The notes below the pieces were generated by a model, which worked only from the letters and a program-made list of their open reading frames with translations, was not told the origin of the DNA and made no database searches. A DNA stretch of 53,749 nt from Chitinophagales bacterium (GTDB lineage: Bacteria; Bacteroidota; Bacteroidia; Chitinophagales; Chitinophagaceae). A program made the translations under genes and the position numbers. Positions 1 through 53,749 of the stretch are shown here, in pieces (positions within the stretch are counted from its first letter, which is position 1; each line of letters begins with the position of its first letter). The DNA is taken from contig JAURJU010000101.1 in NCBI GenBank assembly GCA_030832085.1, positions 1 to 53,749 on the forward strand. Reading direction: 5' to 3'.

Positions 1-146
<146 letters not shown>

Positions 147-159
147 TTAAAATTTTGCG

Positions 160-167
160 CAAAGCTA
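160..167 (-). promoter_or_regulatory. Possible -7 promoter element for ahcY
   Basis: On the minus strand these bases read TAGCTTTG, a match to the Bacteroidota -7 consensus TAnnTTTG, 20 bases before the ahcY start. No convincing TTG -33 element is visible at the usual 17-23 base distance, so this rests on one half-site only. Confidence 0.4.
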
Positions 168-191
168 GCTTTAATTGGGTAAATAGTCTAA

Positions 192-707
192 TTAGAGCGG
201 ATTTTTCATGAGGTCCAGCAACATGATATGGTCATCCAGAACATGACCGTGTTCTATGATGGTAACAATGTCCTGTTCAATGGTAAAGCCCATGCGCTTG
301 TAAAAGCCAACTGCGGGGTTCCTTTTGTGCACATTGAGCTCCAGCTCCTTGCACCCCAAGGGCATTGCCTCTTTGGCAATGAATTTCAGGATGGCCCTTC
401 CGATTCCCATTCCGTGTAACTCAGGCTGCAAGTAAAGTTTGTGTACCCTGAACCTGATGGGCTCACCTGCTATTTTTTCTGAATAGGACGCGTAGCCAAC
501 TTGTTCATTGTTCCATTCCACCAAAACAAACTGATGTCCCAGATTTTTCATTTGTCCTGTCAATCCATCCTTGCTGTACCATGTTGATAGCATGAATTCA
601 ATTTGCGCCATGGGAACAATGGAAGGATATACCTTTTTCCAAATTTCATCACTCAACCTTTGTATCGTCGATATTGACTCAAGTGAAACTTTAGTTATAT
701 TAATCAT
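192..707 (-). CDS. GNAT family N-acetyltransferase
   Basis: About 171 residues of a single GNAT fold, the usual length. The acetyl-CoA-binding motif A is visible as LHGMGIGRAIL around residues 95-105, preceded by the hydrophobic strand KLYLQP and followed by the GFYKRMGFT strand typical of motif B. It should transfer an acetyl group from acetyl-CoA to an amine in the cytosol; the substrate is not predictable. An ATG at 705-707 is preferred over the TTG one codon upstream. The start overlaps the last 8 bases of the PrsW-type gene, so the two are probably translationally coupled and co-transcribed. Confidence 0.85.
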   Translation of the reverse strand: MINITKVSLESISTIQRLSDEIWKKVYPSIVPMAQIEFMLSTWYSKDGLTGQMKNLGHQFVLVEWNNEQVGYASYSEKIAGEPIRFRVHKLYLQPELHGMGIGRAILKFIAKEAMPLGCKELELNVHKRNPAVGFYKRMGFTIEQDIVTIIEHGHVLDDHIMLLDLMKNPL

Positions 708-1425
708 CAATTTGATTTACAATATTTAATTTTGATTTATTTAGATGTTCTCTGATGGCTTTTTTGGACAGAAACAGGCCGGTGGACAATGATGCCAATG
801 CCCCCAGGAACAATAAGAGGCCTGTGTTGTCTGGATTGGTTTTGTGATGGTCTTGCAGGAAAAGAAAGAAATCATAGCTGCCATGAAAGACTATTGCCCA
901 AAATATGGCTGAAATCAGTAAAAACTGTTCTTTTTGGGGTGAAAATCGTGCTTTTCCCATGAAATATCCCATGATAATGGCAAAAGTTGCATGTGCTGGT
1001 ACGGCAAGAAAAAGCCTCAATATGCCTGTCATCATACCGTATTCACTGACATATGATATGTTTTCTACCGTTGCAAAGCCCATGCCCACCATTACCGCAT
1101 AGACAATCCCATCGAAGGGTTCGTCAAAGGCAGGTTTTCTATAGGCATACCACCTGAGCATGAAGAATTTGGACAGCTCCTCTGGAAGTGCTACAAATAG
1201 ATAGGCGTTTATGGCTATCCCTCCAATGGTCTTGAAAAGCAGGGGAAAGGCGGTCGTGATCTTTGCCGCAAGGGTTTCCAGTCCCAATGCAACCAGGATG
1301 CTCGCCATTCCGAGTGCAAAACTGATGATAAGGTGTCTTTTGGGTTCTTTGTTGTACTCATCCTTGAAAATAATATACGCCGAAATTGCCACCCCAGGGG
1401 CAATGGCCAAAATAAGCCAGTTCAT
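700..1425 (-). CDS. PrsW-family intramembrane metalloprotease
   Basis: A 241-residue polytopic membrane protein with about seven hydrophobic segments. It has the conserved PrsW-family features: the motif ALPEELSKF (EExxK), then FDGIVYAVMVGMGFATVEN, then two membrane histidines (PAHATF and VFHGSYDF) that could complete the metal site. Family members are site-1-like intramembrane proteases; Bacillus PrsW cleaves an anti-sigma factor. No anti-sigma factor or sigma factor lies nearby, so the substrate is unknown. The downstream GNAT gene overlaps its stop codon. It starts at the ATG at 1423-1425. Confidence 0.85.
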   Translation of the reverse strand: MNWLILAIAPGVAISAYIIFKDEYNKEPKRHLIISFALGMASILVALGLETLAAKITTAFPLLFKTIGGIAINAYLFVALPEELSKFFMLRWYAYRKPAFDEPFDGIVYAVMVGMGFATVENISYVSEYGMMTGILRLFLAVPAHATFAIIMGYFMGKARFSPQKEQFLLISAIFWAIVFHGSYDFFLFLQDHHKTNPDNTGLLLFLGALASLSTGLFLSKKAIREHLNKSKLNIVNQIDD

Positions 1426-1594
1426 GCAATGGTTTTAATAAAGTTAAAAACTTATTGCCAACAGCACCAGAATCTTCTATAATTTAGTTTATAAGATGGA
1501 CCCAATGATTTTACAGTTAATCATATTTTCATAATGGATGAATATATTTATTTGTTGTAAATTAATTTTATAAAAAATTTAATATCAAATATTT

Positions 1595-4384
1595 ATGAAT
1601 TATATCTTAAAATTTACTTTGCTTATAATTTTAATGATTCATGGATCATTTTCAATCTATGGACAGCGATTTGGGGGCAACCCTTCCGCTCTCAAATGGA
1701 AGAAAATGGGTGGGGATGCTGTTGATGTTTTATTTCCGGCCGGAACCGAATTTGCAGCCAATCGGGTCAATGGGATTACTGGGTATTTAGAAAAAATGGC
1801 CTCTCCTAAGCTGGGAAATGCCACCAGGAGAATCCCCATTGTACTGCAAACCTTGCCTACAATTTCAAATGCCTATGTAGGACTTGCTCCCTGGAGAAGT
1901 GAGTTTTTTCTTTATCCGCCTCAAAATGCTTTGACCCTGGGTTCAACGGGTTGGCTGGATAACTTAAGTGTCCATGAGTACAGACATGTTCACCAATATG
2001 CCAATTTTAGAAAGGGTGTTTCAAAATTTGCATATTGGGTTGCAGGTGAGGAAGGCCAGGCCTTGGCCAATGCTGCTTCCATTCCGGATTGGTTTTTTGA
2101 GGGGGATGCTGTCTATGCTGAAACAAAATACCTCTCCCAGGGTCGGGGCGTTTTGCCGTCGTTTTATGATCCTTTTCGCAGCCTTTGGCAGTCAAACCAG
2201 CAATACCGCTATCAAAAGCTTCGCAGCGGTTCATTGAAGGACATGGTCCCCAACCATTATGAACTTGGTTATTTTTTGGTTTCCTATGGATACGATGCAT
2301 ACGGAGAACAATTTTGGGCCAAGGTTACCGATGATGCTGCCCGTTTCAGGGGACTGTTCTATCCCTTTCAGGCAGCCATAAAAAAACATGCCGGCATTCC
2401 TTTTCGGGAGTTTGTTTCGCGTTCACTTCAATTCTATAGGGCAAAAATGACCTTGGAGGATGTAGATTCATCATTAAGGCCAATCAATCAAATCGATTTC
2501 AAAAGGGTGGTTGATCATCATTTCCCTCTTTGGGTTGGCGGTGATTCTGTTTTGGCCCTCAGAAAACCCTATCACCGGTTGCCACATTGGGTAGTTTTTG
2601 ACAAAGGGAAGTCCTTTTCTTTAGGAATCAAAAGTATCGGCCCGGATGATTATTTTACATACAAGCGTGGCAACATCGTGTACAGTGCAATCAGTTATGA
2701 TCCAAGATGGCAGTGGAAAGAATTCAGTGATATCGTCCTTTTCAACATTTATGATCGAACAGAAAGGAGGTTGACAAAGGGCAAGCGGTATGTTTCAGCA
2801 GACATGTCCAATGATGGTCAAAAGTTGATTGCCGTAGAAGTAAAAGCGGGTGGGCAGACCGATCTGGATTTGATCGATCAGTCGACAGGAAAGGTCTTGC
2901 GAAAGTTTACAAATGTACCTGATTTATACTTTAGTTATCCTGTGTTTAGTAGTTCAGATTCATTGATATATGTAATTTCAAGAAAGTCAAATGGAACATC
3001 TGCAGTTTTGAAGCTGGATCCATCATCTGGCATATTTTCAATGGTTTTGCCCTATGTCAATACACCCATTTCTTTCCTGAGGGCCAGGGGAAACAAGCTG
3101 CTTTTTACGGTTTCCCAGGGTTCAAGCAATCAATTTTGGGAGCATGACCTGGTCACGGGGAAGTCGGGTTTATTGGCTTCAGGATCCACCGGTACTTATG
3201 CTGGGGATGTCCATCTGGATGGAAAGCAGGTTGTATTCAGCAGGCCAACTGCGGAGGGTGAGCAAGTATATACGACCACATATCATTCCGTTGAATCCGA
3301 AATTGGGGCATTGAAAAAGACATCGGCCGCTGGAGCCCTCTCGAACTTGGAACCAGTTTCCAACAGCGTTACGGACTATAAAAGATCAAGCCATCTGATC
3401 AATGTTCACTCATGGAGACCATTTTATGAGCAGCCAGAATGGAGTTTTACACTGTATGGCCAAAACCTGCTCAATACGATGGAATCTTCTTTTGAATACG
3501 CCTACAATGAAAACGAAGGGTCGCAAAGGCTTGGCGCCAACTTGGCATATGGTGGACTTTATCCTTGGGTCACTGGAGGTACAAATTATACCATTGATCG
3601 CACATTCAAAGACAGCAGCCGGCAAATCAATTGGAACGAATGGAATGGAAACCTTGGGGTAAGGCTTCCGCTAAATTTCAGTTCCGGTAAGCTGTATAAG
3701 AACCTCGACCTGTCGGCTAAAATATATGCAGTTTCAATTGATTATGAGCAAAATAGAAATGTTAATCTACATAATAAGTTTATTCAATATGTGCAACAAC
3801 AAGTCATTTGGTCAGTACAAACACAGCAGGCCGTACAGCACATTTATCCCCGTTTTGCCTTTGTGACAAGACTTCAGAACCGGTTTGCGGTGGGCAATTC
3901 CAGGGCGCATCAATTCTATTCAGGCACCCAGTTGTATTTGCCGGGTATTGGCAGGAATCACTCCTTCGTTTTGGGGTTCAATTATCAAAGAAGGGACACC
4001 CTGAGGCAATATTCCTTTTCCAATGGATTTGCCATGGCCCGGGGATACGAAGCCTTAGACTACCCCCGCATGTGGAGAATGTCTTTCAATTACCACATGC
4101 CTTTGTTGTATCCGGACTTTGGTGTGGCCAATATCGTGTACTTTCTCAGGGTAAGGAGCAACTTCTTTTATGATGACATGCATCTTAAAAGCCTGAGAAC
4201 CAATAGGATAATCAATCTCCGAAGCATTGGAGCAGAAATCTATTTTGATACCAAATGGTGGAACCAGCAACATGTGACCTTTGGCATACGATACAGCAGG
4301 TTGCTGGATGCAAAATTGTTCGTGAAGCCCCCCAATGTAAACCGATGGGAATTCATCCTGCCTGTAAATTTGCTGTCCAATTAG
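1595..4384 (+). CDS. Exported HExxH metalloprotease-like protein with TolB-like propeller and C-terminal outer-membrane barrel region
   Basis: A 929-residue protein with a cleavable signal peptide (hydrophobic core, then a likely cut after IYGQ). Residues about 30-270 resemble peptidase MA-like gluzincins: HEYRH at 127-131 matches HExxH, and E169 in WFFEGDAVYAE is in the right place for the third zinc ligand. Residues about 290-600 are a string of beta-strand repeats resembling a TolB-type propeller (for example SADMSNDGQKLIAVE). The last 300 residues alternate aromatic and polar residues like outer-membrane beta-strands. I infer a surface or periplasmic peptidase tethered to the outer membrane; substrate unknown. 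Its stop codon overlaps, tail to tail, the end of the next gene. The 168 bases upstream are AT-rich and hold nothing I recognise. Confidence 0.7.
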   Translation: MNYILKFTLLIILMIHGSFSIYGQRFGGNPSALKWKKMGGDAVDVLFPAGTEFAANRVNGITGYLEKMASPKLGNATRRIPIVLQTLPTISNAYVGLAPWRSEFFLYPPQNALTLGSTGWLDNLSVHEYRHVHQYANFRKGVSKFAYWVAGEEGQALANAASIPDWFFEGDAVYAETKYLSQGRGVLPSFYDPFRSLWQSNQQYRYQKLRSGSLKDMVPNHYELGYFLVSYGYDAYGEQFWAKVTDDAARFRGLFYPFQAAIKKHAGIPFREFVSRSLQFYRAKMTLEDVDSSLRPINQIDFKRVVDHHFPLWVGGDSVLALRKPYHRLPHWVVFDKGKSFSLGIKSIGPDDYFTYKRGNIVYSAISYDPRWQWKEFSDIVLFNIYDRTERRLTKGKRYVSADMSNDGQKLIAVEVKAGGQTDLDLIDQSTGKVLRKFTNVPDLYFSYPVFSSSDSLIYVISRKSNGTSAVLKLDPSSGIFSMVLPYVNTPISFLRARGNKLLFTVSQGSSNQFWEHDLVTGKSGLLASGSTGTYAGDVHLDGKQVVFSRPTAEGEQVYTTTYHSVESEIGALKKTSAAGALSNLEPVSNSVTDYKRSSHLINVHSWRPFYEQPEWSFTLYGQNLLNTMESSFEYAYNENEGSQRLGANLAYGGLYPWVTGGTNYTIDRTFKDSSRQINWNEWNGNLGVRLPLNFSSGKLYKNLDLSAKIYAVSIDYEQNRNVNLHNKFIQYVQQQVIWSVQTQQAVQHIYPRFAFVTRLQNRFAVGNSRAHQFYSGTQLYLPGIGRNHSFVLGFNYQRRDTLRQYSFSNGFAMARGYEALDYPRMWRMSFNYHMPLLYPDFGVANIVYFLRVRSNFFYDDMHLKSLRTNRIINLRSIGAEIYFDTKWWNQQHVTFGIRYSRLLDAKLFVKPPNVNRWEFILPVNLLSN

Positions 4385-6840
4385 AATTCAACAATAAATC
4401 CAAAGCTGGGTGTTGAAAAAGCATCACTGTTTTCCAGCAGCAGGGGCACGGCATTGCTGCCGTCGATCCTGATGGGCTTACCATCCGTGGTAGCAAAACC
4501 TGCAGTTCCATTTCTTTTGAACGTGTATTGTGCTGCACCAGGAGTTTTTGCCACATACCAATTGGTCACATCAAGATAAAGGTCAAGCGTAAACTTGTTG
4601 AAATTCCACTTTTTATCAATCCTGACATCACTTGCATGAAAGGCATCCAGGCGGAGGGAGTTGTATTTACCATTGTCAAGTATGCCTGTTCCTTGCGTAA
4701 GGTAATTTAAACGGGAAGCGGTCATGTCAAACGGCGTATAGGGGGCGGCGCCCTGGTACCTGAATTTTAAGCCAAGTTCCCAGTTTCTTTTGAACTTGTA
4801 GCCCCAAGTCAGGCTGACCAGGTGACGGTTGTCCCAGCTGGCAGGCACATATTTCCCCTTCAGGTCCGTGAATGTTGAGTGGTAAAAAGTATAGCTGAGG
4901 ATCCCGAAGAAGCGCTTTGTGAGCTTTTTCTGGGCCAGGAATTCAATTCCATAGGCCTTGCCCTTTCCGCCCTGGCTGACGGGTTCATTTCCGATGCTGC
5001 CAAATTCAGTACCCTTGTTGGCAAGGCTCACACCATCCAGCAAACTGATGGGGTAATTGGAGTACCCTTTGTAAAATCCTTCCAGCGTAAAGCGGAGAGA
5101 ACTGTTGGGCATGTGCTCAATTCCTGCAACATAATGGGTACTGGTGATGTATTTTCCGGGGTTTGAATAGATGGGGGACGAAATGGTTGAAGGCGATGCA
5201 TTGAAATATGCCAGTTGGGTATAGGCTGGAAGCTTGTGGTATTGGCCTATGCTGGCATTCAGGTTGGTTTTGCTGGTGGCCGCATAGCTGAAGGCGAGGC
5301 GGGGGGAGAACTGCTTGAATGGATTGGCCTCGCTGTTGCCCAAGGAGTTTCCGTCAATGCGGGTTCCCAGGCTGATGGCCATTCTTTCGTTCATGACTTT
5401 TTTACTCAGTTGAATGAATGCGCCATATTTAAGGAAGTCAACCTTGTTGGCACTGCTGATGGTCACCGCTGGCTGAATGATGGTGCCTGCTGTATTTTTA
5501 ACCGCTTTTCTATAAACATTGAAATAGCTGTTGTCAAAATCAACATACTGTGCACTGGCGCCATAACTGAGCTTTACCCCATTGACTAAAGTACTGGCAT
5601 CGAAACGGAGCTTGTTTTCGGTTTCGGTACTGTTGGTCATCAGTGTTCTTGTGGCGTCAGTTGGATTGTCATTGTCCTCGTATTTGTCAGCCTGGTTATT
5701 CAGTGTATTTCTGCTTAAGGCAATATTCCAATATCCATTGGAAATCAGCTTTTTAAGGCTTGCTCCAATTGTATAATTCCATTGGTTGATCATGGGATTG
5801 GAATTGATGACATAGAGTTTTTCGTCGCTGGCCTCCTTGGGCGCAGCAAACTTGAACTCATCTATGGCACCAATGCCCATGAAGCTCAGGGTTGTTTTGT
5901 CGTTGATTCTGGTGGTTGTTTTGAATTGGTAATCCCAATAGTTGGGCCTGATGGGGAGGTCGATGGCCTCAAAAAGGAGCTGCAGGTAGCTTCTTCTGAC
6001 CGACGCAAGGTAGGTTGTCTTTTTGGACAGCGGTCCATCAAGGGTTATGGCCAATTCTGTTGCACTGAGGATGACGTTTCCCTGGGTTTTGTAATTGTTG
6101 CCTGACTTCTGTTTGAACTGCAGCACACTGCTGAGGGCATTGTCATATCGTGCGTCAAATGCACTGGTATTCATTTTTACTTCTTCAATGAAGTTGGCAT
6201 TGAGTATGCCTTGTGGACCGCCTCCGCTTCCCTGAGTGCCAAAATGGTTGATGACCGGAATTTCAATGCCATCGAGGTAATAAACGTTTTCACTGGGTGC
6301 TCCTCCTCGAATGATGATATCGTTCCTGAATCCACCTCCACCAATGCCGCCTCCGACACCGGGGAGTGATTGGATTACTTTGCTGATGTCGAAGTTTCCT
6401 CCCGGGTTTCTCTTGATTTCTTCAGTGGTCATCCGCTGAACGCTCAGGGGGGATTCAAGACTGGTGGCTTTTGCCGAATTTCTTTTGTTCAGGATGACAA
6501 TCTCATCCAGTTTTTTGGCGTCAGGTTCCAATTCTATCGTCAAAGTGGTTTCATTGCCTGATGTAAGAACAACATTGTTGAGGGTTTTTTCAAGGTAGGT
6601 AATCCTTGTGACCTTGAAATTATAGGTACCCGGGGATCCGGTTATCCTGAAAAACCCTGCTGAGTCAGTGCTGACACCCTTTCCGGTTGGCAGGATTTCA
6701 ATGCTTACACCCGCCAATGGTTTTTGCGTATTCTTGTCTATAACATATCCGCTGATGCGTGCTTGTGGGATATTTTGTGCTTTCAGTACAGCATTGATGA
6801 ATAGCGTGAGGCTGAGAACGAAAAGGAATTTGAAGTTCAT
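4381..6840 (-). CDS. TonB-dependent receptor with CarboxypepD_reg-like N-terminal domain
   Basis: An 819-residue outer-membrane receptor. The start is taken as the ATG at 6838-6840, which gives a clean signal peptide (MNFKFLFVLSLTLFINAVLKAQ); the longer reading adds 11 residues that do not resemble a leader. Residues about 25-110 form the CarboxypepD_reg-like beta-sandwich (ISGYVIDKNTQKPLAGVSIE), followed by the plug (QSLPGVGG, RGGAPSENVYYLDGIEIP) and a 22-strand-type barrel ending in the aromatic FGFIVEF. It should import a ligand using TonB energy. There is no SusD partner and no hydrolase next to it, so it is not a classical polysaccharide-utilisation receptor; the ligand is unknown. Confidence 0.88.
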   Translation of the reverse strand: MNFKFLFVLSLTLFINAVLKAQNIPQARISGYVIDKNTQKPLAGVSIEILPTGKGVSTDSAGFFRITGSPGTYNFKVTRITYLEKTLNNVVLTSGNETTLTIELEPDAKKLDEIVILNKRNSAKATSLESPLSVQRMTTEEIKRNPGGNFDISKVIQSLPGVGGGIGGGGFRNDIIIRGGAPSENVYYLDGIEIPVINHFGTQGSGGGPQGILNANFIEEVKMNTSAFDARYDNALSSVLQFKQKSGNNYKTQGNVILSATELAITLDGPLSKKTTYLASVRRSYLQLLFEAIDLPIRPNYWDYQFKTTTRINDKTTLSFMGIGAIDEFKFAAPKEASDEKLYVINSNPMINQWNYTIGASLKKLISNGYWNIALSRNTLNNQADKYEDNDNPTDATRTLMTNSTETENKLRFDASTLVNGVKLSYGASAQYVDFDNSYFNVYRKAVKNTAGTIIQPAVTISSANKVDFLKYGAFIQLSKKVMNERMAISLGTRIDGNSLGNSEANPFKQFSPRLAFSYAATSKTNLNASIGQYHKLPAYTQLAYFNASPSTISSPIYSNPGKYITSTHYVAGIEHMPNSSLRFTLEGFYKGYSNYPISLLDGVSLANKGTEFGSIGNEPVSQGGKGKAYGIEFLAQKKLTKRFFGILSYTFYHSTFTDLKGKYVPASWDNRHLVSLTWGYKFKRNWELGLKFRYQGAAPYTPFDMTASRLNYLTQGTGILDNGKYNSLRLDAFHASDVRIDKKWNFNKFTLDLYLDVTNWYVAKTPGAAQYTFKRNGTAGFATTDGKPIRIDGSNAVPLLLENSDAFSTPSFGFIVEF

Positions 6841-7003
6841 TTTATGTATTGATGGTCCTAAAAACAAAACCATTGTTCAGTAATATGGTTCATTTTGTAG
6901 CAGATATTCTCAACAAAATGTAAAATGAGCAACACTTCAATGCTGGTGCAGATCTTTTCAAAAAAAGTTGTTGCCTGAAACCATGATAAATTGATGAATT
7001 TAT

Positions 7004-7034
7004 TTTGAATCAAGAAATATGATGTCTATATTTG
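7004..7034 (+). promoter_or_regulatory. Bacteroidota-type promoter of tRNA-Val(TAC)
   Basis: A TTTG at 7004-7007 and TATATTTG at 7027-7034 are separated by 19 bases. This matches the Bacteroidota primary sigma consensus (TTTG, about 19 bases, TAnnTTTG). The tRNA begins 11 bases after the -7 box, so transcription would start just upstream of the mature 5' end. Confidence 0.75.
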
Positions 7035-7044
7035 CAACCCGTCA

Positions 7045-7119
7045 GGGAGTTTAGCTCAGCTGGTTTAGAGCATCTGCCTTACAAGCAGAGGGTCGGCGGT
7101 TCGATCCCGTCAACTCCCA
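7045..7119 (+). tRNA. tRNA-Val (anticodon TAC)
   Basis: The 75-base cloverleaf has acceptor arm GGGAGTT paired with AACTCCC, D-arm GCTC/GAGC, an anticodon arm with loop CTTACAA giving anticodon TAC, and a T-arm with GGTTCGATCC. Anticodon UAC reads GUA/GUG valine codons. CCA is not encoded, as is common in this phylum. A promoter lies directly upstream and a strong palindromic terminator starts 4 bases downstream, so it is a single-gene transcription unit. Confidence 0.95.
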
Positions 7120-7123
7120 CACC

Positions 7124-7159
7124 AATAAAAAAGGGTTACAATTGTAACCCTTTTTTATT
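7124..7159. terminator. Perfect 36-bp palindrome, bidirectional terminator
   Basis: The two 18-base halves are exact inverse complements, centred between 7141 and 7142, with a GGGTTACAA/TTGTAACCC core flanked by A-tracts on the left and T-tracts on the right. Read in either direction it is a stem followed by a U-run, so it can end both the tRNA-Val transcript and the long minus-strand operon. Its right end overlaps the first base of the DUF1080 stop codon. Confidence 0.85.
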
Positions 7160-7866
7160 TACTTGATTTTCTTGAGGTAGATATTTCGGTATTCCACTTT
7201 CATTTTTGCCATCACATGCACCTGAAGACCAATCAGGCCATTAAACTTGCGTTTTACAGGGTCTTCATCAGTGGTTTCGCTCATCAGCACACCATTGATA
7301 TAATGGCGAAGGTGATTGCCTTTTGCAATGATATGGATCTCATTCCAATCGTCCTGCTTGATCTTGGCTTTTAAATCATCAGTATTGCCAAGGCTGCCGG
7401 TTATTGTTGGTTTTTGCCCCTCTTTCAACACAGACTGTTCTCCACGCATGGCCAGAAAGCCACGACCACGCTCCTCATAGTTTTGACCAGTGTATCGATT
7501 GGCACCATCAATATCAGCCTGGTATCCCTTGAGGGCGAAGGCCAGGTTTTCCACTTTTTCGCTGCGGTATTGCACTCCGCTGTTTCCTTCAGGACTGATG
7601 CGGTACTCCGCCTTGAATTCAAAATTTTCAGGGATATTGCCCCGGTAAATCATGAAGGTATTTGTCTTAAGGGGTTTTTCCTTGGATACTACTCCAACAA
7701 GACTTCCGTCAACAATACTCCAATGGGAGGTATCTCCTTCCCAGTTTTTAAAGGTTTTACCATTGAAAATCTTCCTGAAACCAAGATTGTTTTGTGCGTC
7801 AGCAACAAACGACAGCATGCTCAGGAACATTGAAAACAGAATCGGTATCTGACAGCGGGTATTCAT
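7159..7866 (-). CDS. DUF1080 (3-keto-disaccharide hydrolase family) protein, exported
   Basis: A 235-residue protein with a signal peptide ending near FVADAQ, then one DUF1080 jelly-roll domain: GFRKIFNGKTFKNWEGD at the start, FKAEYRISPEGNSGVQYRS in the middle, and GLIGLQVH near the end, all family signatures. Characterised members hydrolyse or eliminate 3-keto-glycosides. The start is the ATG at 7864-7866 because AAAGGAG lies just upstream (7871-7877); the longer ORF would bury this site. It is the last gene of cluster A, and its export places the presumed glycoside cleavage in the periplasm. Confidence 0.88.
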   Translation of the reverse strand: MNTRCQIPILFSMFLSMLSFVADAQNNLGFRKIFNGKTFKNWEGDTSHWSIVDGSLVGVVSKEKPLKTNTFMIYRGNIPENFEFKAEYRISPEGNSGVQYRSEKVENLAFALKGYQADIDGANRYTGQNYEERGRGFLAMRGEQSVLKEGQKPTITGSLGNTDDLKAKIKQDDWNEIHIIAKGNHLRHYINGVLMSETTDEDPVKRKFNGLIGLQVHVMAKMKVEYRNIYLKKIK

Positions 7867-7870
7867 GGAA

Positions 7871-7877
7871 CTCCTTT
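7871..7877 (-). promoter_or_regulatory. Ribosome binding site that fixes the DUF1080 start
   Basis: On the minus strand these bases read AAAGGAG, four bases before the ATG at 7864-7866. Clear Shine-Dalgarno sequences are uncommon in this window, so this one is good support for the shorter start. Confidence 0.6.
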
Positions 7878-7907
7878 GAAATTGATGTAAAATTGGTTTT
7901 TGACAGT

Positions 7908-9050
7908 TTAGCAAGTTTTCCAGCTACGGGTTGCGGCGGAGTCCAGCACGGCCTGGCAAACCTTTTGTGTTTCCAAGGCTTCCTTGAAAGTAGGTGAGCA
8001 GGGCTTTCCAGTTTCAAGACTTTGGAGAAAATCAGCCACCTGGTGTACAAATGAGTGTTCATATCCAATGCCAAGACCCGGTACCCACCATTTGTTCATG
8101 TAGGGCTGTTCACCATCGGTGACATGGATGGAACGCCATCCCCTGAGGTTGGATTCGTCACCGTTGTCAAAATATTCCAATCGGTTCAAATCATGAAGAT
8201 CCCAGCGTATGGATGCGTTTGCACCGTTGATTTCAAATGTGTACAGTGCTTTGTGTCCACGGGCATAGCGCGTCGATTCGAAAAGGCCGAGCGATCCATT
8301 GTTGAATTTGCAAAAGAAAGAACAGGCATCATCGATGTGCACTTGCTCCACTTTTCCTGTCAGCTGGTGCATGCGTTCCTTGACGAATGTTTCAGTCATT
8401 CCAGAAACTTCTTTGATGCCACCATTGAGCCAGATTGCAGTATCAACGCAGTGGGAGAGGAGGTCCCCAACAACCCCTGATCCGGCAACGGCGGCATCCA
8501 TGCGCCACAAAGCTTCTCCACCCTGGGGCAGGTTTTCGTTTATGGTCCAATCTTGTAAAAAGTTTGCACGGTAATGGTAGATCTTGCCCAGCTTTCCAGA
8601 CTCAATGATGTTTTTGGCAAGTGTAACAGCAGGAATTCTCCTGTAATTGTACCACACAGTGTTCTTTACTCCTGCTGCCTCAATGGCATCCACCATCACT
8701 TTGGACTCTTCAAGATTCCTCGCCAATGGCTTCTCACAAAGGATCATCTTTCCTGCCTTTGCAGCTGCGATGGCAATCTCGGCATGGGTATCATTGGGCG
8801 TGCAGATATCCACTGCATCAATATCGTCCCTTTCAATCAGCTTCCTCCAATCGGTTTCAGTGCTTTCAAATCCCCATTGTTCTGCAAACGCTTTCAATTT
8901 GGTTTCGTTGCGAAAACAAACCGCTTTCAATACAGGAGTGTATTCCAACCCTGGAAAGAAGTTGCGTATCCTGTTGTATCCGTTGGAATGGGTTCTTCCC
9001 ATGAATCCACCTCCAATCAATCCGATATTCAGTGTCTTTTTTGTTGACAT
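7908..9050 (-). CDS. Gfo/Idh/MocA family NAD(P)-dependent sugar oxidoreductase
   Basis: A 380-residue cytosolic enzyme without a signal peptide. The N-terminal Rossmann fold shows [16 protein letters not shown] (residues about 10-25), [16 protein letters not shown], and the family hallmark CEKPLARN (lysine of EKP). The C-terminal domain has [16 protein letters not shown], the usual DxxxHxxD-type catalytic segment. Such enzymes oxidise or reduce sugars, cyclitols or their 3-keto forms with bound or free NAD(P). In cluster A it lies between two TIM-barrel isomerases and DUF1080, the arrangement seen in 3-keto-glycoside loci. The exact substrate cannot be read from sequence. Confidence 0.9.
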
Positions 9051-9084
9051 CGTATAATGTATTTAAGGTTTAAAATTGGTTTTG

Positions 9085-10119
9085 TTAGGCAACTGTCCAT
9101 CCGTGATGGTTTCTTACTTTGATCAATGCTGACAGAATATCATTCCAGGTTTGTTGCTTCATCATCACCTCGTTGGAGAACATGCAACCATCCCAACAAA
9201 TGTGCTGGAAGGCTTTTGTAAGTTCACCCTTTTCATCGCGCAGCCAGAATCCTGCGTGTTTGGCGATGTCAAGCTTTCCATTAGGATCTAGTGCCTGGCA
9301 GTGCCGTCCTGTTTTATCATGAGAGCCGGTTCCATGAACAGTACCATCGTTCTGTGCCACATGAAAATCAATGGTCCAAGGACGCAATGCACCCGTGAGT
9401 TTTCTCAATCCCTCATCCAAGGCAGCACCATCGCTCCAATCAAAATTTTCAGGAAGGATGCGGTGTTCAGGGGCATTGTAACCCAACAGGTAAAGCAAGG
9501 TATGGGCCATGTCTGCCTGGAAGCCAATGTTTGGACGATCAACGGCTTCAAGGGTGTCCACCATGGTTTTCCAGCTGTGCATGCCACCCCAGCAGATTTC
9601 TCCTTCAGCAGCAAGTCTTTCCCCGTAATCGGCAGCAACATCACAGGCTTCCCTGAATGTTTCTGCAATCAGTTTGGTGTTGCCTGCAGGATCTGCTGCC
9701 CAAGCTTCGGGCTTGCTTGCAGAGTCAATGCGGATAATGCCATAAGGGCGTACACCGGCATCGCGCAGCTTTTTCCCAAATTCGCATGAGCGGCGTACCA
9801 TATCTACAAATACGGCACGGTCTTCTTTGCTGCCCATTGCCGGTCCACCCCAAATGGGCGCGACCAGGGAACCGATGTTCAGGTTGAGTGCGCCAACCTT
9901 GTCGGCAAGTTTTTTTATGCCATCGGATGTTTCATCGATATTGAAATGGGGTTCAAACAATCCAATATCAATACCATCGAATTTAATGCCATCCACAGAC
10001 GCATTTGCAGTGAAATCAATCAGCGTATCCAGGGAAATTGGGGGTTCTGAATCAGGGCCTTTTCCTACGATGCCAGGCCATGTTGCGTTGTGCAGTTTTG
10101 GGTAGTTGTTTTGTGACAT
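9085..10119 (-). CDS. Sugar phosphate isomerase/epimerase-like TIM barrel protein (1)
   Basis: A 344-residue cytosolic protein of the xylose-isomerase-like TIM-barrel (AP endonuclease family 2) type. Visible features are [16 protein letters not shown] near the start, [10 protein letters not shown] and [13 protein letters not shown] in the middle (likely metal-ligand strands), and [25 protein letters not shown] near the end, like the HxxD metal site of the epimerases. It probably isomerises or epimerises a keto-sugar. It is distinct from the adjacent shorter isomerase, so two successive isomerisation steps or two substrates are likely. Confidence 0.85.
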
Positions 10120-10143
10120 GTGCTTGCGTTTAGAATTATCAAA

Positions 10144-10995
10144 TCAAAGATTGTGTTTTTTACATTGTGCTTGAATGAAGGACAAGCCTTTTTCCGCCAT
10201 TTCCCAAGGGGCCGAGTATTCTCTCCACACATTGATGGCATTGGCAAAATCAGGATCGTTGCGGGAGAATGCTTCGATGGTCAGCCAACCACTATAATTG
10301 TTGGATGCAAGGCTGGCAAAGGTTTCATCCCAATGCACATGGCCATCACCTGGCGTGCCACGATCGTTTTCACTGATGTGCACATGTGCCAAAACAGGTG
10401 CAATGGTATTGATGGCATCTGTTGCTTTTTTCTCTTCGATGTTGGAGTGGTGGGTGTCATACATGGCCTTGACATTGGGATGTGCAGCCTTTACAATAAG
10501 ATGGTTCAATTGCGCCATCGTATTGCAGAGGTAACATTCAAAACGGTTCAATGCTTCCAAAGCAAGTGTGATGCCTGCCTGGGCAGCATGTTCACCGGCC
10601 TGGTGGAGCACTTCTGCACACCATTTGTATTCATCTTCCTGTGGCGGTTTTTTTGAAAAGTTACCATGTGCAGAATGAAAAGGCCCGCAAAGAATTGAAG
10701 ACCGCATATCGTGTGCGCGGTCGATGCCCCATTTGATGCGGTCCAATGCCTTTGCACGAACCAATGGTGAGGGGTCGACCGGGTTGCGTTCTGCATCCAC
10801 AACAAAAACAGCAGTGGTTTCCAGGCCAATCTGTTGTGCATGGTCTCCAAAGCGCTTGTAGGCCGCATCATCAGGAGCACCAATGAAACATTCCACTCCA
10901 TCATAGCCAATCGTTTTAAGCCTATCGATGATGGGGAATTGTTCATCTGAAACGACTGCAGACCACACCAGTGTATTGAATCCGATTTTATACAT
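10144..10995 (-). CDS. Sugar phosphate isomerase/epimerase-like TIM barrel protein (2)
   Basis: A 283-residue TIM-barrel enzyme related to hydroxypyruvate isomerase and D-tagatose 3-epimerase. Typical segments are MYKIGFNTLVWS at the start, YDGVECFIG, ALEALNRFECYL (Glu ligand), VKAMYDTHHSNIEE (Asp/His ligands), HVHISENDRGTPGDGHVHWD, and GWLTIEAF at the end (final Glu). The ATG at 10993-10995 was chosen; an in-frame upstream extension runs into the preceding gene and lacks family similarity. No signal peptide, so cytosolic. Confidence 0.88.
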   Translation of the reverse strand: MYKIGFNTLVWSAVVSDEQFPIIDRLKTIGYDGVECFIGAPDDAAYKRFGDHAQQIGLETTAVFVVDAERNPVDPSPLVRAKALDRIKWGIDRAHDMRSSILCGPFHSAHGNFSKKPPQEDEYKWCAEVLHQAGEHAAQAGITLALEALNRFECYLCNTMAQLNHLIVKAAHPNVKAMYDTHHSNIEEKKATDAINTIAPVLAHVHISENDRGTPGDGHVHWDETFASLASNNYSGWLTIEAFSRNDPDFANAINVWREYSAPWEMAEKGLSFIQAQCKKHNL

Positions 10996-11000
10996 GTTTT

Positions 11001-11879
11001 TTATTTTCTGTAGGGAACATGGATTTGCATGGGTCCAGCCCATGTCTTGGGTATTTTTTTTCCGGCTGCCCAATGGATGGCATTGATGACCATGTGTTGG
11101 AAGGGCTCCTGATCGAAATCCTCCGGATGACCAAGGGTAGTGAAAAAAATGCGTGCACCATAACTGTTGATGCCAGTCCAGGCCACTGGGTTATCGTATG
11201 CATTTTTATTGTTGGGGTTGATGGAATGACCCATCATCAAAGCTTTTGAACCATTGGAAGGATAGTTGGGCAATACCTGGTACAGCCATGAACGAGCGTG
11301 AAAAGTTTTGCCTACACCCCTCAAAATGGGATCATCCGCAACACCATCGATCATGGTTACATCGGTGGATGATTCATGTCCATAATGGGTGTGCTTGTTG
11401 ACGCCACCCCATCCTGGAGGGGTATTGAATGCGAATTCCCCAAAAGCATTCCACTTCTCCAGGGCATGTCCTTTTGGATAGTTGAAGGCATGCGTGGTGG
11501 TCCGAAAGCCCACCAATGGTTTTTTGGTCTTCAAATAATCTTCAATGTGTTGCACCTGATCAGCAGGCAGCTTTCGCCAGCGTAGATAAAATACCGCAAG
11601 GTCAGCATCCTTCAATGCTTCAAGCCCCGGGATATTTTCTTCGGCATTGTGGTTTGGATAGGCTTTCAATACCTTGACGCGAAAACCATAGTTTTTCTCC
11701 AGTTCCGCGGCAACAATCGGAAGGGTTGCTTCGCCACTGTATTCATGGTCTCCGGTTACAAAAACAATCAGCGGCTTTTTGGATTTCCCTTTTTTTTCAG
11801 GTTGTCCAAATACACATGCACTGGTCACCAAAAAAACTGCGAGGGCAATGTATGTTTTCGATAAAAAAATATTTTTCAT
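11001..11879 (-). CDS. ThuA-like domain protein, exported
   Basis: A 292-residue protein with an N-terminal signal peptide (hydrophobic core AVFLVTSACVFG) followed by a ThuA-like, class I glutamine-amidotransferase-like fold: IVFVTGDHEYSGEATLPIVA, LKDADLAVFYLRWRKLP, and VGFRTTTHAFNYP. The family is named for trehalose utilisation in rhizobia, where ThuA works with a Gfo/Idh/MocA enzyme (ThuB) in keto-sugar catabolism. The Cys in TSAC is not in a canonical lipobox, so I favour signal peptidase I. It ends 5 bases from the next gene. Confidence 0.88.
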   Translation of the reverse strand: MKNIFLSKTYIALAVFLVTSACVFGQPEKKGKSKKPLIVFVTGDHEYSGEATLPIVAAELEKNYGFRVKVLKAYPNHNAEENIPGLEALKDADLAVFYLRWRKLPADQVQHIEDYLKTKKPLVGFRTTTHAFNYPKGHALEKWNAFGEFAFNTPPGWGGVNKHTHYGHESSTDVTMIDGVADDPILRGVGKTFHARSWLYQVLPNYPSNGSKALMMGHSINPNNKNAYDNPVAWTGINSYGARIFFTTLGHPEDFDQEPFQHMVINAIHWAAGKKIPKTWAGPMQIHVPYRK

Positions 11880-11925
11880 GATTGATCATCAGTTTTTGAT
11901 TCATCAAATGGGTTGGAATGTTCTG

Positions 11926-14900
11926 TTATTGTTTTTCCATGGGATGGAGTTTAAGCAATTCATCCGGTGTATAGAATCCGGATTTGTCTTTGATGGCTGC
12001 ACGCACCTGTTTTACTTTTTCGGAGGTAATGGCAGGAGCCTTGTTGCCAAAGGCATTGCGGACATAGGTCAATACTGCAGCCATTTCATTGTCATTCAAC
12101 ATGCCGCCATATTGCGTCATTGGAACCTGACCGGGATATTTTTTGCCATTGACTTCAATGGGGCCATACAGTCCTTTCATGACGAGCTTGATCAATCTTT
12201 CCTCACTGCCAGTAACCCATGAAGAGGCCATCAGTGGTGGGAAACCTGCAGCTTCTAATCCCTTGCCATCTGCCTGGTGACAGGTATTGCAGTATCCATC
12301 CCGCATATAAATGGCTTTGCCAGCCGCCAACACTTCCGGTTTGATGCCTGCTGCTGTTGGCGCTTTGTCTTCAGCGGTTTGTTTTTTTCTGATGACACCA
12401 TGACCATTGACATGGGCTTCTGCAGTGGTGTAGGCCTTGATGGCCCAACTGTCCAAAGGTTTTTTTCCTGCTTCCAGGATGATGGGCAATCCCTTTTCCT
12501 TGCTCAGCCAGGAAGCAGCAACGATGGCCTCTACGCGAACCCGGCTGCTGTCATCTTTGGCAGCAGCCATCAGAAGGGCAGCCTTGTCAGGCAATTCGTT
12601 GCCTGCAAATCTTACTACTTCCACTGCAGCTGACCTGATGCGGTAATCCTTGGCCTTAAGGAGTTGTCGCAGGAGCGGTTGGTCCACCTTGTTTTGCCCC
12701 CAGCTTACCCAGAGTCCTTCCAAAAGGAGTTTCTCGTATTTTGCTGAGTTCGGGTCGAGGCCGGCAATCCATTTTTTCAAGGCGGGGAGTACTTCAGCAG
12801 CATCGTGTTCCCTCAACTCTCGAAGCGTTCTATAGCGTGTGCGGTATTCAGGAAGTTTTAAATTTTCCAACAACTCAACAACTGATGCACCATCAACCTT
12901 TGCGGGCGTTACCAGCGGACGGGAAGGGTAGGTGACACGGTATATGCGACCATGGGTATGGTCACGCAACGGATCCCTGATGTTGTGTTGCATGTGCCCA
13001 ATCAGGACATTGTGCCAATCGGCAATGTACAAAGACCCGTCTGGCGCGAATTCCAGGTCCACCGGACGGTAATTGATGTCGGAAGATCGAACCAGGTCCT
13101 GGCGGTGTTGTGTGGAATATCCTGCTCCGGCATCGAACATCTTGTGTTGCTTTGTTCCAAGAAATCCAATGGTATTGTTGATCAGCATATCGCCTTGCAC
13201 TTCATCAGGAAAGTGCCTGCTGGAGACAAATTCAAGTCCAGAGGTTGGCCTTACCCTGTGTTTTTCTTCAATGATGCTTTCGGGTTTGAGCGTGGCTTCG
13301 CCATAGCGGGACTTTACAGTACCCGGTGTCATCCAGGTTACGTCAGGGCCTGAAGTTTCTGCATAAAAAACCTGACCCCACTCATCAAATGCAATACCCC
13401 ATGGATTGGGAATCGACAATTGTGCAATGCGGTCCAATTTTTTCTTTTTGGTATCATAGCGGAAGAATCCGCCATTTGTGCCGCGTACCGGCCCGTAGGA
13501 GGTTTCAATATCATTGGCAAGAAATACACCTTGCCCCATGTAAATGGAACCTGATGCATCTGTGGTATAGGCATGGTGCGCATGATGGGTATCATGGTCA
13601 TCAAATCCACTCAATAGAATTTCCCTGCTATCGCACTTGTCATCCCTGTTGGTATCTTTCAGCAACATGAAGTTTGTTCCCTGTGAAAGGTAGACACCCT
13701 CGGGAGCCAGTTCAAAGCCCAATGGCAACTGCAATCCATCAGCAAAAGTTATTTGCTTATCGGCTTTACCATCGTTGTTGGTATCTTCCAGAATGATGAG
13801 TTTGTCGTTGGGTTTAGGATCACCTGGTTTCCAATGGGGATAGGTAGGCATGACTGCCACCCAAAGCCTTCCCTTGTTGTCAAAGGAAATTTGCACGGGG
13901 TTGGCTAAATCGGGGAACTCCACCTCTGATGCAAACAGGTCAATCTTATAGCCTGGGGCAACAGTGAATTTATCCAAGGCTTCCTGCCCGTAAAGGTAGC
14001 GCAGTGCGGCATTGGGATCTTTGGGTTTATAATTGGTTTGTACTGGAGGAAGAACAGATGTTTTTGCATCTGCCGCTGCCATATCCATTTTTTTTCCTTG
14101 GGCTGCCATCCAAATCGCAGTATCCCTGATCAGGGTCATTTCCCTGATTTTCTTCTGTTCAGCAGGGTAGTTGTCTGGCCCAAACGGATCGTATCGCCTT
14201 CCAAAAACATGCACACCATTGGGGATTTTGAAATCATTGTGCCACATCCAGTTCTTTTCCATCACCGCATCATGGACCGCAGATCGGGTGGATGTTGATT
14301 TGATGGCCCGCTTTCCAAAGATCTCGTCTGCCAAAAATGGGCCAAACTTTGCGTAGCCGGCATCTGTCAATTGTGACCCATCAATGGTAAGGTCAGTCGA
14401 TGGATCATCCAGCCATACTTTGCTTGGCGCAAAAGCATCAATGAAGGTCACCTTGTTTTTTCCAGCCACTTCTCTCATGGCCTGTGTGTAGAGCTGCAGG
14501 TTTGCATTCTCTGTTTTACCATTTGGAAGATCATATTGGCTGGAAAGATTTTCAAATGCGATGGGTGATACCAACGCCAATTGGGGTGCGGCTTTGCCAT
14601 TGTATTGCTGTGCCAAGGTATGCTTGATGAAAGCATCCAGTTCTGCCTTATAATTGGCCAAGCCAGCAGCACCTTGGAAGGACTCATTGTAACCAAAGAA
14701 TGCAATGATGATATCGGCCTTGTGCTTTGTCAACCATTGGTCTGGGTATTCTTCAAAACCTTCCAATTGTGCTGGTTTGGCCAATTCAGTTTGAAATTTT
14801 TCAGCACCAGGAAATGCCCATGGTGTCTTTCTTCCCGAATGTGGCCTGAATCCAGGCGTATTGCCTCCGTCACACATGTTCCGGACAACCAGCATGCTGT

Positions 14901-15108
14901 CTGGATAACGCAGGTGCATTTCAGTCTCAAAATAGTCTGCATTGATCATCCTGGATCCAAGGTTGTTGCCAATCAGGATGATGTGTGAGCCTTTGTTGAT
15001 CTTGAGTTTGTTGGATCCCGGCAACATGAAAGCAAACATTCCTGAAGTTACAAGGATGGCGGCTATCCATAGTTTTTTCCAATCTGCACTGAATTTCAAT
15101 TGTTTCAT
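11926..15108 (-). CDS. PVC-type haem-binding protein: SGNH-like, beta-propeller, HEAT-like, cytochrome c
   Basis: A 1060-residue exported protein. In order: a signal/anchor segment (about residues 10-32); an SGNH-hydrolase-like domain (about 38-265) whose first block reads LIGNNLGSRM, lacking the nucleophilic Ser of GDSL; a sugar-dehydrogenase-like propeller (about 385-745: FTVAPGYKIDLFASEVEFP, DTNNDGKAD and DTNRDDKCD metal loops); HEAT-like helical repeats (about 760-880); and a class I cytochrome c with CNTCH at 940-944 and a candidate Met ligand further on (MTQYGGML). The family is typical of Planctomycetes and Verrucomicrobia and present in some Bacteroidota. It probably takes electrons from a carbohydrate substrate oxidised at the propeller; this is inference. 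Confidence 0.85.
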   Translation of the reverse strand: MKQLKFSADWKKLWIAAILVTSGMFAFMLPGSNKLKINKGSHIILIGNNLGSRMINADYFETEMHLRYPDSMLVVRNMCDGGNTPGFRPHSGRKTPWAFPGAEKFQTELAKPAQLEGFEEYPDQWLTKHKADIIIAFFGYNESFQGAAGLANYKAELDAFIKHTLAQQYNGKAAPQLALVSPIAFENLSSQYDLPNGKTENANLQLYTQAMREVAGKNKVTFIDAFAPSKVWLDDPSTDLTIDGSQLTDAGYAKFGPFLADEIFGKRAIKSTSTRSAVHDAVMEKNWMWHNDFKIPNGVHVFGRRYDPFGPDNYPAEQKKIREMTLIRDTAIWMAAQGKKMDMAAADAKTSVLPPVQTNYKPKDPNAALRYLYGQEALDKFTVAPGYKIDLFASEVEFPDLANPVQISFDNKGRLWVAVMPTYPHWKPGDPKPNDKLIILEDTNNDGKADKQITFADGLQLPLGFELAPEGVYLSQGTNFMLLKDTNRDDKCDSREILLSGFDDHDTHHAHHAYTTDASGSIYMGQGVFLANDIETSYGPVRGTNGGFFRYDTKKKKLDRIAQLSIPNPWGIAFDEWGQVFYAETSGPDVTWMTPGTVKSRYGEATLKPESIIEEKHRVRPTSGLEFVSSRHFPDEVQGDMLINNTIGFLGTKQHKMFDAGAGYSTQHRQDLVRSSDINYRPVDLEFAPDGSLYIADWHNVLIGHMQHNIRDPLRDHTHGRIYRVTYPSRPLVTPAKVDGASVVELLENLKLPEYRTRYRTLRELREHDAAEVLPALKKWIAGLDPNSAKYEKLLLEGLWVSWGQNKVDQPLLRQLLKAKDYRIRSAAVEVVRFAGNELPDKAALLMAAAKDDSSRVRVEAIVAASWLSKEKGLPIILEAGKKPLDSWAIKAYTTAEAHVNGHGVIRKKQTAEDKAPTAAGIKPEVLAAGKAIYMRDGYCNTCHQADGKGLEAAGFPPLMASSWVTGSEERLIKLVMKGLYGPIEVNGKKYPGQVPMTQYGGMLNDNEMAAVLTYVRNAFGNKAPAITSEKVKQVRAAIKDKSGFYTPDELLKLHPMEKQ

Positions 15109-15117
15109 GGTCTTCGT

Positions 15118-16335
15118 TTATGGTATAATCAGGTCAGGATTGTTGGGGCCAAAATGCTTGAGGATTACAATAGGATCAGTGCTGGAAGTGTTTACGATTC
15201 TTACACCTGCCTTTGCCGCTTTTTCGCTGACAAAGAATTCGTCATTGGTCAGTTGCCCGTATCGAATAAGTGCAGGGGTTTCGATCTCCCAAACACCAAA
15301 GGTTCCCCTGCCTTGCATGACAATGATACCGTAAGCGGCCTGATCTGTAATGGTTACGGATTGACCGGGGAATACTGTAAGTTCCTTAGCACTGAAGGCA
15401 TCTGATTTATAGCATACCCAATTTTCAACATAGCCTTTGGCTTTCATCGTTTCCAGTTCTTCCACCGGCTTGGGTGCCATAAAACGGTTGGCCATCATGT
15501 TGGGGTCAACATTCAATTCCCAATCCAGTACATCCATCAATGCATCATAATCACCAATGCTTTCCTTGGGCGTTCCATTCCAAAGCAATTCTTCCGGAAT
15601 GACAGCCTCATTCACCAGTGACTGATACATGGCAAACACATCCGATGCTTTTTGTGGCTCGTATGTGCACATGCTTCCAGGTGCATGAAGCAGTCCTGGA
15701 GGTACGTCCCATCCGGTGCCGGGTTCTAATTTATATGCCTGTGAGTAGTTGGTGATTTTGTTGTCGCCCTTGGTGAAATTGAGCAGACAATCCTTGATGA
15801 CTTCTTTGGGCGTGCCTGGAGCAATGCCAATAAACGTATACGGAAAATCACCACCATGGTTGTTCAATTGTGGCGGAAAATAATAGGCTTCGGGCTTGCC
15901 TTTTTGACCGATCAATGCAGCCTTTTCGTCATTGTGGTGCACGTGGTGCGGCAAGGGCCCCATGTTGTCAAAAAACTTCGAATACATGGGCCATCCTTGG
16001 TATTCATTCCACAAGCGGTCTCCAATCAATTCTCCCTTGAGCTCATCAACAGCATCTTTTAACAGGACTTGTTGTATGGTACCTCCATCCTGAAATACAA
16101 CCGGGCTAAGCCCTTCGTTTTCGCCAGTGAGTGGGCCATTTTTGGCAGGGGTGGTAGAAGAGAGCCAGCGTTCATCGATGCCTCCTCTTTCTCCTCCCAA
16201 TACATAATAATCGTCAGGGTGCAACTTGATTCTTCTGCCCGGTACACAAAACGACCTTGGAACCCATGTGGGTGCCAAACGCAGAATCCCTTTACCTTGT
16301 TCAAATGCTTTTTGTGCTATGCTTTTTGATTCCAT
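15118..16335 (-). CDS. Cupin protein resembling class I mannose-6-phosphate isomerase
   Basis: A 405-residue protein without a signal peptide. It has two cupin-like barrels: a first with HHVHHNDEKAALIG (a metal-binding HxHxxE-like cluster, about residue 130) and a second near the C-terminus (VFPGQSVTITDQAAYGIIVMQGRGTFGV). The middle has GWDVPPGLLHAPGS, the histidine-containing strand seen in phosphomannose-isomerase-like cupins. I infer a metal-dependent aldose-ketose isomerase acting on the cluster A sugar. Spacing to both neighbours is short (9 and 18 bases), consistent with one operon. Confidence 0.72.
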   Translation of the reverse strand: MESKSIAQKAFEQGKGILRLAPTWVPRSFCVPGRRIKLHPDDYYVLGGERGGIDERWLSSTTPAKNGPLTGENEGLSPVVFQDGGTIQQVLLKDAVDELKGELIGDRLWNEYQGWPMYSKFFDNMGPLPHHVHHNDEKAALIGQKGKPEAYYFPPQLNNHGGDFPYTFIGIAPGTPKEVIKDCLLNFTKGDNKITNYSQAYKLEPGTGWDVPPGLLHAPGSMCTYEPQKASDVFAMYQSLVNEAVIPEELLWNGTPKESIGDYDALMDVLDWELNVDPNMMANRFMAPKPVEELETMKAKGYVENWVCYKSDAFSAKELTVFPGQSVTITDQAAYGIIVMQGRGTFGVWEIETPALIRYGQLTNDEFFVSEKAAKAGVRIVNTSSTDPIVILKHFGPNNPDLIIP

Positions 16336-16353
16336 ACAACAGTGATTGAAATT

Positions 16354-17400
16354 TTAGTAATCAGTGAATATTTTTTGAATGGCTTTATTTCCTAGAATGG
16401 CATGCAATGAGAGGTCGTACTGAACCATTTCCCCGGGTGCAATAAAAATCAGAGATCCGTTCTCCCTTGCTTTTGATTGACCAATTGGATAATGGGAGCC
16501 AGGTTCAATTCCTGTTACATACTCTCCCTTGCCAAAATGTTGCCAGTTGGTCAGGCATGGCAACTGGGCCTTGTTGAACTGCAGTGCTACTGCCAATTCG
16601 AGTGTTGGGTTGTAGATCCCGCAAATGCAGTTTCCTTCACCATTTGGCTCAATGTCGACCATAGCAACTTCTTCGCCAGATCCATTGTGGGCCTCTAAGG
16701 TATCCCTGCAAATCTTGAACATTTCCGGGTTCGGAAAATCCTTCCCATCCCTTGTAAGCATGGGACCATTCCATCGCAGTTGACTTCCCTTGTCTGCCAA
16801 AGGCCAACCAAAATTGCAATGGTAGAGGATCATGTGTGGGGCTGGTGTGTTGCCTTTGTTGATGATTTCATCATGGATGCGAAAAGACGATGCACCAAGT
16901 GTTGCTGAAATGGTTCTCCTGAGTTCAAGGGATGGTCCAAAAATCCTGGATTCCCTGATGATGCCTGTGATGCTCATTTCCATAATTCCCCGGGCGGGAT
17001 CGGGTTGAACAACAGAAACAATTTCTGCAGGGGTATTGCTATAGTTACCATGGATGCCACGTTCACCAAATTCATCTTTTTCAGGTCCGCCAACATGTGT
17101 CAGTCCGCAGGTGTTCACGATGCCACCGCCAAAAGTTCTGAGCCAATCCAATCCTTTGTCCGAGAGGGGTTGGGGAGGAGTAAATCCAGCATGGTTCAGC
17201 CAGGCAAGGTTGTATTGGTTGATGGATGCGTCGGCAATGTCCATGGCCCTGTCGATCAACACCTTGAACCTGAATCCAGATCCGGTATTGATCCAAGCAA
17301 TGCGCATGCCACGGCTTATGCCATTGTCCAGTACAGAGGTCTCTATGCCTCCCAATTGTGACACATTGCCAACCTTATCGCTCCATATTTCTTGAACCAT
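16354..17400 (-). CDS. DUF4432 family protein (aldose 1-epimerase-like fold)
   Basis: A 348-residue cytosolic protein with galactose-mutarotase-like features: GFRFKVLIDRAMDIADA, WLNHAGFTPPQ, the long central GGGIVNTCGLTHVGGP, and RIHDEIINKGNTPAPHMILYHCNFGWPL with histidine positions like those of the catalytic strands of mutarotases. It probably interconverts anomers or a related sugar tautomer before the oxidoreductase step. It is the second gene of cluster A, beginning 4 bases after the cytochrome gene. Confidence 0.85.
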   Translation of the reverse strand: MVQEIWSDKVGNVSQLGGIETSVLDNGISRGMRIAWINTGSGFRFKVLIDRAMDIADASINQYNLAWLNHAGFTPPQPLSDKGLDWLRTFGGGIVNTCGLTHVGGPEKDEFGERGIHGNYSNTPAEIVSVVQPDPARGIMEMSITGIIRESRIFGPSLELRRTISATLGASSFRIHDEIINKGNTPAPHMILYHCNFGWPLADKGSQLRWNGPMLTRDGKDFPNPEMFKICRDTLEAHNGSGEEVAMVDIEPNGEGNCICGIYNPTLELAVALQFNKAQLPCLTNWQHFGKGEYVTGIEPGSHYPIGQSKARENGSLIFIAPGEMVQYDLSLHAILGNKAIQKIFTDY

Positions 17401-17404
17401 CTCG

Positions 17405-20113
17405 CTATTTTGAAGCAGTGTACACAGGATGCAATGGATTGCCTCCAGATTTCAAGTAAGCCATCAGGTCTTTCAATTCCTCAGGATTGAGTCCGTTGAT
17501 CATGCCCGGCAACATCGGTGATACGTCAGATACCCTTGTTCGTACAACATCTTTTTTCAGGATGGCCTTGATGGTTTGTGTATCGAATGGATTTTGAGAA
17601 ATGTAATATTTCAAATTGTCCTGGCGAATCAATCTGCCCAAAACAGAACCGCCTGTTTTGAGGAAGAAAACGGTGGATCCGTATTGGTCTGAAATGGTTT
17701 TGCTGGGAGAGATGATGGCCTCAAGCATGTCCTTGTTGGAGAACCGGGTTCCCAATTGAGTAAGGTCCGGGCCAGCAATACCTCCTTCACCCTTGATTTG
17801 GTGGCAGGTGCGGCAAAGCGAAGCGGCAAACATGGCCTTACCCTGTTCGAAGTTTCTTGTGCCGTTTGCGCTGTCAACAATGGCCAAAGCCTCCTCAACC
17901 TTCCAGCCGCGGCCAGGGCCTTTGGGTCTTACAGGTCCGATGTCCAAGCCTTTTCTGGCAAGGCTTACAATTTCATCACCTGACATTTTGTTGTAGGTGG
18001 CAAGACTTTCCTTGGGAACATTTTCCAATGCATTCTTTCTTGCCTTGTCAATAAACCCTACATAACAGACACCGCCTTTGTATCCGAAGGCAGTATAGTA
18101 CCATTTGAAATAGCTATTCCTCAGTTCCGTTGTCCATCCATTCTTTGCCTGGCTCAGCACGTTTGCGTACCAGGTCTGGGTGAGAGGAGGCATTTTTGAA
18201 AGCATGCCAGCAATGTCCATCCCGTATTGCGGATTTCGGAGAATGAGGTCTGCGGATGCCGATAACGTTTTTTGTGCGTTCATGTCATCCTTTGCCAGCG
18301 TCAGCAATGCCATTGTTTTTTCAACTGCTTTGGGTGCATCAACATAGACCAGCAGTTTACTGAGCTCTTTATTGAGGTCGTTTGTAGCAGCAGGGAAGAT
18401 GGGGCTGAGGAGGTTGGAAACAGCATTTTTTTCTGCTGCATCCGGGGCACCCATCCTTGTAAACACCAATTCAATGGCACGCATCAGATCCAGGCGTTGT
18501 GCATCAGAAAGTGTTGATATGTTCACTTTTGTCAATGCATCCAACAATGGTTTCTTGGTTTTAGGATCTCCGCGTCGAGCCAATCCGATGGCAGCATGTG
18601 TAAGTGTGACGGGATCTTTTTCATTCAATGTTTTTTCTGTCCACTCGCTCAAAGGTTGCGCTTCAACGGCAATTCTTGCAGCATAACGGATGAAACGATC
18701 CTTGTCTTTTAGGTAAGGCCAGGCCTCATTTACCGCACCTGCTTTGACATTGCCATGGAACGCTTCCAACTTTTTTCGGATTTTCTGTGCTTCATTCAAT
18801 TCTGCAACAACCGGCTTTGCTTCTTTGCTTTCATTTCCAGCATAGTAAACACGGTACATGTCTGACTCCAAGCGTCTGCCTCCTGTCATGAAGTAGAGTG
18901 CGCCATCAGGCCCAACTACACCATCTGTAAGTGGAAGGGGAGAACCGGAAATAAATTCTTCTCCTGTTGCAGTATAGGAGGCTCCATTTGCTTTTGGATA
19001 GACAGCATAAATAATACCAAAACTCCAATCAAAAGCAAAGAAGGCATTCCGGTATTTTTCAGGAAATTTTGCATTTCCTCCAAATACAAAATTTGTTGGG
19101 GAACCTTGGCCTACATTGATGGCGGCAGGAAGGTTGTCTGCGTAATTGGGATTCCATTTGTGGGTGCCTGGTCTCCAGCCATATTCTCCTCCGCTGGTTA
19201 CATGTAAAATTCTCGTGGGACGGTACCATGGTGTTCCGAAATCCCACTCCATGTCCGAGTCATAGGTAAACATTTCTCCGGCACTGTTGAAGGCAAGGTC
19301 AAAGGGGTTGCGAAACCCTGATGCAATCAGATCCCACTTGCTTCCGCTGGGATCAACCTGTGCCACCCATCCGCCATGGGATTCCACCGTATTGTCATGG
19401 CCATTGGGATCCTTGATCAACGGAAAGAGGTTGTCCTGCTTTCCATCGGGTATATTGCGGTAGGAGTCCATCTTTGGTATCTTGGTAAAATTTCCAGCAA
19501 TTACAAAAAGAGATTGTTTGTCAGGAGAAAGAACAATGCTGTGCGGCCCATGTTCCCCATCGCCATCAAGCAGCTTGAGCAAAGTAATCTTGTCATACTG
19601 GTCGTCTCCGTCAGTATCCTGCAGGCGATAGAGTCCGCTTGTTTTTTTCAGCTTTGCATTGCCCCTGTGGTTGATCATGACATAAAGGCTATTGAATGCA
19701 TACAGGAGTCCATGTGCATATCCCATGGAAACTTTTCCTTGGGTGGTATCGCTCATGAACGCCGGGTCATTGAGTACCTCAAGTTTTTCGATGGTTGTCT
19801 TGTTGACGGTATCTCCGATGGCTGGCACTTTTAACCGGTAAAGGAATCCATATTGGTCAGATGCAATAATCCGCCCCTTGTGATCAAAGGTCATGGATAC
19901 CCATGAACCTTCCTGGTTTTCTGATGGTCCATACAGTCGTTCCGCTATAAAATCTTGTGGGAGTTTAAGGTTTGCTACTTTGGAATCTTTTGACAGGTAA
20001 AATTCCTGCTCATCACTGATTGAAAAGGAAATAACCAGAACAATGGGAAGCGCCAGCAGCAAAAGCCTGGACAAAGGGGTCAGTTTTTTTTTCATTAGAG
20101 CATTTTTTTTCAT
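17405..20113 (-). CDS. Exported propeller/HEAT-like/cytochrome c protein
   Basis: About 902 residues, first gene of cluster A. An ATG at 20111-20113 is used; the reading frame could open at a TTG three codons earlier or at the ATG at 20093-20095. A signal sequence (LLLLALPIVLVISFSIS) is followed by a glucose/sorbosone-dehydrogenase-like propeller (about residues 40-430; GFRNPFDLAFNSAGEMFTYD, GVVGPDGALYFMTGG), a HEAT-like helical region, and a C-terminal cytochrome c with CRTCH about 90 residues after YVGFIDKA. The segment GEGGIAGPDLTQLG following the haem motif is the putative haem-binding domain signature shared with Planctomycete proteins. I infer a periplasmic dehydrogenase or electron acceptor for sugar oxidation. 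Confidence 0.87.
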   Translation of the reverse strand: MKKNALMKKKLTPLSRLLLLALPIVLVISFSISDEQEFYLSKDSKVANLKLPQDFIAERLYGPSENQEGSWVSMTFDHKGRIIASDQYGFLYRLKVPAIGDTVNKTTIEKLEVLNDPAFMSDTTQGKVSMGYAHGLLYAFNSLYVMINHRGNAKLKKTSGLYRLQDTDGDDQYDKITLLKLLDGDGEHGPHSIVLSPDKQSLFVIAGNFTKIPKMDSYRNIPDGKQDNLFPLIKDPNGHDNTVESHGGWVAQVDPSGSKWDLIASGFRNPFDLAFNSAGEMFTYDSDMEWDFGTPWYRPTRILHVTSGGEYGWRPGTHKWNPNYADNLPAAINVGQGSPTNFVFGGNAKFPEKYRNAFFAFDWSFGIIYAVYPKANGASYTATGEEFISGSPLPLTDGVVGPDGALYFMTGGRRLESDMYRVYYAGNESKEAKPVVAELNEAQKIRKKLEAFHGNVKAGAVNEAWPYLKDKDRFIRYAARIAVEAQPLSEWTEKTLNEKDPVTLTHAAIGLARRGDPKTKKPLLDALTKVNISTLSDAQRLDLMRAIELVFTRMGAPDAAEKNAVSNLLSPIFPAATNDLNKELSKLLVYVDAPKAVEKTMALLTLAKDDMNAQKTLSASADLILRNPQYGMDIAGMLSKMPPLTQTWYANVLSQAKNGWTTELRNSYFKWYYTAFGYKGGVCYVGFIDKARKNALENVPKESLATYNKMSGDEIVSLARKGLDIGPVRPKGPGRGWKVEEALAIVDSANGTRNFEQGKAMFAASLCRTCHQIKGEGGIAGPDLTQLGTRFSNKDMLEAIISPSKTISDQYGSTVFFLKTGGSVLGRLIRQDNLKYYISQNPFDTQTIKAILKKDVVRTRVSDVSPMLPGMINGLNPEELKDLMAYLKSGGNPLHPVYTASK

Positions 20114-20289
20114 CAAAAACAAGGTCGTTTATTCAATCCGGTAAAGTGGAGCAGTTTGCTTAAATTGCCCCTGGTTTTATTTCCCGTAAAGTAGGGCTTA
20201 CCCATCAATAAAAAAAATATATTGGGCAAAGTTTATGAACGGGTTTTAACCAGTCCATTTCATTTATTTTATCACAGTTTCGTATATAT
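20114..20289. promoter_or_regulatory. Divergent intergenic region between cluster A and the DUF1549/DUF1501 pair
   Basis: These 176 bases separate two divergently transcribed units of about 13 kb and 4 kb and must contain their promoters. No exact TAnnTTTG box is present on either strand; the closest minus-strand match is AAACTTTG. This suggests an alternative sigma factor or activator-dependent promoter. I see no obvious operator palindrome. Confidence 0.45.
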
Positions 20290-22806
20290 ATGAATGAAAA
20301 TTCTTCTAACAATCCTGTTCTGACCAAGCGACTGTTTTGGATAGGGCTTTTTCTTTCATGGGTATGCATATTTGCCATCCTGAATACCCTTGTTGTTTCA
20401 GGGGTTGGCGCAGGTGTGACGCAGCACCCATTCTGGGTGTTGCTTGGGAAACTGCATCCAGTGGTTGTACACCTGCCTATCGGTGTCTTTCTTTTTGCTG
20501 GTTTTCTCGAATTGCTTTCCATCAGGAACAACCCCATTGCGTATCGATCTGCCATTCAGTTGTGCCTCTTTGTTGGTCTGATTGGAGGGACTTTTTCAGC
20601 ACTTTCAGGATTGATCTTGTCTTATGGCAGCGACCATGAAAATGCACTTTTAATGAAACACCAATGGGTTGGAATCCTTGTTTTGGTGCTGAATGCAATT
20701 TCCTGGCTCTTGCATACAAGGATCATGCAGGGTGCAATACCAAAAGCATTGCTGCATTTTCGCATCGTTCTTTTTTCCGCAACCGTTTCCCTTTTTTTTG
20801 CTACTCATTATGGGGCATCACTTACCCATGGCACAAATTATTTATTGGGTCAAGTAAATGTAGCGCCACCATCGGCAAAACTGAAAAAAGCAATCATCGA
20901 TACACCGCAAGATGTACAGCCTGTTTCCATAAAAAATGATCCATTAACCCTTGAGCAGAGCATTGACCTTCATCTTCAGGTAAGGACCATTCTTGCGCAC
21001 AATTGCTATAAATGCCACGGAGAAGAAAAGTTAAAAGGTGGACTCAGGTTGGATCATATTGATCATATTTTGAAGGGAGGAGAAAGCGGCCCTGCTGTCA
21101 TTCCCGGCAAGGCATCAGAAAGTGAATTGTTCAAGCGCATCAGTTTGCCCGCTGGTCACGATGATGTTATGCCATCAGAAGGGAAAAAGCTTACAGCAGC
21201 GGAGATCAGGGTAATAGGTTTCTGGATCAACAGTGGTGCTTTGTGGCCTGACAGTCAGCAGTTGAAAAAAACATTTCGGGTTGCAGCGCTTGCGCCGCGC
21301 AATCCAACTTTGCCAAAGTCTTCATCTGCATTCGACAATTCCATAGACCAATGGACAAATGAATATTTCAAGCAGAAAAACCTTCGATGGCCCAGGTTGG
21401 CCGATGACAGGACTTTCATCCGAAGGGTGTATATGGACATCATTGGATTGCTTCCACAGCCTTCAGAAATGGAAGCGTTCCTTTCTGACCAATCTTCCAA
21501 CAAAAGGGCAGCGTTGGTTTCGAAATTGCTATCGCGTCAAGACGATTATGCTTCCCATTGGTTGAGTTTTTGGAATGATGCCCTGCGCAATGATTACACT
21601 GGCACTGGATACATAACTGGCGGTAGGTTCAACATCACCGATTGGTTGTATACTTCCATTAAATCCAACAAACCCTATCCCCAGTTTGTAAAAGAACTGG
21701 TGAGTCCCACCAAGGAGTCAAAGGGCTTTATTGAAGGTATAAAATGGAGAGGGGAAATCAATGCCAGTCAACGAACAGAAATGCAGGCTGCCCAGAATGT
21801 TGCGCAGGTTTTTCTTGGACTGAACCTCAAGTGCGCTTCTTGTCACAACAGTTTCATCAGCGATTGGAAGCTATCTGATGCATACGGATTTGCCAATATT
21901 TTTGCAGACAGCTCTTTGGAGATCAACCGTTGTGATAAACCAACCGGCAAGTTTACACGTCCACAAATGCTCTGGAAAGATTTGGGGAAAATCGACAGCC
22001 TGGAATCACGAAAAGTGAAGATGGCGCAACTGGCGGAAATCATGGTGAAGCCAGAGAATGGGCGGCTTTACCGTACTGTCGTTAACCGCATTTGGAGGCA
22101 GATGATGGGTCGTGGATTGGTTGAGCCGGTAGACCAGATGGACAATCAACCCTGGAGCCAGGATTTATTGGATTGGCTGGCATTTGATTTTCAAAAAAAA
22201 GGTGGTGACATCAAAGCGTTGATTTACCAAATTGCTACATCAAAAACCTACCAAACAGCTTCAGTTGGACTCAAGGATCCCAATGACATTGTCCTTCAGA
22301 ATTATACGTTCAAGGGGGTATTGAGAAAGCGCATTACGGCTGAACAATTTGCCGACATTGCAGGTGTGATTGTAGATCCGATTTTCCCCGATTCAATCAT
22401 GAAATACAAACCAAAATTTGACATTGGGTTTGTTCCTGCAGGTGGGTTTTATGCACGTGCTGCATTTATCGCAAACAATTCTTTTTTGATTGCTATGGGA
22501 AGACCCAACAGGGAAAATGTTACCACAAGCAGGGAGACCCAGGCCAACTTATTGCAAGCACTGGAATTGACCAATGGAGACCGCTTCAATGCCATGTTGA
22601 AAAGAGGTGCCGTCAAATGGAAACAGCGGTATAACGATCGCGAATCCCTTGTTCAGGCAGTTTATCGGTTGGGCTTGGGACGCAAACCCAATTCCAGAGA
22701 GAAGGCCGTTGCTGAAAATCTAATGGGTTCCAATCCCAGCTTGGAGTCCATTCAGGACTTTTTCTGGGCCATCTTATTGTTGCCGGAATTGCAGATCATT
22801 GATTAA
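20290..22806 (+). CDS. Membrane-anchored cytochrome c fused to DUF1549 and DUF1553 domains
   Basis: 838 residues. Residues about 12-185 form 4-5 membrane helices with the motif HPVVVHLPIGVFL (DUF2231-like). A PSCyt1-type cytochrome follows with CYKCH at 239-243, GGLRLDHI and the conserved VMPSEGKKLTAAEI tail. DUF1549 occupies about 350-540 (RTFIRRVYMDIIGLLPQPSE) and contains a second haem-like motif, CASCH at 515-519. DUF1553 fills the rest (YRTVVNRIWRQMMGRGLVEPVDQMD). These families are abundant in Planctomycetes and of unknown biochemical role. The fusion to a membrane module argues for electron transfer to the respiratory chain. The DUF1501 partner starts about 20 bases downstream. Confidence 0.85.
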   Translation: MNENSSNNPVLTKRLFWIGLFLSWVCIFAILNTLVVSGVGAGVTQHPFWVLLGKLHPVVVHLPIGVFLFAGFLELLSIRNNPIAYRSAIQLCLFVGLIGGTFSALSGLILSYGSDHENALLMKHQWVGILVLVLNAISWLLHTRIMQGAIPKALLHFRIVLFSATVSLFFATHYGASLTHGTNYLLGQVNVAPPSAKLKKAIIDTPQDVQPVSIKNDPLTLEQSIDLHLQVRTILAHNCYKCHGEEKLKGGLRLDHIDHILKGGESGPAVIPGKASESELFKRISLPAGHDDVMPSEGKKLTAAEIRVIGFWINSGALWPDSQQLKKTFRVAALAPRNPTLPKSSSAFDNSIDQWTNEYFKQKNLRWPRLADDRTFIRRVYMDIIGLLPQPSEMEAFLSDQSSNKRAALVSKLLSRQDDYASHWLSFWNDALRNDYTGTGYITGGRFNITDWLYTSIKSNKPYPQFVKELVSPTKESKGFIEGIKWRGEINASQRTEMQAAQNVAQVFLGLNLKCASCHNSFISDWKLSDAYGFANIFADSSLEINRCDKPTGKFTRPQMLWKDLGKIDSLESRKVKMAQLAEIMVKPENGRLYRTVVNRIWRQMMGRGLVEPVDQMDNQPWSQDLLDWLAFDFQKKGGDIKALIYQIATSKTYQTASVGLKDPNDIVLQNYTFKGVLRKRITAEQFADIAGVIVDPIFPDSIMKYKPKFDIGFVPAGGFYARAAFIANNSFLIAMGRPNRENVTTSRETQANLLQALELTNGDRFNAMLKRGAVKWKQRYNDRESLVQAVYRLGLGRKPNSREKAVAENLMGSNPSLESIQDFFWAILLLPELQIID

Positions 22807-22827
22807 ATTAGCATTGAAACATTGCCA

Positions 22828-24252
22828 ATGAGCAACCACAAGGACAGAAGGAATTTTTTAAAGACGACCAGTGCTGCAACCATTGCAGCACTGGGTGCCT
22901 CCATGCCTCTTTCAGGTCTCTTGAGCAGCATGAAGCCCATAGGGAAGACTTCAACGGCAGATACAGTTATTCTGCTATGGATGGGCGGCGGCATGGCACA
23001 TACCGAAACATTCGACCCCAAAAAATTTACTGCATTTTCCACTGGAATGAAATCCAACGATGTGTTGAGTACTTTCCAATCTGTGCCTACCGTTTTGGAT
23101 GATGTCTATTTTTCAGAAGGCCTTCAATCCATAGGAAACGTGTTGGATAGGGGTACGGTCATTCGTTCCTATGTTGCAGCAGACATGGGGCATATCCTGC
23201 ATTCCCGTCACCAATACCATTGGCATACCTGTTATCGGCCGCCACAATCCGTATCTGCTCCGCACATTGGATCCTGGATAGCGAAAGAGCTGGGGCCCAT
23301 CAATTCAGCCATTCCGGCTTTTATTGATATCGGGCAACGTTTTACTGTAGGCGAAGGAGAGGAGCTCAAGGCCTTTCATACGGCAGGATTTTTGGGTAAC
23401 GAGTTTGGTCCGTTCATGATTCCTGATCCAACAGCAGGATTGGAATCTGTGCGGCCCCCTGTAGGGATGAATGAAACAAGGTTTGAAAAAAGAAACCAGC
23501 TTTACCGTGAATTGATGAAACAAGGTGCCATGGGTGAATTTGGTTCGGATTATCACAAGGAATCCATGGTCCGTTCCATGGAGCAGGCCTACCGTTTGTT
23601 GAAGTCGCCGGAAGCTGCTGCATTTGACCTCAACAAAGAACCTCGATCAAGCTATGAAGTTTATAATACTGGAAGATTTGGCCTGGGATGCCTTATGGCA
23701 AAGCGACTCACACAGCAGGGCGCACGCTTCATCAGTGTGACCACAGAATATGAACCATTCATGAACTGGGACACGCATGAAAATGGCCATACACGTTTGA
23801 AGGAAATGAAAAAGAGGATTGACGCTCCCATTGCCCAATTGGTCAAAGATCTTGAAAAGTCTGGTCATCTGGACAGAACCCTGATTGTTTTGGCCACCGA
23901 ATTCAGCAGGGACATGATGGTAGAAGGTCGACCCGAATTGAAGGTGCAAGAGCAGGTTCGGCAGCCAGAAATCATCAATGACATTAAATTTTATGGTATG
24001 CACAGGCATTTTACCGATGGCTGTTCAATGCTCATGTTTGGTGGGGGTATTAAAAAGGGAAATGTGTATGGAAAAACAGCCGATGAGCGGCCATGCAAAA
24101 CAGTGGAAAACCCCATTGTGATCGACCAGGTTCACCAAACCATTTACCATGCTTTGGGAATAGATCCTCAAACCAATTATGTCGTAGAGGAAAGACCATT
24201 TTATACTACGCCAGACGGCAAAGGAAAGCATGTAAAGGAACTTTTTGGTTAA
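22828..24252 (+). CDS. DUF1501 (sulfatase-like) protein with Tat-type leader
   Basis: About 474 residues. The N-terminus DRRNFLKTTSAATIAALG has the twin-arginine motif, so it is probably folded before export. The body has the alkaline-phosphatase-superfamily signature of DUF1501: TVILLWMGGGMAHTETFDPK near the start, FINWDTHENGH-like segment FMNWDTHENGHTRLKEM in the middle and GMHRHFTDGCSMLMFGGG near the end. An upstream ATG at 22822 adds two residues. DUF1501 genes usually pair with DUF1549/DUF1553 genes, as here. Biochemical function is not established; a metal-dependent hydrolase acting outside the cytoplasm is inferred. Confidence 0.87.
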   Translation: MSNHKDRRNFLKTTSAATIAALGASMPLSGLLSSMKPIGKTSTADTVILLWMGGGMAHTETFDPKKFTAFSTGMKSNDVLSTFQSVPTVLDDVYFSEGLQSIGNVLDRGTVIRSYVAADMGHILHSRHQYHWHTCYRPPQSVSAPHIGSWIAKELGPINSAIPAFIDIGQRFTVGEGEELKAFHTAGFLGNEFGPFMIPDPTAGLESVRPPVGMNETRFEKRNQLYRELMKQGAMGEFGSDYHKESMVRSMEQAYRLLKSPEAAAFDLNKEPRSSYEVYNTGRFGLGCLMAKRLTQQGARFISVTTEYEPFMNWDTHENGHTRLKEMKKRIDAPIAQLVKDLEKSGHLDRTLIVLATEFSRDMMVEGRPELKVQEQVRQPEIINDIKFYGMHRHFTDGCSMLMFGGGIKKGNVYGKTADERPCKTVENPIVIDQVHQTIYHALGIDPQTNYVVEERPFYTTPDGKGKHVKELFG

Positions 24253-24303
24253 GCTCCTCATCAATTGACAGCTGCTCACTCGGGTGCGTCAAACGTCAAA
24301 CAA

Positions 24304-24334
24304 TCTGTATTTTCCCTTTTTTTACCTAACTTTG
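24304..24334 (+). promoter_or_regulatory. Promoter of tRNA-Val(GAC) and probably clpS
   Basis: TAACTTTG at 24327-24334 matches the -7 consensus and sits 11 bases before the tRNA, the same spacing as at the other tRNA-Val gene. TCTG at 24304-24307, 19 bases upstream, is a weak -33 element. Confidence 0.6.
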
Positions 24335-24345
24335 CAATCCAATTC

Positions 24346-24420
24346 GGAACATTAGCTCAGTTGGTTTAGAGCATTACTTTGACAGAGTAGGGGTCACTGG
24401 TTCGAGTCCAGTATGTTCCA
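24346..24420 (+). tRNA. tRNA-Val (anticodon GAC)
   Basis: The 75-base cloverleaf has acceptor GGAACAT paired with ATGTTCC, D-arm GCTC/GAGC, anticodon stem TTACT/AGTAG around loop TTGACAG giving anticodon GAC, and a T-arm with GGTTCGAGTCC. It reads GUC/GUU valine codons. CCA is not encoded. No terminator follows; clpS begins 28 bases downstream on the same strand. Confidence 0.93.
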
Positions 24421-24448
24421 CCATCTTTTTACAACCTGCAAGCGCAGC

Positions 24449-24736
24449 ATGCCACTCAACCCCATTTACAAGGAGCAATATGAAACCGAAGTGCTTGACA
24501 GCGCCGGTTATGCTTTGATTGTATGGAATGACGAAGTGAATACCTTTGATCACGTCATCAAAACCTTGATGGAAGTGTGCAAGCATGAAAGGGAACAGGC
24601 AGAGCAATGCGCAATGTTCATCCATTACAAAGGCAAATATGGAGTAAAGCATGGATCCTATGATGAGCTCAAACCCATGTGCGATGCCATTACAGACAGG
24701 GGCATTGGTGCTACCGTGGAAGAATTGAAAGGATAG
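24449..24736 (+). CDS. clpS: ATP-dependent Clp protease adaptor ClpS
   Basis: A 95-residue ClpS fold, the usual size. YALIVWNDEVNTFDHVIKTL contains the NDExNTFDxV segment that forms the N-degron pocket, followed by the CKHEREQAEQCAMFIHYKGK helix-strand typical of the family. ClpS delivers N-end-rule substrates to ClpA/ClpC. The ATG at 24449 is used because an upstream alternative at 24413 lies inside the tRNA T-arm. The gene is probably co-transcribed with tRNA-Val(GAC). Confidence 0.9.
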   Translation: MPLNPIYKEQYETEVLDSAGYALIVWNDEVNTFDHVIKTLMEVCKHEREQAEQCAMFIHYKGKYGVKHGSYDELKPMCDAITDRGIGATVEELKG

Positions 24737-24752
24737 TCAAGGGATTCCCAAC

Positions 24753-26123
24753 TCATTTGAAATGCACACTCATTTCAGGATAAACAGTAGCATGGTTCAT
24801 GACCAAAGATCGAATGAATTCATTTGATGCAGCGGGTTCCAGCAATTTGACAAGCTTTTCTTGTTTCAAGTGAATGGCATCTTTCGTTACATAGCCCAAG
24901 GCAAGCAAATCATTCCTTCCAATCATGATACAGGTCAATTCATCATCTGTCCTGCCAGGTCCAAACACGGCAATGGTGGGTGAGTGGTGAATCATTTCCC
25001 TGATGGCGGATTTTACCTTGGTATTGTATGACGCAATGTCTTCCGCATGCTCACAGATTCCTTCACAAAATGATTCTTCGATGCCCACACAGGCAATGGT
25101 TTCTTTTTGCAGAAAACACATCTTGGGACAAAGGCCATATTCCCTTGCAAGTTTATTCAACAGTCTTTGCCCGTCAACCTGCATGGGAAAGCTGGTATGG
25201 GATTGCAGGTACTTTTTCTTTTTTATGATGCCCAAGCGCAGCACACCTTGCATGTCCTCATAACTGCATATGCCAAATCGATTTTCAAATTTTTTCTGGG
25301 ATCGGTTGAACTGTGGCCATAAACGCTTGATTTCAATGCTTTCGAAAACACTCATCATCAGCTCATTTCCACATTCCCTGAAACTGATTTTATTGACCAT
25401 TCTGATAAGGTCCTGTTTTTTTTTGCCAATGTCATTGTTTGAAAAATGGCTTGTAACCCTTTTTTTCAACCGTTTGGCCTTGCCCACATAGATGATTTTT
25501 CCTTTGCTGTCATGGAAATAGTAAACACCTGGCGTATTCGGCATTTTATCCAGGTCATCACTCGAAAGGTGCATCGGAAGGTAGCTGTCCCCACTTCCTT
25601 TTTTGAGCATGCCTTGAATATGACCCGCCATGTCGTTTTTCAGCAACTTGTGAAACAGAATTGCCGTTGCCTCTGCATCGCCCATTGCACGATGCCTGTC
25701 CTCAATAACAATGTCCAATGATCGGCAAAGGTTCCCCAGGCTATAGCTTTGGAAACCTTCAAATATTTTTCTGCTCAGCCTTACCGTGCAAAGCTTTCTG
25801 GACTGCAACTTGAACCCATGTTGCGATAACTGATGGGCAATAAAGGAGAAATCAAAATTTACATTATGCGCCACAAATACCTTGTCATGCAGCAATTCGT
25901 ATACATCCTTTGCAACTTGACCAAAAACTGGTGCATTGCTCACCATCTTGTCGGTGATGCCAGTGAGTTTTTCAATGAATACGGGAATCGGCTGCATTGG
26001 ATTTACCAATGTGGTATACCTGTGCATGATGCTGGCTCCATCAGTGATCAATATGGCGATCTCTGTGATTCTTCCAGTCCCTGCGTTTCCTCCAGTAGTT
26101 TCTATGTCTACAATTGCGTACAT
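24753..26123 (-). CDS. DEDDh exonuclease (Pol III epsilon-like) fused to GIY-YIG nuclease domain
   Basis: 456 residues. The N-terminal half is an RNase-T/DnaQ-like 3'-5' exonuclease: AIVDIETTGG (Exo I), HNVNFDFSFI (Exo II), HRAMGDAEAT (Exo III, DEDDh). From about residue 195 comes a UvrC/Cho-like GIY-YIG domain (NTPGVYYFHDSKGKIIYVGKA, then a conserved Arg and Glu), followed by about 180 residues with a cysteine-containing segment (CPKMCFLQKETIACVG). The family is recurrent in Bacteroidota and usually annotated as an exonuclease/UvrC-like repair protein. It should act on damaged DNA in the cytosol. It is tail to tail with clpS, 16 bases apart. Confidence 0.88.
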   Translation of the reverse strand: MYAIVDIETTGGNAGTGRITEIAILITDGASIMHRYTTLVNPMQPIPVFIEKLTGITDKMVSNAPVFGQVAKDVYELLHDKVFVAHNVNFDFSFIAHQLSQHGFKLQSRKLCTVRLSRKIFEGFQSYSLGNLCRSLDIVIEDRHRAMGDAEATAILFHKLLKNDMAGHIQGMLKKGSGDSYLPMHLSSDDLDKMPNTPGVYYFHDSKGKIIYVGKAKRLKKRVTSHFSNNDIGKKKQDLIRMVNKISFRECGNELMMSVFESIEIKRLWPQFNRSQKKFENRFGICSYEDMQGVLRLGIIKKKKYLQSHTSFPMQVDGQRLLNKLAREYGLCPKMCFLQKETIACVGIEESFCEGICEHAEDIASYNTKVKSAIREMIHHSPTIAVFGPGRTDDELTCIMIGRNDLLALGYVTKDAIHLKQEKLVKLLEPAASNEFIRSLVMNHATVYPEMSVHFK

Positions 26124-26187
26124 GCCCGCATCGAATATTATCCAAAACTAATAAGATAATTCCGAAGCCAATGGCCTTGTTGAAAAC

Positions 26188-26622
26188 TTAACCCAAATGA
26201 AGATGGTATTCCTTTTCCATTTCTACCTCCAATTCACGCTTTGTGATTTTTCTGCATGCCCTGTTGCTGATTTTAACACCATTGAAGGCCTTGCTTTTTT
26301 CAATTCCATTTTGAAGCTCGTATCTTGTATCTCCCGATCCCAGTATCAATATCTCCTTCGCCTGATGAAATTCTGCCATTACTTTTTTCAGGAATTGCTG
26401 CACATGGTTGTTTTCCTTTTCCTGTTTTTTCTTTTCCCAGGCAATTGAAGTTCCCAGCATACCTGTCTTATTGGTGGTTTCACCATTGAATCTTTCCCTT
26501 GTTCCGGCACTTGATTTTATTTCCTTGTAGGTCGTTGTGCCTTGCTCTGTAGTTCTCATGATCATCGCATGCTTGCGATCAATCCATACAACATAAAGGG
26601 CCTGGTTCGTTGATTTTTTCAT
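26188..26622 (-). CDS. Conserved hypothetical protein, possibly eRF1-domain-like
   Basis: A 144-residue cytosolic protein. Visible features are a leading beta-strand pair (YVVWIDRKHAMIMRT), a charged helix (EKKKQEKENNHVQQFLKKV), and ILILGSGDTRYELQNGIEK with a Gly-rich turn reminiscent of the eRF1/Pelota-like domain, then KISNRACRKITKRELEVEME. The last part suggests nucleic-acid or ribosome binding but no catalytic residue is identifiable. Start: the ATG at 26620-26622 is chosen over a TTG six codons upstream. I do not recognise the family with certainty. Confidence 0.5.
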   Translation of the reverse strand: MKKSTNQALYVVWIDRKHAMIMRTTEQGTTTYKEIKSSAGTRERFNGETTNKTGMLGTSIAWEKKKQEKENNHVQQFLKKVMAEFHQAKEILILGSGDTRYELQNGIEKSKAFNGVKISNRACRKITKRELEVEMEKEYHLHLG

Positions 26623-26805
26623 ATTAAAATTAATTGCCAATCAAATAGAATTTTCAGCTACAATAATATGCCAGGAGCATCATTTGGAAGATGATTGTGG
26701 TCAATCCCGATTCCCATCAAGATCATGTCAGGAGACATCCAAGTCAGGTTGTGTGGCCGGATGATAATGTTAGATTTGAACAACTTCCGACCATAATTTG
26801 GACGA

Positions 26806-26985
26806 ATGCTCCTCAAGTTGGTCCCAGCCTCATTGGCAGATTTTTTGATTTCAATTGATATGAACATGAACAACAATACCGATAACATGCAGACATCTGG
26901 TCCAAGTGGAAATACCATAAAAATCTTGTTGGTGGTGTTGTCCATTTATGCCTTGATTGCCTTGGTGACGTATTTGTTATGGTAA
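26806..26985 (+). CDS. Possible small single-helix membrane protein
   Basis: An open frame of 59 codons, or 41 codons if the ATG at 26860 is used. The shorter form ends in a hydrophobic stretch, KILLVVLSIYALIALVTYLL, long enough for one membrane helix, preceded by a polar Asn/Thr-rich N-terminus. Small Bacteroidota membrane proteins of this form exist but I cannot assign a family. No -7 box or Shine-Dalgarno sequence is apparent upstream. The rest of the roughly 500-base gap between 26640 and 27157 holds no gene I can support. Confidence 0.3.
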   Translation: MLLKLVPASLADFLISIDMNMNNNTDNMQTSGPSGNTIKILLVVLSIYALIALVTYLLW

Positions 26986-27126
26986 ATCCTTCCAGGACCT
27001 TGTCAACCTTGTTGGCGCCATTGACATATTTTGGCATTTCAAGCTTGCCCTGCTTTTCTTTTGCTCTCGGGCTACCGCATAAGTTCATTTTGGCAATATC
27101 TCCACGCCCAGGTCTAACTTTCTTGT

Positions 27127-27134
27127 TACCTTTG
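27127..27134 (+). promoter_or_regulatory. -7 promoter element of valS
   Basis: TACCTTTG matches TAnnTTTG and lies 23 bases before the valS ATG. No good TTG -33 element is present at the usual distance. No T-box-like leader fits in the short 5' region. Confidence 0.5.
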
Positions 27135-27157
27135 TCATTCTAAAAAGTTAACATTTC

Positions 27158-29821
27158 ATGGAGATCTCCAAAACATTTGATTTCAGGGCAGCTGAGCAAA
27201 AATGGTACCAGCATTGGCTTGATCAACGTTATTTTGAAAGTGCCCCGGATGATCGTGAACCTTATACGGTTGTTATCCCACCCCCCAATGTTACCGGTAT
27301 TTTACACATGGGACATTGTCTTAACAATACGATACAGGATATACTTGTGAGGCGGGCACGCATGATGGGTAAAAATGCCTGTTGGGTGCCCGGTACCGAT
27401 CATGCCTCAATCGCAACAGAAGCCAAGGTGGTTCATATGTTGCGCGAAAGGGGTATCCAAAAATCAAGCTTGAGCAGGGAAGAATTCCTGGAATATGCCT
27501 GGGAATGGAAAGAGAAATATGGCGGCATCATCTTACAGCAGCTGAAAAAACTCGGATGTTCACTGGATTGGGGCAGAACCAGCTTTACCATGGACCCGGA
27601 CTATTACAGGTCGGTCATCCATGTCTTTAACGATCTCTATGCCAAAGGCTATATCTACCGTGGCAAAAGAATGATCAACTGGGATCCACGCGCAAAGACG
27701 GCACTCAGTGACGAGGAGGTTATATTCAAGGAAGTACAAGGAAAACTGTATTTCCTCCAATACCAGCTTGCTGATAATGGGGGCAATGCACTTCCATTGG
27801 AAGCAGGTGCGATTACCATCGCGACAGTTCGGCCAGAAACAATCCTTGGTGATGCTGCAATCGCTGTTAATCCTAATGATGAACGTTTCAAGCACCATAT
27901 TGGAAAGGAAGCAATTGTACCATTGATCAACAGACGAATTCCCATCATCGGCGATGAATACGTTGCAATCGATTTTGGATCAGGCGCATTGAAAATCACT
28001 CCTGCCCATGACATGAATGATCATCAAATTGGAATCAAGCATGGGCTTGCTGTATATGACATTTTGAACGAAGACGGTACCATGAGCGCTGATGCGCAGC
28101 TTTACATTGGCATGGATCGTTTTGAAGCCAGGAAGCAAATCGTTGAAGCCTTGAAGGCAGCTGGCCATGTGGCTAAAATCGATGAATACGTACACCAGGT
28201 TGGTTTTTCTGAAAGAACAGATGTAGTGGTTGAGCCAAGACTGTCATTGCAGTGGTGGGTGGACATGAAAAAAATATCTTCCCCTGCACTGTCCGCTGTA
28301 CAAAATGGGGAGATCAATTTTCATCCCGCCAAATTCAAAAACCTTTACCGGCATTGGATGGAAAACATCAAGGACTGGTGCATATCCCGTCAGCTTTGGT
28401 GGGGACACCAGATTCCTGCCTGGTATGACGTTGAAGGAAGGTTTGTCGTTGCGATGGATGAGGAAGATGCCAGAAGAAAATTTACCGAAATCTACAAGAT
28501 TGACAATCCCCAGCTCAAGCAGGATGAAGATTGTTTGGATACCTGGTTTTCTTCATGGCTATGGCCCTTTGAAGTGTTCAAGGGGATTTCCAACCCTGGC
28601 AACAAGGATGTTAATTATTATTATCCAACCAATACATTGGTGACTGCACCCGAAATTATTTTCTTTTGGGTGGCCAGGATGGTCATGGCAGGTTATGAGT
28701 ACATGGGAAAAAAGCCTTTCAATGACGTCTACTTCACTGGAATTGTGCGTGATCTTCAGGGAAGAAAGATGAGCAAACAACTCGGCAATTCTCCCGACCT
28801 TCTTGAAATGATCGATGACATTGGAGCGGATGCTGTGCGCTTTGGTATTCTTATTGCATCACCTGCCGGAAATGATTTGTTGTGGGACAAGTCTTCCAAC
28901 GAACAGGGGAGAAATTTCATCAACAAGATGTGGAATGCACTCAAGCTTGTCCAACTATGGAAAGAGCGTTCCAAGCCTGGGCTCTCTGCAGAAGAAATTA
29001 CATTGGGTTCAGATTGGCCTCATGAATGGTTTGATGCCAGGCTTCGCGAGGTATGTACTGAAGTGGACCAATTGATGAGCCAGTTCAAATTGAGTGAGGC
29101 CCTGAAGACTTTGTATACATTGGTGTGGGATGATTTTTGCAGCTGGTACCTTGAATGGATCAAGCCCGGTTTTGAAAAGCCCATGGACCAAGCCCATTTG
29201 GAGAAGGCCATCGGTTATTTTGAAATCCTGTTGGAAAGGTTACATCCTTTCATGCCATTTGTAACTGAGGAAATGTATCACATGTTGCGAACAGATCAAC
29301 CTGTTGATCTTTGTGTTCGACAAATTGACCCTTCTTTTATTGCCAAACCGGTGGACAGTAAAGTTCTGTCAGAGGCTATATTGCTCAAATCTGCCATCAC
29401 TGCCATCCGAGATGCAAGAGTGAAAGCCCAAATCAAAAACAAGGATGCCGTTTCAATATTTGTTGGTGCAAAAGACAAAGCAATTTGGTTGTCTATACAA
29501 GAACTGCTTTGCAAGCAAGTCAATGCAACTGCATTCGAATTTACAGCTGATGCTGTTCCTGAAACCATCCAGTTGGTGATAGGAGGAGACCGTTTTTATA
29601 TCAAAACCGATCAGGTCCTTGATACTTCTGCTCAACGCAAAGCGATTGAGGCAGATATTGCTTATTTCCAGGGATTTCTGGAATCTGTTGAAAAGAAGCT
29701 TTCCAATGAAAAGTTCGTTGCCAATGCAAAGCAGGAAGTGGTTGATATGGAAAGAAAAAAACAGTCCGATGCAATGGAAAAACTTCAAATATTAAGGGAA
29801 AGCCTTAAAAATTTGGAATAA
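27158..29821 (+). CDS. valS: Valine-tRNA ligase
   Basis: An 887-residue class Ia aminoacyl-tRNA synthetase, full length for the bacterial enzyme. PPPNVTGILHMGHCLN carries the HIGH signature as HMGH, and GRKMSKQLGNSPD carries KMSKS as KMSKQ. The editing domain lies between (ATVRPETILGDAAIAV). The C-terminal 60 residues form a coiled coil (ESVEKKLSNEKFVANAKQEV) as in other ValRS. It charges valine to tRNA-Val; both tRNA-Val isoacceptors are encoded within about 20 kb. The start is the ATG at 27158. Confidence 0.97.
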   Translation: MEISKTFDFRAAEQKWYQHWLDQRYFESAPDDREPYTVVIPPPNVTGILHMGHCLNNTIQDILVRRARMMGKNACWVPGTDHASIATEAKVVHMLRERGIQKSSLSREEFLEYAWEWKEKYGGIILQQLKKLGCSLDWGRTSFTMDPDYYRSVIHVFNDLYAKGYIYRGKRMINWDPRAKTALSDEEVIFKEVQGKLYFLQYQLADNGGNALPLEAGAITIATVRPETILGDAAIAVNPNDERFKHHIGKEAIVPLINRRIPIIGDEYVAIDFGSGALKITPAHDMNDHQIGIKHGLAVYDILNEDGTMSADAQLYIGMDRFEARKQIVEALKAAGHVAKIDEYVHQVGFSERTDVVVEPRLSLQWWVDMKKISSPALSAVQNGEINFHPAKFKNLYRHWMENIKDWCISRQLWWGHQIPAWYDVEGRFVVAMDEEDARRKFTEIYKIDNPQLKQDEDCLDTWFSSWLWPFEVFKGISNPGNKDVNYYYPTNTLVTAPEIIFFWVARMVMAGYEYMGKKPFNDVYFTGIVRDLQGRKMSKQLGNSPDLLEMIDDIGADAVRFGILIASPAGNDLLWDKSSNEQGRNFINKMWNALKLVQLWKERSKPGLSAEEITLGSDWPHEWFDARLREVCTEVDQLMSQFKLSEALKTLYTLVWDDFCSWYLEWIKPGFEKPMDQAHLEKAIGYFEILLERLHPFMPFVTEEMYHMLRTDQPVDLCVRQIDPSFIAKPVDSKVLSEAILLKSAITAIRDARVKAQIKNKDAVSIFVGAKDKAIWLSIQELLCKQVNATAFEFTADAVPETIQLVIGGDRFYIKTDQVLDTSAQRKAIEADIAYFQGFLESVEKKLSNEKFVANAKQEVVDMERKKQSDAMEKLQILRESLKNLE

Positions 29822-29861
29822 GGATTATCAGATTTAACGGTTCATTTCATTACACTACCCT

Positions 29862-29869
29862 TAGTTTTG
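29862..29869 (+). promoter_or_regulatory. -7 element immediately before the 29874 gene
   Basis: TAGTTTTG matches TAnnTTTG and ends only 4 bases before the ATG at 29874. If used, transcription would start at or next to the start codon, giving a leaderless message. Confidence 0.4.
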
Positions 29870-29873
29870 CGTC

Positions 29874-30341
29874 ATGGGCAGAATCTTGTTAATTGTCGTT
29901 CTTTCAATGGCTTCTTTTTTTGCAATGTCCCAACCGAAAAAGGCCACAATTCCACAGACAGACGCATCTGCGCCCCTGGTTTTTTCATCTTACTGGGGAC
30001 CAGTGGGTAGGGGCGAAGCCCTGGCAGCCCACATTGCAGCCATTGCTCCTGCGGCAATTTTGGTCAGGGACAATGCCGGTAAGTTGTATACGGTCAATGC
30101 ATTTCGCATCAATTATAAATTCAAGAGCACCTATCGGGATGATGAATCGGGTCAGACAAAAACGGTGTCCGATCTTCGCGTGGGTGACTTCAACAATACT
30201 GCACAATTGAGCAATGCATGGGCTGAAAGCATCAGGGACAATGTCAAGGTGGGGGATACCATTTTGATCAATAAAATCCTTTTTCGAAATGCCATGGGTA
30301 AGCTGCAAATAGCGCCTGAATTGAAGATTGTGGTAAGATGA
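29874..30341 (+). CDS. Secreted hypothetical protein
   Basis: 155 residues with a signal peptide (MGRILLIVVLSMASFFAMSQ). The mature part is a small beta-rich domain: ILVRDNAGKLYTVNAFRINYK, a GQTKTVSDL linker, VKVGDTILINKILFRNAMG and a final strand IAPELKIVVR. The pattern of GDTI and repeated strands resembles the small domains of the gliding-motility protein GldM, but the similarity is too weak to assign. It is tail to tail with mtaB, 6 bases apart. Function unknown. Confidence 0.7.
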   Translation: MGRILLIVVLSMASFFAMSQPKKATIPQTDASAPLVFSSYWGPVGRGEALAAHIAAIAPAAILVRDNAGKLYTVNAFRINYKFKSTYRDDESGQTKTVSDLRVGDFNNTAQLSNAWAESIRDNVKVGDTILINKILFRNAMGKLQIAPELKIVVR

Positions 30342-30347
30342 TGCAGA

Positions 30348-31616
30348 TTATCTGATCAGCCATTCAACTTCTCTGTTCACCAAATCATCACTGAATGGCG
30401 TACTGATGCGGATATAGTTGTCTGTATAGCCTTCTATCATTCCATTTTTATTTTCCTGCTCAAATAATACCGTTCTTGTCTTTCCTTCCTGCGTTGCACG
30501 GAAATACTGCATTTTCTGGTAAGAGAGGTTTCTCAACAATTTGTTGCGTTCATTCCTGATGTGCATGGGAACTACATTGTCAATCTCCAGTGCTTTTGTA
30601 TTTGGCCTTTCCGAATAGGTAAAAACATGCAGGTAAGCAACGTCGAGTGCATGAAGAAACTCGAATGTCTTCTTGAATTCATGTTCATCTTCCGAAGGGA
30701 ATCCAACGATAACATCAACTCCTATAGCAGCATCTGGCATCATGGCCTTGATCAGATCGACCTTTTCCGCATAGAGTTCCCGCTTGTAGCGCCTCCTCAT
30801 CAGGCCCAACAATTTGTTGCTTCCGCTCTGCAATGGAATATGAAAGTGGGGCATGAATTTTTTGCTTGAGGCAACCAGTTCGATGATCTCTTTTGTCAGG
30901 AGATTGGGTTCGATAGAAGATATCCTGTATCTACTGACTTCCTGAACCTGGTCCAATGCACAACAAAGCTCACCGAAGTTGTTTTTTCTCTCACCATCAA
31001 TGATGCCAAAGTCTCCCAAATTGACACCAGTAAGTACAATTTCCTTTACTCCTTTTGAAGCTATCTCACGGGCCTGCTTCACGACATTGTCAATGGTATT
31101 GCTCCTGCTTTTTCCTCGCGCCATGGGGATGGTGCAGAATGAACAATTGTAGTCGCATCCATCTTGTACTTTTAGGAAAGTCCTGGTGCGGTCAGTAACG
31201 GAAAAGGAGGCATTGAAATCATTTACTTCGCTGATGTCACAGCTGCAAATTTTGGTAGAGTCCCCTTTGGTGAAATTTCTCAGGTGTTCGGGAAGATTGA
31301 ATTTTTCTGAAGCCCCCAGTACGAGGTCCACTCCGGGTATTTCAGCAATCTCTTTTGGCTTCAGTTGGGCATAACATCCTGTAATCACGACGACAGCATC
31401 TGCATTTTGTTTTTGGATGCGACGAACGAGCTGACGACATTCCTTGTCGGCATTCTCTGTTACGGAACAGGTGTTGATGACATATACATCTGCAGGTTCA
31501 TCAAATTCCTTTTTGGAAAAGCCTTCTTTTTCGAGCATTCTTCCCAAAGTGGAAGTTTCTGAATAGTTCAGCTTACAACCCAGTGTGTGCAGTGCTATGG
31601 TCTTTCCCGCTGTCAT
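30348..31616 (-). CDS. mtaB: tRNA (N6-L-threonylcarbamoyladenosine(37)-C2)-methylthiotransferase
   Basis: A 422-residue radical-SAM methylthiotransferase. The UPF0004 domain has HTLGCKLNYSETS and INTCSVTENADKEC (auxiliary cluster cysteines), plus ITGCYAQLKP. The radical-SAM motif follows as DGCDYNCSFCTIP (CxxxCxxC), then GVNLGDFG, and a C-terminal TRAM-like domain (GKTRTVLFEQ). The short HTLGCKLNYSE start and sequence fit MtaB better than MiaB or RimO. It makes ms2t6A37 in tRNAs reading ANN codons. The ATG at 31614-31616 is used. The upstream region is shared with the divergent acyltransferase gene. Confidence 0.92.
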   Translation of the reverse strand: MTAGKTIALHTLGCKLNYSETSTLGRMLEKEGFSKKEFDEPADVYVINTCSVTENADKECRQLVRRIQKQNADAVVVITGCYAQLKPKEIAEIPGVDLVLGASEKFNLPEHLRNFTKGDSTKICSCDISEVNDFNASFSVTDRTRTFLKVQDGCDYNCSFCTIPMARGKSRSNTIDNVVKQAREIASKGVKEIVLTGVNLGDFGIIDGERKNNFGELCCALDQVQEVSRYRISSIEPNLLTKEIIELVASSKKFMPHFHIPLQSGSNKLLGLMRRRYKRELYAEKVDLIKAMMPDAAIGVDVIVGFPSEDEHEFKKTFEFLHALDVAYLHVFTYSERPNTKALEIDNVVPMHIRNERNKLLRNLSYQKMQYFRATQEGKTRTVLFEQENKNGMIEGYTDNYIRISTPFSDDLVNREVEWLIR

Positions 31617-31623
31617 TGACCAA

Positions 31624-31631
31624 CAAAGATA
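31624..31631 (-). promoter_or_regulatory. -7 element for mtaB
   Basis: On the minus strand these bases read TATCTTTG, 7 bases before the mtaB ATG. It faces the -7 box of the divergent acyltransferase gene, so both promoters sit in a 46-base gap and may compete. Confidence 0.45.
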
Positions 31632-31645
31632 CAAACGGGAAAGTG

Positions 31646-31653
31646 TATATTTG
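31646..31653 (+). promoter_or_regulatory. -7 element for the acyltransferase gene
   Basis: TATATTTG matches TAnnTTTG and ends 9 bases before the ATG at 31663. Confidence 0.45.
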
Positions 31654-31662
31654 AATTAATAT

Positions 31663-32451
31663 ATGAGCAAAATCAGGATCCTTTTCGCCCCCATACAATT
31701 TCTATATTGCCTGTATGCCTATATCCTTTTGTTTGCAGCCATATTGGCACTTATTCCCTGTCTGCTGGTCTGTTTACCAATGGGTAAATTCAAGGGGGGA
31801 AACATCATGTTCAAGATCTACAGGATCATGGGAAACCTTCTGTTGCCCTTGTTGGGAATACGGCATTACAACATTTACGAGTCAACACCAGACCCGAATG
31901 AGCAATATATTTTTATCGCAAACCATATTTCATATTTGGATGCATTGGCAGTCATTCTTTCCATAAAGCACCATTTCAGGGCCATTGGTAAATATGAGTT
32001 GTTGAAAGTACCGGTTTTCGGATTTTTGTACAAGTTCTGTGTAATTACCGTCAATCGGGCAAGTCCTGAGGACCGTGCAAGAAGTCTTGCTGATCTTCGA
32101 AAAACCCTTTCCCTAGGCATATCAATCGCTGTTTTTCCTGAGGGTACATTCAACATGGGAGACAGTCCTATGGCAGAAATGTACGATGGGGCCTTTAAAT
32201 TGGCAGTGGAAACAGGAAAGAAGTTACAGCCCGTCCTTTTTCTGGATACATACGATCGTCTGCACTACCGCCATGTATTTACCCTGACACCAGGCCGATC
32301 AAGGGCTGTATACCTGGATCCAATCGACCCTGCTGACTACCCAGGTGCTGATCCCAAAGCCCTGAAGGCGATAGCAAAACAAAAAATGTCAGAAAAATTG
32401 ATCGAATACAAGGCATCTTGGATAGGCACACAATATTTCACAAAACCATAG
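31663..32451 (+). CDS. 1-acyl-sn-glycerol-3-phosphate acyltransferase-like protein (PlsC family)
   Basis: 262 residues. An N-terminal membrane helix (residues about 10-40) is followed by the PlsC domain: NHISYLDA with catalytic H88 and D93 (HX4D), IGKYELLKVPVFGFL, a conserved arginine-containing block (VNRASPEDRARS), and FPEGTFN (glycerol-phosphate-binding EGT). It should transfer an acyl chain to lysophosphatidate at the inner membrane; related ornithine-lipid acyltransferases cannot be excluded. priA follows 12 bases later and the acyltransferase stop overlaps its ribosome binding site, so they form an operon. Confidence 0.85.
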   Translation: MSKIRILFAPIQFLYCLYAYILLFAAILALIPCLLVCLPMGKFKGGNIMFKIYRIMGNLLLPLLGIRHYNIYESTPDPNEQYIFIANHISYLDALAVILSIKHHFRAIGKYELLKVPVFGFLYKFCVITVNRASPEDRARSLADLRKTLSLGISIAVFPEGTFNMGDSPMAEMYDGAFKLAVETGKKLQPVLFLDTYDRLHYRHVFTLTPGRSRAVYLDPIDPADYPGADPKALKAIAKQKMSEKLIEYKASWIGTQYFTKP

Positions 32452-32456
32452 GGAGG
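32451..32456 (+). promoter_or_regulatory. Strong ribosome binding site for priA
   Basis: GGGAGG sits 7 bases before the TTG at 32464. This is one of the few good Shine-Dalgarno sequences in the window and explains how a TTG start is used efficiently. Confidence 0.7.
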
Positions 32457-32463
32457 ACAACAT

Positions 32464-34908
32464 TTGTTTGCAGAAGTCATCATACCCTTAGCCATCCCCA
32501 AAACCTATACCTATGCCATTCCTGCAGGGATGCAACAGTCTGCAATACCAGGCGTAAGGGTTGAGGTAAGTTTTGGGCGGCAAAAAAGGTACTCTGGTAT
32601 CATAAAATCCATATCAGCCATTGGTCCCAAGGGATTTGACCCAAAGCCCATCCTACAGGTGTTGGACCCGGAACCTGTTGTGTATGAGCAGCAACTGGCT
32701 TTTTGGAACTGGATGGCCAATTATTACATGTGCAGCGAGGGGGAAGTTATGGCAGCCGCATTGCCAACCCAACTCAAGCTCAGCAGTGAAACCATTTTGA
32801 TGCTGAATGAGGAATACGGAGAAGATTTCAGTGACCTGGACGACCAGGAATATTTGGTGGCAGAGGGATTGTTGTTGAAAAAGGAATTGAAAATGGAAGA
32901 GGTGCAGGATATTTTGGATGCATCCCATGTTTATCCTGTAGTAAAGCGGCTCCTTGAAAAAAAAGCATGTATTGCATGGGAATCACTCAAGGAAAAATAT
33001 GTACCCAAGAGGGAAAATTTTGTTCACTTGCATGCCAATTACCACAGTGAAGAGGCACTGGCCGACCTGCTCAACCAATGGAACAACAGGGCCCCAAAGC
33101 AACTGGAATTGTTGTTGGCCTTTCTGCACCTGCAGCGAACTGAAGGCGAGGTCAGGCAACCAGCATTGCTGAAAAAAGCCGATGCCACCTCATCACAGTT
33201 GAAGGGCCTTGTAGACAAGCAAATCCTTGTTGTCTCAAAGCATGCCGTAGACCGGCTGCCCATGCAATCCAAGGAAGTAAAAATTGACTTCACCTTGTCG
33301 CCGGTACAAACCCTTGCACTTGAAAAGCTGTTCAAGGTATTGCAGGAAAAAGAAGTTTGCCTGTTGCATGGCGTAACATCCAGCGGAAAAACACAGGTCT
33401 ATATCAAGCTGATAGAAGCACAAATTCTTGCAGGCAAGCAAGTGCTGTACCTGCTTCCTGAAATTGCCCTGACAGCACAGATTATCCGCCGTTTGCAAGA
33501 ACATTTCGGAGGGTATATTGCCATTTACCATTCAAGGTTCAATCCAAATGAAAGGGTAGAGCTATGGAACAAGGTGAAAAAAGGCGAAATACGGGTTATA
33601 CTTGGGGCAAGATCAGCGCTGTTTCTTCCATATGCTGATTTGTCGCTCATTATTGTAGATGAAGAACAGGATGCGTCATTCAAGCAACAAGATCCGGCAC
33701 CCCGCTACAATGCGCGTGATGCTGCCCTTTATTATGCAAGAATGTGCAATGCAAAACTGGTTTTGGGAAGTGCTACACCCAGCATTGAAACCTATGCCCA
33801 GGCAGTCAGTGGAAAATATGGCCTTGTTGAGATGTTTGAGCGTTATGGCGGCGTTGAACTTCCCTCAATAGAAGTTGCAGATACCAGGGGAGTGGTCAAC
33901 AACAAGATGGTCAGGCACATGATCACACCCATCTTGAAAGAGGCCATTGACAAGGCGTTGGCAGAAAAAAAACAGGTCATTCTTTTTCAGAACCGAAGGG
34001 GCTATGCACCATATAAAATCTGTGGTACATGTGGTTTCATTCCCCATTGTGCGCATTGTGACGTCACCCTTACTTACCACAAATTGCACCACAGGCTTCA
34101 GTGCCATTACTGCGGAACGTCTTATCCTGTGCAGCTCACCTGTGACGCATGTGGGGGTGCAACCTGGGTGGAAAGGAATTTTGGTACAGAGAAAGTGGAG
34201 GAAGACCTGATCGCGATGTTCCCTGATCATACCGTTGCAAGAATGGACATCGATACAGTGAAAGGAAAATATGCACACGATGAAATGATCCGAAGTTTTG
34301 AGAAACACCAAATGGATATTCTTGTTGGTACCCAAATGGTTGTCAAGGGCTTGGACTTTGAGCATGTTGCTTTGGTGGGAATATTGGATGCTGACGGACT
34401 CCTGGGTTTTACGGATTTCAGGGTCAATGAACGAAGTTTTCAATTGATGGAGCAGGTGAGTGGCCGCGCAGGCAGACGGGGCCAACGTGGGTCAGTCATT
34501 GTCCAGACCTCCAATCCCGGCCACCCCATCATTGCGTTGGTGGCAGCACACGATTACAAGGCTTTTTATACCCAGGAGATGGAATCCCGAAAGCTGTTTC
34601 ATTATCCTCCCTACACAAGGCTGATTCAGCTCTTTTTCCGCCACACCGACAAGTTGAAAGCATTGAATGCTGCAGACTTTTTTGCCAGCAGGATTCAGCC
34701 CATGTTTGGTGATTATTTGATTGGCCCTGCAGAGCCAGTTGTGAACCGTGTTCGCAACAAGTATATTTATGAGATCTTGCTCAAATTGCCAAGGGACGGG
34801 TCAAAGAATACCATGGCAAGAAACCATATCCAACAGGTCATGGCCGTTATGTTGAATGATCCGCATTTCAAATCTGTTCATGTTCAGGTGAATGTGGATC
34901 CGCAGTAA
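32464..34908 (+). CDS. priA: Primosomal protein N' (replication restart helicase PriA)
   Basis: 814 residues. The N-terminal DNA-binding region is followed by helicase domains: Walker A GVTSSGKTQ, motif II DEEQDASFKQ, and GSATPSIET. The zinc-binding insert has eight cysteines in CGTCGFIPHCAHC and the following CHYCGT...CDACGG. Helicase motif VI appears as MEQVSGRAGRRGQRG. PriA recognises stalled forks and reloads DnaB. The gene starts with TTG at 32464, supported by a strong ribosome binding site; no in-frame ATG is closer to the family N-terminus FAEVIIPLAIPKTYTYAIP. Confidence 0.95.
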   Translation: MFAEVIIPLAIPKTYTYAIPAGMQQSAIPGVRVEVSFGRQKRYSGIIKSISAIGPKGFDPKPILQVLDPEPVVYEQQLAFWNWMANYYMCSEGEVMAAALPTQLKLSSETILMLNEEYGEDFSDLDDQEYLVAEGLLLKKELKMEEVQDILDASHVYPVVKRLLEKKACIAWESLKEKYVPKRENFVHLHANYHSEEALADLLNQWNNRAPKQLELLLAFLHLQRTEGEVRQPALLKKADATSSQLKGLVDKQILVVSKHAVDRLPMQSKEVKIDFTLSPVQTLALEKLFKVLQEKEVCLLHGVTSSGKTQVYIKLIEAQILAGKQVLYLLPEIALTAQIIRRLQEHFGGYIAIYHSRFNPNERVELWNKVKKGEIRVILGARSALFLPYADLSLIIVDEEQDASFKQQDPAPRYNARDAALYYARMCNAKLVLGSATPSIETYAQAVSGKYGLVEMFERYGGVELPSIEVADTRGVVNNKMVRHMITPILKEAIDKALAEKKQVILFQNRRGYAPYKICGTCGFIPHCAHCDVTLTYHKLHHRLQCHYCGTSYPVQLTCDACGGATWVERNFGTEKVEEDLIAMFPDHTVARMDIDTVKGKYAHDEMIRSFEKHQMDILVGTQMVVKGLDFEHVALVGILDADGLLGFTDFRVNERSFQLMEQVSGRAGRRGQRGSVIVQTSNPGHPIIALVAAHDYKAFYTQEMESRKLFHYPPYTRLIQLFFRHTDKLKALNAADFFASRIQPMFGDYLIGPAEPVVNRVRNKYIYEILLKLPRDGSKNTMARNHIQQVMAVMLNDPHFKSVHVQVNVDPQ

Positions 34909-34957
34909 AGGGTTGGGGATTTATTGTTTCCCATTTGAATGATGGTTATGGTTGGAG

Positions 34958-36895
34958 TCATCGGAAAATAACCGTGCCGATTCCTTTCATCAAATCCATT
35001 TCCATTTGTTTCAAATGACGGTGGGTCTGCAAAAGGATCATGGTGTCGTCTTCGTTGTTTTCCTGTTCGAGGTCAACCTGGTTCTCAAGGATAAGCCGTT
35101 TGACCTTCCTCAGTTTCAGGTAGGTCATGCTGGACAATACCTCCTCTTTATAAAGATCGGTTCTTTGGGGAATGTCTCCCTTGTAATACTTTGTCCAATT
35201 GGGACTGATCTGGTGTTTCTCTGTCAAGAGTGAGACCGCCATTTGCCCAATTTGGGGGTCTTGGTGGTAAAGGAAATTTTTTTCTGTTGGATTTTGGCCT
35301 TCCTGTTGCATTGATTTGTAAGAATGCAGTACGCTGACGAGCAGTTTGTTGTCAAACAATTCTTCCAAGCCATCTTTTTCGATTTCTCCAAAGATAAAGG
35401 CGGCAACTGTTTGGTGTTCGTCCCATTCCATGGAGCCAAATTCGATGAGTGCCCTGATAACGGCCTGCTCATTCAATTCATCCTTGAACAGCAAGTCAAT
35501 GCCTGCATCTTCAATTTCAGGTGCGGCTACAGGAGTAACCTGGTCTGGATTATCGCGTTGAAACTTTTTTTCCTCTTTGCCAATTTTGTCTTTGGTGAAT
35601 TTGGATACAAGGGCTGTGAGGCCCTGTTCATCAACCTTTAAGATGGAGGCACAACGTTTTATATAATCCTGCTGACGTGTAAAATCCTCAGTTCTGCTGA
35701 GTTTGGAAATGGACTCGGCAATCTGGTTGACCACTGCTGCCTTTTGATTGCTGTCGTTGCCTGCATCCTTCAAGGCTACCTCTAGCTGGAAAAGGATGAA
35801 TTCTTTTTTGTTCTCCTTTACAAATTCCCTGAAAGCGTCTGCCCCGACTTTCTTCACATAACTGTCTGGGTCTTCCTTGTCGGGAATCAAAACCAGTTGC
35901 ACATTGAGGCCTTCTTCAATTGCAAGGTCCAACCCCCTCAGTGCTGCTTTAATGCCTGCAGCATCACCATCGTAAATGATGGTGAGGTTGTTGGTGTATT
36001 TTTTTACGAGCTTGAGTTGGTCAGGTGTGAGCGATGTACCACCTGAGGCAACGACATTTTCAATCCCTGCCTGGTGCATGGCAGTGACATCTGTATATCC
36101 CTCAACCAGAAAACATTCATCAGCCTTATCGATGGGATGTCTTGCAAAGTAAGAGCCATACAGGATTCTGCTTTTGACATACAGTTCATTTTCAGGCGTA
36201 TTGATGTATTTTGGACCCCGGTCAATGCTTCCGATGACCCTTGCGCCAAAGCCAATGATCTTGCCACTTTGGTTGTGGATGGGAAAAATAATCCTACCCC
36301 TGTAATTGTCTACGAGCCTGCCATTTCGCTCAACACAGAGGCCGCTTTTTTTAAGGAGTGCTTCACTGTATTGGTTTTTCAGGGCTTCTTTTGAGAATGC
36401 ATCTCCCTGTTCTGGACAATATCCTATTTGAAATTTTACCAGGATTACATCGTTAAACCCCCTTTCCTTCAGGTAACCCAGTGCATTGCTTTGGCCCTCT
36501 TCAGTATTGGTCAACTGGACCGAAAAATATTTTGCTGCAAATTGGTTGAGGATGTGCAGGCTATCGGCCAGCTGCTGTTGTTCCCTGTACTCCGGACTTG
36601 TTTCTGTTTCTTCAATTTCGACATTGTAACGGCTGGCAAGCCAGCGCAGTGCTTCAACGTAGGAGTACTTTTCATGCTCCATGACAAAGCCGATGGCATT
36701 TCCGCTTTTGCCACACCCAAAGCATTTGTATATTTCCTTGGAAGGCGATACGGTAAAGGAAGGTGTTTTTTCATTGTGGAACGGGCAGTTCCCGATGTAA
36801 TTGGTTCCACGTCTTTTCAGTTTTACGAACGATCCCACGACATCATGGATATCAATCCTGTTCTGAATTTCCTGTATGGTTTGTTGAGAGATCAA
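34958..36895 (-). CDS. dnaG: DNA primase
   Basis: A 645-residue DnaG. The CHC2 zinc finger is present as CPFHNEKTPSF and CFGCGKSGNAIGF. The TOPRIM core has FLVEGYTDVTAMHQAG (catalytic Glu), then IIYDGDAAGIKAALRG (DxD). The C-terminal helicase-interaction part is poorly conserved, as usual. The start is a TTG at 36893-36895, giving ISQQTIQEIQNRIDIHDVVG, the normal N-terminus; there is no alternative ATG upstream of the zinc finger. It synthesises RNA primers for replication. It is convergent with priA, about 50 bases apart. Confidence 0.95.
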   Translation of the reverse strand: MISQQTIQEIQNRIDIHDVVGSFVKLKRRGTNYIGNCPFHNEKTPSFTVSPSKEIYKCFGCGKSGNAIGFVMEHEKYSYVEALRWLASRYNVEIEETETSPEYREQQQLADSLHILNQFAAKYFSVQLTNTEEGQSNALGYLKERGFNDVILVKFQIGYCPEQGDAFSKEALKNQYSEALLKKSGLCVERNGRLVDNYRGRIIFPIHNQSGKIIGFGARVIGSIDRGPKYINTPENELYVKSRILYGSYFARHPIDKADECFLVEGYTDVTAMHQAGIENVVASGGTSLTPDQLKLVKKYTNNLTIIYDGDAAGIKAALRGLDLAIEEGLNVQLVLIPDKEDPDSYVKKVGADAFREFVKENKKEFILFQLEVALKDAGNDSNQKAAVVNQIAESISKLSRTEDFTRQQDYIKRCASILKVDEQGLTALVSKFTKDKIGKEEKKFQRDNPDQVTPVAAPEIEDAGIDLLFKDELNEQAVIRALIEFGSMEWDEHQTVAAFIFGEIEKDGLEELFDNKLLVSVLHSYKSMQQEGQNPTEKNFLYHQDPQIGQMAVSLLTEKHQISPNWTKYYKGDIPQRTDLYKEEVLSSMTYLKLRKVKRLILENQVDLEQENNEDDTMILLQTHRHLKQMEMDLMKGIGTVIFR

Positions 36896-37031
36896 AGTGG
36901 TGTAAGGGTTGAGGGTGCGCGGGGGGTGACCTGTTAAATGGAATAAGTGAAATTACGAAGTTTTTCCAAAATGGGACTCCTGTGCTGGGGAGTCAGTTGC
37001 GCAGCTCAAAAAAATAAACAGGCTGAAAATG

Positions 37032-38819
37032 TCAATAAAAAAACACTTCATCCAAAAACACATAGCCCATTTGCCCCTTTTCCTGGTGCCATGCGGGAAG
37101 TGATTTGAGTGGAAACATTTCTATTTCAATGTAGGCATAATGGCCAGGTTTTATGGGAACCACATATGGTATGGATGCATTGGGTCTTCGCTTGAGGGGC
37201 ATTTCTGGGGAAAGGCTTCCGATTGTTTTTAGGCTTTTTGGGTTTTTTCCTCCTTTGATGGTGATTTTGGTGGGAGGGAAAACAGATGCTCCAGAAGAAT
37301 TTGTCATGTCTGCTGCACTTATAACAATTTGCTGGAGGTTCGGATTGCGGCCAAAATGGAAACCAGCCTTGAAGTTTTCCTTTTTGAATCCGAGCCAGCT
37401 GTTATAAAGCTGATCGGCGGTTTGACTGAACCCCTTTTTGCCATCAATGAGAATTTTGGCCCCAAATGTTTTACCCCTGTTCGGCTTGCTCAGCAAGGTT
37501 GCGGAGTCACAGTCAATGCCCTTTGGGTAAACTGTAAAGTCTATCATTTCACTGGTTATCCAACCTTCCAAAGTGGTCACTGCCTTGATGCGCATCAAAT
37601 CCCTTGTGTACAATTCTCCATTGTAAAATTTCCCATTGGCTGAATCAGGAGTCAATCCGTTTGTCGTGTACCTGATTTTTGCGTTGGGAAACGGATTTTT
37701 CAATGCAACCTTTACCTCATTTTCAAAGATCAGGTTTTCATCGTTTTCAGGGTAGGGTGGGGACAGTTGCAAGACTTCATTTTTATTTGCCTGATAGCCC
37801 ATTTCCCATTTTATGTTGGAGGACTTGCTTTTCAGCACAACAAGATCCTTCACTCCAATGCTTGTATTCCAAACAAAAACATGTTTGAGGGAAGTCATTT
37901 TTACAAGCGGTAAAATTGCCTGAAGGCCAATGGATGTATTTACAACAGAGAGCTGCTCCAGTTTTTTTAGTGACAACAATTTGTTGATGCCATCACCAGT
38001 TATGGATGTTGAATTTAGGTTTAGTTTTTCCAAGTTTACAAAATCTGCGAGGATTGAAAAAACCTGGTCGTCAACGGGCATCCCAGACAGGTTGATTTCA
38101 ACAATTTGTTCACTTATTTTTTTGCATTCTCTCAATTGTTTGATGTCAAATTTTTCCTTCAGTGAGAATTTTACAACAAGTGCAGGGCTTGTTGCAGAAA
38201 CCTTCAAGACCCTTCTGAACGGATTGTTCAAACTTTCAATTGCTGATGCAGAAGCCGCAGGAAAAAAATATTTTTTTTCAAATGCAGTTTCGTTGTCGCT
38301 GTCTGATTTCTTTTTGCCAAAACTAAAAAAATTTTCTCCATGCGTGAGGATTCCTCCAAAGTGTCCCCCTGCAATTGTTGTCACAACGGTAAATACCAAG
38401 ACTGTGTACCATAAAACTGGTTTTGTCTGAAGCAGTTTGTTCAGATAGATGAGTGCATGACTGAGCAATGCAGTGGAGATCCCTAGCCATTGGTGAATGT
38501 TAAGTGAACCTTCCTCGTATTTTCCTGATGCTGCAAGCAGAAAGCCTGCAATGGCTGTCAATGTTGAAGCCAATGTTGTGCAGTACAACATGAGTTCAAG
38601 TGCCCCGGCAATATTTTTTTGGCTACTTCTATTTCTGGCAAACCAGGAGAGGGGAAGCAATAATAGGATGAGGGTAATGGGCAGGTGTAAAACAACTGGA
38701 TGAATTCTGCCTGCAAACAAAACTGACGGAGGCAAATTGCTCAGGTCCACAAAGCAGAACATCAGCATGAATACCTGCAATACAAGAATTGTGTTTGATA
38801 ATATGGTGAGGCGGTTCAT
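37032..38819 (-). CDS. Membrane protein with LRR-like and chitobiase-C-terminal-like domains, haem domain absent
   Basis: 595 residues from the ATG at 38817-38819. Five to six membrane helices with HPVVLHLPITLILLLLP (DUF2231-like) fill residues about 1-165. A short linker leads straight into leucine-rich-like repeats (LEKLNLNSTSITGDGINKLL, LKHVFVWNTSIGVKDL), a CHB_HEX_C_1-like beta domain (KIRYTTNGLTPDSANG, LMRIKAVTTLEGWI) and a C-terminal galactose-binding-like domain ending in VFLDEVFFY. It is a paralogue of the gene just upstream but lacks the 120-residue PSCyt1 cytochrome segment present there. It is probably an electron-inactive carbohydrate-sensing or structural partner in the inner membrane; that is inference. 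Confidence 0.7.
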   Translation of the reverse strand: MNRLTILSNTILVLQVFMLMFCFVDLSNLPPSVLFAGRIHPVVLHLPITLILLLLPLSWFARNRSSQKNIAGALELMLYCTTLASTLTAIAGFLLAASGKYEEGSLNIHQWLGISTALLSHALIYLNKLLQTKPVLWYTVLVFTVVTTIAGGHFGGILTHGENFFSFGKKKSDSDNETAFEKKYFFPAASASAIESLNNPFRRVLKVSATSPALVVKFSLKEKFDIKQLRECKKISEQIVEINLSGMPVDDQVFSILADFVNLEKLNLNSTSITGDGINKLLSLKKLEQLSVVNTSIGLQAILPLVKMTSLKHVFVWNTSIGVKDLVVLKSKSSNIKWEMGYQANKNEVLQLSPPYPENDENLIFENEVKVALKNPFPNAKIRYTTNGLTPDSANGKFYNGELYTRDLMRIKAVTTLEGWITSEMIDFTVYPKGIDCDSATLLSKPNRGKTFGAKILIDGKKGFSQTADQLYNSWLGFKKENFKAGFHFGRNPNLQQIVISAADMTNSSGASVFPPTKITIKGGKNPKSLKTIGSLSPEMPLKRRPNASIPYVVPIKPGHYAYIEIEMFPLKSLPAWHQEKGQMGYVFLDEVFFY

Positions 38820-38905
38820 CACATTTTACCCATGTGTTTTTATTCAATGGTGAGATGCATGTAAAACAGGTACAAGAAATTGCCAGCACCAAAACCGGTA
38901 ACCCA

Positions 38906-41068
38906 TCAGTAAAAAAATACCTCATCTACAAACACCCATCCTTTGTCACCCTTTCCTGGATGCCATTTGGGCAATACGTTTACTGTCGTTGCCTCGATTT
39001 CGATGTATTTGTATTTCTTTTTTTCAACTGGAATGACAAATGGAATAAGGTGCTTCCTCCTTTTTTCTTTGGGTTGTTCCGGAACAAGGGTCTTTAACAC
39101 CTTCATGGAACCGGGAGATTCCCCACCTTTGACGATTATTTTTTTTGCGGGCATCACATAGCCATCAACACTTTCAACGGTGCTCAATAAAATCTCTTTT
39201 ATTTCCTCGCCTTTTGAGAAATATATGCCAGCCTTGAAGGAGTTGTCGCGGAATCCCAGCCAATTCACATTGAGGTTGCCTGAAGAACCCTTGACAAGAT
39301 CAGTCAACGTCAGTGCACCTTGCCCCTTGTATTGTTTATCAGGAGGGTTGATCATTCTGATGGAATCAGGCTTGAAGCCCTTCAAAAAGAAGGTATTGTC
39401 TGCTGTGTCGCTGGTTTTCCAGCCTTGGGCTACCGAAATGGCTTTTATGCGCATCATGCCGGTTGCAGGAAAGGGCTTTGTGTAGAGTGTGCTGCTCAGG
39501 GAGTCTGGCGGGCTGCCATCCGTAGTGTAGCGGATTTGAACACCTTTCATTTGGGTTTTAAAGGCAATCAATTCGTCAGGGCCAAATATCCGCTTGTCTG
39601 CATCAAGGAATCTTGGAATGGTGAGCTTCAGCAATTCATTCTTATCGGGAATGTAGCCCAGGTCCCAACCAACTTTGGGATATTTTTTCCGGAGACCAGC
39701 AATGTCAGCTTCTGTGATGGAAGTGTTCCAAAGGAATACCTTTTTTAAGTTAGGCATGTTTCCCAAGGCATCCATCATTGGCAAACCAACTGATGTACTT
39801 GCAAGAGAAATCTGTTCCAGTTGCTTGTTGGCTTTCAGAATGTTCAGGTTTTTGCCTGAAATTAAAGTGCCGTTGAGGTTGATGCGTTCAATATTTTCGA
39901 ACGAAGACAGGACAGGGATGGCATTATCATCAGCAGGCATGCTGGACAGGTTGACCTCAATGATTTGTGAAGCGATGCTCTTGCATTCTTTCAACATGTT
40001 CAGGTCGTATTTCTCCTTGAGATAAAACTTGACGCTGAGGGCTGGTGATGTTGAGGACAATGGCAGAATTCTTCTGAAGGGGGAGTTGAGTGTTTCTATT
40101 GTAGATGTGGAAGCGGCTGAAAACGAATATGTTTTTTCCAGTTTTGGAACAGGGACATCTTTGATGATCTTGGCAACGATTGTTCTCAGCACATTCGTGT
40201 CTGGCAATGAATGGTAAGTGGTTTTGGGATTTGCTCCTGCCCTGATCCATTCCTGGAACAAAAGAATTTCTGCAGCACTGAGCTGAGCCTTTCCTTTGGG
40301 CGGCATGTGTTTTTTGTCATCCATGTCCAACAACAACCTTTCGACCATTGGACTCTTTTCCGGATCTCCTGCAACCCACATGGATCCTGACTTCCCGCCC
40401 TTCATCATTGAAGACAGGTTTTTCATGTTCAACCCACCTTTTGTCTTTTGATCGTTATGGCATTCCACACATTTTGCTGCAAGAATTGGTTGTACAGCAC
40501 CATCAAAGACAGTTGTTTTGTCTGTAAAAGTGGCCACAGCAATTGAAGGCTTTGGGTCTGCGTTAAATGTAAAAAATCCCTCGCCATGCGTTAGGCTCCC
40601 TCCATAGTGACTTCCGACAAGCATTGTAACCAAGGTTGTTGTCATGGCAGTATTCCAAACAATGGCACGCTGTCTAAAAGTTTTTTTGATGTACACCAGT
40701 GCATGTGTTGAAAATGCAACTGCAACACCAAGCCATTTGTGAAAACGAAGTGATTCTTCGTCATATCCGCCTTCAGCTGCCAGCAAAAATCCTGCCAGTG
40801 CAGTAAGTGTTGAGATCAATGCTGTATAGTGAAGCAACAGATCAAACAGTGTTGAAAGATTTTCTGCATCTTTATTTCTCTGCAGGTAGATGGAAAAGGG
40901 TATTGACAAGAGAATAAGCGTGATGGGCAGGTGCAATACAACAGGATGAAATCTTCCGGTAAATAAAACAAGCTGGGGAAGTACACTCAAGTCTACGAAA
41001 CAGAATACGAGCAGAAAAACCTGCAACACAATGAGCAGGTTGGAGACGATAAAAAGATGTCTTGACAT
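38906..41068 (-). CDS. Membrane-anchored cytochrome c with LRR-like and chitobiase-C-terminal-like domains
   Basis: 720 residues. Residues about 1-170 are a DUF2231-like membrane module (HPVVLHLPITLILLSIPFS, then GSHYGGSLTHGEGFF). A PSCyt1 cytochrome follows, with CVECH at 200-204, GGLNMKNL and the conserved MPPKGKAQLSAAEI. Then come LRR-like repeats (IERINLNGTLISGKNLNIL, LKKVFLWNTSITEADIAGL), a CHB_HEX_C_1-like module (QIRYTTDGSPPDSLSS, MMRIKAISVAQGW), and a C-terminal galactose-binding-like domain ending in VFVDEVFFY. The combination of membrane haem protein with carbohydrate-recognition modules is unusual. Third gene of cluster B, followed by its haemless paralogue. Confidence 0.72.
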   Translation of the reverse strand: MSRHLFIVSNLLIVLQVFLLVFCFVDLSVLPQLVLFTGRFHPVVLHLPITLILLSIPFSIYLQRNKDAENLSTLFDLLLHYTALISTLTALAGFLLAAEGGYDEESLRFHKWLGVAVAFSTHALVYIKKTFRQRAIVWNTAMTTTLVTMLVGSHYGGSLTHGEGFFTFNADPKPSIAVATFTDKTTVFDGAVQPILAAKCVECHNDQKTKGGLNMKNLSSMMKGGKSGSMWVAGDPEKSPMVERLLLDMDDKKHMPPKGKAQLSAAEILLFQEWIRAGANPKTTYHSLPDTNVLRTIVAKIIKDVPVPKLEKTYSFSAASTSTIETLNSPFRRILPLSSTSPALSVKFYLKEKYDLNMLKECKSIASQIIEVNLSSMPADDNAIPVLSSFENIERINLNGTLISGKNLNILKANKQLEQISLASTSVGLPMMDALGNMPNLKKVFLWNTSITEADIAGLRKKYPKVGWDLGYIPDKNELLKLTIPRFLDADKRIFGPDELIAFKTQMKGVQIRYTTDGSPPDSLSSTLYTKPFPATGMMRIKAISVAQGWKTSDTADNTFFLKGFKPDSIRMINPPDKQYKGQGALTLTDLVKGSSGNLNVNWLGFRDNSFKAGIYFSKGEEIKEILLSTVESVDGYVMPAKKIIVKGGESPGSMKVLKTLVPEQPKEKRRKHLIPFVIPVEKKKYKYIEIEATTVNVLPKWHPGKGDKGWVFVDEVFFY

Positions 41069-41094
41069 AGATGTTTTTTCTTAGGGAAAAATAG

Positions 41095-42546
41095 CTAGGC
41101 AATGATTCCATTGACCACCTGCCCTGCAACATCGGTAAGCCTGTAACGCCTGCCCAAATGCCGATAGGTAAGCTGCTCGTGGTTGATTCCCATCAGGTGA
41201 AGAACAGTTGCATGAAAATCGTGAACGCTCACGGGATCTTTGATGGGATTGTAGCCAAATTCATCCGTCTCTCCATAAACCATTCCAGGTTTTATCCCGC
41301 CACCGGCCATCCAGATGCTGAAACATTTTGGGTGATGGTCGCGTCCATAATTGGCCACATCAATTTTGCCTTGGCAATAATTGGTTCTTCCAAATTCACC
41401 TCCCCAAATCACCAGCGTTTCGTCCAGCAATCCCCGTTGTTTGAGGTCTTTGATCAGGCCAGCTGATGCCCTGTCAACATCCTCAGCTTGCATGCGCATG
41501 TCGTTGGCAAGGTTCCCATGTGTATCCCAGCCTTGGTGATAGAGTTGAACAAAGCGGACTCCTGATTCTGAAAGCTTTCTGGCCAGCAGGCAGTTGGCGG
41601 CGTATGTGCCAGGAACAAGACAATCCGGGCCATACAGCTTGATGGTGGTATCAGATTCCTTGCTGAGGTCGGTCAATTCAGGCACTGCACTTTGCATCCT
41701 GTAGGACATTTCGTATTGCTTGATCCTGGTATTGATTTCCGGGTCTCCAAAATTTTCAAATGCTTCTGAGTTGAACTTTGCAAGCTGGTCAAGCATGTCT
41801 CGACGGCTTTGCTTGTCATGTCCTTCGGGATTTTTAAGATAAAGTACTGGGTCTTCACCGCTGCTGAATACAACTCCCTGGTGGACACTGTCAAGAAAAC
41901 CATTGGTCCACAACTTTGAATAAACGCCCTGGCCGTTGCCCCTTCCACGCGACAAAAGAACAGTGTAGGAGGGTAGATTGGAGTTCTCACTGCCCAATCC
42001 ATAGCTCATCCAGGCACCCATGCTGGGTCGATTTCCCTGTTGTGCACCTGTTTGAAAGAATGTCAATGCAGGGTCATGGTTGATGGCTTCTGTGTTCATT
42101 GTTTTCACAATGCATATGTCATCAGCAATGGACGCTATATTGGGGAAAAGCTCCGAAATCCAAGCACCTGATTGACCATGTTGTGAAAACCCAAAGGTTG
42201 ATCCTACCAGAGGGAACTTTTCCTGGTTGGCGGTCATGCCTGTTAGTCTTTGGCCCATCCTGATGGAGGCTGGCAGTTCCTCACCATGCATTTTGTTGAG
42301 CAGTGGTTTGTAATCAAAGGTCTCCAGTTGGGAAGGGGCCCCATTTTGAAAGAGGTAAATGATCCTTTTGGCCTTGGGTGCATATTGGGCAAGTCCCAAT
42401 GGAATGGTTTGCTGTTGATCGACACCGAACAGCTGGTCCTTGAACAGCATTGAGCCCAATGCAGCACTTCCGAATCCTAAACCGGCCTTTGTAAGAAAAT
42501 GTCTTCTGGTGACATTCAGCCTGAATTGTTTTTCCTGGTTTTCCAT
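41095..42546 (-). CDS. DUF1501 (sulfatase-like) protein with Tat-type leader
   Basis: 483 residues. The leader NVTRRHFLTKAGLGFGSAALGS has a twin-arginine motif. The DUF1501 body shows AKRIIYLFQNGAPSQLETFDYKP, FVQLYHQGWDTHGNLANDM, GLLDETLVIWGGEFGRTNYC, and DHHPKCFSIWMAGGGIKPGMVYGETDEFGY, all diagnostic. It lies 4 bases after the DUF1549/DUF1553 gene, as in Planctomycete gene pairs. It is a paralogue of the cluster A DUF1501 protein but not nearly identical. Likely metal-dependent, exported. Confidence 0.88.
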   Translation of the reverse strand: MENQEKQFRLNVTRRHFLTKAGLGFGSAALGSMLFKDQLFGVDQQQTIPLGLAQYAPKAKRIIYLFQNGAPSQLETFDYKPLLNKMHGEELPASIRMGQRLTGMTANQEKFPLVGSTFGFSQHGQSGAWISELFPNIASIADDICIVKTMNTEAINHDPALTFFQTGAQQGNRPSMGAWMSYGLGSENSNLPSYTVLLSRGRGNGQGVYSKLWTNGFLDSVHQGVVFSSGEDPVLYLKNPEGHDKQSRRDMLDQLAKFNSEAFENFGDPEINTRIKQYEMSYRMQSAVPELTDLSKESDTTIKLYGPDCLVPGTYAANCLLARKLSESGVRFVQLYHQGWDTHGNLANDMRMQAEDVDRASAGLIKDLKQRGLLDETLVIWGGEFGRTNYCQGKIDVANYGRDHHPKCFSIWMAGGGIKPGMVYGETDEFGYNPIKDPVSVHDFHATVLHLMGINHEQLTYRHLGRRYRLTDVAGQVVNGIIA

Positions 42547-42550
42547 GGTT

Positions 42551-44890
42551 TTATTTTACGGTGGTTTCGTCCAAGTTGAATATCATTTGGTTTACCTGCA
42601 TGAGCGCGGCTGTTTCAGCAATGTTTTTTGTTTTGATCTGTTCAAATTCTCCAGCTTTCAAGAATTGTTCAGCATTTTCCTTGTGAAGGGTGAACTTGTT
42701 TTTTTCTTGCTGGTAGTAGGCTTTGAGCATTTTCATTTCGTTTTCAGTTGCTTTTCTACACAGTACCTGACGGAACATCCTGTCCAATTTCTGGTCCTCA
42801 GAAAGTTTCATGTTTGCAGTTCGCTGTGCCAAAACCCTGGCAGCCTCAAGCAGTTGAGGGTCATTCATCAACACCAAGGCTTGGAGGGGGGTGTTGGTCC
42901 TTGACCTGGTCACTTCGCATTGGTCGCGGGTACTGGCATCCATGATCAGCAAGGAGGGAGGAGGGGCTGTCCTTTTGATGAAATTGTACAACCCTCTTCT
43001 GTAGAGTTTATCACCCTTGTCCTGTACATATTTTGCAAGCTCACCCCGACCGGATGTGGTAGACTCCCAAACCCCTTTTGGTTGGTATGGTTTCACACTG
43101 GGACCACCAATTTCGGGATTGATGATGCCGGCTGCACTGAGTACCAGATCACGCTGCAATTCCGCACTCAGCCTTAACCTTGGGAAAAAGCTGTAGTATT
43201 TATTGTCCGGGTCTTTTTGTGCTTTGTCAGTGGGTCTTTTGGCGGATTGCCTGTATGTTGTAGAAGTAACAATGAGGCGAATGAGTTTTTTGATGTCCCA
43301 TCCTGTCTCCCTGAATTCTACTGCGAGCCAGTCCAGCAATTCTGGGTGTGATGGCAACTCGCCTTGCATACCAAAATCACCCGAAGTTTTGACCAATCCA
43401 CGTCCAAACAATTCATTCCAAATCCTGTTTACGTAAACCCTTGCTGTCAATGGATTTTCCGGATCAATCATCCACCTTGCAAGGCCAAGCCTGTTTTGTT
43501 GGTATTTCTTTGTGTTATAAGACAAGATGGCGGCAGGTGTTGCCATCTGCACTGTATCTGCTTTTTGGTCATACACACCTCTTCTAAGCAATTGGGTCTC
43601 ACGGATGGAAAGACTGTCTTTCATGATCATCACACTGACATCCATAGTGTCTTTCTTGTTGATGAAATTCAGTACTGTGGAAACATCAGCACTGGTGATT
43701 TTCATGCTTGGTGGATCTGCAAATGAAGCATCTATGGTTCCAACAAGCCCCTTTTCCGGTACTTTATCGAAAAAGGCAAACATGCTGTAGTAATCCTTCT
43801 GGGAAACGGGATCGTATTTGTGGTCATGGCATTTGGCACATTCCAATGTAATGGCCAGGAATGCCTTGCCAAAAGTATTTGTCCTGTCGCTGACATATTC
43901 GATCCTGTATTCTTCATCAATGACGCCCCCTTCCTGGGTAATTTTATGGTTTCTGTTGAAACCGGTTGCAAGCAGTTGCTCCTTTGTAGGATTTGGCAAG
44001 AGGTCACCAGCAATCTGCCAGGTCAGAAACTTGGAAAATGGATAATTGCTGTTGAATGCGTGGATGACCCAGTCGCGCCAGGGCCACATCGTGCGCAAGC
44101 CATCATCTTGATAACCATGGCTGTCTGCATACCTTGCAAGGTCCATCCATTGGATGGCCATTTTCTCTCCGTAATGCTTGCTGGAAAGCAGCTCATCGAC
44201 AACTTTCTCATATGCATTGGGAGATTGGTCTGCAAGAAATCTTTCCTGTTGTTCAATGGTTGGTGGAAGCCCTGTGATGTCCATGGAAACCCTTTTCAGC
44301 AATGCTTCCCTGCTTGCCTCTGGATTGGGTGTCATGCCAACCTCATCCAATTTTGAAAAGATGAAATGGTCGATGGGGTTTCTTGGGTTCAGGTCTTCAT
44401 CCGCAACTGGAATTTTGGGCCTGACGGGAGCAATGAAAGACCAATGCTTCTTGTATTTGGCTCCTTGGGAGATCCATTTTTTGATGATGGCAATCTCTGT
44501 TTTGGTTAGGGAAAGATTTGAGGAGGGTGGTGGCATCACTTCCGCAGTGTCTGTTGTGATTAAACGGGCATACAAAGCAGATTGCATTGGGTCTCCTGCA
44601 ACAATCACGTGTTTTGAAGGGTCTTCTTTTAGTGCTGCAAAAGCACCCTCTTCTGTATCCAGCCGAAGATCTGCCTGTCGTTTATTGGCATCGGGCCCAT
44701 GGCACTTGAAGCAGCGGTCAGACAGGATGGGCCTGACATGGAAATTAAAGTCTACCACATCAGGAATGGCATCCTCTTGCTCATTCCCGGAAGTAAAAAA
44801 ATAAAAGCCAATTCCCATCAGCACAATCGCTGAGGAGGTTACCAAAATCTTGTTTTTGGCCAATTTGATCAGTAGTTGGGCGTTTGTCAT
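42551..44890 (-). CDS. PSCyt1-DUF1549-DUF1553 cytochrome protein
   Basis: 779 residues, first gene of cluster B. One N-terminal membrane anchor (residues about 13-33) is followed by a PSCyt1 cytochrome with CFKCH at 60-64 and DLRLDTEEGAF. DUF1549 contains RVSMDITGLPPTIEQQERFL and a second haem-like motif CAKCH at 351-355 (CAKCHDHKYDPVSQKDYYSMF). DUF1553 has ARVYVNRIWNELFGRGLVKTSGDFG. The N-terminus has only one anchor, unlike the cluster A counterpart, where a polytopic module is fused on. Role unknown; exported electron carrier or enzyme inferred. Confidence 0.88.
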   Translation of the reverse strand: MTNAQLLIKLAKNKILVTSSAIVLMGIGFYFFTSGNEQEDAIPDVVDFNFHVRPILSDRCFKCHGPDANKRQADLRLDTEEGAFAALKEDPSKHVIVAGDPMQSALYARLITTDTAEVMPPPSSNLSLTKTEIAIIKKWISQGAKYKKHWSFIAPVRPKIPVADEDLNPRNPIDHFIFSKLDEVGMTPNPEASREALLKRVSMDITGLPPTIEQQERFLADQSPNAYEKVVDELLSSKHYGEKMAIQWMDLARYADSHGYQDDGLRTMWPWRDWVIHAFNSNYPFSKFLTWQIAGDLLPNPTKEQLLATGFNRNHKITQEGGVIDEEYRIEYVSDRTNTFGKAFLAITLECAKCHDHKYDPVSQKDYYSMFAFFDKVPEKGLVGTIDASFADPPSMKITSADVSTVLNFINKKDTMDVSVMIMKDSLSIRETQLLRRGVYDQKADTVQMATPAAILSYNTKKYQQNRLGLARWMIDPENPLTARVYVNRIWNELFGRGLVKTSGDFGMQGELPSHPELLDWLAVEFRETGWDIKKLIRLIVTSTTYRQSAKRPTDKAQKDPDNKYYSFFPRLRLSAELQRDLVLSAAGIINPEIGGPSVKPYQPKGVWESTTSGRGELAKYVQDKGDKLYRRGLYNFIKRTAPPPSLLIMDASTRDQCEVTRSRTNTPLQALVLMNDPQLLEAARVLAQRTANMKLSEDQKLDRMFRQVLCRKATENEMKMLKAYYQQEKNKFTLHKENAEQFLKAGEFEQIKTKNIAETAALMQVNQMIFNLDETTVK

Positions 44891-44991
44891 TTTACAGGCA
44901 TCATTTCAGCTTGAAAGTTAATGATTTTTATGGATTAATTGTTTAAACCAAGTGCATGATGTTTTGCATGCTTAAGGCAGCATGAATTGTT

Positions 44992-44999
44992 TAGTTTTG
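44992..44999 (+). promoter_or_regulatory. -7 promoter element of pckG
   Basis: TAGTTTTG matches TAnnTTTG and lies 21 bases before the ATG at 45021. A TTTTG at 44962-44966 is about 25 bases upstream, slightly too far for a standard -33 element. Because the longest open frame begins at 44982, upstream of this box, the box also argues for the later start. Confidence 0.5.
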
Positions 45000-45020
45000 C
45001 TGAACCTAAAGCCCAAATAC

Positions 45021-46865
45021 ATGACCTTGAATCACCCCCCGTTTTTAACCCATGCCGACCTTTTGAAATTTGTGATGGAAATGGCAGAAGTATGCAGCCC
45101 CAAAGATATTCGCTGGTGCAACGGATCAAAGAAGGAGTACGATGAACTGTGCCAGCTGCTGGTCGACAACAAAACATTTACAAAACTCAATGAAGAGCGA
45201 TGGCCCAATAGTTTCGCATGCAACTCAGACCCCAGCGATGTCGCCAGGGTAGAGGACAAAACCTTCATTTGCAGCAGAAGAAAAGAGGACGCCGGCCCTA
45301 CCAACAATTGGGAGGATCCAAGGGAAATGAAGGCCAGGATGAAGGCATTGTTCAGCGGTTCAATGAGAGGACGCACGATGTATGTTATTCCTTTTTGTAT
45401 GGGGCCGCTGGGATCACCGCTTTCAAAAATTGGTGTTCAAATCAGCGATTCTGCTTATGTGGTGGTCAACATGCACATCATGACAAGGGTTGGCGATGAA
45501 GTGCTTCGATTGTTGGGACAGGATGGAGAATACATCAAGTGTCTCCATTCCTTGGGGGCGCCACTTGAGCCAGGGCAGGCAGATGTTCCCTGGCCATGCA
45601 ATCCAACCACCAAATACATTGTTCATTATCCAGAAGACAGGGCCATTGCCTCTTATGGTTCTGGTTATGGGGGCAACGCATTGCTCGGAAAAAAGTGTTT
45701 TGCGCTCCGCATTGCTTCTGTGATGGCCAAGGAAGAAGGTTGGCTGGCTGAACACATGCTGATTTTGGGGGTGGAAGATCCCAAGGGCAGAAAGACATAT
45801 GTTGCTGCAGCATTCCCAAGTGCTTGCGGAAAAACGAATTTTGCCATGTTGATTCCTCCGGCAGACATGGAGGGATGGAAAGTGATCACTGTTGGAGACG
45901 ACATCGCTTGGATCAAGCCCGGCAAGGATGGAAAATTGTATGCAATCAATCCAGAGCATGGTTACTTCGGTGTTGCTCCGGGCACCAATGCAAAAACCAA
46001 CCCCAACGCCATAGCGGCATTGAAAAAAAACAGCATTTTTACCAATGTTGGCATCACTCCCGAAGGAGATGTTTGGTGGGAAGGGTTGACCAAGGAGCCA
46101 CCTGCCGTGGTCTATAATTGGAGAGGGGAATTGCATGATCCGGCATCAGGGAAGCCTGTTGCCCACCCCAATGCCCGTTTCACTGCTCCTGCTCACCAAT
46201 GTCCCAGTATTGATGGCCAGTGGGAGAATCCGGAGGGAGTTCCCATCAGTGCTTTTGTTTTCGGGGGGAGAAGAAGTACGACCGTTCCCCTGCTGTATCA
46301 GGCTTTCAACTGGAATTTCGGTGTTTACCTGGCTGCTACCATGGGGTCTGAGACCACAGCAGCTGCTTTTGGAGAGATTGGGAAAGTCAGGAGAGATCCA
46401 TTTGCCATGTTGCCATTCTGTGGTTACCACATGGCAGATTATTTCAACCACTGGCTACAGCTGGGCCGCAACATTCCAAACCCGCCCAGAATATTTGGTG
46501 TAAACTGGTTCAGAAAAGACAAGGATGGCAATTTCATCTGGCCTGGATTTGGGGAAAACATGCGCATGCTCAAATGGGTAGTGGAGAGGGTGTATGGCGA
46601 AGTTGTTTCCATCGAAAGCCCTATCGGATGGGTGCCTAAATACGAAGACATTGATTGGGGTACATTGGCATTTACACCTGAACAATATGATGCTGTAATG
46701 GATGTTGACCGTGAAGCATGGAAAACAGAAATATTGGCACATGAGGAATTGTTTTCCAGGATGTATGATAAATTGCCCAAAGAGTTCTTTTTCATGCGGG
46801 AATTGCTCTTGTCTGGCCTCTGGCGTTCTCCTGAACATTGGTCCTTGGCTCCGGAAACGCATTAA
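45021..46865 (+). CDS. pckG: Phosphoenolpyruvate carboxykinase (GTP)
   Basis: A 614-residue GTP-dependent PEPCK, normal length. The catalytic cysteine and P-loop lie in [19 protein letters not shown], the metal-ligand Asp is in [13 protein letters not shown], and substrate-binding residues in [18 protein letters not shown]. It converts oxaloacetate and GTP to phosphoenolpyruvate, CO2 and GDP, the entry step of gluconeogenesis. Many Bacteroidota use the unrelated ATP-dependent enzyme, so the GTP type is a useful strain trait. The start [17 protein letters not shown] is supported by the promoter position. Confidence 0.95.
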
Positions 46866-46979
46866 ATTTTAATTCTTTCCCCATGCGTATAAAAAAAATC
46901 TACAGGGCTGCTCATGCAGAACCTGGACTGGCCTCATGAGATGTTGGCCATGGGCTCAAGCAGCAAGGATGAAACAACT

Positions 46980-47011
46980 TTTGTTGGAATCCCCTTCATG
47001 CAATACTTTTG
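46980..47011 (+). promoter_or_regulatory. Bacteroidota-type promoter of pdhB
   Basis: TTTG at 46980-46983 and TACTTTTG at 47004-47011 are separated by 20 bases, a good match to the consensus. The pdhB ATG follows 21 bases after the -7 box. This shows that pdhB is transcribed on its own, not from pckG. Confidence 0.7.
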
Positions 47012-47032
47012 CGTCACTTTTAAACTGTTTTT

Positions 47033-48019
47033 ATGGGAAGGATTATTGCTTTTCGCGAAGCCCTCAGGGAGGCGATGCAGGAAGAAATGAGAAGAGACGA
47101 CAGGGTTTTTCTGATGGGAGAAGAAGTTGCTGAATACAATGGAGCCTACAAGGTGAGCCAGGGTATGCTCGACGAGTTTGGTCCCAAAAGAATCATTGAC
47201 ACACCCATTGCAGAGCTTGGTTTCACTGCCATTGCCGTAGGTGCCGCTCAAAATGGCCTCAGGCCAATCGTTGAGTACATGACCTGGAACTTTGCCGTGC
47301 TGCCGCTGGACCAGATCCTGAATACTGCATCCAAAATGCTGGCCATGAGTGGAGGCCAGGTAGGTTGTCCCATTGTTTTCAGAGGGGCCAATGGTTCAGC
47401 AGGTCAATTGGGTGCCCAACACTCTACTGCATTTGAGAGCCTCTATGCCAACATCCCCGGCCTCAAGGTTATTTCAGTTTCTAACCCATACGATGCAAAA
47501 GGCCTTCTCAAGAGTGCTATACGCGATGACGATCCGGTGATCTTCATGGAAAGTGAGGTGATGTATGGTGACAAGGGAGAGGTGCCTGAAGAAGAATACT
47601 TGATTCCTATCGGAAAGGCTGACATTAAAAGACCGGGCAGGGATGTAACCATCGTATCGTTTAATAAAATGATGAAGGTTGCTCTTGGTGCTGCTGAAGA
47701 GCTGGAAAAAGAAGGCATCAGTGCTGAAGTCATCGATCTCAGGACCATCCGACCATTGGATTGGTATACCATCCTTGAGAGTGTAAAAAAGACCAATAGG
47801 CTTGTAATCGTTGAAGAACAATGGCCATATGCATCCATATCTTCCGAGATTACCTACAGGATTCAAAAGGAAGGGTTTGATTACCTTGATGCACCCATCA
47901 GAAGGATCACAGCTGCTGATGCACCAATGCACTATGCGCCAAACCTTGTAGCCGCCTACCTTCCAGATGTAAGCAGAACTGTGAAGCTGGTGAAGGAAGT
48001 GATGTACATGAATAAATAG
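47033..48019 (+). CDS. pdhB: Pyruvate dehydrogenase E1 component, beta subunit
   Basis: 328 residues of the transketolase-like beta subunit: FREALREAMQEEMRRDDRVFLMGEEVAEYNGAYKVS at the N-terminus, IDTPIAELGFTAIAVGAAQNGLRPI with the thiamine-diphosphate-activating Glu, and the transketolase C-terminal domain (GISAEVIDLRTIRPLDWYTI). With E1-alpha it decarboxylates pyruvate for acetyl-CoA synthesis. The alpha subunit is not next to it, which is common in this group. A hairpin terminator follows. Confidence 0.92.
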   Translation: MGRIIAFREALREAMQEEMRRDDRVFLMGEEVAEYNGAYKVSQGMLDEFGPKRIIDTPIAELGFTAIAVGAAQNGLRPIVEYMTWNFAVLPLDQILNTASKMLAMSGGQVGCPIVFRGANGSAGQLGAQHSTAFESLYANIPGLKVISVSNPYDAKGLLKSAIRDDDPVIFMESEVMYGDKGEVPEEEYLIPIGKADIKRPGRDVTIVSFNKMMKVALGAAEELEKEGISAEVIDLRTIRPLDWYTILESVKKTNRLVIVEEQWPYASISSEITYRIQKEGFDYLDAPIRRITAADAPMHYAPNLVAAYLPDVSRTVKLVKEVMYMNK

Positions 48020-48037
48020 ATGGATTGAATCGATATG

Positions 48038-48065
48038 AAAACCCGGTTTTTCCGGGTTTTTTTTT
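48038..48065 (+). terminator. Rho-independent terminator of pdhB
   Basis: AAAACCCGG and CCGGGTTTT form a 9-base stem around a 5-base T loop, followed by a further T-run. It lies 18 bases after the pdhB stop. Confidence 0.8.
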
Positions 48066-48085
48066 GACCATTGTATGCCATGATC

Positions 48086-50152
48086 ATGAAAATCAACGTT
48101 GTCTTTTTTGCTGTTTTTTTTATTTGTTTCAACGCAAATGCACAGGAAAAAAATGATTCTGTGGTTGGTTTGGAATCTGCTGTTGTGAAAGGCTTTTTGA
48201 CCAACAGCCAACTTGTTCAGGTACCTGCGTCAATCTCTAACATCAGCCGTCAGGATTTGCAGAAAAATGCTGCTTACAGTTTGTTGCCTGCTTTCAACAA
48301 CCTTGCTGGAGTCAGGATGGAAGAAAGATCGCCTGGAAGTTATCGGTTGTCTGTTCGTGGAAGTTTGTTGAGGTCTCCTTTTGGCGTTAGGAATGTCAAG
48401 ATGTACTTGGATGAATTTCTCTTTACTGATGCAGGGGGGAATGCATATTTCAATCTGTTGGACGTGAACAGCATCAGTGGCGCAGAAGTCATCAAAGGAC
48501 CAGCAGGAAGCATATATGGTGCAGGGACAGGAGGGGCCGTGCTTTTGTCAGGTGCATCTCTGACTTCGTCAGGCAAGGACACCAGCATGTTTCGTATCAA
48601 GGCCTCAGGTGGAAGGTTTGGGACATTCAACGAAACTGTCCAGTATCAATTGAACCGAAGTGCATATTCTCTTGATCTTTTGCAGGGGCATATCCAGTCA
48701 AAAGGATTTCGTGACCACAGCAGCATGCGGAAGGACAATCTTCAGTTGCGGATGAAGATCAACGGCAGCGAACGCATGACAACAGAGATGCTATTGATGT
48801 TTGTGGACCTGAAATATCAAACTCCCGGTGGGTTGACCCTTGCGCAACAAAACGAAAACCCACGGCAAGCAAGGCCTGGCACCAATACCATTCCTTCTCC
48901 CAAACTGCAAAGAGCCGGTATTTTCAACACATCAGCCCTGCTTGGATTTTCCAATACGTATGTTTTATCGGATCATTGGAAATCCATCATTTCGTTCTCC
49001 ACTTCCATGACAGGTTTCAAAAACCCATTCATCACCAATTTTGAAAAAAGGACCGAGTTTAACTTGGGCATGCGTACTACATTTGTCTATGAAAAAAAGT
49101 TGCCCATTTTTTTGCAGTGGGTGAATGGTGCTGAAGCACAAAGGGGTGATTATACCATTGACAGCAGTGGAAACAACAGGGGGGTGTCTGATGGGAAAAT
49201 GGTACGGGACGCCGTTGTTGCACGACAACAATTTTTGTTTTCACAACTCAGCGTCAGACCGGTTGATTTTCTGCAAATACAGGCAGGAATCAGTGTCAAC
49301 AGTTTCAATTATGCCATTGAAAGAACCGTGGGATTGCCTGCGTCTGGGCCTAAGGATATCGTCTTTGATCCCCAGTTGTTGCCGCGTGTTGCTTTATCTC
49401 TTTATCCAATGAAAGGGCTTGCTTTGTATGCACAGGTTTCCAAGGGATATTCGTCTCCCACGGTTGCAGAAATCAGGCCTTCAGCTGGAGGGCTTTACAC
49501 CGGACTTCAGGCTGAACATGGCTTGAACCGGGAGGTGGGCTTGAAGTTGTCATCCAACAAAGGCAGGTTGTTTTTCAGTGCGGTTGTATTTCGGTTTGAT
49601 TTGAAAGATGCCATCGTCAGGAAGACAAACGCCGCAGGCGCAGAGTATTTTGTGAATGCCGGAACTGTTGTTCAGAGAGGACTTGAATCCGAACTTTCCT
49701 GGCTGTTGCTCAACAAGCCCAATGCAAAATGGATTGAACAGGTCAAAATAACACATGCAATGACCTTCAATGATTTTAGTTTTGGGAACTACATTGTTGG
49801 TACATCAAATTATTCAGGAAAAAAATTGACTGGAGTTCCCAGTGAAATGATTGCAATCGCAGTCCAGATCTCATTTTTAAAACATTTCTTCAGCAATGTC
49901 AATTTCAATCATGTAGGCAAAATTCCCCTTAACGATGCCAACGCTTTCTTTGCTGCGCCATACCGTTTGTGGCAGGGAAAATTTGGATGGCAGGGGATAA
50001 TTGCACGCAAGCAAATGGAATTGTTTACCCTCATTGATAACATGGGCAATGCTCTATACAGCTTGGGCAATGACATCAACGCATTCGGTGGCAGGTTTTA
50101 CAATCCGGCTCCAGGAAGAAATCTCCAGTTGGGAATATCGGTTAACCTTTGA
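48086..50152 (+). CDS. TonB-dependent receptor, siderophore/cofactor type
   Basis: About 688 residues. The ATG at 48086 gives a clean signal peptide (MKINVVFFAVFFICFNANAQ); an ATG two codons earlier is equally possible. There is no CarboxypepD_reg domain. The plug starts at about residue 35 (LVQVPASISNISRQDL, YSLLPAFNNLAGVRME, SVRGSLLRSPFG, VIKGPAGSIYGAGTGGAVLLSG), followed by a barrel ending in LQLGISVNL. The compact plug resembles ferric-siderophore or cobalamin receptors. No SusD or transport genes adjoin it; ligand unknown. A terminator separates it from pdhB, and it is tail to tail with the esterase. Confidence 0.85.
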   Translation: MKINVVFFAVFFICFNANAQEKNDSVVGLESAVVKGFLTNSQLVQVPASISNISRQDLQKNAAYSLLPAFNNLAGVRMEERSPGSYRLSVRGSLLRSPFGVRNVKMYLDEFLFTDAGGNAYFNLLDVNSISGAEVIKGPAGSIYGAGTGGAVLLSGASLTSSGKDTSMFRIKASGGRFGTFNETVQYQLNRSAYSLDLLQGHIQSKGFRDHSSMRKDNLQLRMKINGSERMTTEMLLMFVDLKYQTPGGLTLAQQNENPRQARPGTNTIPSPKLQRAGIFNTSALLGFSNTYVLSDHWKSIISFSTSMTGFKNPFITNFEKRTEFNLGMRTTFVYEKKLPIFLQWVNGAEAQRGDYTIDSSGNNRGVSDGKMVRDAVVARQQFLFSQLSVRPVDFLQIQAGISVNSFNYAIERTVGLPASGPKDIVFDPQLLPRVALSLYPMKGLALYAQVSKGYSSPTVAEIRPSAGGLYTGLQAEHGLNREVGLKLSSNKGRLFFSAVVFRFDLKDAIVRKTNAAGAEYFVNAGTVVQRGLESELSWLLLNKPNAKWIEQVKITHAMTFNDFSFGNYIVGTSNYSGKKLTGVPSEMIAIAVQISFLKHFFSNVNFNHVGKIPLNDANAFFAAPYRLWQGKFGWQGIIARKQMELFTLIDNMGNALYSLGNDINAFGGRFYNPAPGRNLQLGISVNL

Positions 50153-50153
50153 T

Positions 50154-50951
50154 CTATTTTCTGTTTGCAGGTAATTTTTGGGCAAAAAGCCAGGGTAAAA
50201 GTTCCGGTTCCTCAAAGGCATTTTTCCAACTGTCATGTCCAACACCAGGATATTCAGTATAGCGCACCTTGTTGCTGTTTTTTTTGATGGATGTGTACAT
50301 CAACCTGGAATTGGCAACGGGTATTACCGGATCTTTTTCACCATGAAAAATCCAAATGGGGAAATTGGATCTGTATGCTTTGGTTTTTTCTGGGTTCCCT
50401 GCTCCACAAATGGGAATGGCTGCTGCAAATACGCCCGGTTTTCTCCACAACAGTTCGAAGGTTCCAAAACCGCCCATTGACAACCCTCCGATGTATACGC
50501 GCCTCTTATCCACCTGACCTCCACTGATCAGCGAATCGATGAAGTCACTCACCAGCTGCAATGGTTTTCTTATTGGAGCTTCTTTGGAAAAATCATATCC
50601 TGTACTGTCTTTCAGGTTGTTTTTGGTGTATTCGGCCCATTTGTCATTTTTGGGACATTGTGGAAACACAACAATGGCAGGGAAATTGGACCTGTTTGCA
50701 GCATCCAAAAACAAATCCCCGCCCCAAACCAATTGTGATGCATTGTCATTGCCCCTTTCACCTGAGCCGTGCAGGAATATTATCAGCGGATATTTCTTTC
50801 CAATCTTGAAGTCGAGGGGTGTAAGTATCCTGCACAACAAGCTGTCTTCACCCGAAATGAAAAGTTGTTTTTCGAAAAGCGATTTTGATTGCGCCATTGA
50901 TAAGGTTGAAACCAGCAATACATTTAAGAATAGAAAGAATGATTTTTTCAT
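50154..50951 (-). CDS. Exported alpha/beta-hydrolase (PHB depolymerase/esterase-like)
   Basis: 265 residues with a signal peptide (MKKSFFLFLNVLLVSTLSMAQ). The alpha/beta-hydrolase fold shows YPLIIFLHGSGERGNDN (oxyanion hole), the nucleophile elbow GLSMGGFGTFEL, IWIFHGEKDPVIP with the catalytic Asp, and PGVGHDSW with the catalytic His. Such proteins are usually annotated as predicted peptidases or phospholipase/carboxylesterase; they often act as carbohydrate acetyl or feruloyl esterases. It is not near a glycan cluster, so the substrate is open. Confidence 0.85.
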   Translation of the reverse strand: MKKSFFLFLNVLLVSTLSMAQSKSLFEKQLFISGEDSLLCRILTPLDFKIGKKYPLIIFLHGSGERGNDNASQLVWGGDLFLDAANRSNFPAIVVFPQCPKNDKWAEYTKNNLKDSTGYDFSKEAPIRKPLQLVSDFIDSLISGGQVDKRRVYIGGLSMGGFGTFELLWRKPGVFAAAIPICGAGNPEKTKAYRSNFPIWIFHGEKDPVIPVANSRLMYTSIKKNSNKVRYTEYPGVGHDSWKNAFEEPELLPWLFAQKLPANRK

Positions 50952-51000
50952 GGTGGTGTTTATCTTGGATGCCTGGTCACTGTAAAATAAGAAAAATCAA

Positions 51001-52140
51001 TTACAACCTGCGTGTAATGACAGGCAGGATTTCTTTTTTCCAGGAGGAAAAGCTTCCTTTTACAATCTGTTCACGCGCTTCAGTAACAAGCCAAATATAG
51101 AATGCCAGGTTCTGAATGCTTGCAATGGTAAGGCCAAGTATTTCCTTGCTTTTGATCAGGTGGCGCAAGTATGCCTTAGAATAATATCTAGAAGTCTCAT
51201 TCTCCAGGCCTGGATCAACAACTGAATGGTCCATTTCCCATTTCTTGTTGTCGATGTTGATGATCCCCTCTGTGGTAAAAAGCATCGCATTTCTTCCATT
51301 TCTTGTAGGCATTACACAGTCAAACATGTCTACACCAAGCGCGATACATTCAAGCAAATCTGCAGGTGTTCCAACGCCCATGAGGTAGCGGGGTTTGTTT
51401 TCAGGCAGGTGCTCACAAGACCAACCACAGTATTCATATATCAGCTCAGTGGGTTCACCCACACTGAGGCCTCCAATCGCATTACCGACGGCGTCTTTTG
51501 ATGCAATGAATTCGCAAGAGGCCTTTCTCAAGTCTTTTTCTGTTCCACCCTGCACGATAGGGAAAAGATTCTGGGTATGACCATATAAGGAACTTGTATT
51601 GTTCATGTGGGTAAAACACCTGTCCAGCCAACGATGGGTCAGCTCCATTGAGTTTTTAACATATTTGTACGCACTGGGGTAGGGTGGACATTCGTCAAAA
51701 GCCATGATGATGTCTGCTCCAATCACTCGCTGGATTTCTATCGCTTTCTCAGGACTGAACAAGTGTTTTGAACCGTCAATATGGCTTTGGAAAACAACAC
51801 CTTCTTCGCTGATTTTTCTGTTGGCTGCCAGCGAAAAAACCTGGTATCCGCCACTGTCAGTCAAAATAGGCCTTTCCCAGCCATTGAATTTGTGCAAACC
51901 ACCAGCAGTCTGCAGTACTTCCAATCCTGGACGCAGATAGAGATGGTAGGTATTGCCCAAAATGATTTGTGCGCTCACATCTTTTTTCAACTGTTGTTGT
52001 GATACTGCCTTTACCGTCCCGGCAGTTCCTACTGGCATGAAAATGGGCGTTTGGATCACGCCATGGTCAGTAATTATTGTACCTGCCCTGGCTTGGGAAG
52101 CGGGGTCTTTTTTCTCCAATTCAAATTTCAATGCGGCCAT
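51001..52140 (-). CDS. tgt: Queuine/7-aminomethyl-7-deazaguanine tRNA-guanine transglycosylase
   Basis: A 379-residue TGT of normal length. The catalytic and substrate segments are PILTDSGGYQVFSL, the proton-acceptor segment MAFDECPPYPS, and GGLSVGEP. The zinc ligands in this family lie near the C-terminus; here the reading FDCVMPTRNGRNAMLFT is present but the usual CxCxxC stretch is replaced (KWEMDHSVVDPGLEN), a change known in Bacteroidota-type TGTs. It exchanges guanine-34 for a queuine precursor in tRNAs with GUN anticodons. It starts at the ATG at 52138-52140, divergent from the next gene. Confidence 0.9.
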   Translation of the reverse strand: MAALKFELEKKDPASQARAGTIITDHGVIQTPIFMPVGTAGTVKAVSQQQLKKDVSAQIILGNTYHLYLRPGLEVLQTAGGLHKFNGWERPILTDSGGYQVFSLAANRKISEEGVVFQSHIDGSKHLFSPEKAIEIQRVIGADIIMAFDECPPYPSAYKYVKNSMELTHRWLDRCFTHMNNTSSLYGHTQNLFPIVQGGTEKDLRKASCEFIASKDAVGNAIGGLSVGEPTELIYEYCGWSCEHLPENKPRYLMGVGTPADLLECIALGVDMFDCVMPTRNGRNAMLFTTEGIINIDNKKWEMDHSVVDPGLENETSRYYSKAYLRHLIKSKEILGLTIASIQNLAFYIWLVTEAREQIVKGSFSSWKKEILPVITRRL

Positions 52141-52238
52141 GCTGCAAGTTAAAGAGAAAGGGGGATGATTTTTTTTTCAGCACAATTTCATTTTATTCGG
52201 CTGCTTCGTTTATTTTTGAAAAGCATAAAAAAACAAAC

Positions 52239-52709
52239 ATGGAAACAGGATTGCTTCACTTACACAATTTGTTGCGCTGGATTATTTTGGTTTTGTTGAT
52301 CGTTTCCATTTACAAAAGCTATACAGGTTGGAAAGGCGGAAAGCCATTTTCAGCAGGAGATAAAAAAGTTTGGTTGTTTACCATGATCGTCTCCCATATC
52401 ACCTTGCTGTTGGGATTGTACCAATGGTTATTGGGACGTTATGGCATTTTTTCATACGTGAGGCCTGAGGGCATTTCAATGATGAAGGACCCTTACCTGA
52501 GATTTTTTCAGATGGAGCATCCTGTTTCAATGGTATTGGCCATAGTGATGGTTACGTTGGGGCATGGTATGGCAAAAAAGAATGTGGATGACAACACAAA
52601 ATACAAGAAGGCTTTCAGGTACTTCCTGTTGGCATTGGTGTTGATTTTAGTTGCAGTACCCTGGCCATTCAGGGAGCTGGTGGCAAGACCACTTTTGCCT
52701 GGAATGTAG
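52239..52709 (+). CDS. Conserved four-helix membrane protein
   Basis: 156 residues from the ATG at 52239, which gives METGLLHLHNLLRWIILVLL. Four hydrophobic segments are visible (residues about 12-30, 50-70, 95-115, 130-148). Histidines lie at predictable membrane positions (LHLHN, VSHIT, MEHPVS, LGHGMA), a pattern like di-haem cytochrome b membrane proteins, and such proteins are often annotated cytochrome B in Bacteroidota, but I cannot confirm haem binding. Longer upstream reading overlaps tgt and lacks family character. Tail to tail with the phosphoesterase, 10 bases apart. Confidence 0.65.
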   Translation: METGLLHLHNLLRWIILVLLIVSIYKSYTGWKGGKPFSAGDKKVWLFTMIVSHITLLLGLYQWLLGRYGIFSYVRPEGISMMKDPYLRFFQMEHPVSMVLAIVMVTLGHGMAKKNVDDNTKYKKAFRYFLLALVLILVAVPWPFRELVARPLLPGM

Positions 52710-52719
52710 CCTTAAAAAA

Positions 52720-53223
52720 TCAGGAGATGGGGAGTCGCGGGAGTTCAATCACTTCCATGTTGCGGACATCAGTTCCATCAATACAAAAACGAAGCAATGT
52801 TTGTACCCTGTGCCAGCCGGATTTTCCTGCCGCCCCAGGATTGAGGTGAAGGCAGTTGAGTGCGGGATCATGCTGAATCAGTAAAATATGGGAATGTCCA
52901 CATATGAAGATGCCAGGATTTGAAGCTTCAATTCTTTCCCTTACCCCCTTGGCATACTTGGGAGGCCTCCCTCCAATATGTGTCATCATTACTTTGACCT
53001 GTTCTGTTTCCCACTCCAGCCATTCGGGCAGTTCATGCCTGAGGGGAGCGCCATCTATGTTTCCATAAACTGCCTTTACCTGAGCCATTGCCGACAGTTG
53101 CTCAAGAATGCTCTTATCACCAATGTCTCCCGCATGCCATATTTCATCAGCCCCTTCCAGGTGCACCAAGAAACGCTTGTCCATCCACCCATGTGTGTCT
53201 GAAAGCAGAATAATATTTTTCAT
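52720..53223 (-). CDS. YfcE/MJ0936-type metallophosphoesterase
   Basis: 167 residues. The dimetal phosphoesterase motifs are all present: IILLSDTHGW (DxH), IWHAGDIGD (GDxxD-like), VYGNIDG (GN(H/D)), MMTHIGG (catalytic His), and ICGHSHI (GHSH). The ATG at 53221-53223 gives MKNIILLSDTHG and removes a 5-residue upstream extension. It should hydrolyse phosphodiesters in the cytosol with manganese or a similar metal; substrates of the family are only partly known. Confidence 0.9.
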   Translation of the reverse strand: MKNIILLSDTHGWMDKRFLVHLEGADEIWHAGDIGDKSILEQLSAMAQVKAVYGNIDGAPLRHELPEWLEWETEQVKVMMTHIGGRPPKYAKGVRERIEASNPGIFICGHSHILLIQHDPALNCLHLNPGAAGKSGWHRVQTLLRFCIDGTDVRNMEVIELPRLPIS

Positions 53224-53353
53224 ATCATTGAAAATCAAATAGTTGCAAATTAGTACTATTTTTGTACCCAGTCAGGCAATCAATAAAAAGTCAGATAATT
53301 TGATTTTTCGTTAAAATATATCAAACTTTTTTTACTAATTCCATTGATTATCT

Positions 53354-53361
53354 TATCTTTG
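53354..53361 (+). promoter_or_regulatory. -7 promoter element of infA
   Basis: TATCTTTG matches TAnnTTTG and ends 14 bases before the infA ATG. A T-rich tract at about 53327-53333, 20 bases upstream, occupies the -33 position. This gives a very short leader for the start of the ribosomal-protein operon. The divergent phosphoesterase gene begins 130 bases upstream. Confidence 0.5.
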
Positions 53362-53375
53362 CGCTCCCAAAAACC

Positions 53376-53594
53376 ATGGCAAAACAAGCACTCATTAAAC
53401 AGGACGGTAACATTACAGAGGCGCTGAGCAATGCCATGTTCAAGGTGAAGTTGGAAAATGGGCATGAGATTTTGGCCACCATTTCAGGTAAGATGAGGAT
53501 GCATTACATCCGTATATTACCTGGTGACAGGGTTGGAGTTGAGATGAGTCCATATGATTTGACAAGGGGAAGAATCATTTTCAGGTATAAATAA
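53376..53594 (+). CDS. infA: Translation initiation factor IF-1
   Basis: 72 residues, the canonical IF-1 length. [52 protein letters not shown] is the S1/OB-fold typical of IF-1, with the conserved RMHYIRI strand and [18 protein letters not shown] end. It binds the A-site of the 30S subunit at initiation. It is followed at 30 bases by rpmJ, the usual infA-rpmJ start of the rpsM-rpsK-rpoA block, which would lie beyond the window. Confidence 0.97.
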
Positions 53595-53624
53595 AAACCG
53601 CTCCCAGGAGCCCAAACCAGAGAT

Positions 53625-53741
53625 ATGAAAGTAAGAGCATCCATCAAGAAGCGCAGTGCGGATTGCAAGATTGTCCGCAGGAAAGGTAAACTCTTTGTAA
53701 TCAACAAGAAAAATCCACGTTACAAGCAACGCCAGGGTTAG
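53625..53741 (+). CDS. rpmJ: 50S ribosomal protein L36
   Basis: 38 residues reading [20 protein letters not shown] followed by [18 protein letters not shown]. The family normally coordinates zinc with a C(x2)C(x12)C(x4)H pattern; here a single cysteine remains, so this is the cysteine-poor, zinc-independent (C-) form. The gene ends 8 bases before the end of the window, and rpsM should follow. Confidence 0.95.
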
Positions 53742-53749
53742 TCCTCACA

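Follow-up and report, generated by a model that had tools for sequence, protein, structure and literature searches.

What is a membrane-bound cytochrome with a hexosaminidase-type module doing beside a PSCyt1-DUF1549-DUF1553 protein and a DUF1501 protein? The window analysed here, that is, the whole stretch of 53,749 nt (contig JAURJU010000101.1, positions 1 to 53,749, assembly GCA_030832085.1), comes from a Chitinophagales bacterium (Chitinophagaceae) and contains, on the minus strand at 44890-37032, an operon of four genes in the order A-B-C-D (Table 1). The domains of A and B are known from PVC bacteria: DUF1549 and DUF1553 occur 41 times each in Rhodopirellula baltica (PMC2754498), genomic clusters containing DUF1501 are described in PMC4452313, and PMC5615132, which describes the function of DUF1549 and DUF1553 as unknown, reports PSCyt genes with carbohydrate-binding modules, usually beside two gene families of unknown function. 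As in this planctomycete-type system, the PSCyt1-DUF1549-DUF1553 and DUF1501 genes are adjacent here; the lineage, however, is Bacteroidota, and it is a third gene, encoding a membrane-bound haem protein, that bears the binding module. A module of hexosaminidase type is not among the carbohydrate-binding modules in the Figure 8 legend of PMC5615132.

A conserved three-gene unit

The four genes lie where the initial annotation had placed them, with gaps of 4 (A-B), 26 (B-C) and 83 bases (C-D; about 85 had been claimed). For D, the second of the two starts in Table 1 is the likelier because the open reading frame opens with GTG-ATG and the alignment of its relatives starts at the ATG.

Table 1. 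Coordinates of the operon, its principal domains and motifs, and related features of the window
Feature	Position	Strand	Description
Gene A ORF	44890-42551	minus	779 aa; N-terminal hydrophobic helix, PSCyt1, DUF1549 (PSCyt2), DUF1553 (PSD1); diheme
A haem motif 1	44699..44713	minus	CFKCH, residues 60-64; conservation of 90% or more across 50 sequences
A haem motif 2	43826..43840	minus	CAKCH, residues 351-355, within DUF1549; C351, C354 and H355 invariant in 50 sequences
Gene B ORF	42546-41095	minus	483 aa; DUF1501, Tat-like RRxF leader
Gene C ORF	41068-38906	minus	720 aa; DUF2231-like membrane module, PSCyt1, LRR, CHB_HEX_C_1/Fn3_assoc, CBM32-like C-terminus
C membrane module	40583..41068	minus	residues 1-162; His41, 46, 110 and 161 invariant, His154 nearly so
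C PSCyt1	40292..40471	minus	residues 200-259; CVECH at 200-204, HMPP at 254-257 with a Met as possible ligand
C LRR region	39659..39964	minus	about residues 369-470; profile match and structure
C hexosaminidase-type C-terminal module	38909..39568	minus	residues 501-720; 6q63 match at residues 505-718
Gene D	38822-37032 (ORF), likelier 38819-37032	minus	595-596 aa; C paralogue without haem domain
DUF2231-PSCyt1-DUF1549-DUF1553 fusion	20290..22806	plus	joins halves of C and A
DUF1501 partner of fusion	22822..24252	plus	Pfam
3-keto-sugar type locus	7159-20122		holds two other cytochrome c proteins

B and A are found upstream of C, in the same order, in all 65 loci judged out of the 80 fetched through C (64 by an upstream walk and the 65th, L157, by inspection; 15 with less than 5.5 kb upstream to the contig end were left out), and the median A-B gap in the 64 is 12 bases. 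A-B-C is a real gene unit, present in genera that include Dyadobacter, Runella, Chitinophaga and Mucilaginibacter; Dyadobacter psychrophilus (L117) is one of its cultured carriers. The co-occurrence first proposed for four genes holds for these three and not for D, which is full-length in the window and in only 5 of the 34 same-genus loci fetched. Outside the window, D occurs only in a few close relatives; it represents an extra copy of C in one sub-clade. It retains the membrane histidine motifs, an LRR-like region and the CHB module (CHB_HEX_C_1 5.2e-6, Fn3_assoc 8.6e-6), and none of its six copies contains CxxCH.

A, B and C are under purifying selection and B is the most constrained, with dN/dS of 0.011-0.012 for B and 0.031-0.047 for A (three pairs each), 0.078-0.083 for C and 0.115-0.166 for D (five pairs each), compared with 0.032-0.034 for DnaG (three pairs). 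Spread by viruses was considered and rejected, the scan of viral contigs having returned 126 pattern hits and no relative.

Domain organization of A, B and C

Domains were assigned by a Pfam profile scan with family cut-offs. A carries, as previously described, PSCyt1 (1.1e-14), DUF1549 (5.4e-87) and DUF1553 (4.8e-99) in that order, all above cut-off, and 49 of 50 A-family sequences contain two CxxCH motifs. The second of these motifs is an addition to the initial annotation. The PSCyt1 part of A resembles the FoxE cytochrome (PDB 5mab; profile E 1.9e-5 for the whole sequence, 0.044 and 2.7 for single stretches), whereas outside the haem domain A has no match to FoxE. The structure model of A (pLDDT 82, pTM 0.84) matched no solved fold in the PDB (best E 0.68), so an enzyme class cannot be read from it, and the structural search found no known dehydrogenase fold. 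No flavin, PQQ or NAD domain was listed by Pfam for A-D at E 0.1. A link of A to cytochrome c peroxidase/MauG, considered on the strength of a motif, brought no PDB match.

B is a full-length DUF1501 protein (PF07394, 1.4e-155 across profile positions 1-390). The Tat leader earlier ascribed to it is borne out by an RRxF motif in 28 of 29 B sequences, but not by the TAT models, which do not match window B itself. Weak sulfatase matches (E 0.044, 0.51 and 0.43) and a Phosphodiest match below the Pfam cut-off (E 0.006) fall in an overlapping region of B, while an unrelated hydrogenase scores 0.4 elsewhere on the protein. At clan level DUF1501 may belong to the alkaline phosphatase superfamily, and D341, H343, E384, D403 and H404, invariant in the 29 B sequences, are candidate metal ligands of the hydrolase type.

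In C, Pfam identifies PSCyt1 (8.1e-15), CHB_HEX_C_1 (3.1e-11) and Fn3_assoc (3.7e-11). The helices of its membrane module span residues 3-24, 32-44, 46-64, 69-97, 104-130 and 135-161. The likeness of this module to DUF2231 (PF09990), proposed at the outset, stays below the Pfam cut-off in C and D themselves (17.5 and 17.9 bits versus 26.4) and passes it in related proteins (the fusion protein of the same window, L010 and L011). The c-type haem motif is confirmed: C200, C203 and H204 are invariant in 57 C sequences, and the methionine in HMPP may serve as a haem ligand. The 125 C-type proteins compared count one genome twice, because it carries two locus ids; another three, which lack CxxCH, were set aside.

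The LRR-like repeats and the carbohydrate module assigned to C are both recovered. Pfam does not list an LRR for C and places one in D below cut-off; the C family profile, by contrast, matches solved LRR proteins (a GALA protein, 8.2e-10; an LRR receptor kinase, 2.3e-9), and LRR entries are among the structural matches of C. The C-terminal module matches the GH20 hexosaminidase BT0459 (PDB 6q63) with a profile E of 4.5e-37, enzyme residues 561-772 aligning with C 505-718, and 6q63 is also the top structural match (Foldseek E 2.9e-18), although this best alignment spans several domains poorly (TM 0.23, rmsd 17). A match to CBM32 (2j7m) reaches a TM of 0.69 by target length. The structure prediction of the 720-residue protein thus contains both the LRR and the carbohydrate-module matches. 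Unlike BT0459, C has no GH20 catalytic domain; its module sits on a membrane cytochrome instead. The module is predicted to be CBM-like in fold, and the fold does not in itself prove glycan binding.

The fusion gene of the same window (Table 1) unites the membrane-haem half of C with the core of A, so A and C probably belong to one complex. Elsewhere in the genome, the A proteins of paralogous clusters bear LamG_3 (E 2.4e-12) or a CBM_6 hit that stays below threshold (E 1.7e-4); in one of these clusters (L010, contig C22) a run of N upstream of the DUF1501 gene hides the A gene from view. At 10 of 64 loci, judging by length and best hit, the operon also includes a stand-alone copy of the module (241-305 aa), of which three sequences were viewed and one was Pfam-scanned; the copy in L102 spans 9848-10684.

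Genomic neighbourhood

The genes scanned around the window's locus encode DnaG, a PriA-type protein, PEPCK, pyruvate dehydrogenase E1 beta, a TonB receptor and tRNA-related enzymes. Among the genes scanned between 24753 and 52140, leaving aside the clusters, there were neither glycosidases nor SusC/SusD, and the receptor, at 48071-50152, was the single one of its kind. A simple PUL reading of the locus was rejected on the absence of SusC/SusD and glycosidases from these surroundings. The neighbours in the window's genus are housekeeping genes.

In some relatives, SusD or glycosidases do occur near the locus. Neighbours picked by eye include exo-glycosidases (GH92, GH29, GH18 and GH20), GH3 and NagB-PIG-L proteins; GH92-GH125, likewise exo-glycosidases, adjoin A in two loci (L102 and L107), and in the C107 cluster Asparaginase_2 is the second gene upstream of A. 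All of these but GH20, GH125 and Asparaginase_2 come from one set of ten proteins: nine neighbours, including an aminotransferase and a GDSL lipase with no specific tie to glycans, and one propeller. In a survey of 110 of 157 near and 110 of 111 far neighbours, glycosidases are a minority: among the best 25 families listed for each group they account for 7 or more of the 110 near genes (GH92 2, GH125 2, GH29 2, GH95 1), as against 2 or more of the 110 far ones (GH2_N), a weak signal. The survey left out 12 window-group loci, 15 near-duplicate loci and neighbours with C as best match (including the GH29 in L105).

A core motif apparently common to DUF1553 and DUF1800

DUF1501 also occurs beside another DUF protein, in the DUF1800-DUF1501 pairs within bacterial chitin synthase operons (PMC5122149). 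At 27 of 30 DUF1800 loci (24 at E<0.05), tblastn places a DUF1501-like match in the 1.5 kb that follow downstream, on the strand of the DUF1800 gene, and on contig C110 of the same genome the two genes overlap. A, like DUF1800, has a DUF1501 neighbour, and profile comparison of DUF1553 (79 sequences) with the C-terminal half of DUF1800 (31) gives a P of 3.8e-6 and a probability of 87%; the likeness rests on about 32 well-aligned columns. Reversed controls gave 0.14 and 0.24, and 21 other families gave P 0.031 or worse. The smaller DUF1549/1553 family (6 members) scores 0.015, near the best unrelated family, and global alignment of DUF1553 with DUF1800 found nothing. Against DUF1800, whole-protein A gives P 1.1e-4, C 0.0075 and B 0.15. 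A wider A set gives 0.0013; it was set aside in favour of the DUF1553-only comparison because 109 of its 175 members have only one CxxCH, which points to C-type proteins within the set. Unlike A, none of the 31 DUF1800 proteins contains CxxCH.

Proposed function and alternatives

We tentatively favour, at somewhat short of an even chance, a reading in which A, B and C form one envelope complex, most likely processing glycans or glycan-derived amino sugars or mannosides. C would be the membrane anchor, with its helical DUF2231-like module, histidine cluster, haem c domain, LRR spacer and an outside binding module. The diheme, nearly all-helical A would dock on C, and B, a putatively Tat-exported, hydrolase-like protein, would work with A. 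The substrate may be held by C or, in the paralogous clusters, by A through its LamG/CBM6-like insert. A and B would perform the chemistry, and the haems would exchange electrons with C and the membrane in one direction or the other, the reaction itself and the direction of flow being a guess.

The core may instead not be redox at all, a reading that we regard as rather doubtful. DUF1501 would then be the catalytic hydrolase or transferase, the helical protein that partners it (DUF1549/1553 or DUF1800) would serve as a scaffold for folding or for the substrate, and the haems would have been added later for sensing, stability or maturation. The DUF1800-DUF1501 pairing, its gene overlap, the lack of CxxCH in DUF1800 and the core motif that it seems to share with DUF1553 all point this way, as do the strong constraint on B and the retention of D without haem. 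The near-universal haem motifs of A and C, however, argue for a need there, and the metal ligands of B are deduced from conserved residues only.

We consider it unlikely that the system feeds oxidative glycan catabolism into the respiratory chain, as the initial annotation had proposed, with A oxidising a sugar and its haems passing electrons through the C haem to the membrane module. The multiple haem motifs, the single protein that combines membrane module, haem and DUF1549/1553, the 3-keto-sugar type locus of the same window, and the ties between PSCyt genes, CBMs and sulfatases in PMC5615132 are consistent with it, but A shows no known dehydrogenase fold, no flavin, PQQ or NAD domain was listed for A-D, and the scanned neighbours at the window's locus include no glycan genes. 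The DUF1800 proteins of the DUF1800-DUF1501 pairs have no haem, which leaves electrons from glycan oxidation unproven.

It is similarly improbable that the system modifies or salvages polymers or lipids with GlcNAc that belong to the cell itself, and not food glycans: the stable site by dnaG (in 25 of the 34 loci from the genus, with PEPCK visible as well in 14) and the constraint on B suggest housekeeping, and the chitin synthase operons of PMC5122149 fit, whereas the distribution is patchy (of 247 Bacteroidota genomes sampled, 29 have DUF1553) and the several clusters per genome, with differing binding modules, look like substrate variants.

Returning to the envelope complex that we favour, the Bacteroidota version of the system has a binding module, and the relatives of that module hint at a class of substrate. 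New here is the short core motif that DUF1553 seems to share with the haem-free DUF1800, both partners of DUF1501. Conceivably, though on balance this is doubtful, a single helical fold that pairs with DUF1501 has split into DUF1549/DUF1553 on one side and DUF1800 on the other, in a widespread class of glycan-acting envelope enzymes. One branch would then have acquired haems and, within Bacteroidota, also a membrane cytochrome whose exchangeable carbohydrate-binding head directs the enzyme to its substrate. Together, the three-gene unit and its haem-free sister pair make the function of both testable.

Gene set and related clusters

Open reading frames bear out the positions of the four genes described in the initial annotation (A to D in the table), and the four carry the domains named there. 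The genome contains four DUF1549 matches and six DUF1501 matches, the weaker one being a gene on contig C110. Contigs C45, C22 and C107 hold related clusters, as does another part of the window. Elsewhere in the window, the locus at 7159-17400 resembles a 3-keto-glycoside pathway.

Features in the window, on contig C110 of the same genome and in relatives (L numbers denote fetched loci)
Feature	Position	Strand	Length (aa)	Description
A	44890-42551	-	779	PSCyt1-DUF1549-DUF1553
B	42546-41095	-	483	DUF1501
C	41068-38906	-	720	Membrane cytochrome
D	38822-37032	-	596	Copy of C without haem domain; likely start 38819
Fusion	20290-22806	+		DUF2231-PSCyt1-DUF1549-DUF1553
Fusion partner	22822-24252	+		DUF1501
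Cytochrome gene	17405-20122	-	905	C-terminal cytochrome c domain, weak HEAT match; divergent from fusion
Sugar locus	7159-17400	-		3-keto-disaccharide hydrolase, GFO/IDH/MocA oxidoreductase, two xylose-isomerase-like TIM barrels, ThuA, DUF7133-HEAT-cytochrome c, DUF4432
Unassigned gene	15118-16335	-	405	No Pfam match at E 0.01 or 0.001
TonB receptor	4381-6873			Adjoins sugar locus
Long ORF	1595-4384	+	929	Sole Pfam match RhuM, weak and below cut-off
Stand-alone modules	L102:9848-10684, L108:9788-10705, L127:9947-10732 and others			Hexosaminidase-type, within operon; N-terminus signal-like in three sequences viewed
C110 DUF1800-DUF1501 pair	L191 5152-8353			Overlapping genes; Por_Secre_tail (secretion sorting domain) on DUF1501, 1.2e-9

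Conservation of the A-B-C unit

A scan for the C family, with one genome per species, gave at least 592 stretches, at least 551 of which encode relatives; the best 80 of the 551 were kept. We take 77 of these 80 to be Bacteroidota from the organism names in their record titles (for Splendidivirga, from a taxonomy look-up), and the other three (L082, L083 and L088) are 'uncultured bacterium' bins that share the synteny of the window. Upstream genes were judged at the 65 loci with at least 5.5 kb upstream of C. By automatic walk, DUF1501 lies upstream on the same strand in all 65 and DUF1549 in 64; A is also present in the remaining locus (L157), where a 105-aa reverse ORF halted the walk. A, B and C therefore form a unit, whereas full-length D was found, besides the window, at only 5 of 34 fetched same-genus loci. 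A protein of 325-360 aa separates B and C in 24 of 64 loci (an SGL/NHL propeller in L068), and one of 241-305 aa, whose best match is C, does so in ten (in L102 the hexosaminidase-type module alone).

Purifying selection acts on each of the four genes, most strongly on B (dN/dS 0.011-0.012, compared with 0.032-0.034 for DnaG) and least strongly on D (0.115-0.166), although these ratios are rough because synonymous sites are near saturation in A, B, C and DnaG.

Architecture of C and A

In the AlphaFold model of C (pLDDT 89.5, pTM 0.43), six helices at the N-terminus are followed by a small haem domain, the LRR segment that had been proposed and a beta-rich carboxy terminus. Its top Foldseek match is BT0459 (6q63; E 2.9e-18), with a poor TM of 0.23 and rmsd of 17 because the alignment strings several domains together. 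An Akkermansia sialidase/fucosidase entry (8ayr), EndoS and sialidase CBMs come next, followed by CBM32 domains (2j7m; TM normalised by target length, 0.69) as well as LRR proteins, in keeping with the anticipated folds. Residues 505-718 also match 6q63 by sequence (3.3e-13), as does the family profile (4.5e-37). In the membrane part, histidines 41, 46, 110 and 161 are invariant and 154 nearly so. They sit near helix ends that, in the model, would share one membrane face, hence a possible second cofactor site. D retains the motifs HP...H.P and H.W in all six copies, four of which match the strict third pattern. HMPP (C residues 254-257) offers a candidate Met ligand for the haem.

A carries two haem motifs (C60-x-x-C63-H64 and C351-x-x-C354-H355); two CxxCH occur in 49 of 50 sequences, and the second motif is invariant in all 50. 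For its mostly helical model (pLDDT 82.3, pTM 0.84), Foldseek found nothing credible in the PDB (the best hit has E 0.68 and a probability of 0.02), and only the PSCyt1 part credibly matches a solved protein, FoxE (1.9e-5 for the whole sequence). Three of six low-confidence segments (257-259, 318-322 and 652-660) contain highly conserved residues, as would be expected where cofactors are absent from the model. A lipobox was not found in the window's A; the pattern is matched in 18 of 50 relatives.

The fusion protein links the half of C that holds the membrane module and haem with A's core, and a DUF1501 gene of its own follows it. Since it unites their halves, A and C are probably physically associated.

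Possible link to glycans

Several features suggest that N-glycans or other HexNAc/mannose glycans are the target: the C module; LamG_3 or weak CBM_6 matches on A in paralogous clusters; and neighbours in relatives, picked by eye, that include GH92, GH3, GH18, GH29, NagB-PIG-L and GH20. GH92-GH125 adjoin A in L102 and L107, and Asparaginase_2 lies two genes upstream of A in the C107 cluster. Against this reading, no glycosidase was found among the scanned genes at 24753-52140 around the window's locus, and at same-genus loci dnaG is present in 25 of 34 and PEPCK in 14 of 34. Among the top 25 families for near neighbours (110 sampled of 157) are GH92 (2), GH125 (2), GH29 (2) and GH95 (1), versus GH2_N (2) for far neighbours (110 of 111), a small glycosidase excess among the families listed.

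Probable relation to DUF1800

Of 149 order-level genomes, 96 have a DUF1800 match. At 27 of 30 fetched loci, DUF1800 is followed on its own strand by a DUF1501-like match; 24 of the 30 have one at E<0.05 in a database of these short loci with 1.5 kb flanks. On contig C110 the two genes overlap, and the Por_Secre_tail suggests that this DUF1501 protein may reach the cell surface. By profile comparison, DUF1553 matches the carboxy-terminal half of DUF1800 (P 3.8e-6, probability 87%, 32 columns; reversed-profile controls 0.14 and 0.24). When 23 clustered protein families were compared with DUF1800, the best and second-best scores (4.9e-5 and 0.015) came from the two DUF1549/1553 families, the other 21 scoring 0.031 or worse. 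Extension into the flanks is collinear, without significance, and global mode gave no match. DUF1553 and DUF1800 thus likely share a common ancestry of the core, as well as the partner DUF1501. CxxCH is absent from DUF1800 (0 of 31 sequences), and this relation therefore cautions against taking the core chemistry as redox. Bacterial chitin synthase genes co-localise with DUF1800 and DUF1501 genes according to PMC5122149, a context that again involves a GlcNAc polymer.

Relation to previous work

PSCyt genes of freshwater Verrucomicrobia, some with CBMs, are often near sulfatases and usually adjoin two unknown families, their function being described as unknown (PMC5615132); DUF1501-containing clusters in PVC bacteria are mentioned and credited to an earlier paper (PMC4452313); and an ECF sigma factor gene, the suggested regulator of a PSC2/PSD1 gene, is stress-induced (PMC2754498). 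The listings and passages covered, from an open-access subset, yielded no description of a membrane cytochrome with a hexosaminidase-type module, or of a DUF1553-DUF1800 relation. PSCyt/DUF1501 pairs are already known and are the ordinary part of the finding; what is new is the conserved membrane partner with its glycosidase-type module, as well as the evidence from the fusion and the likely relation to DUF1800.
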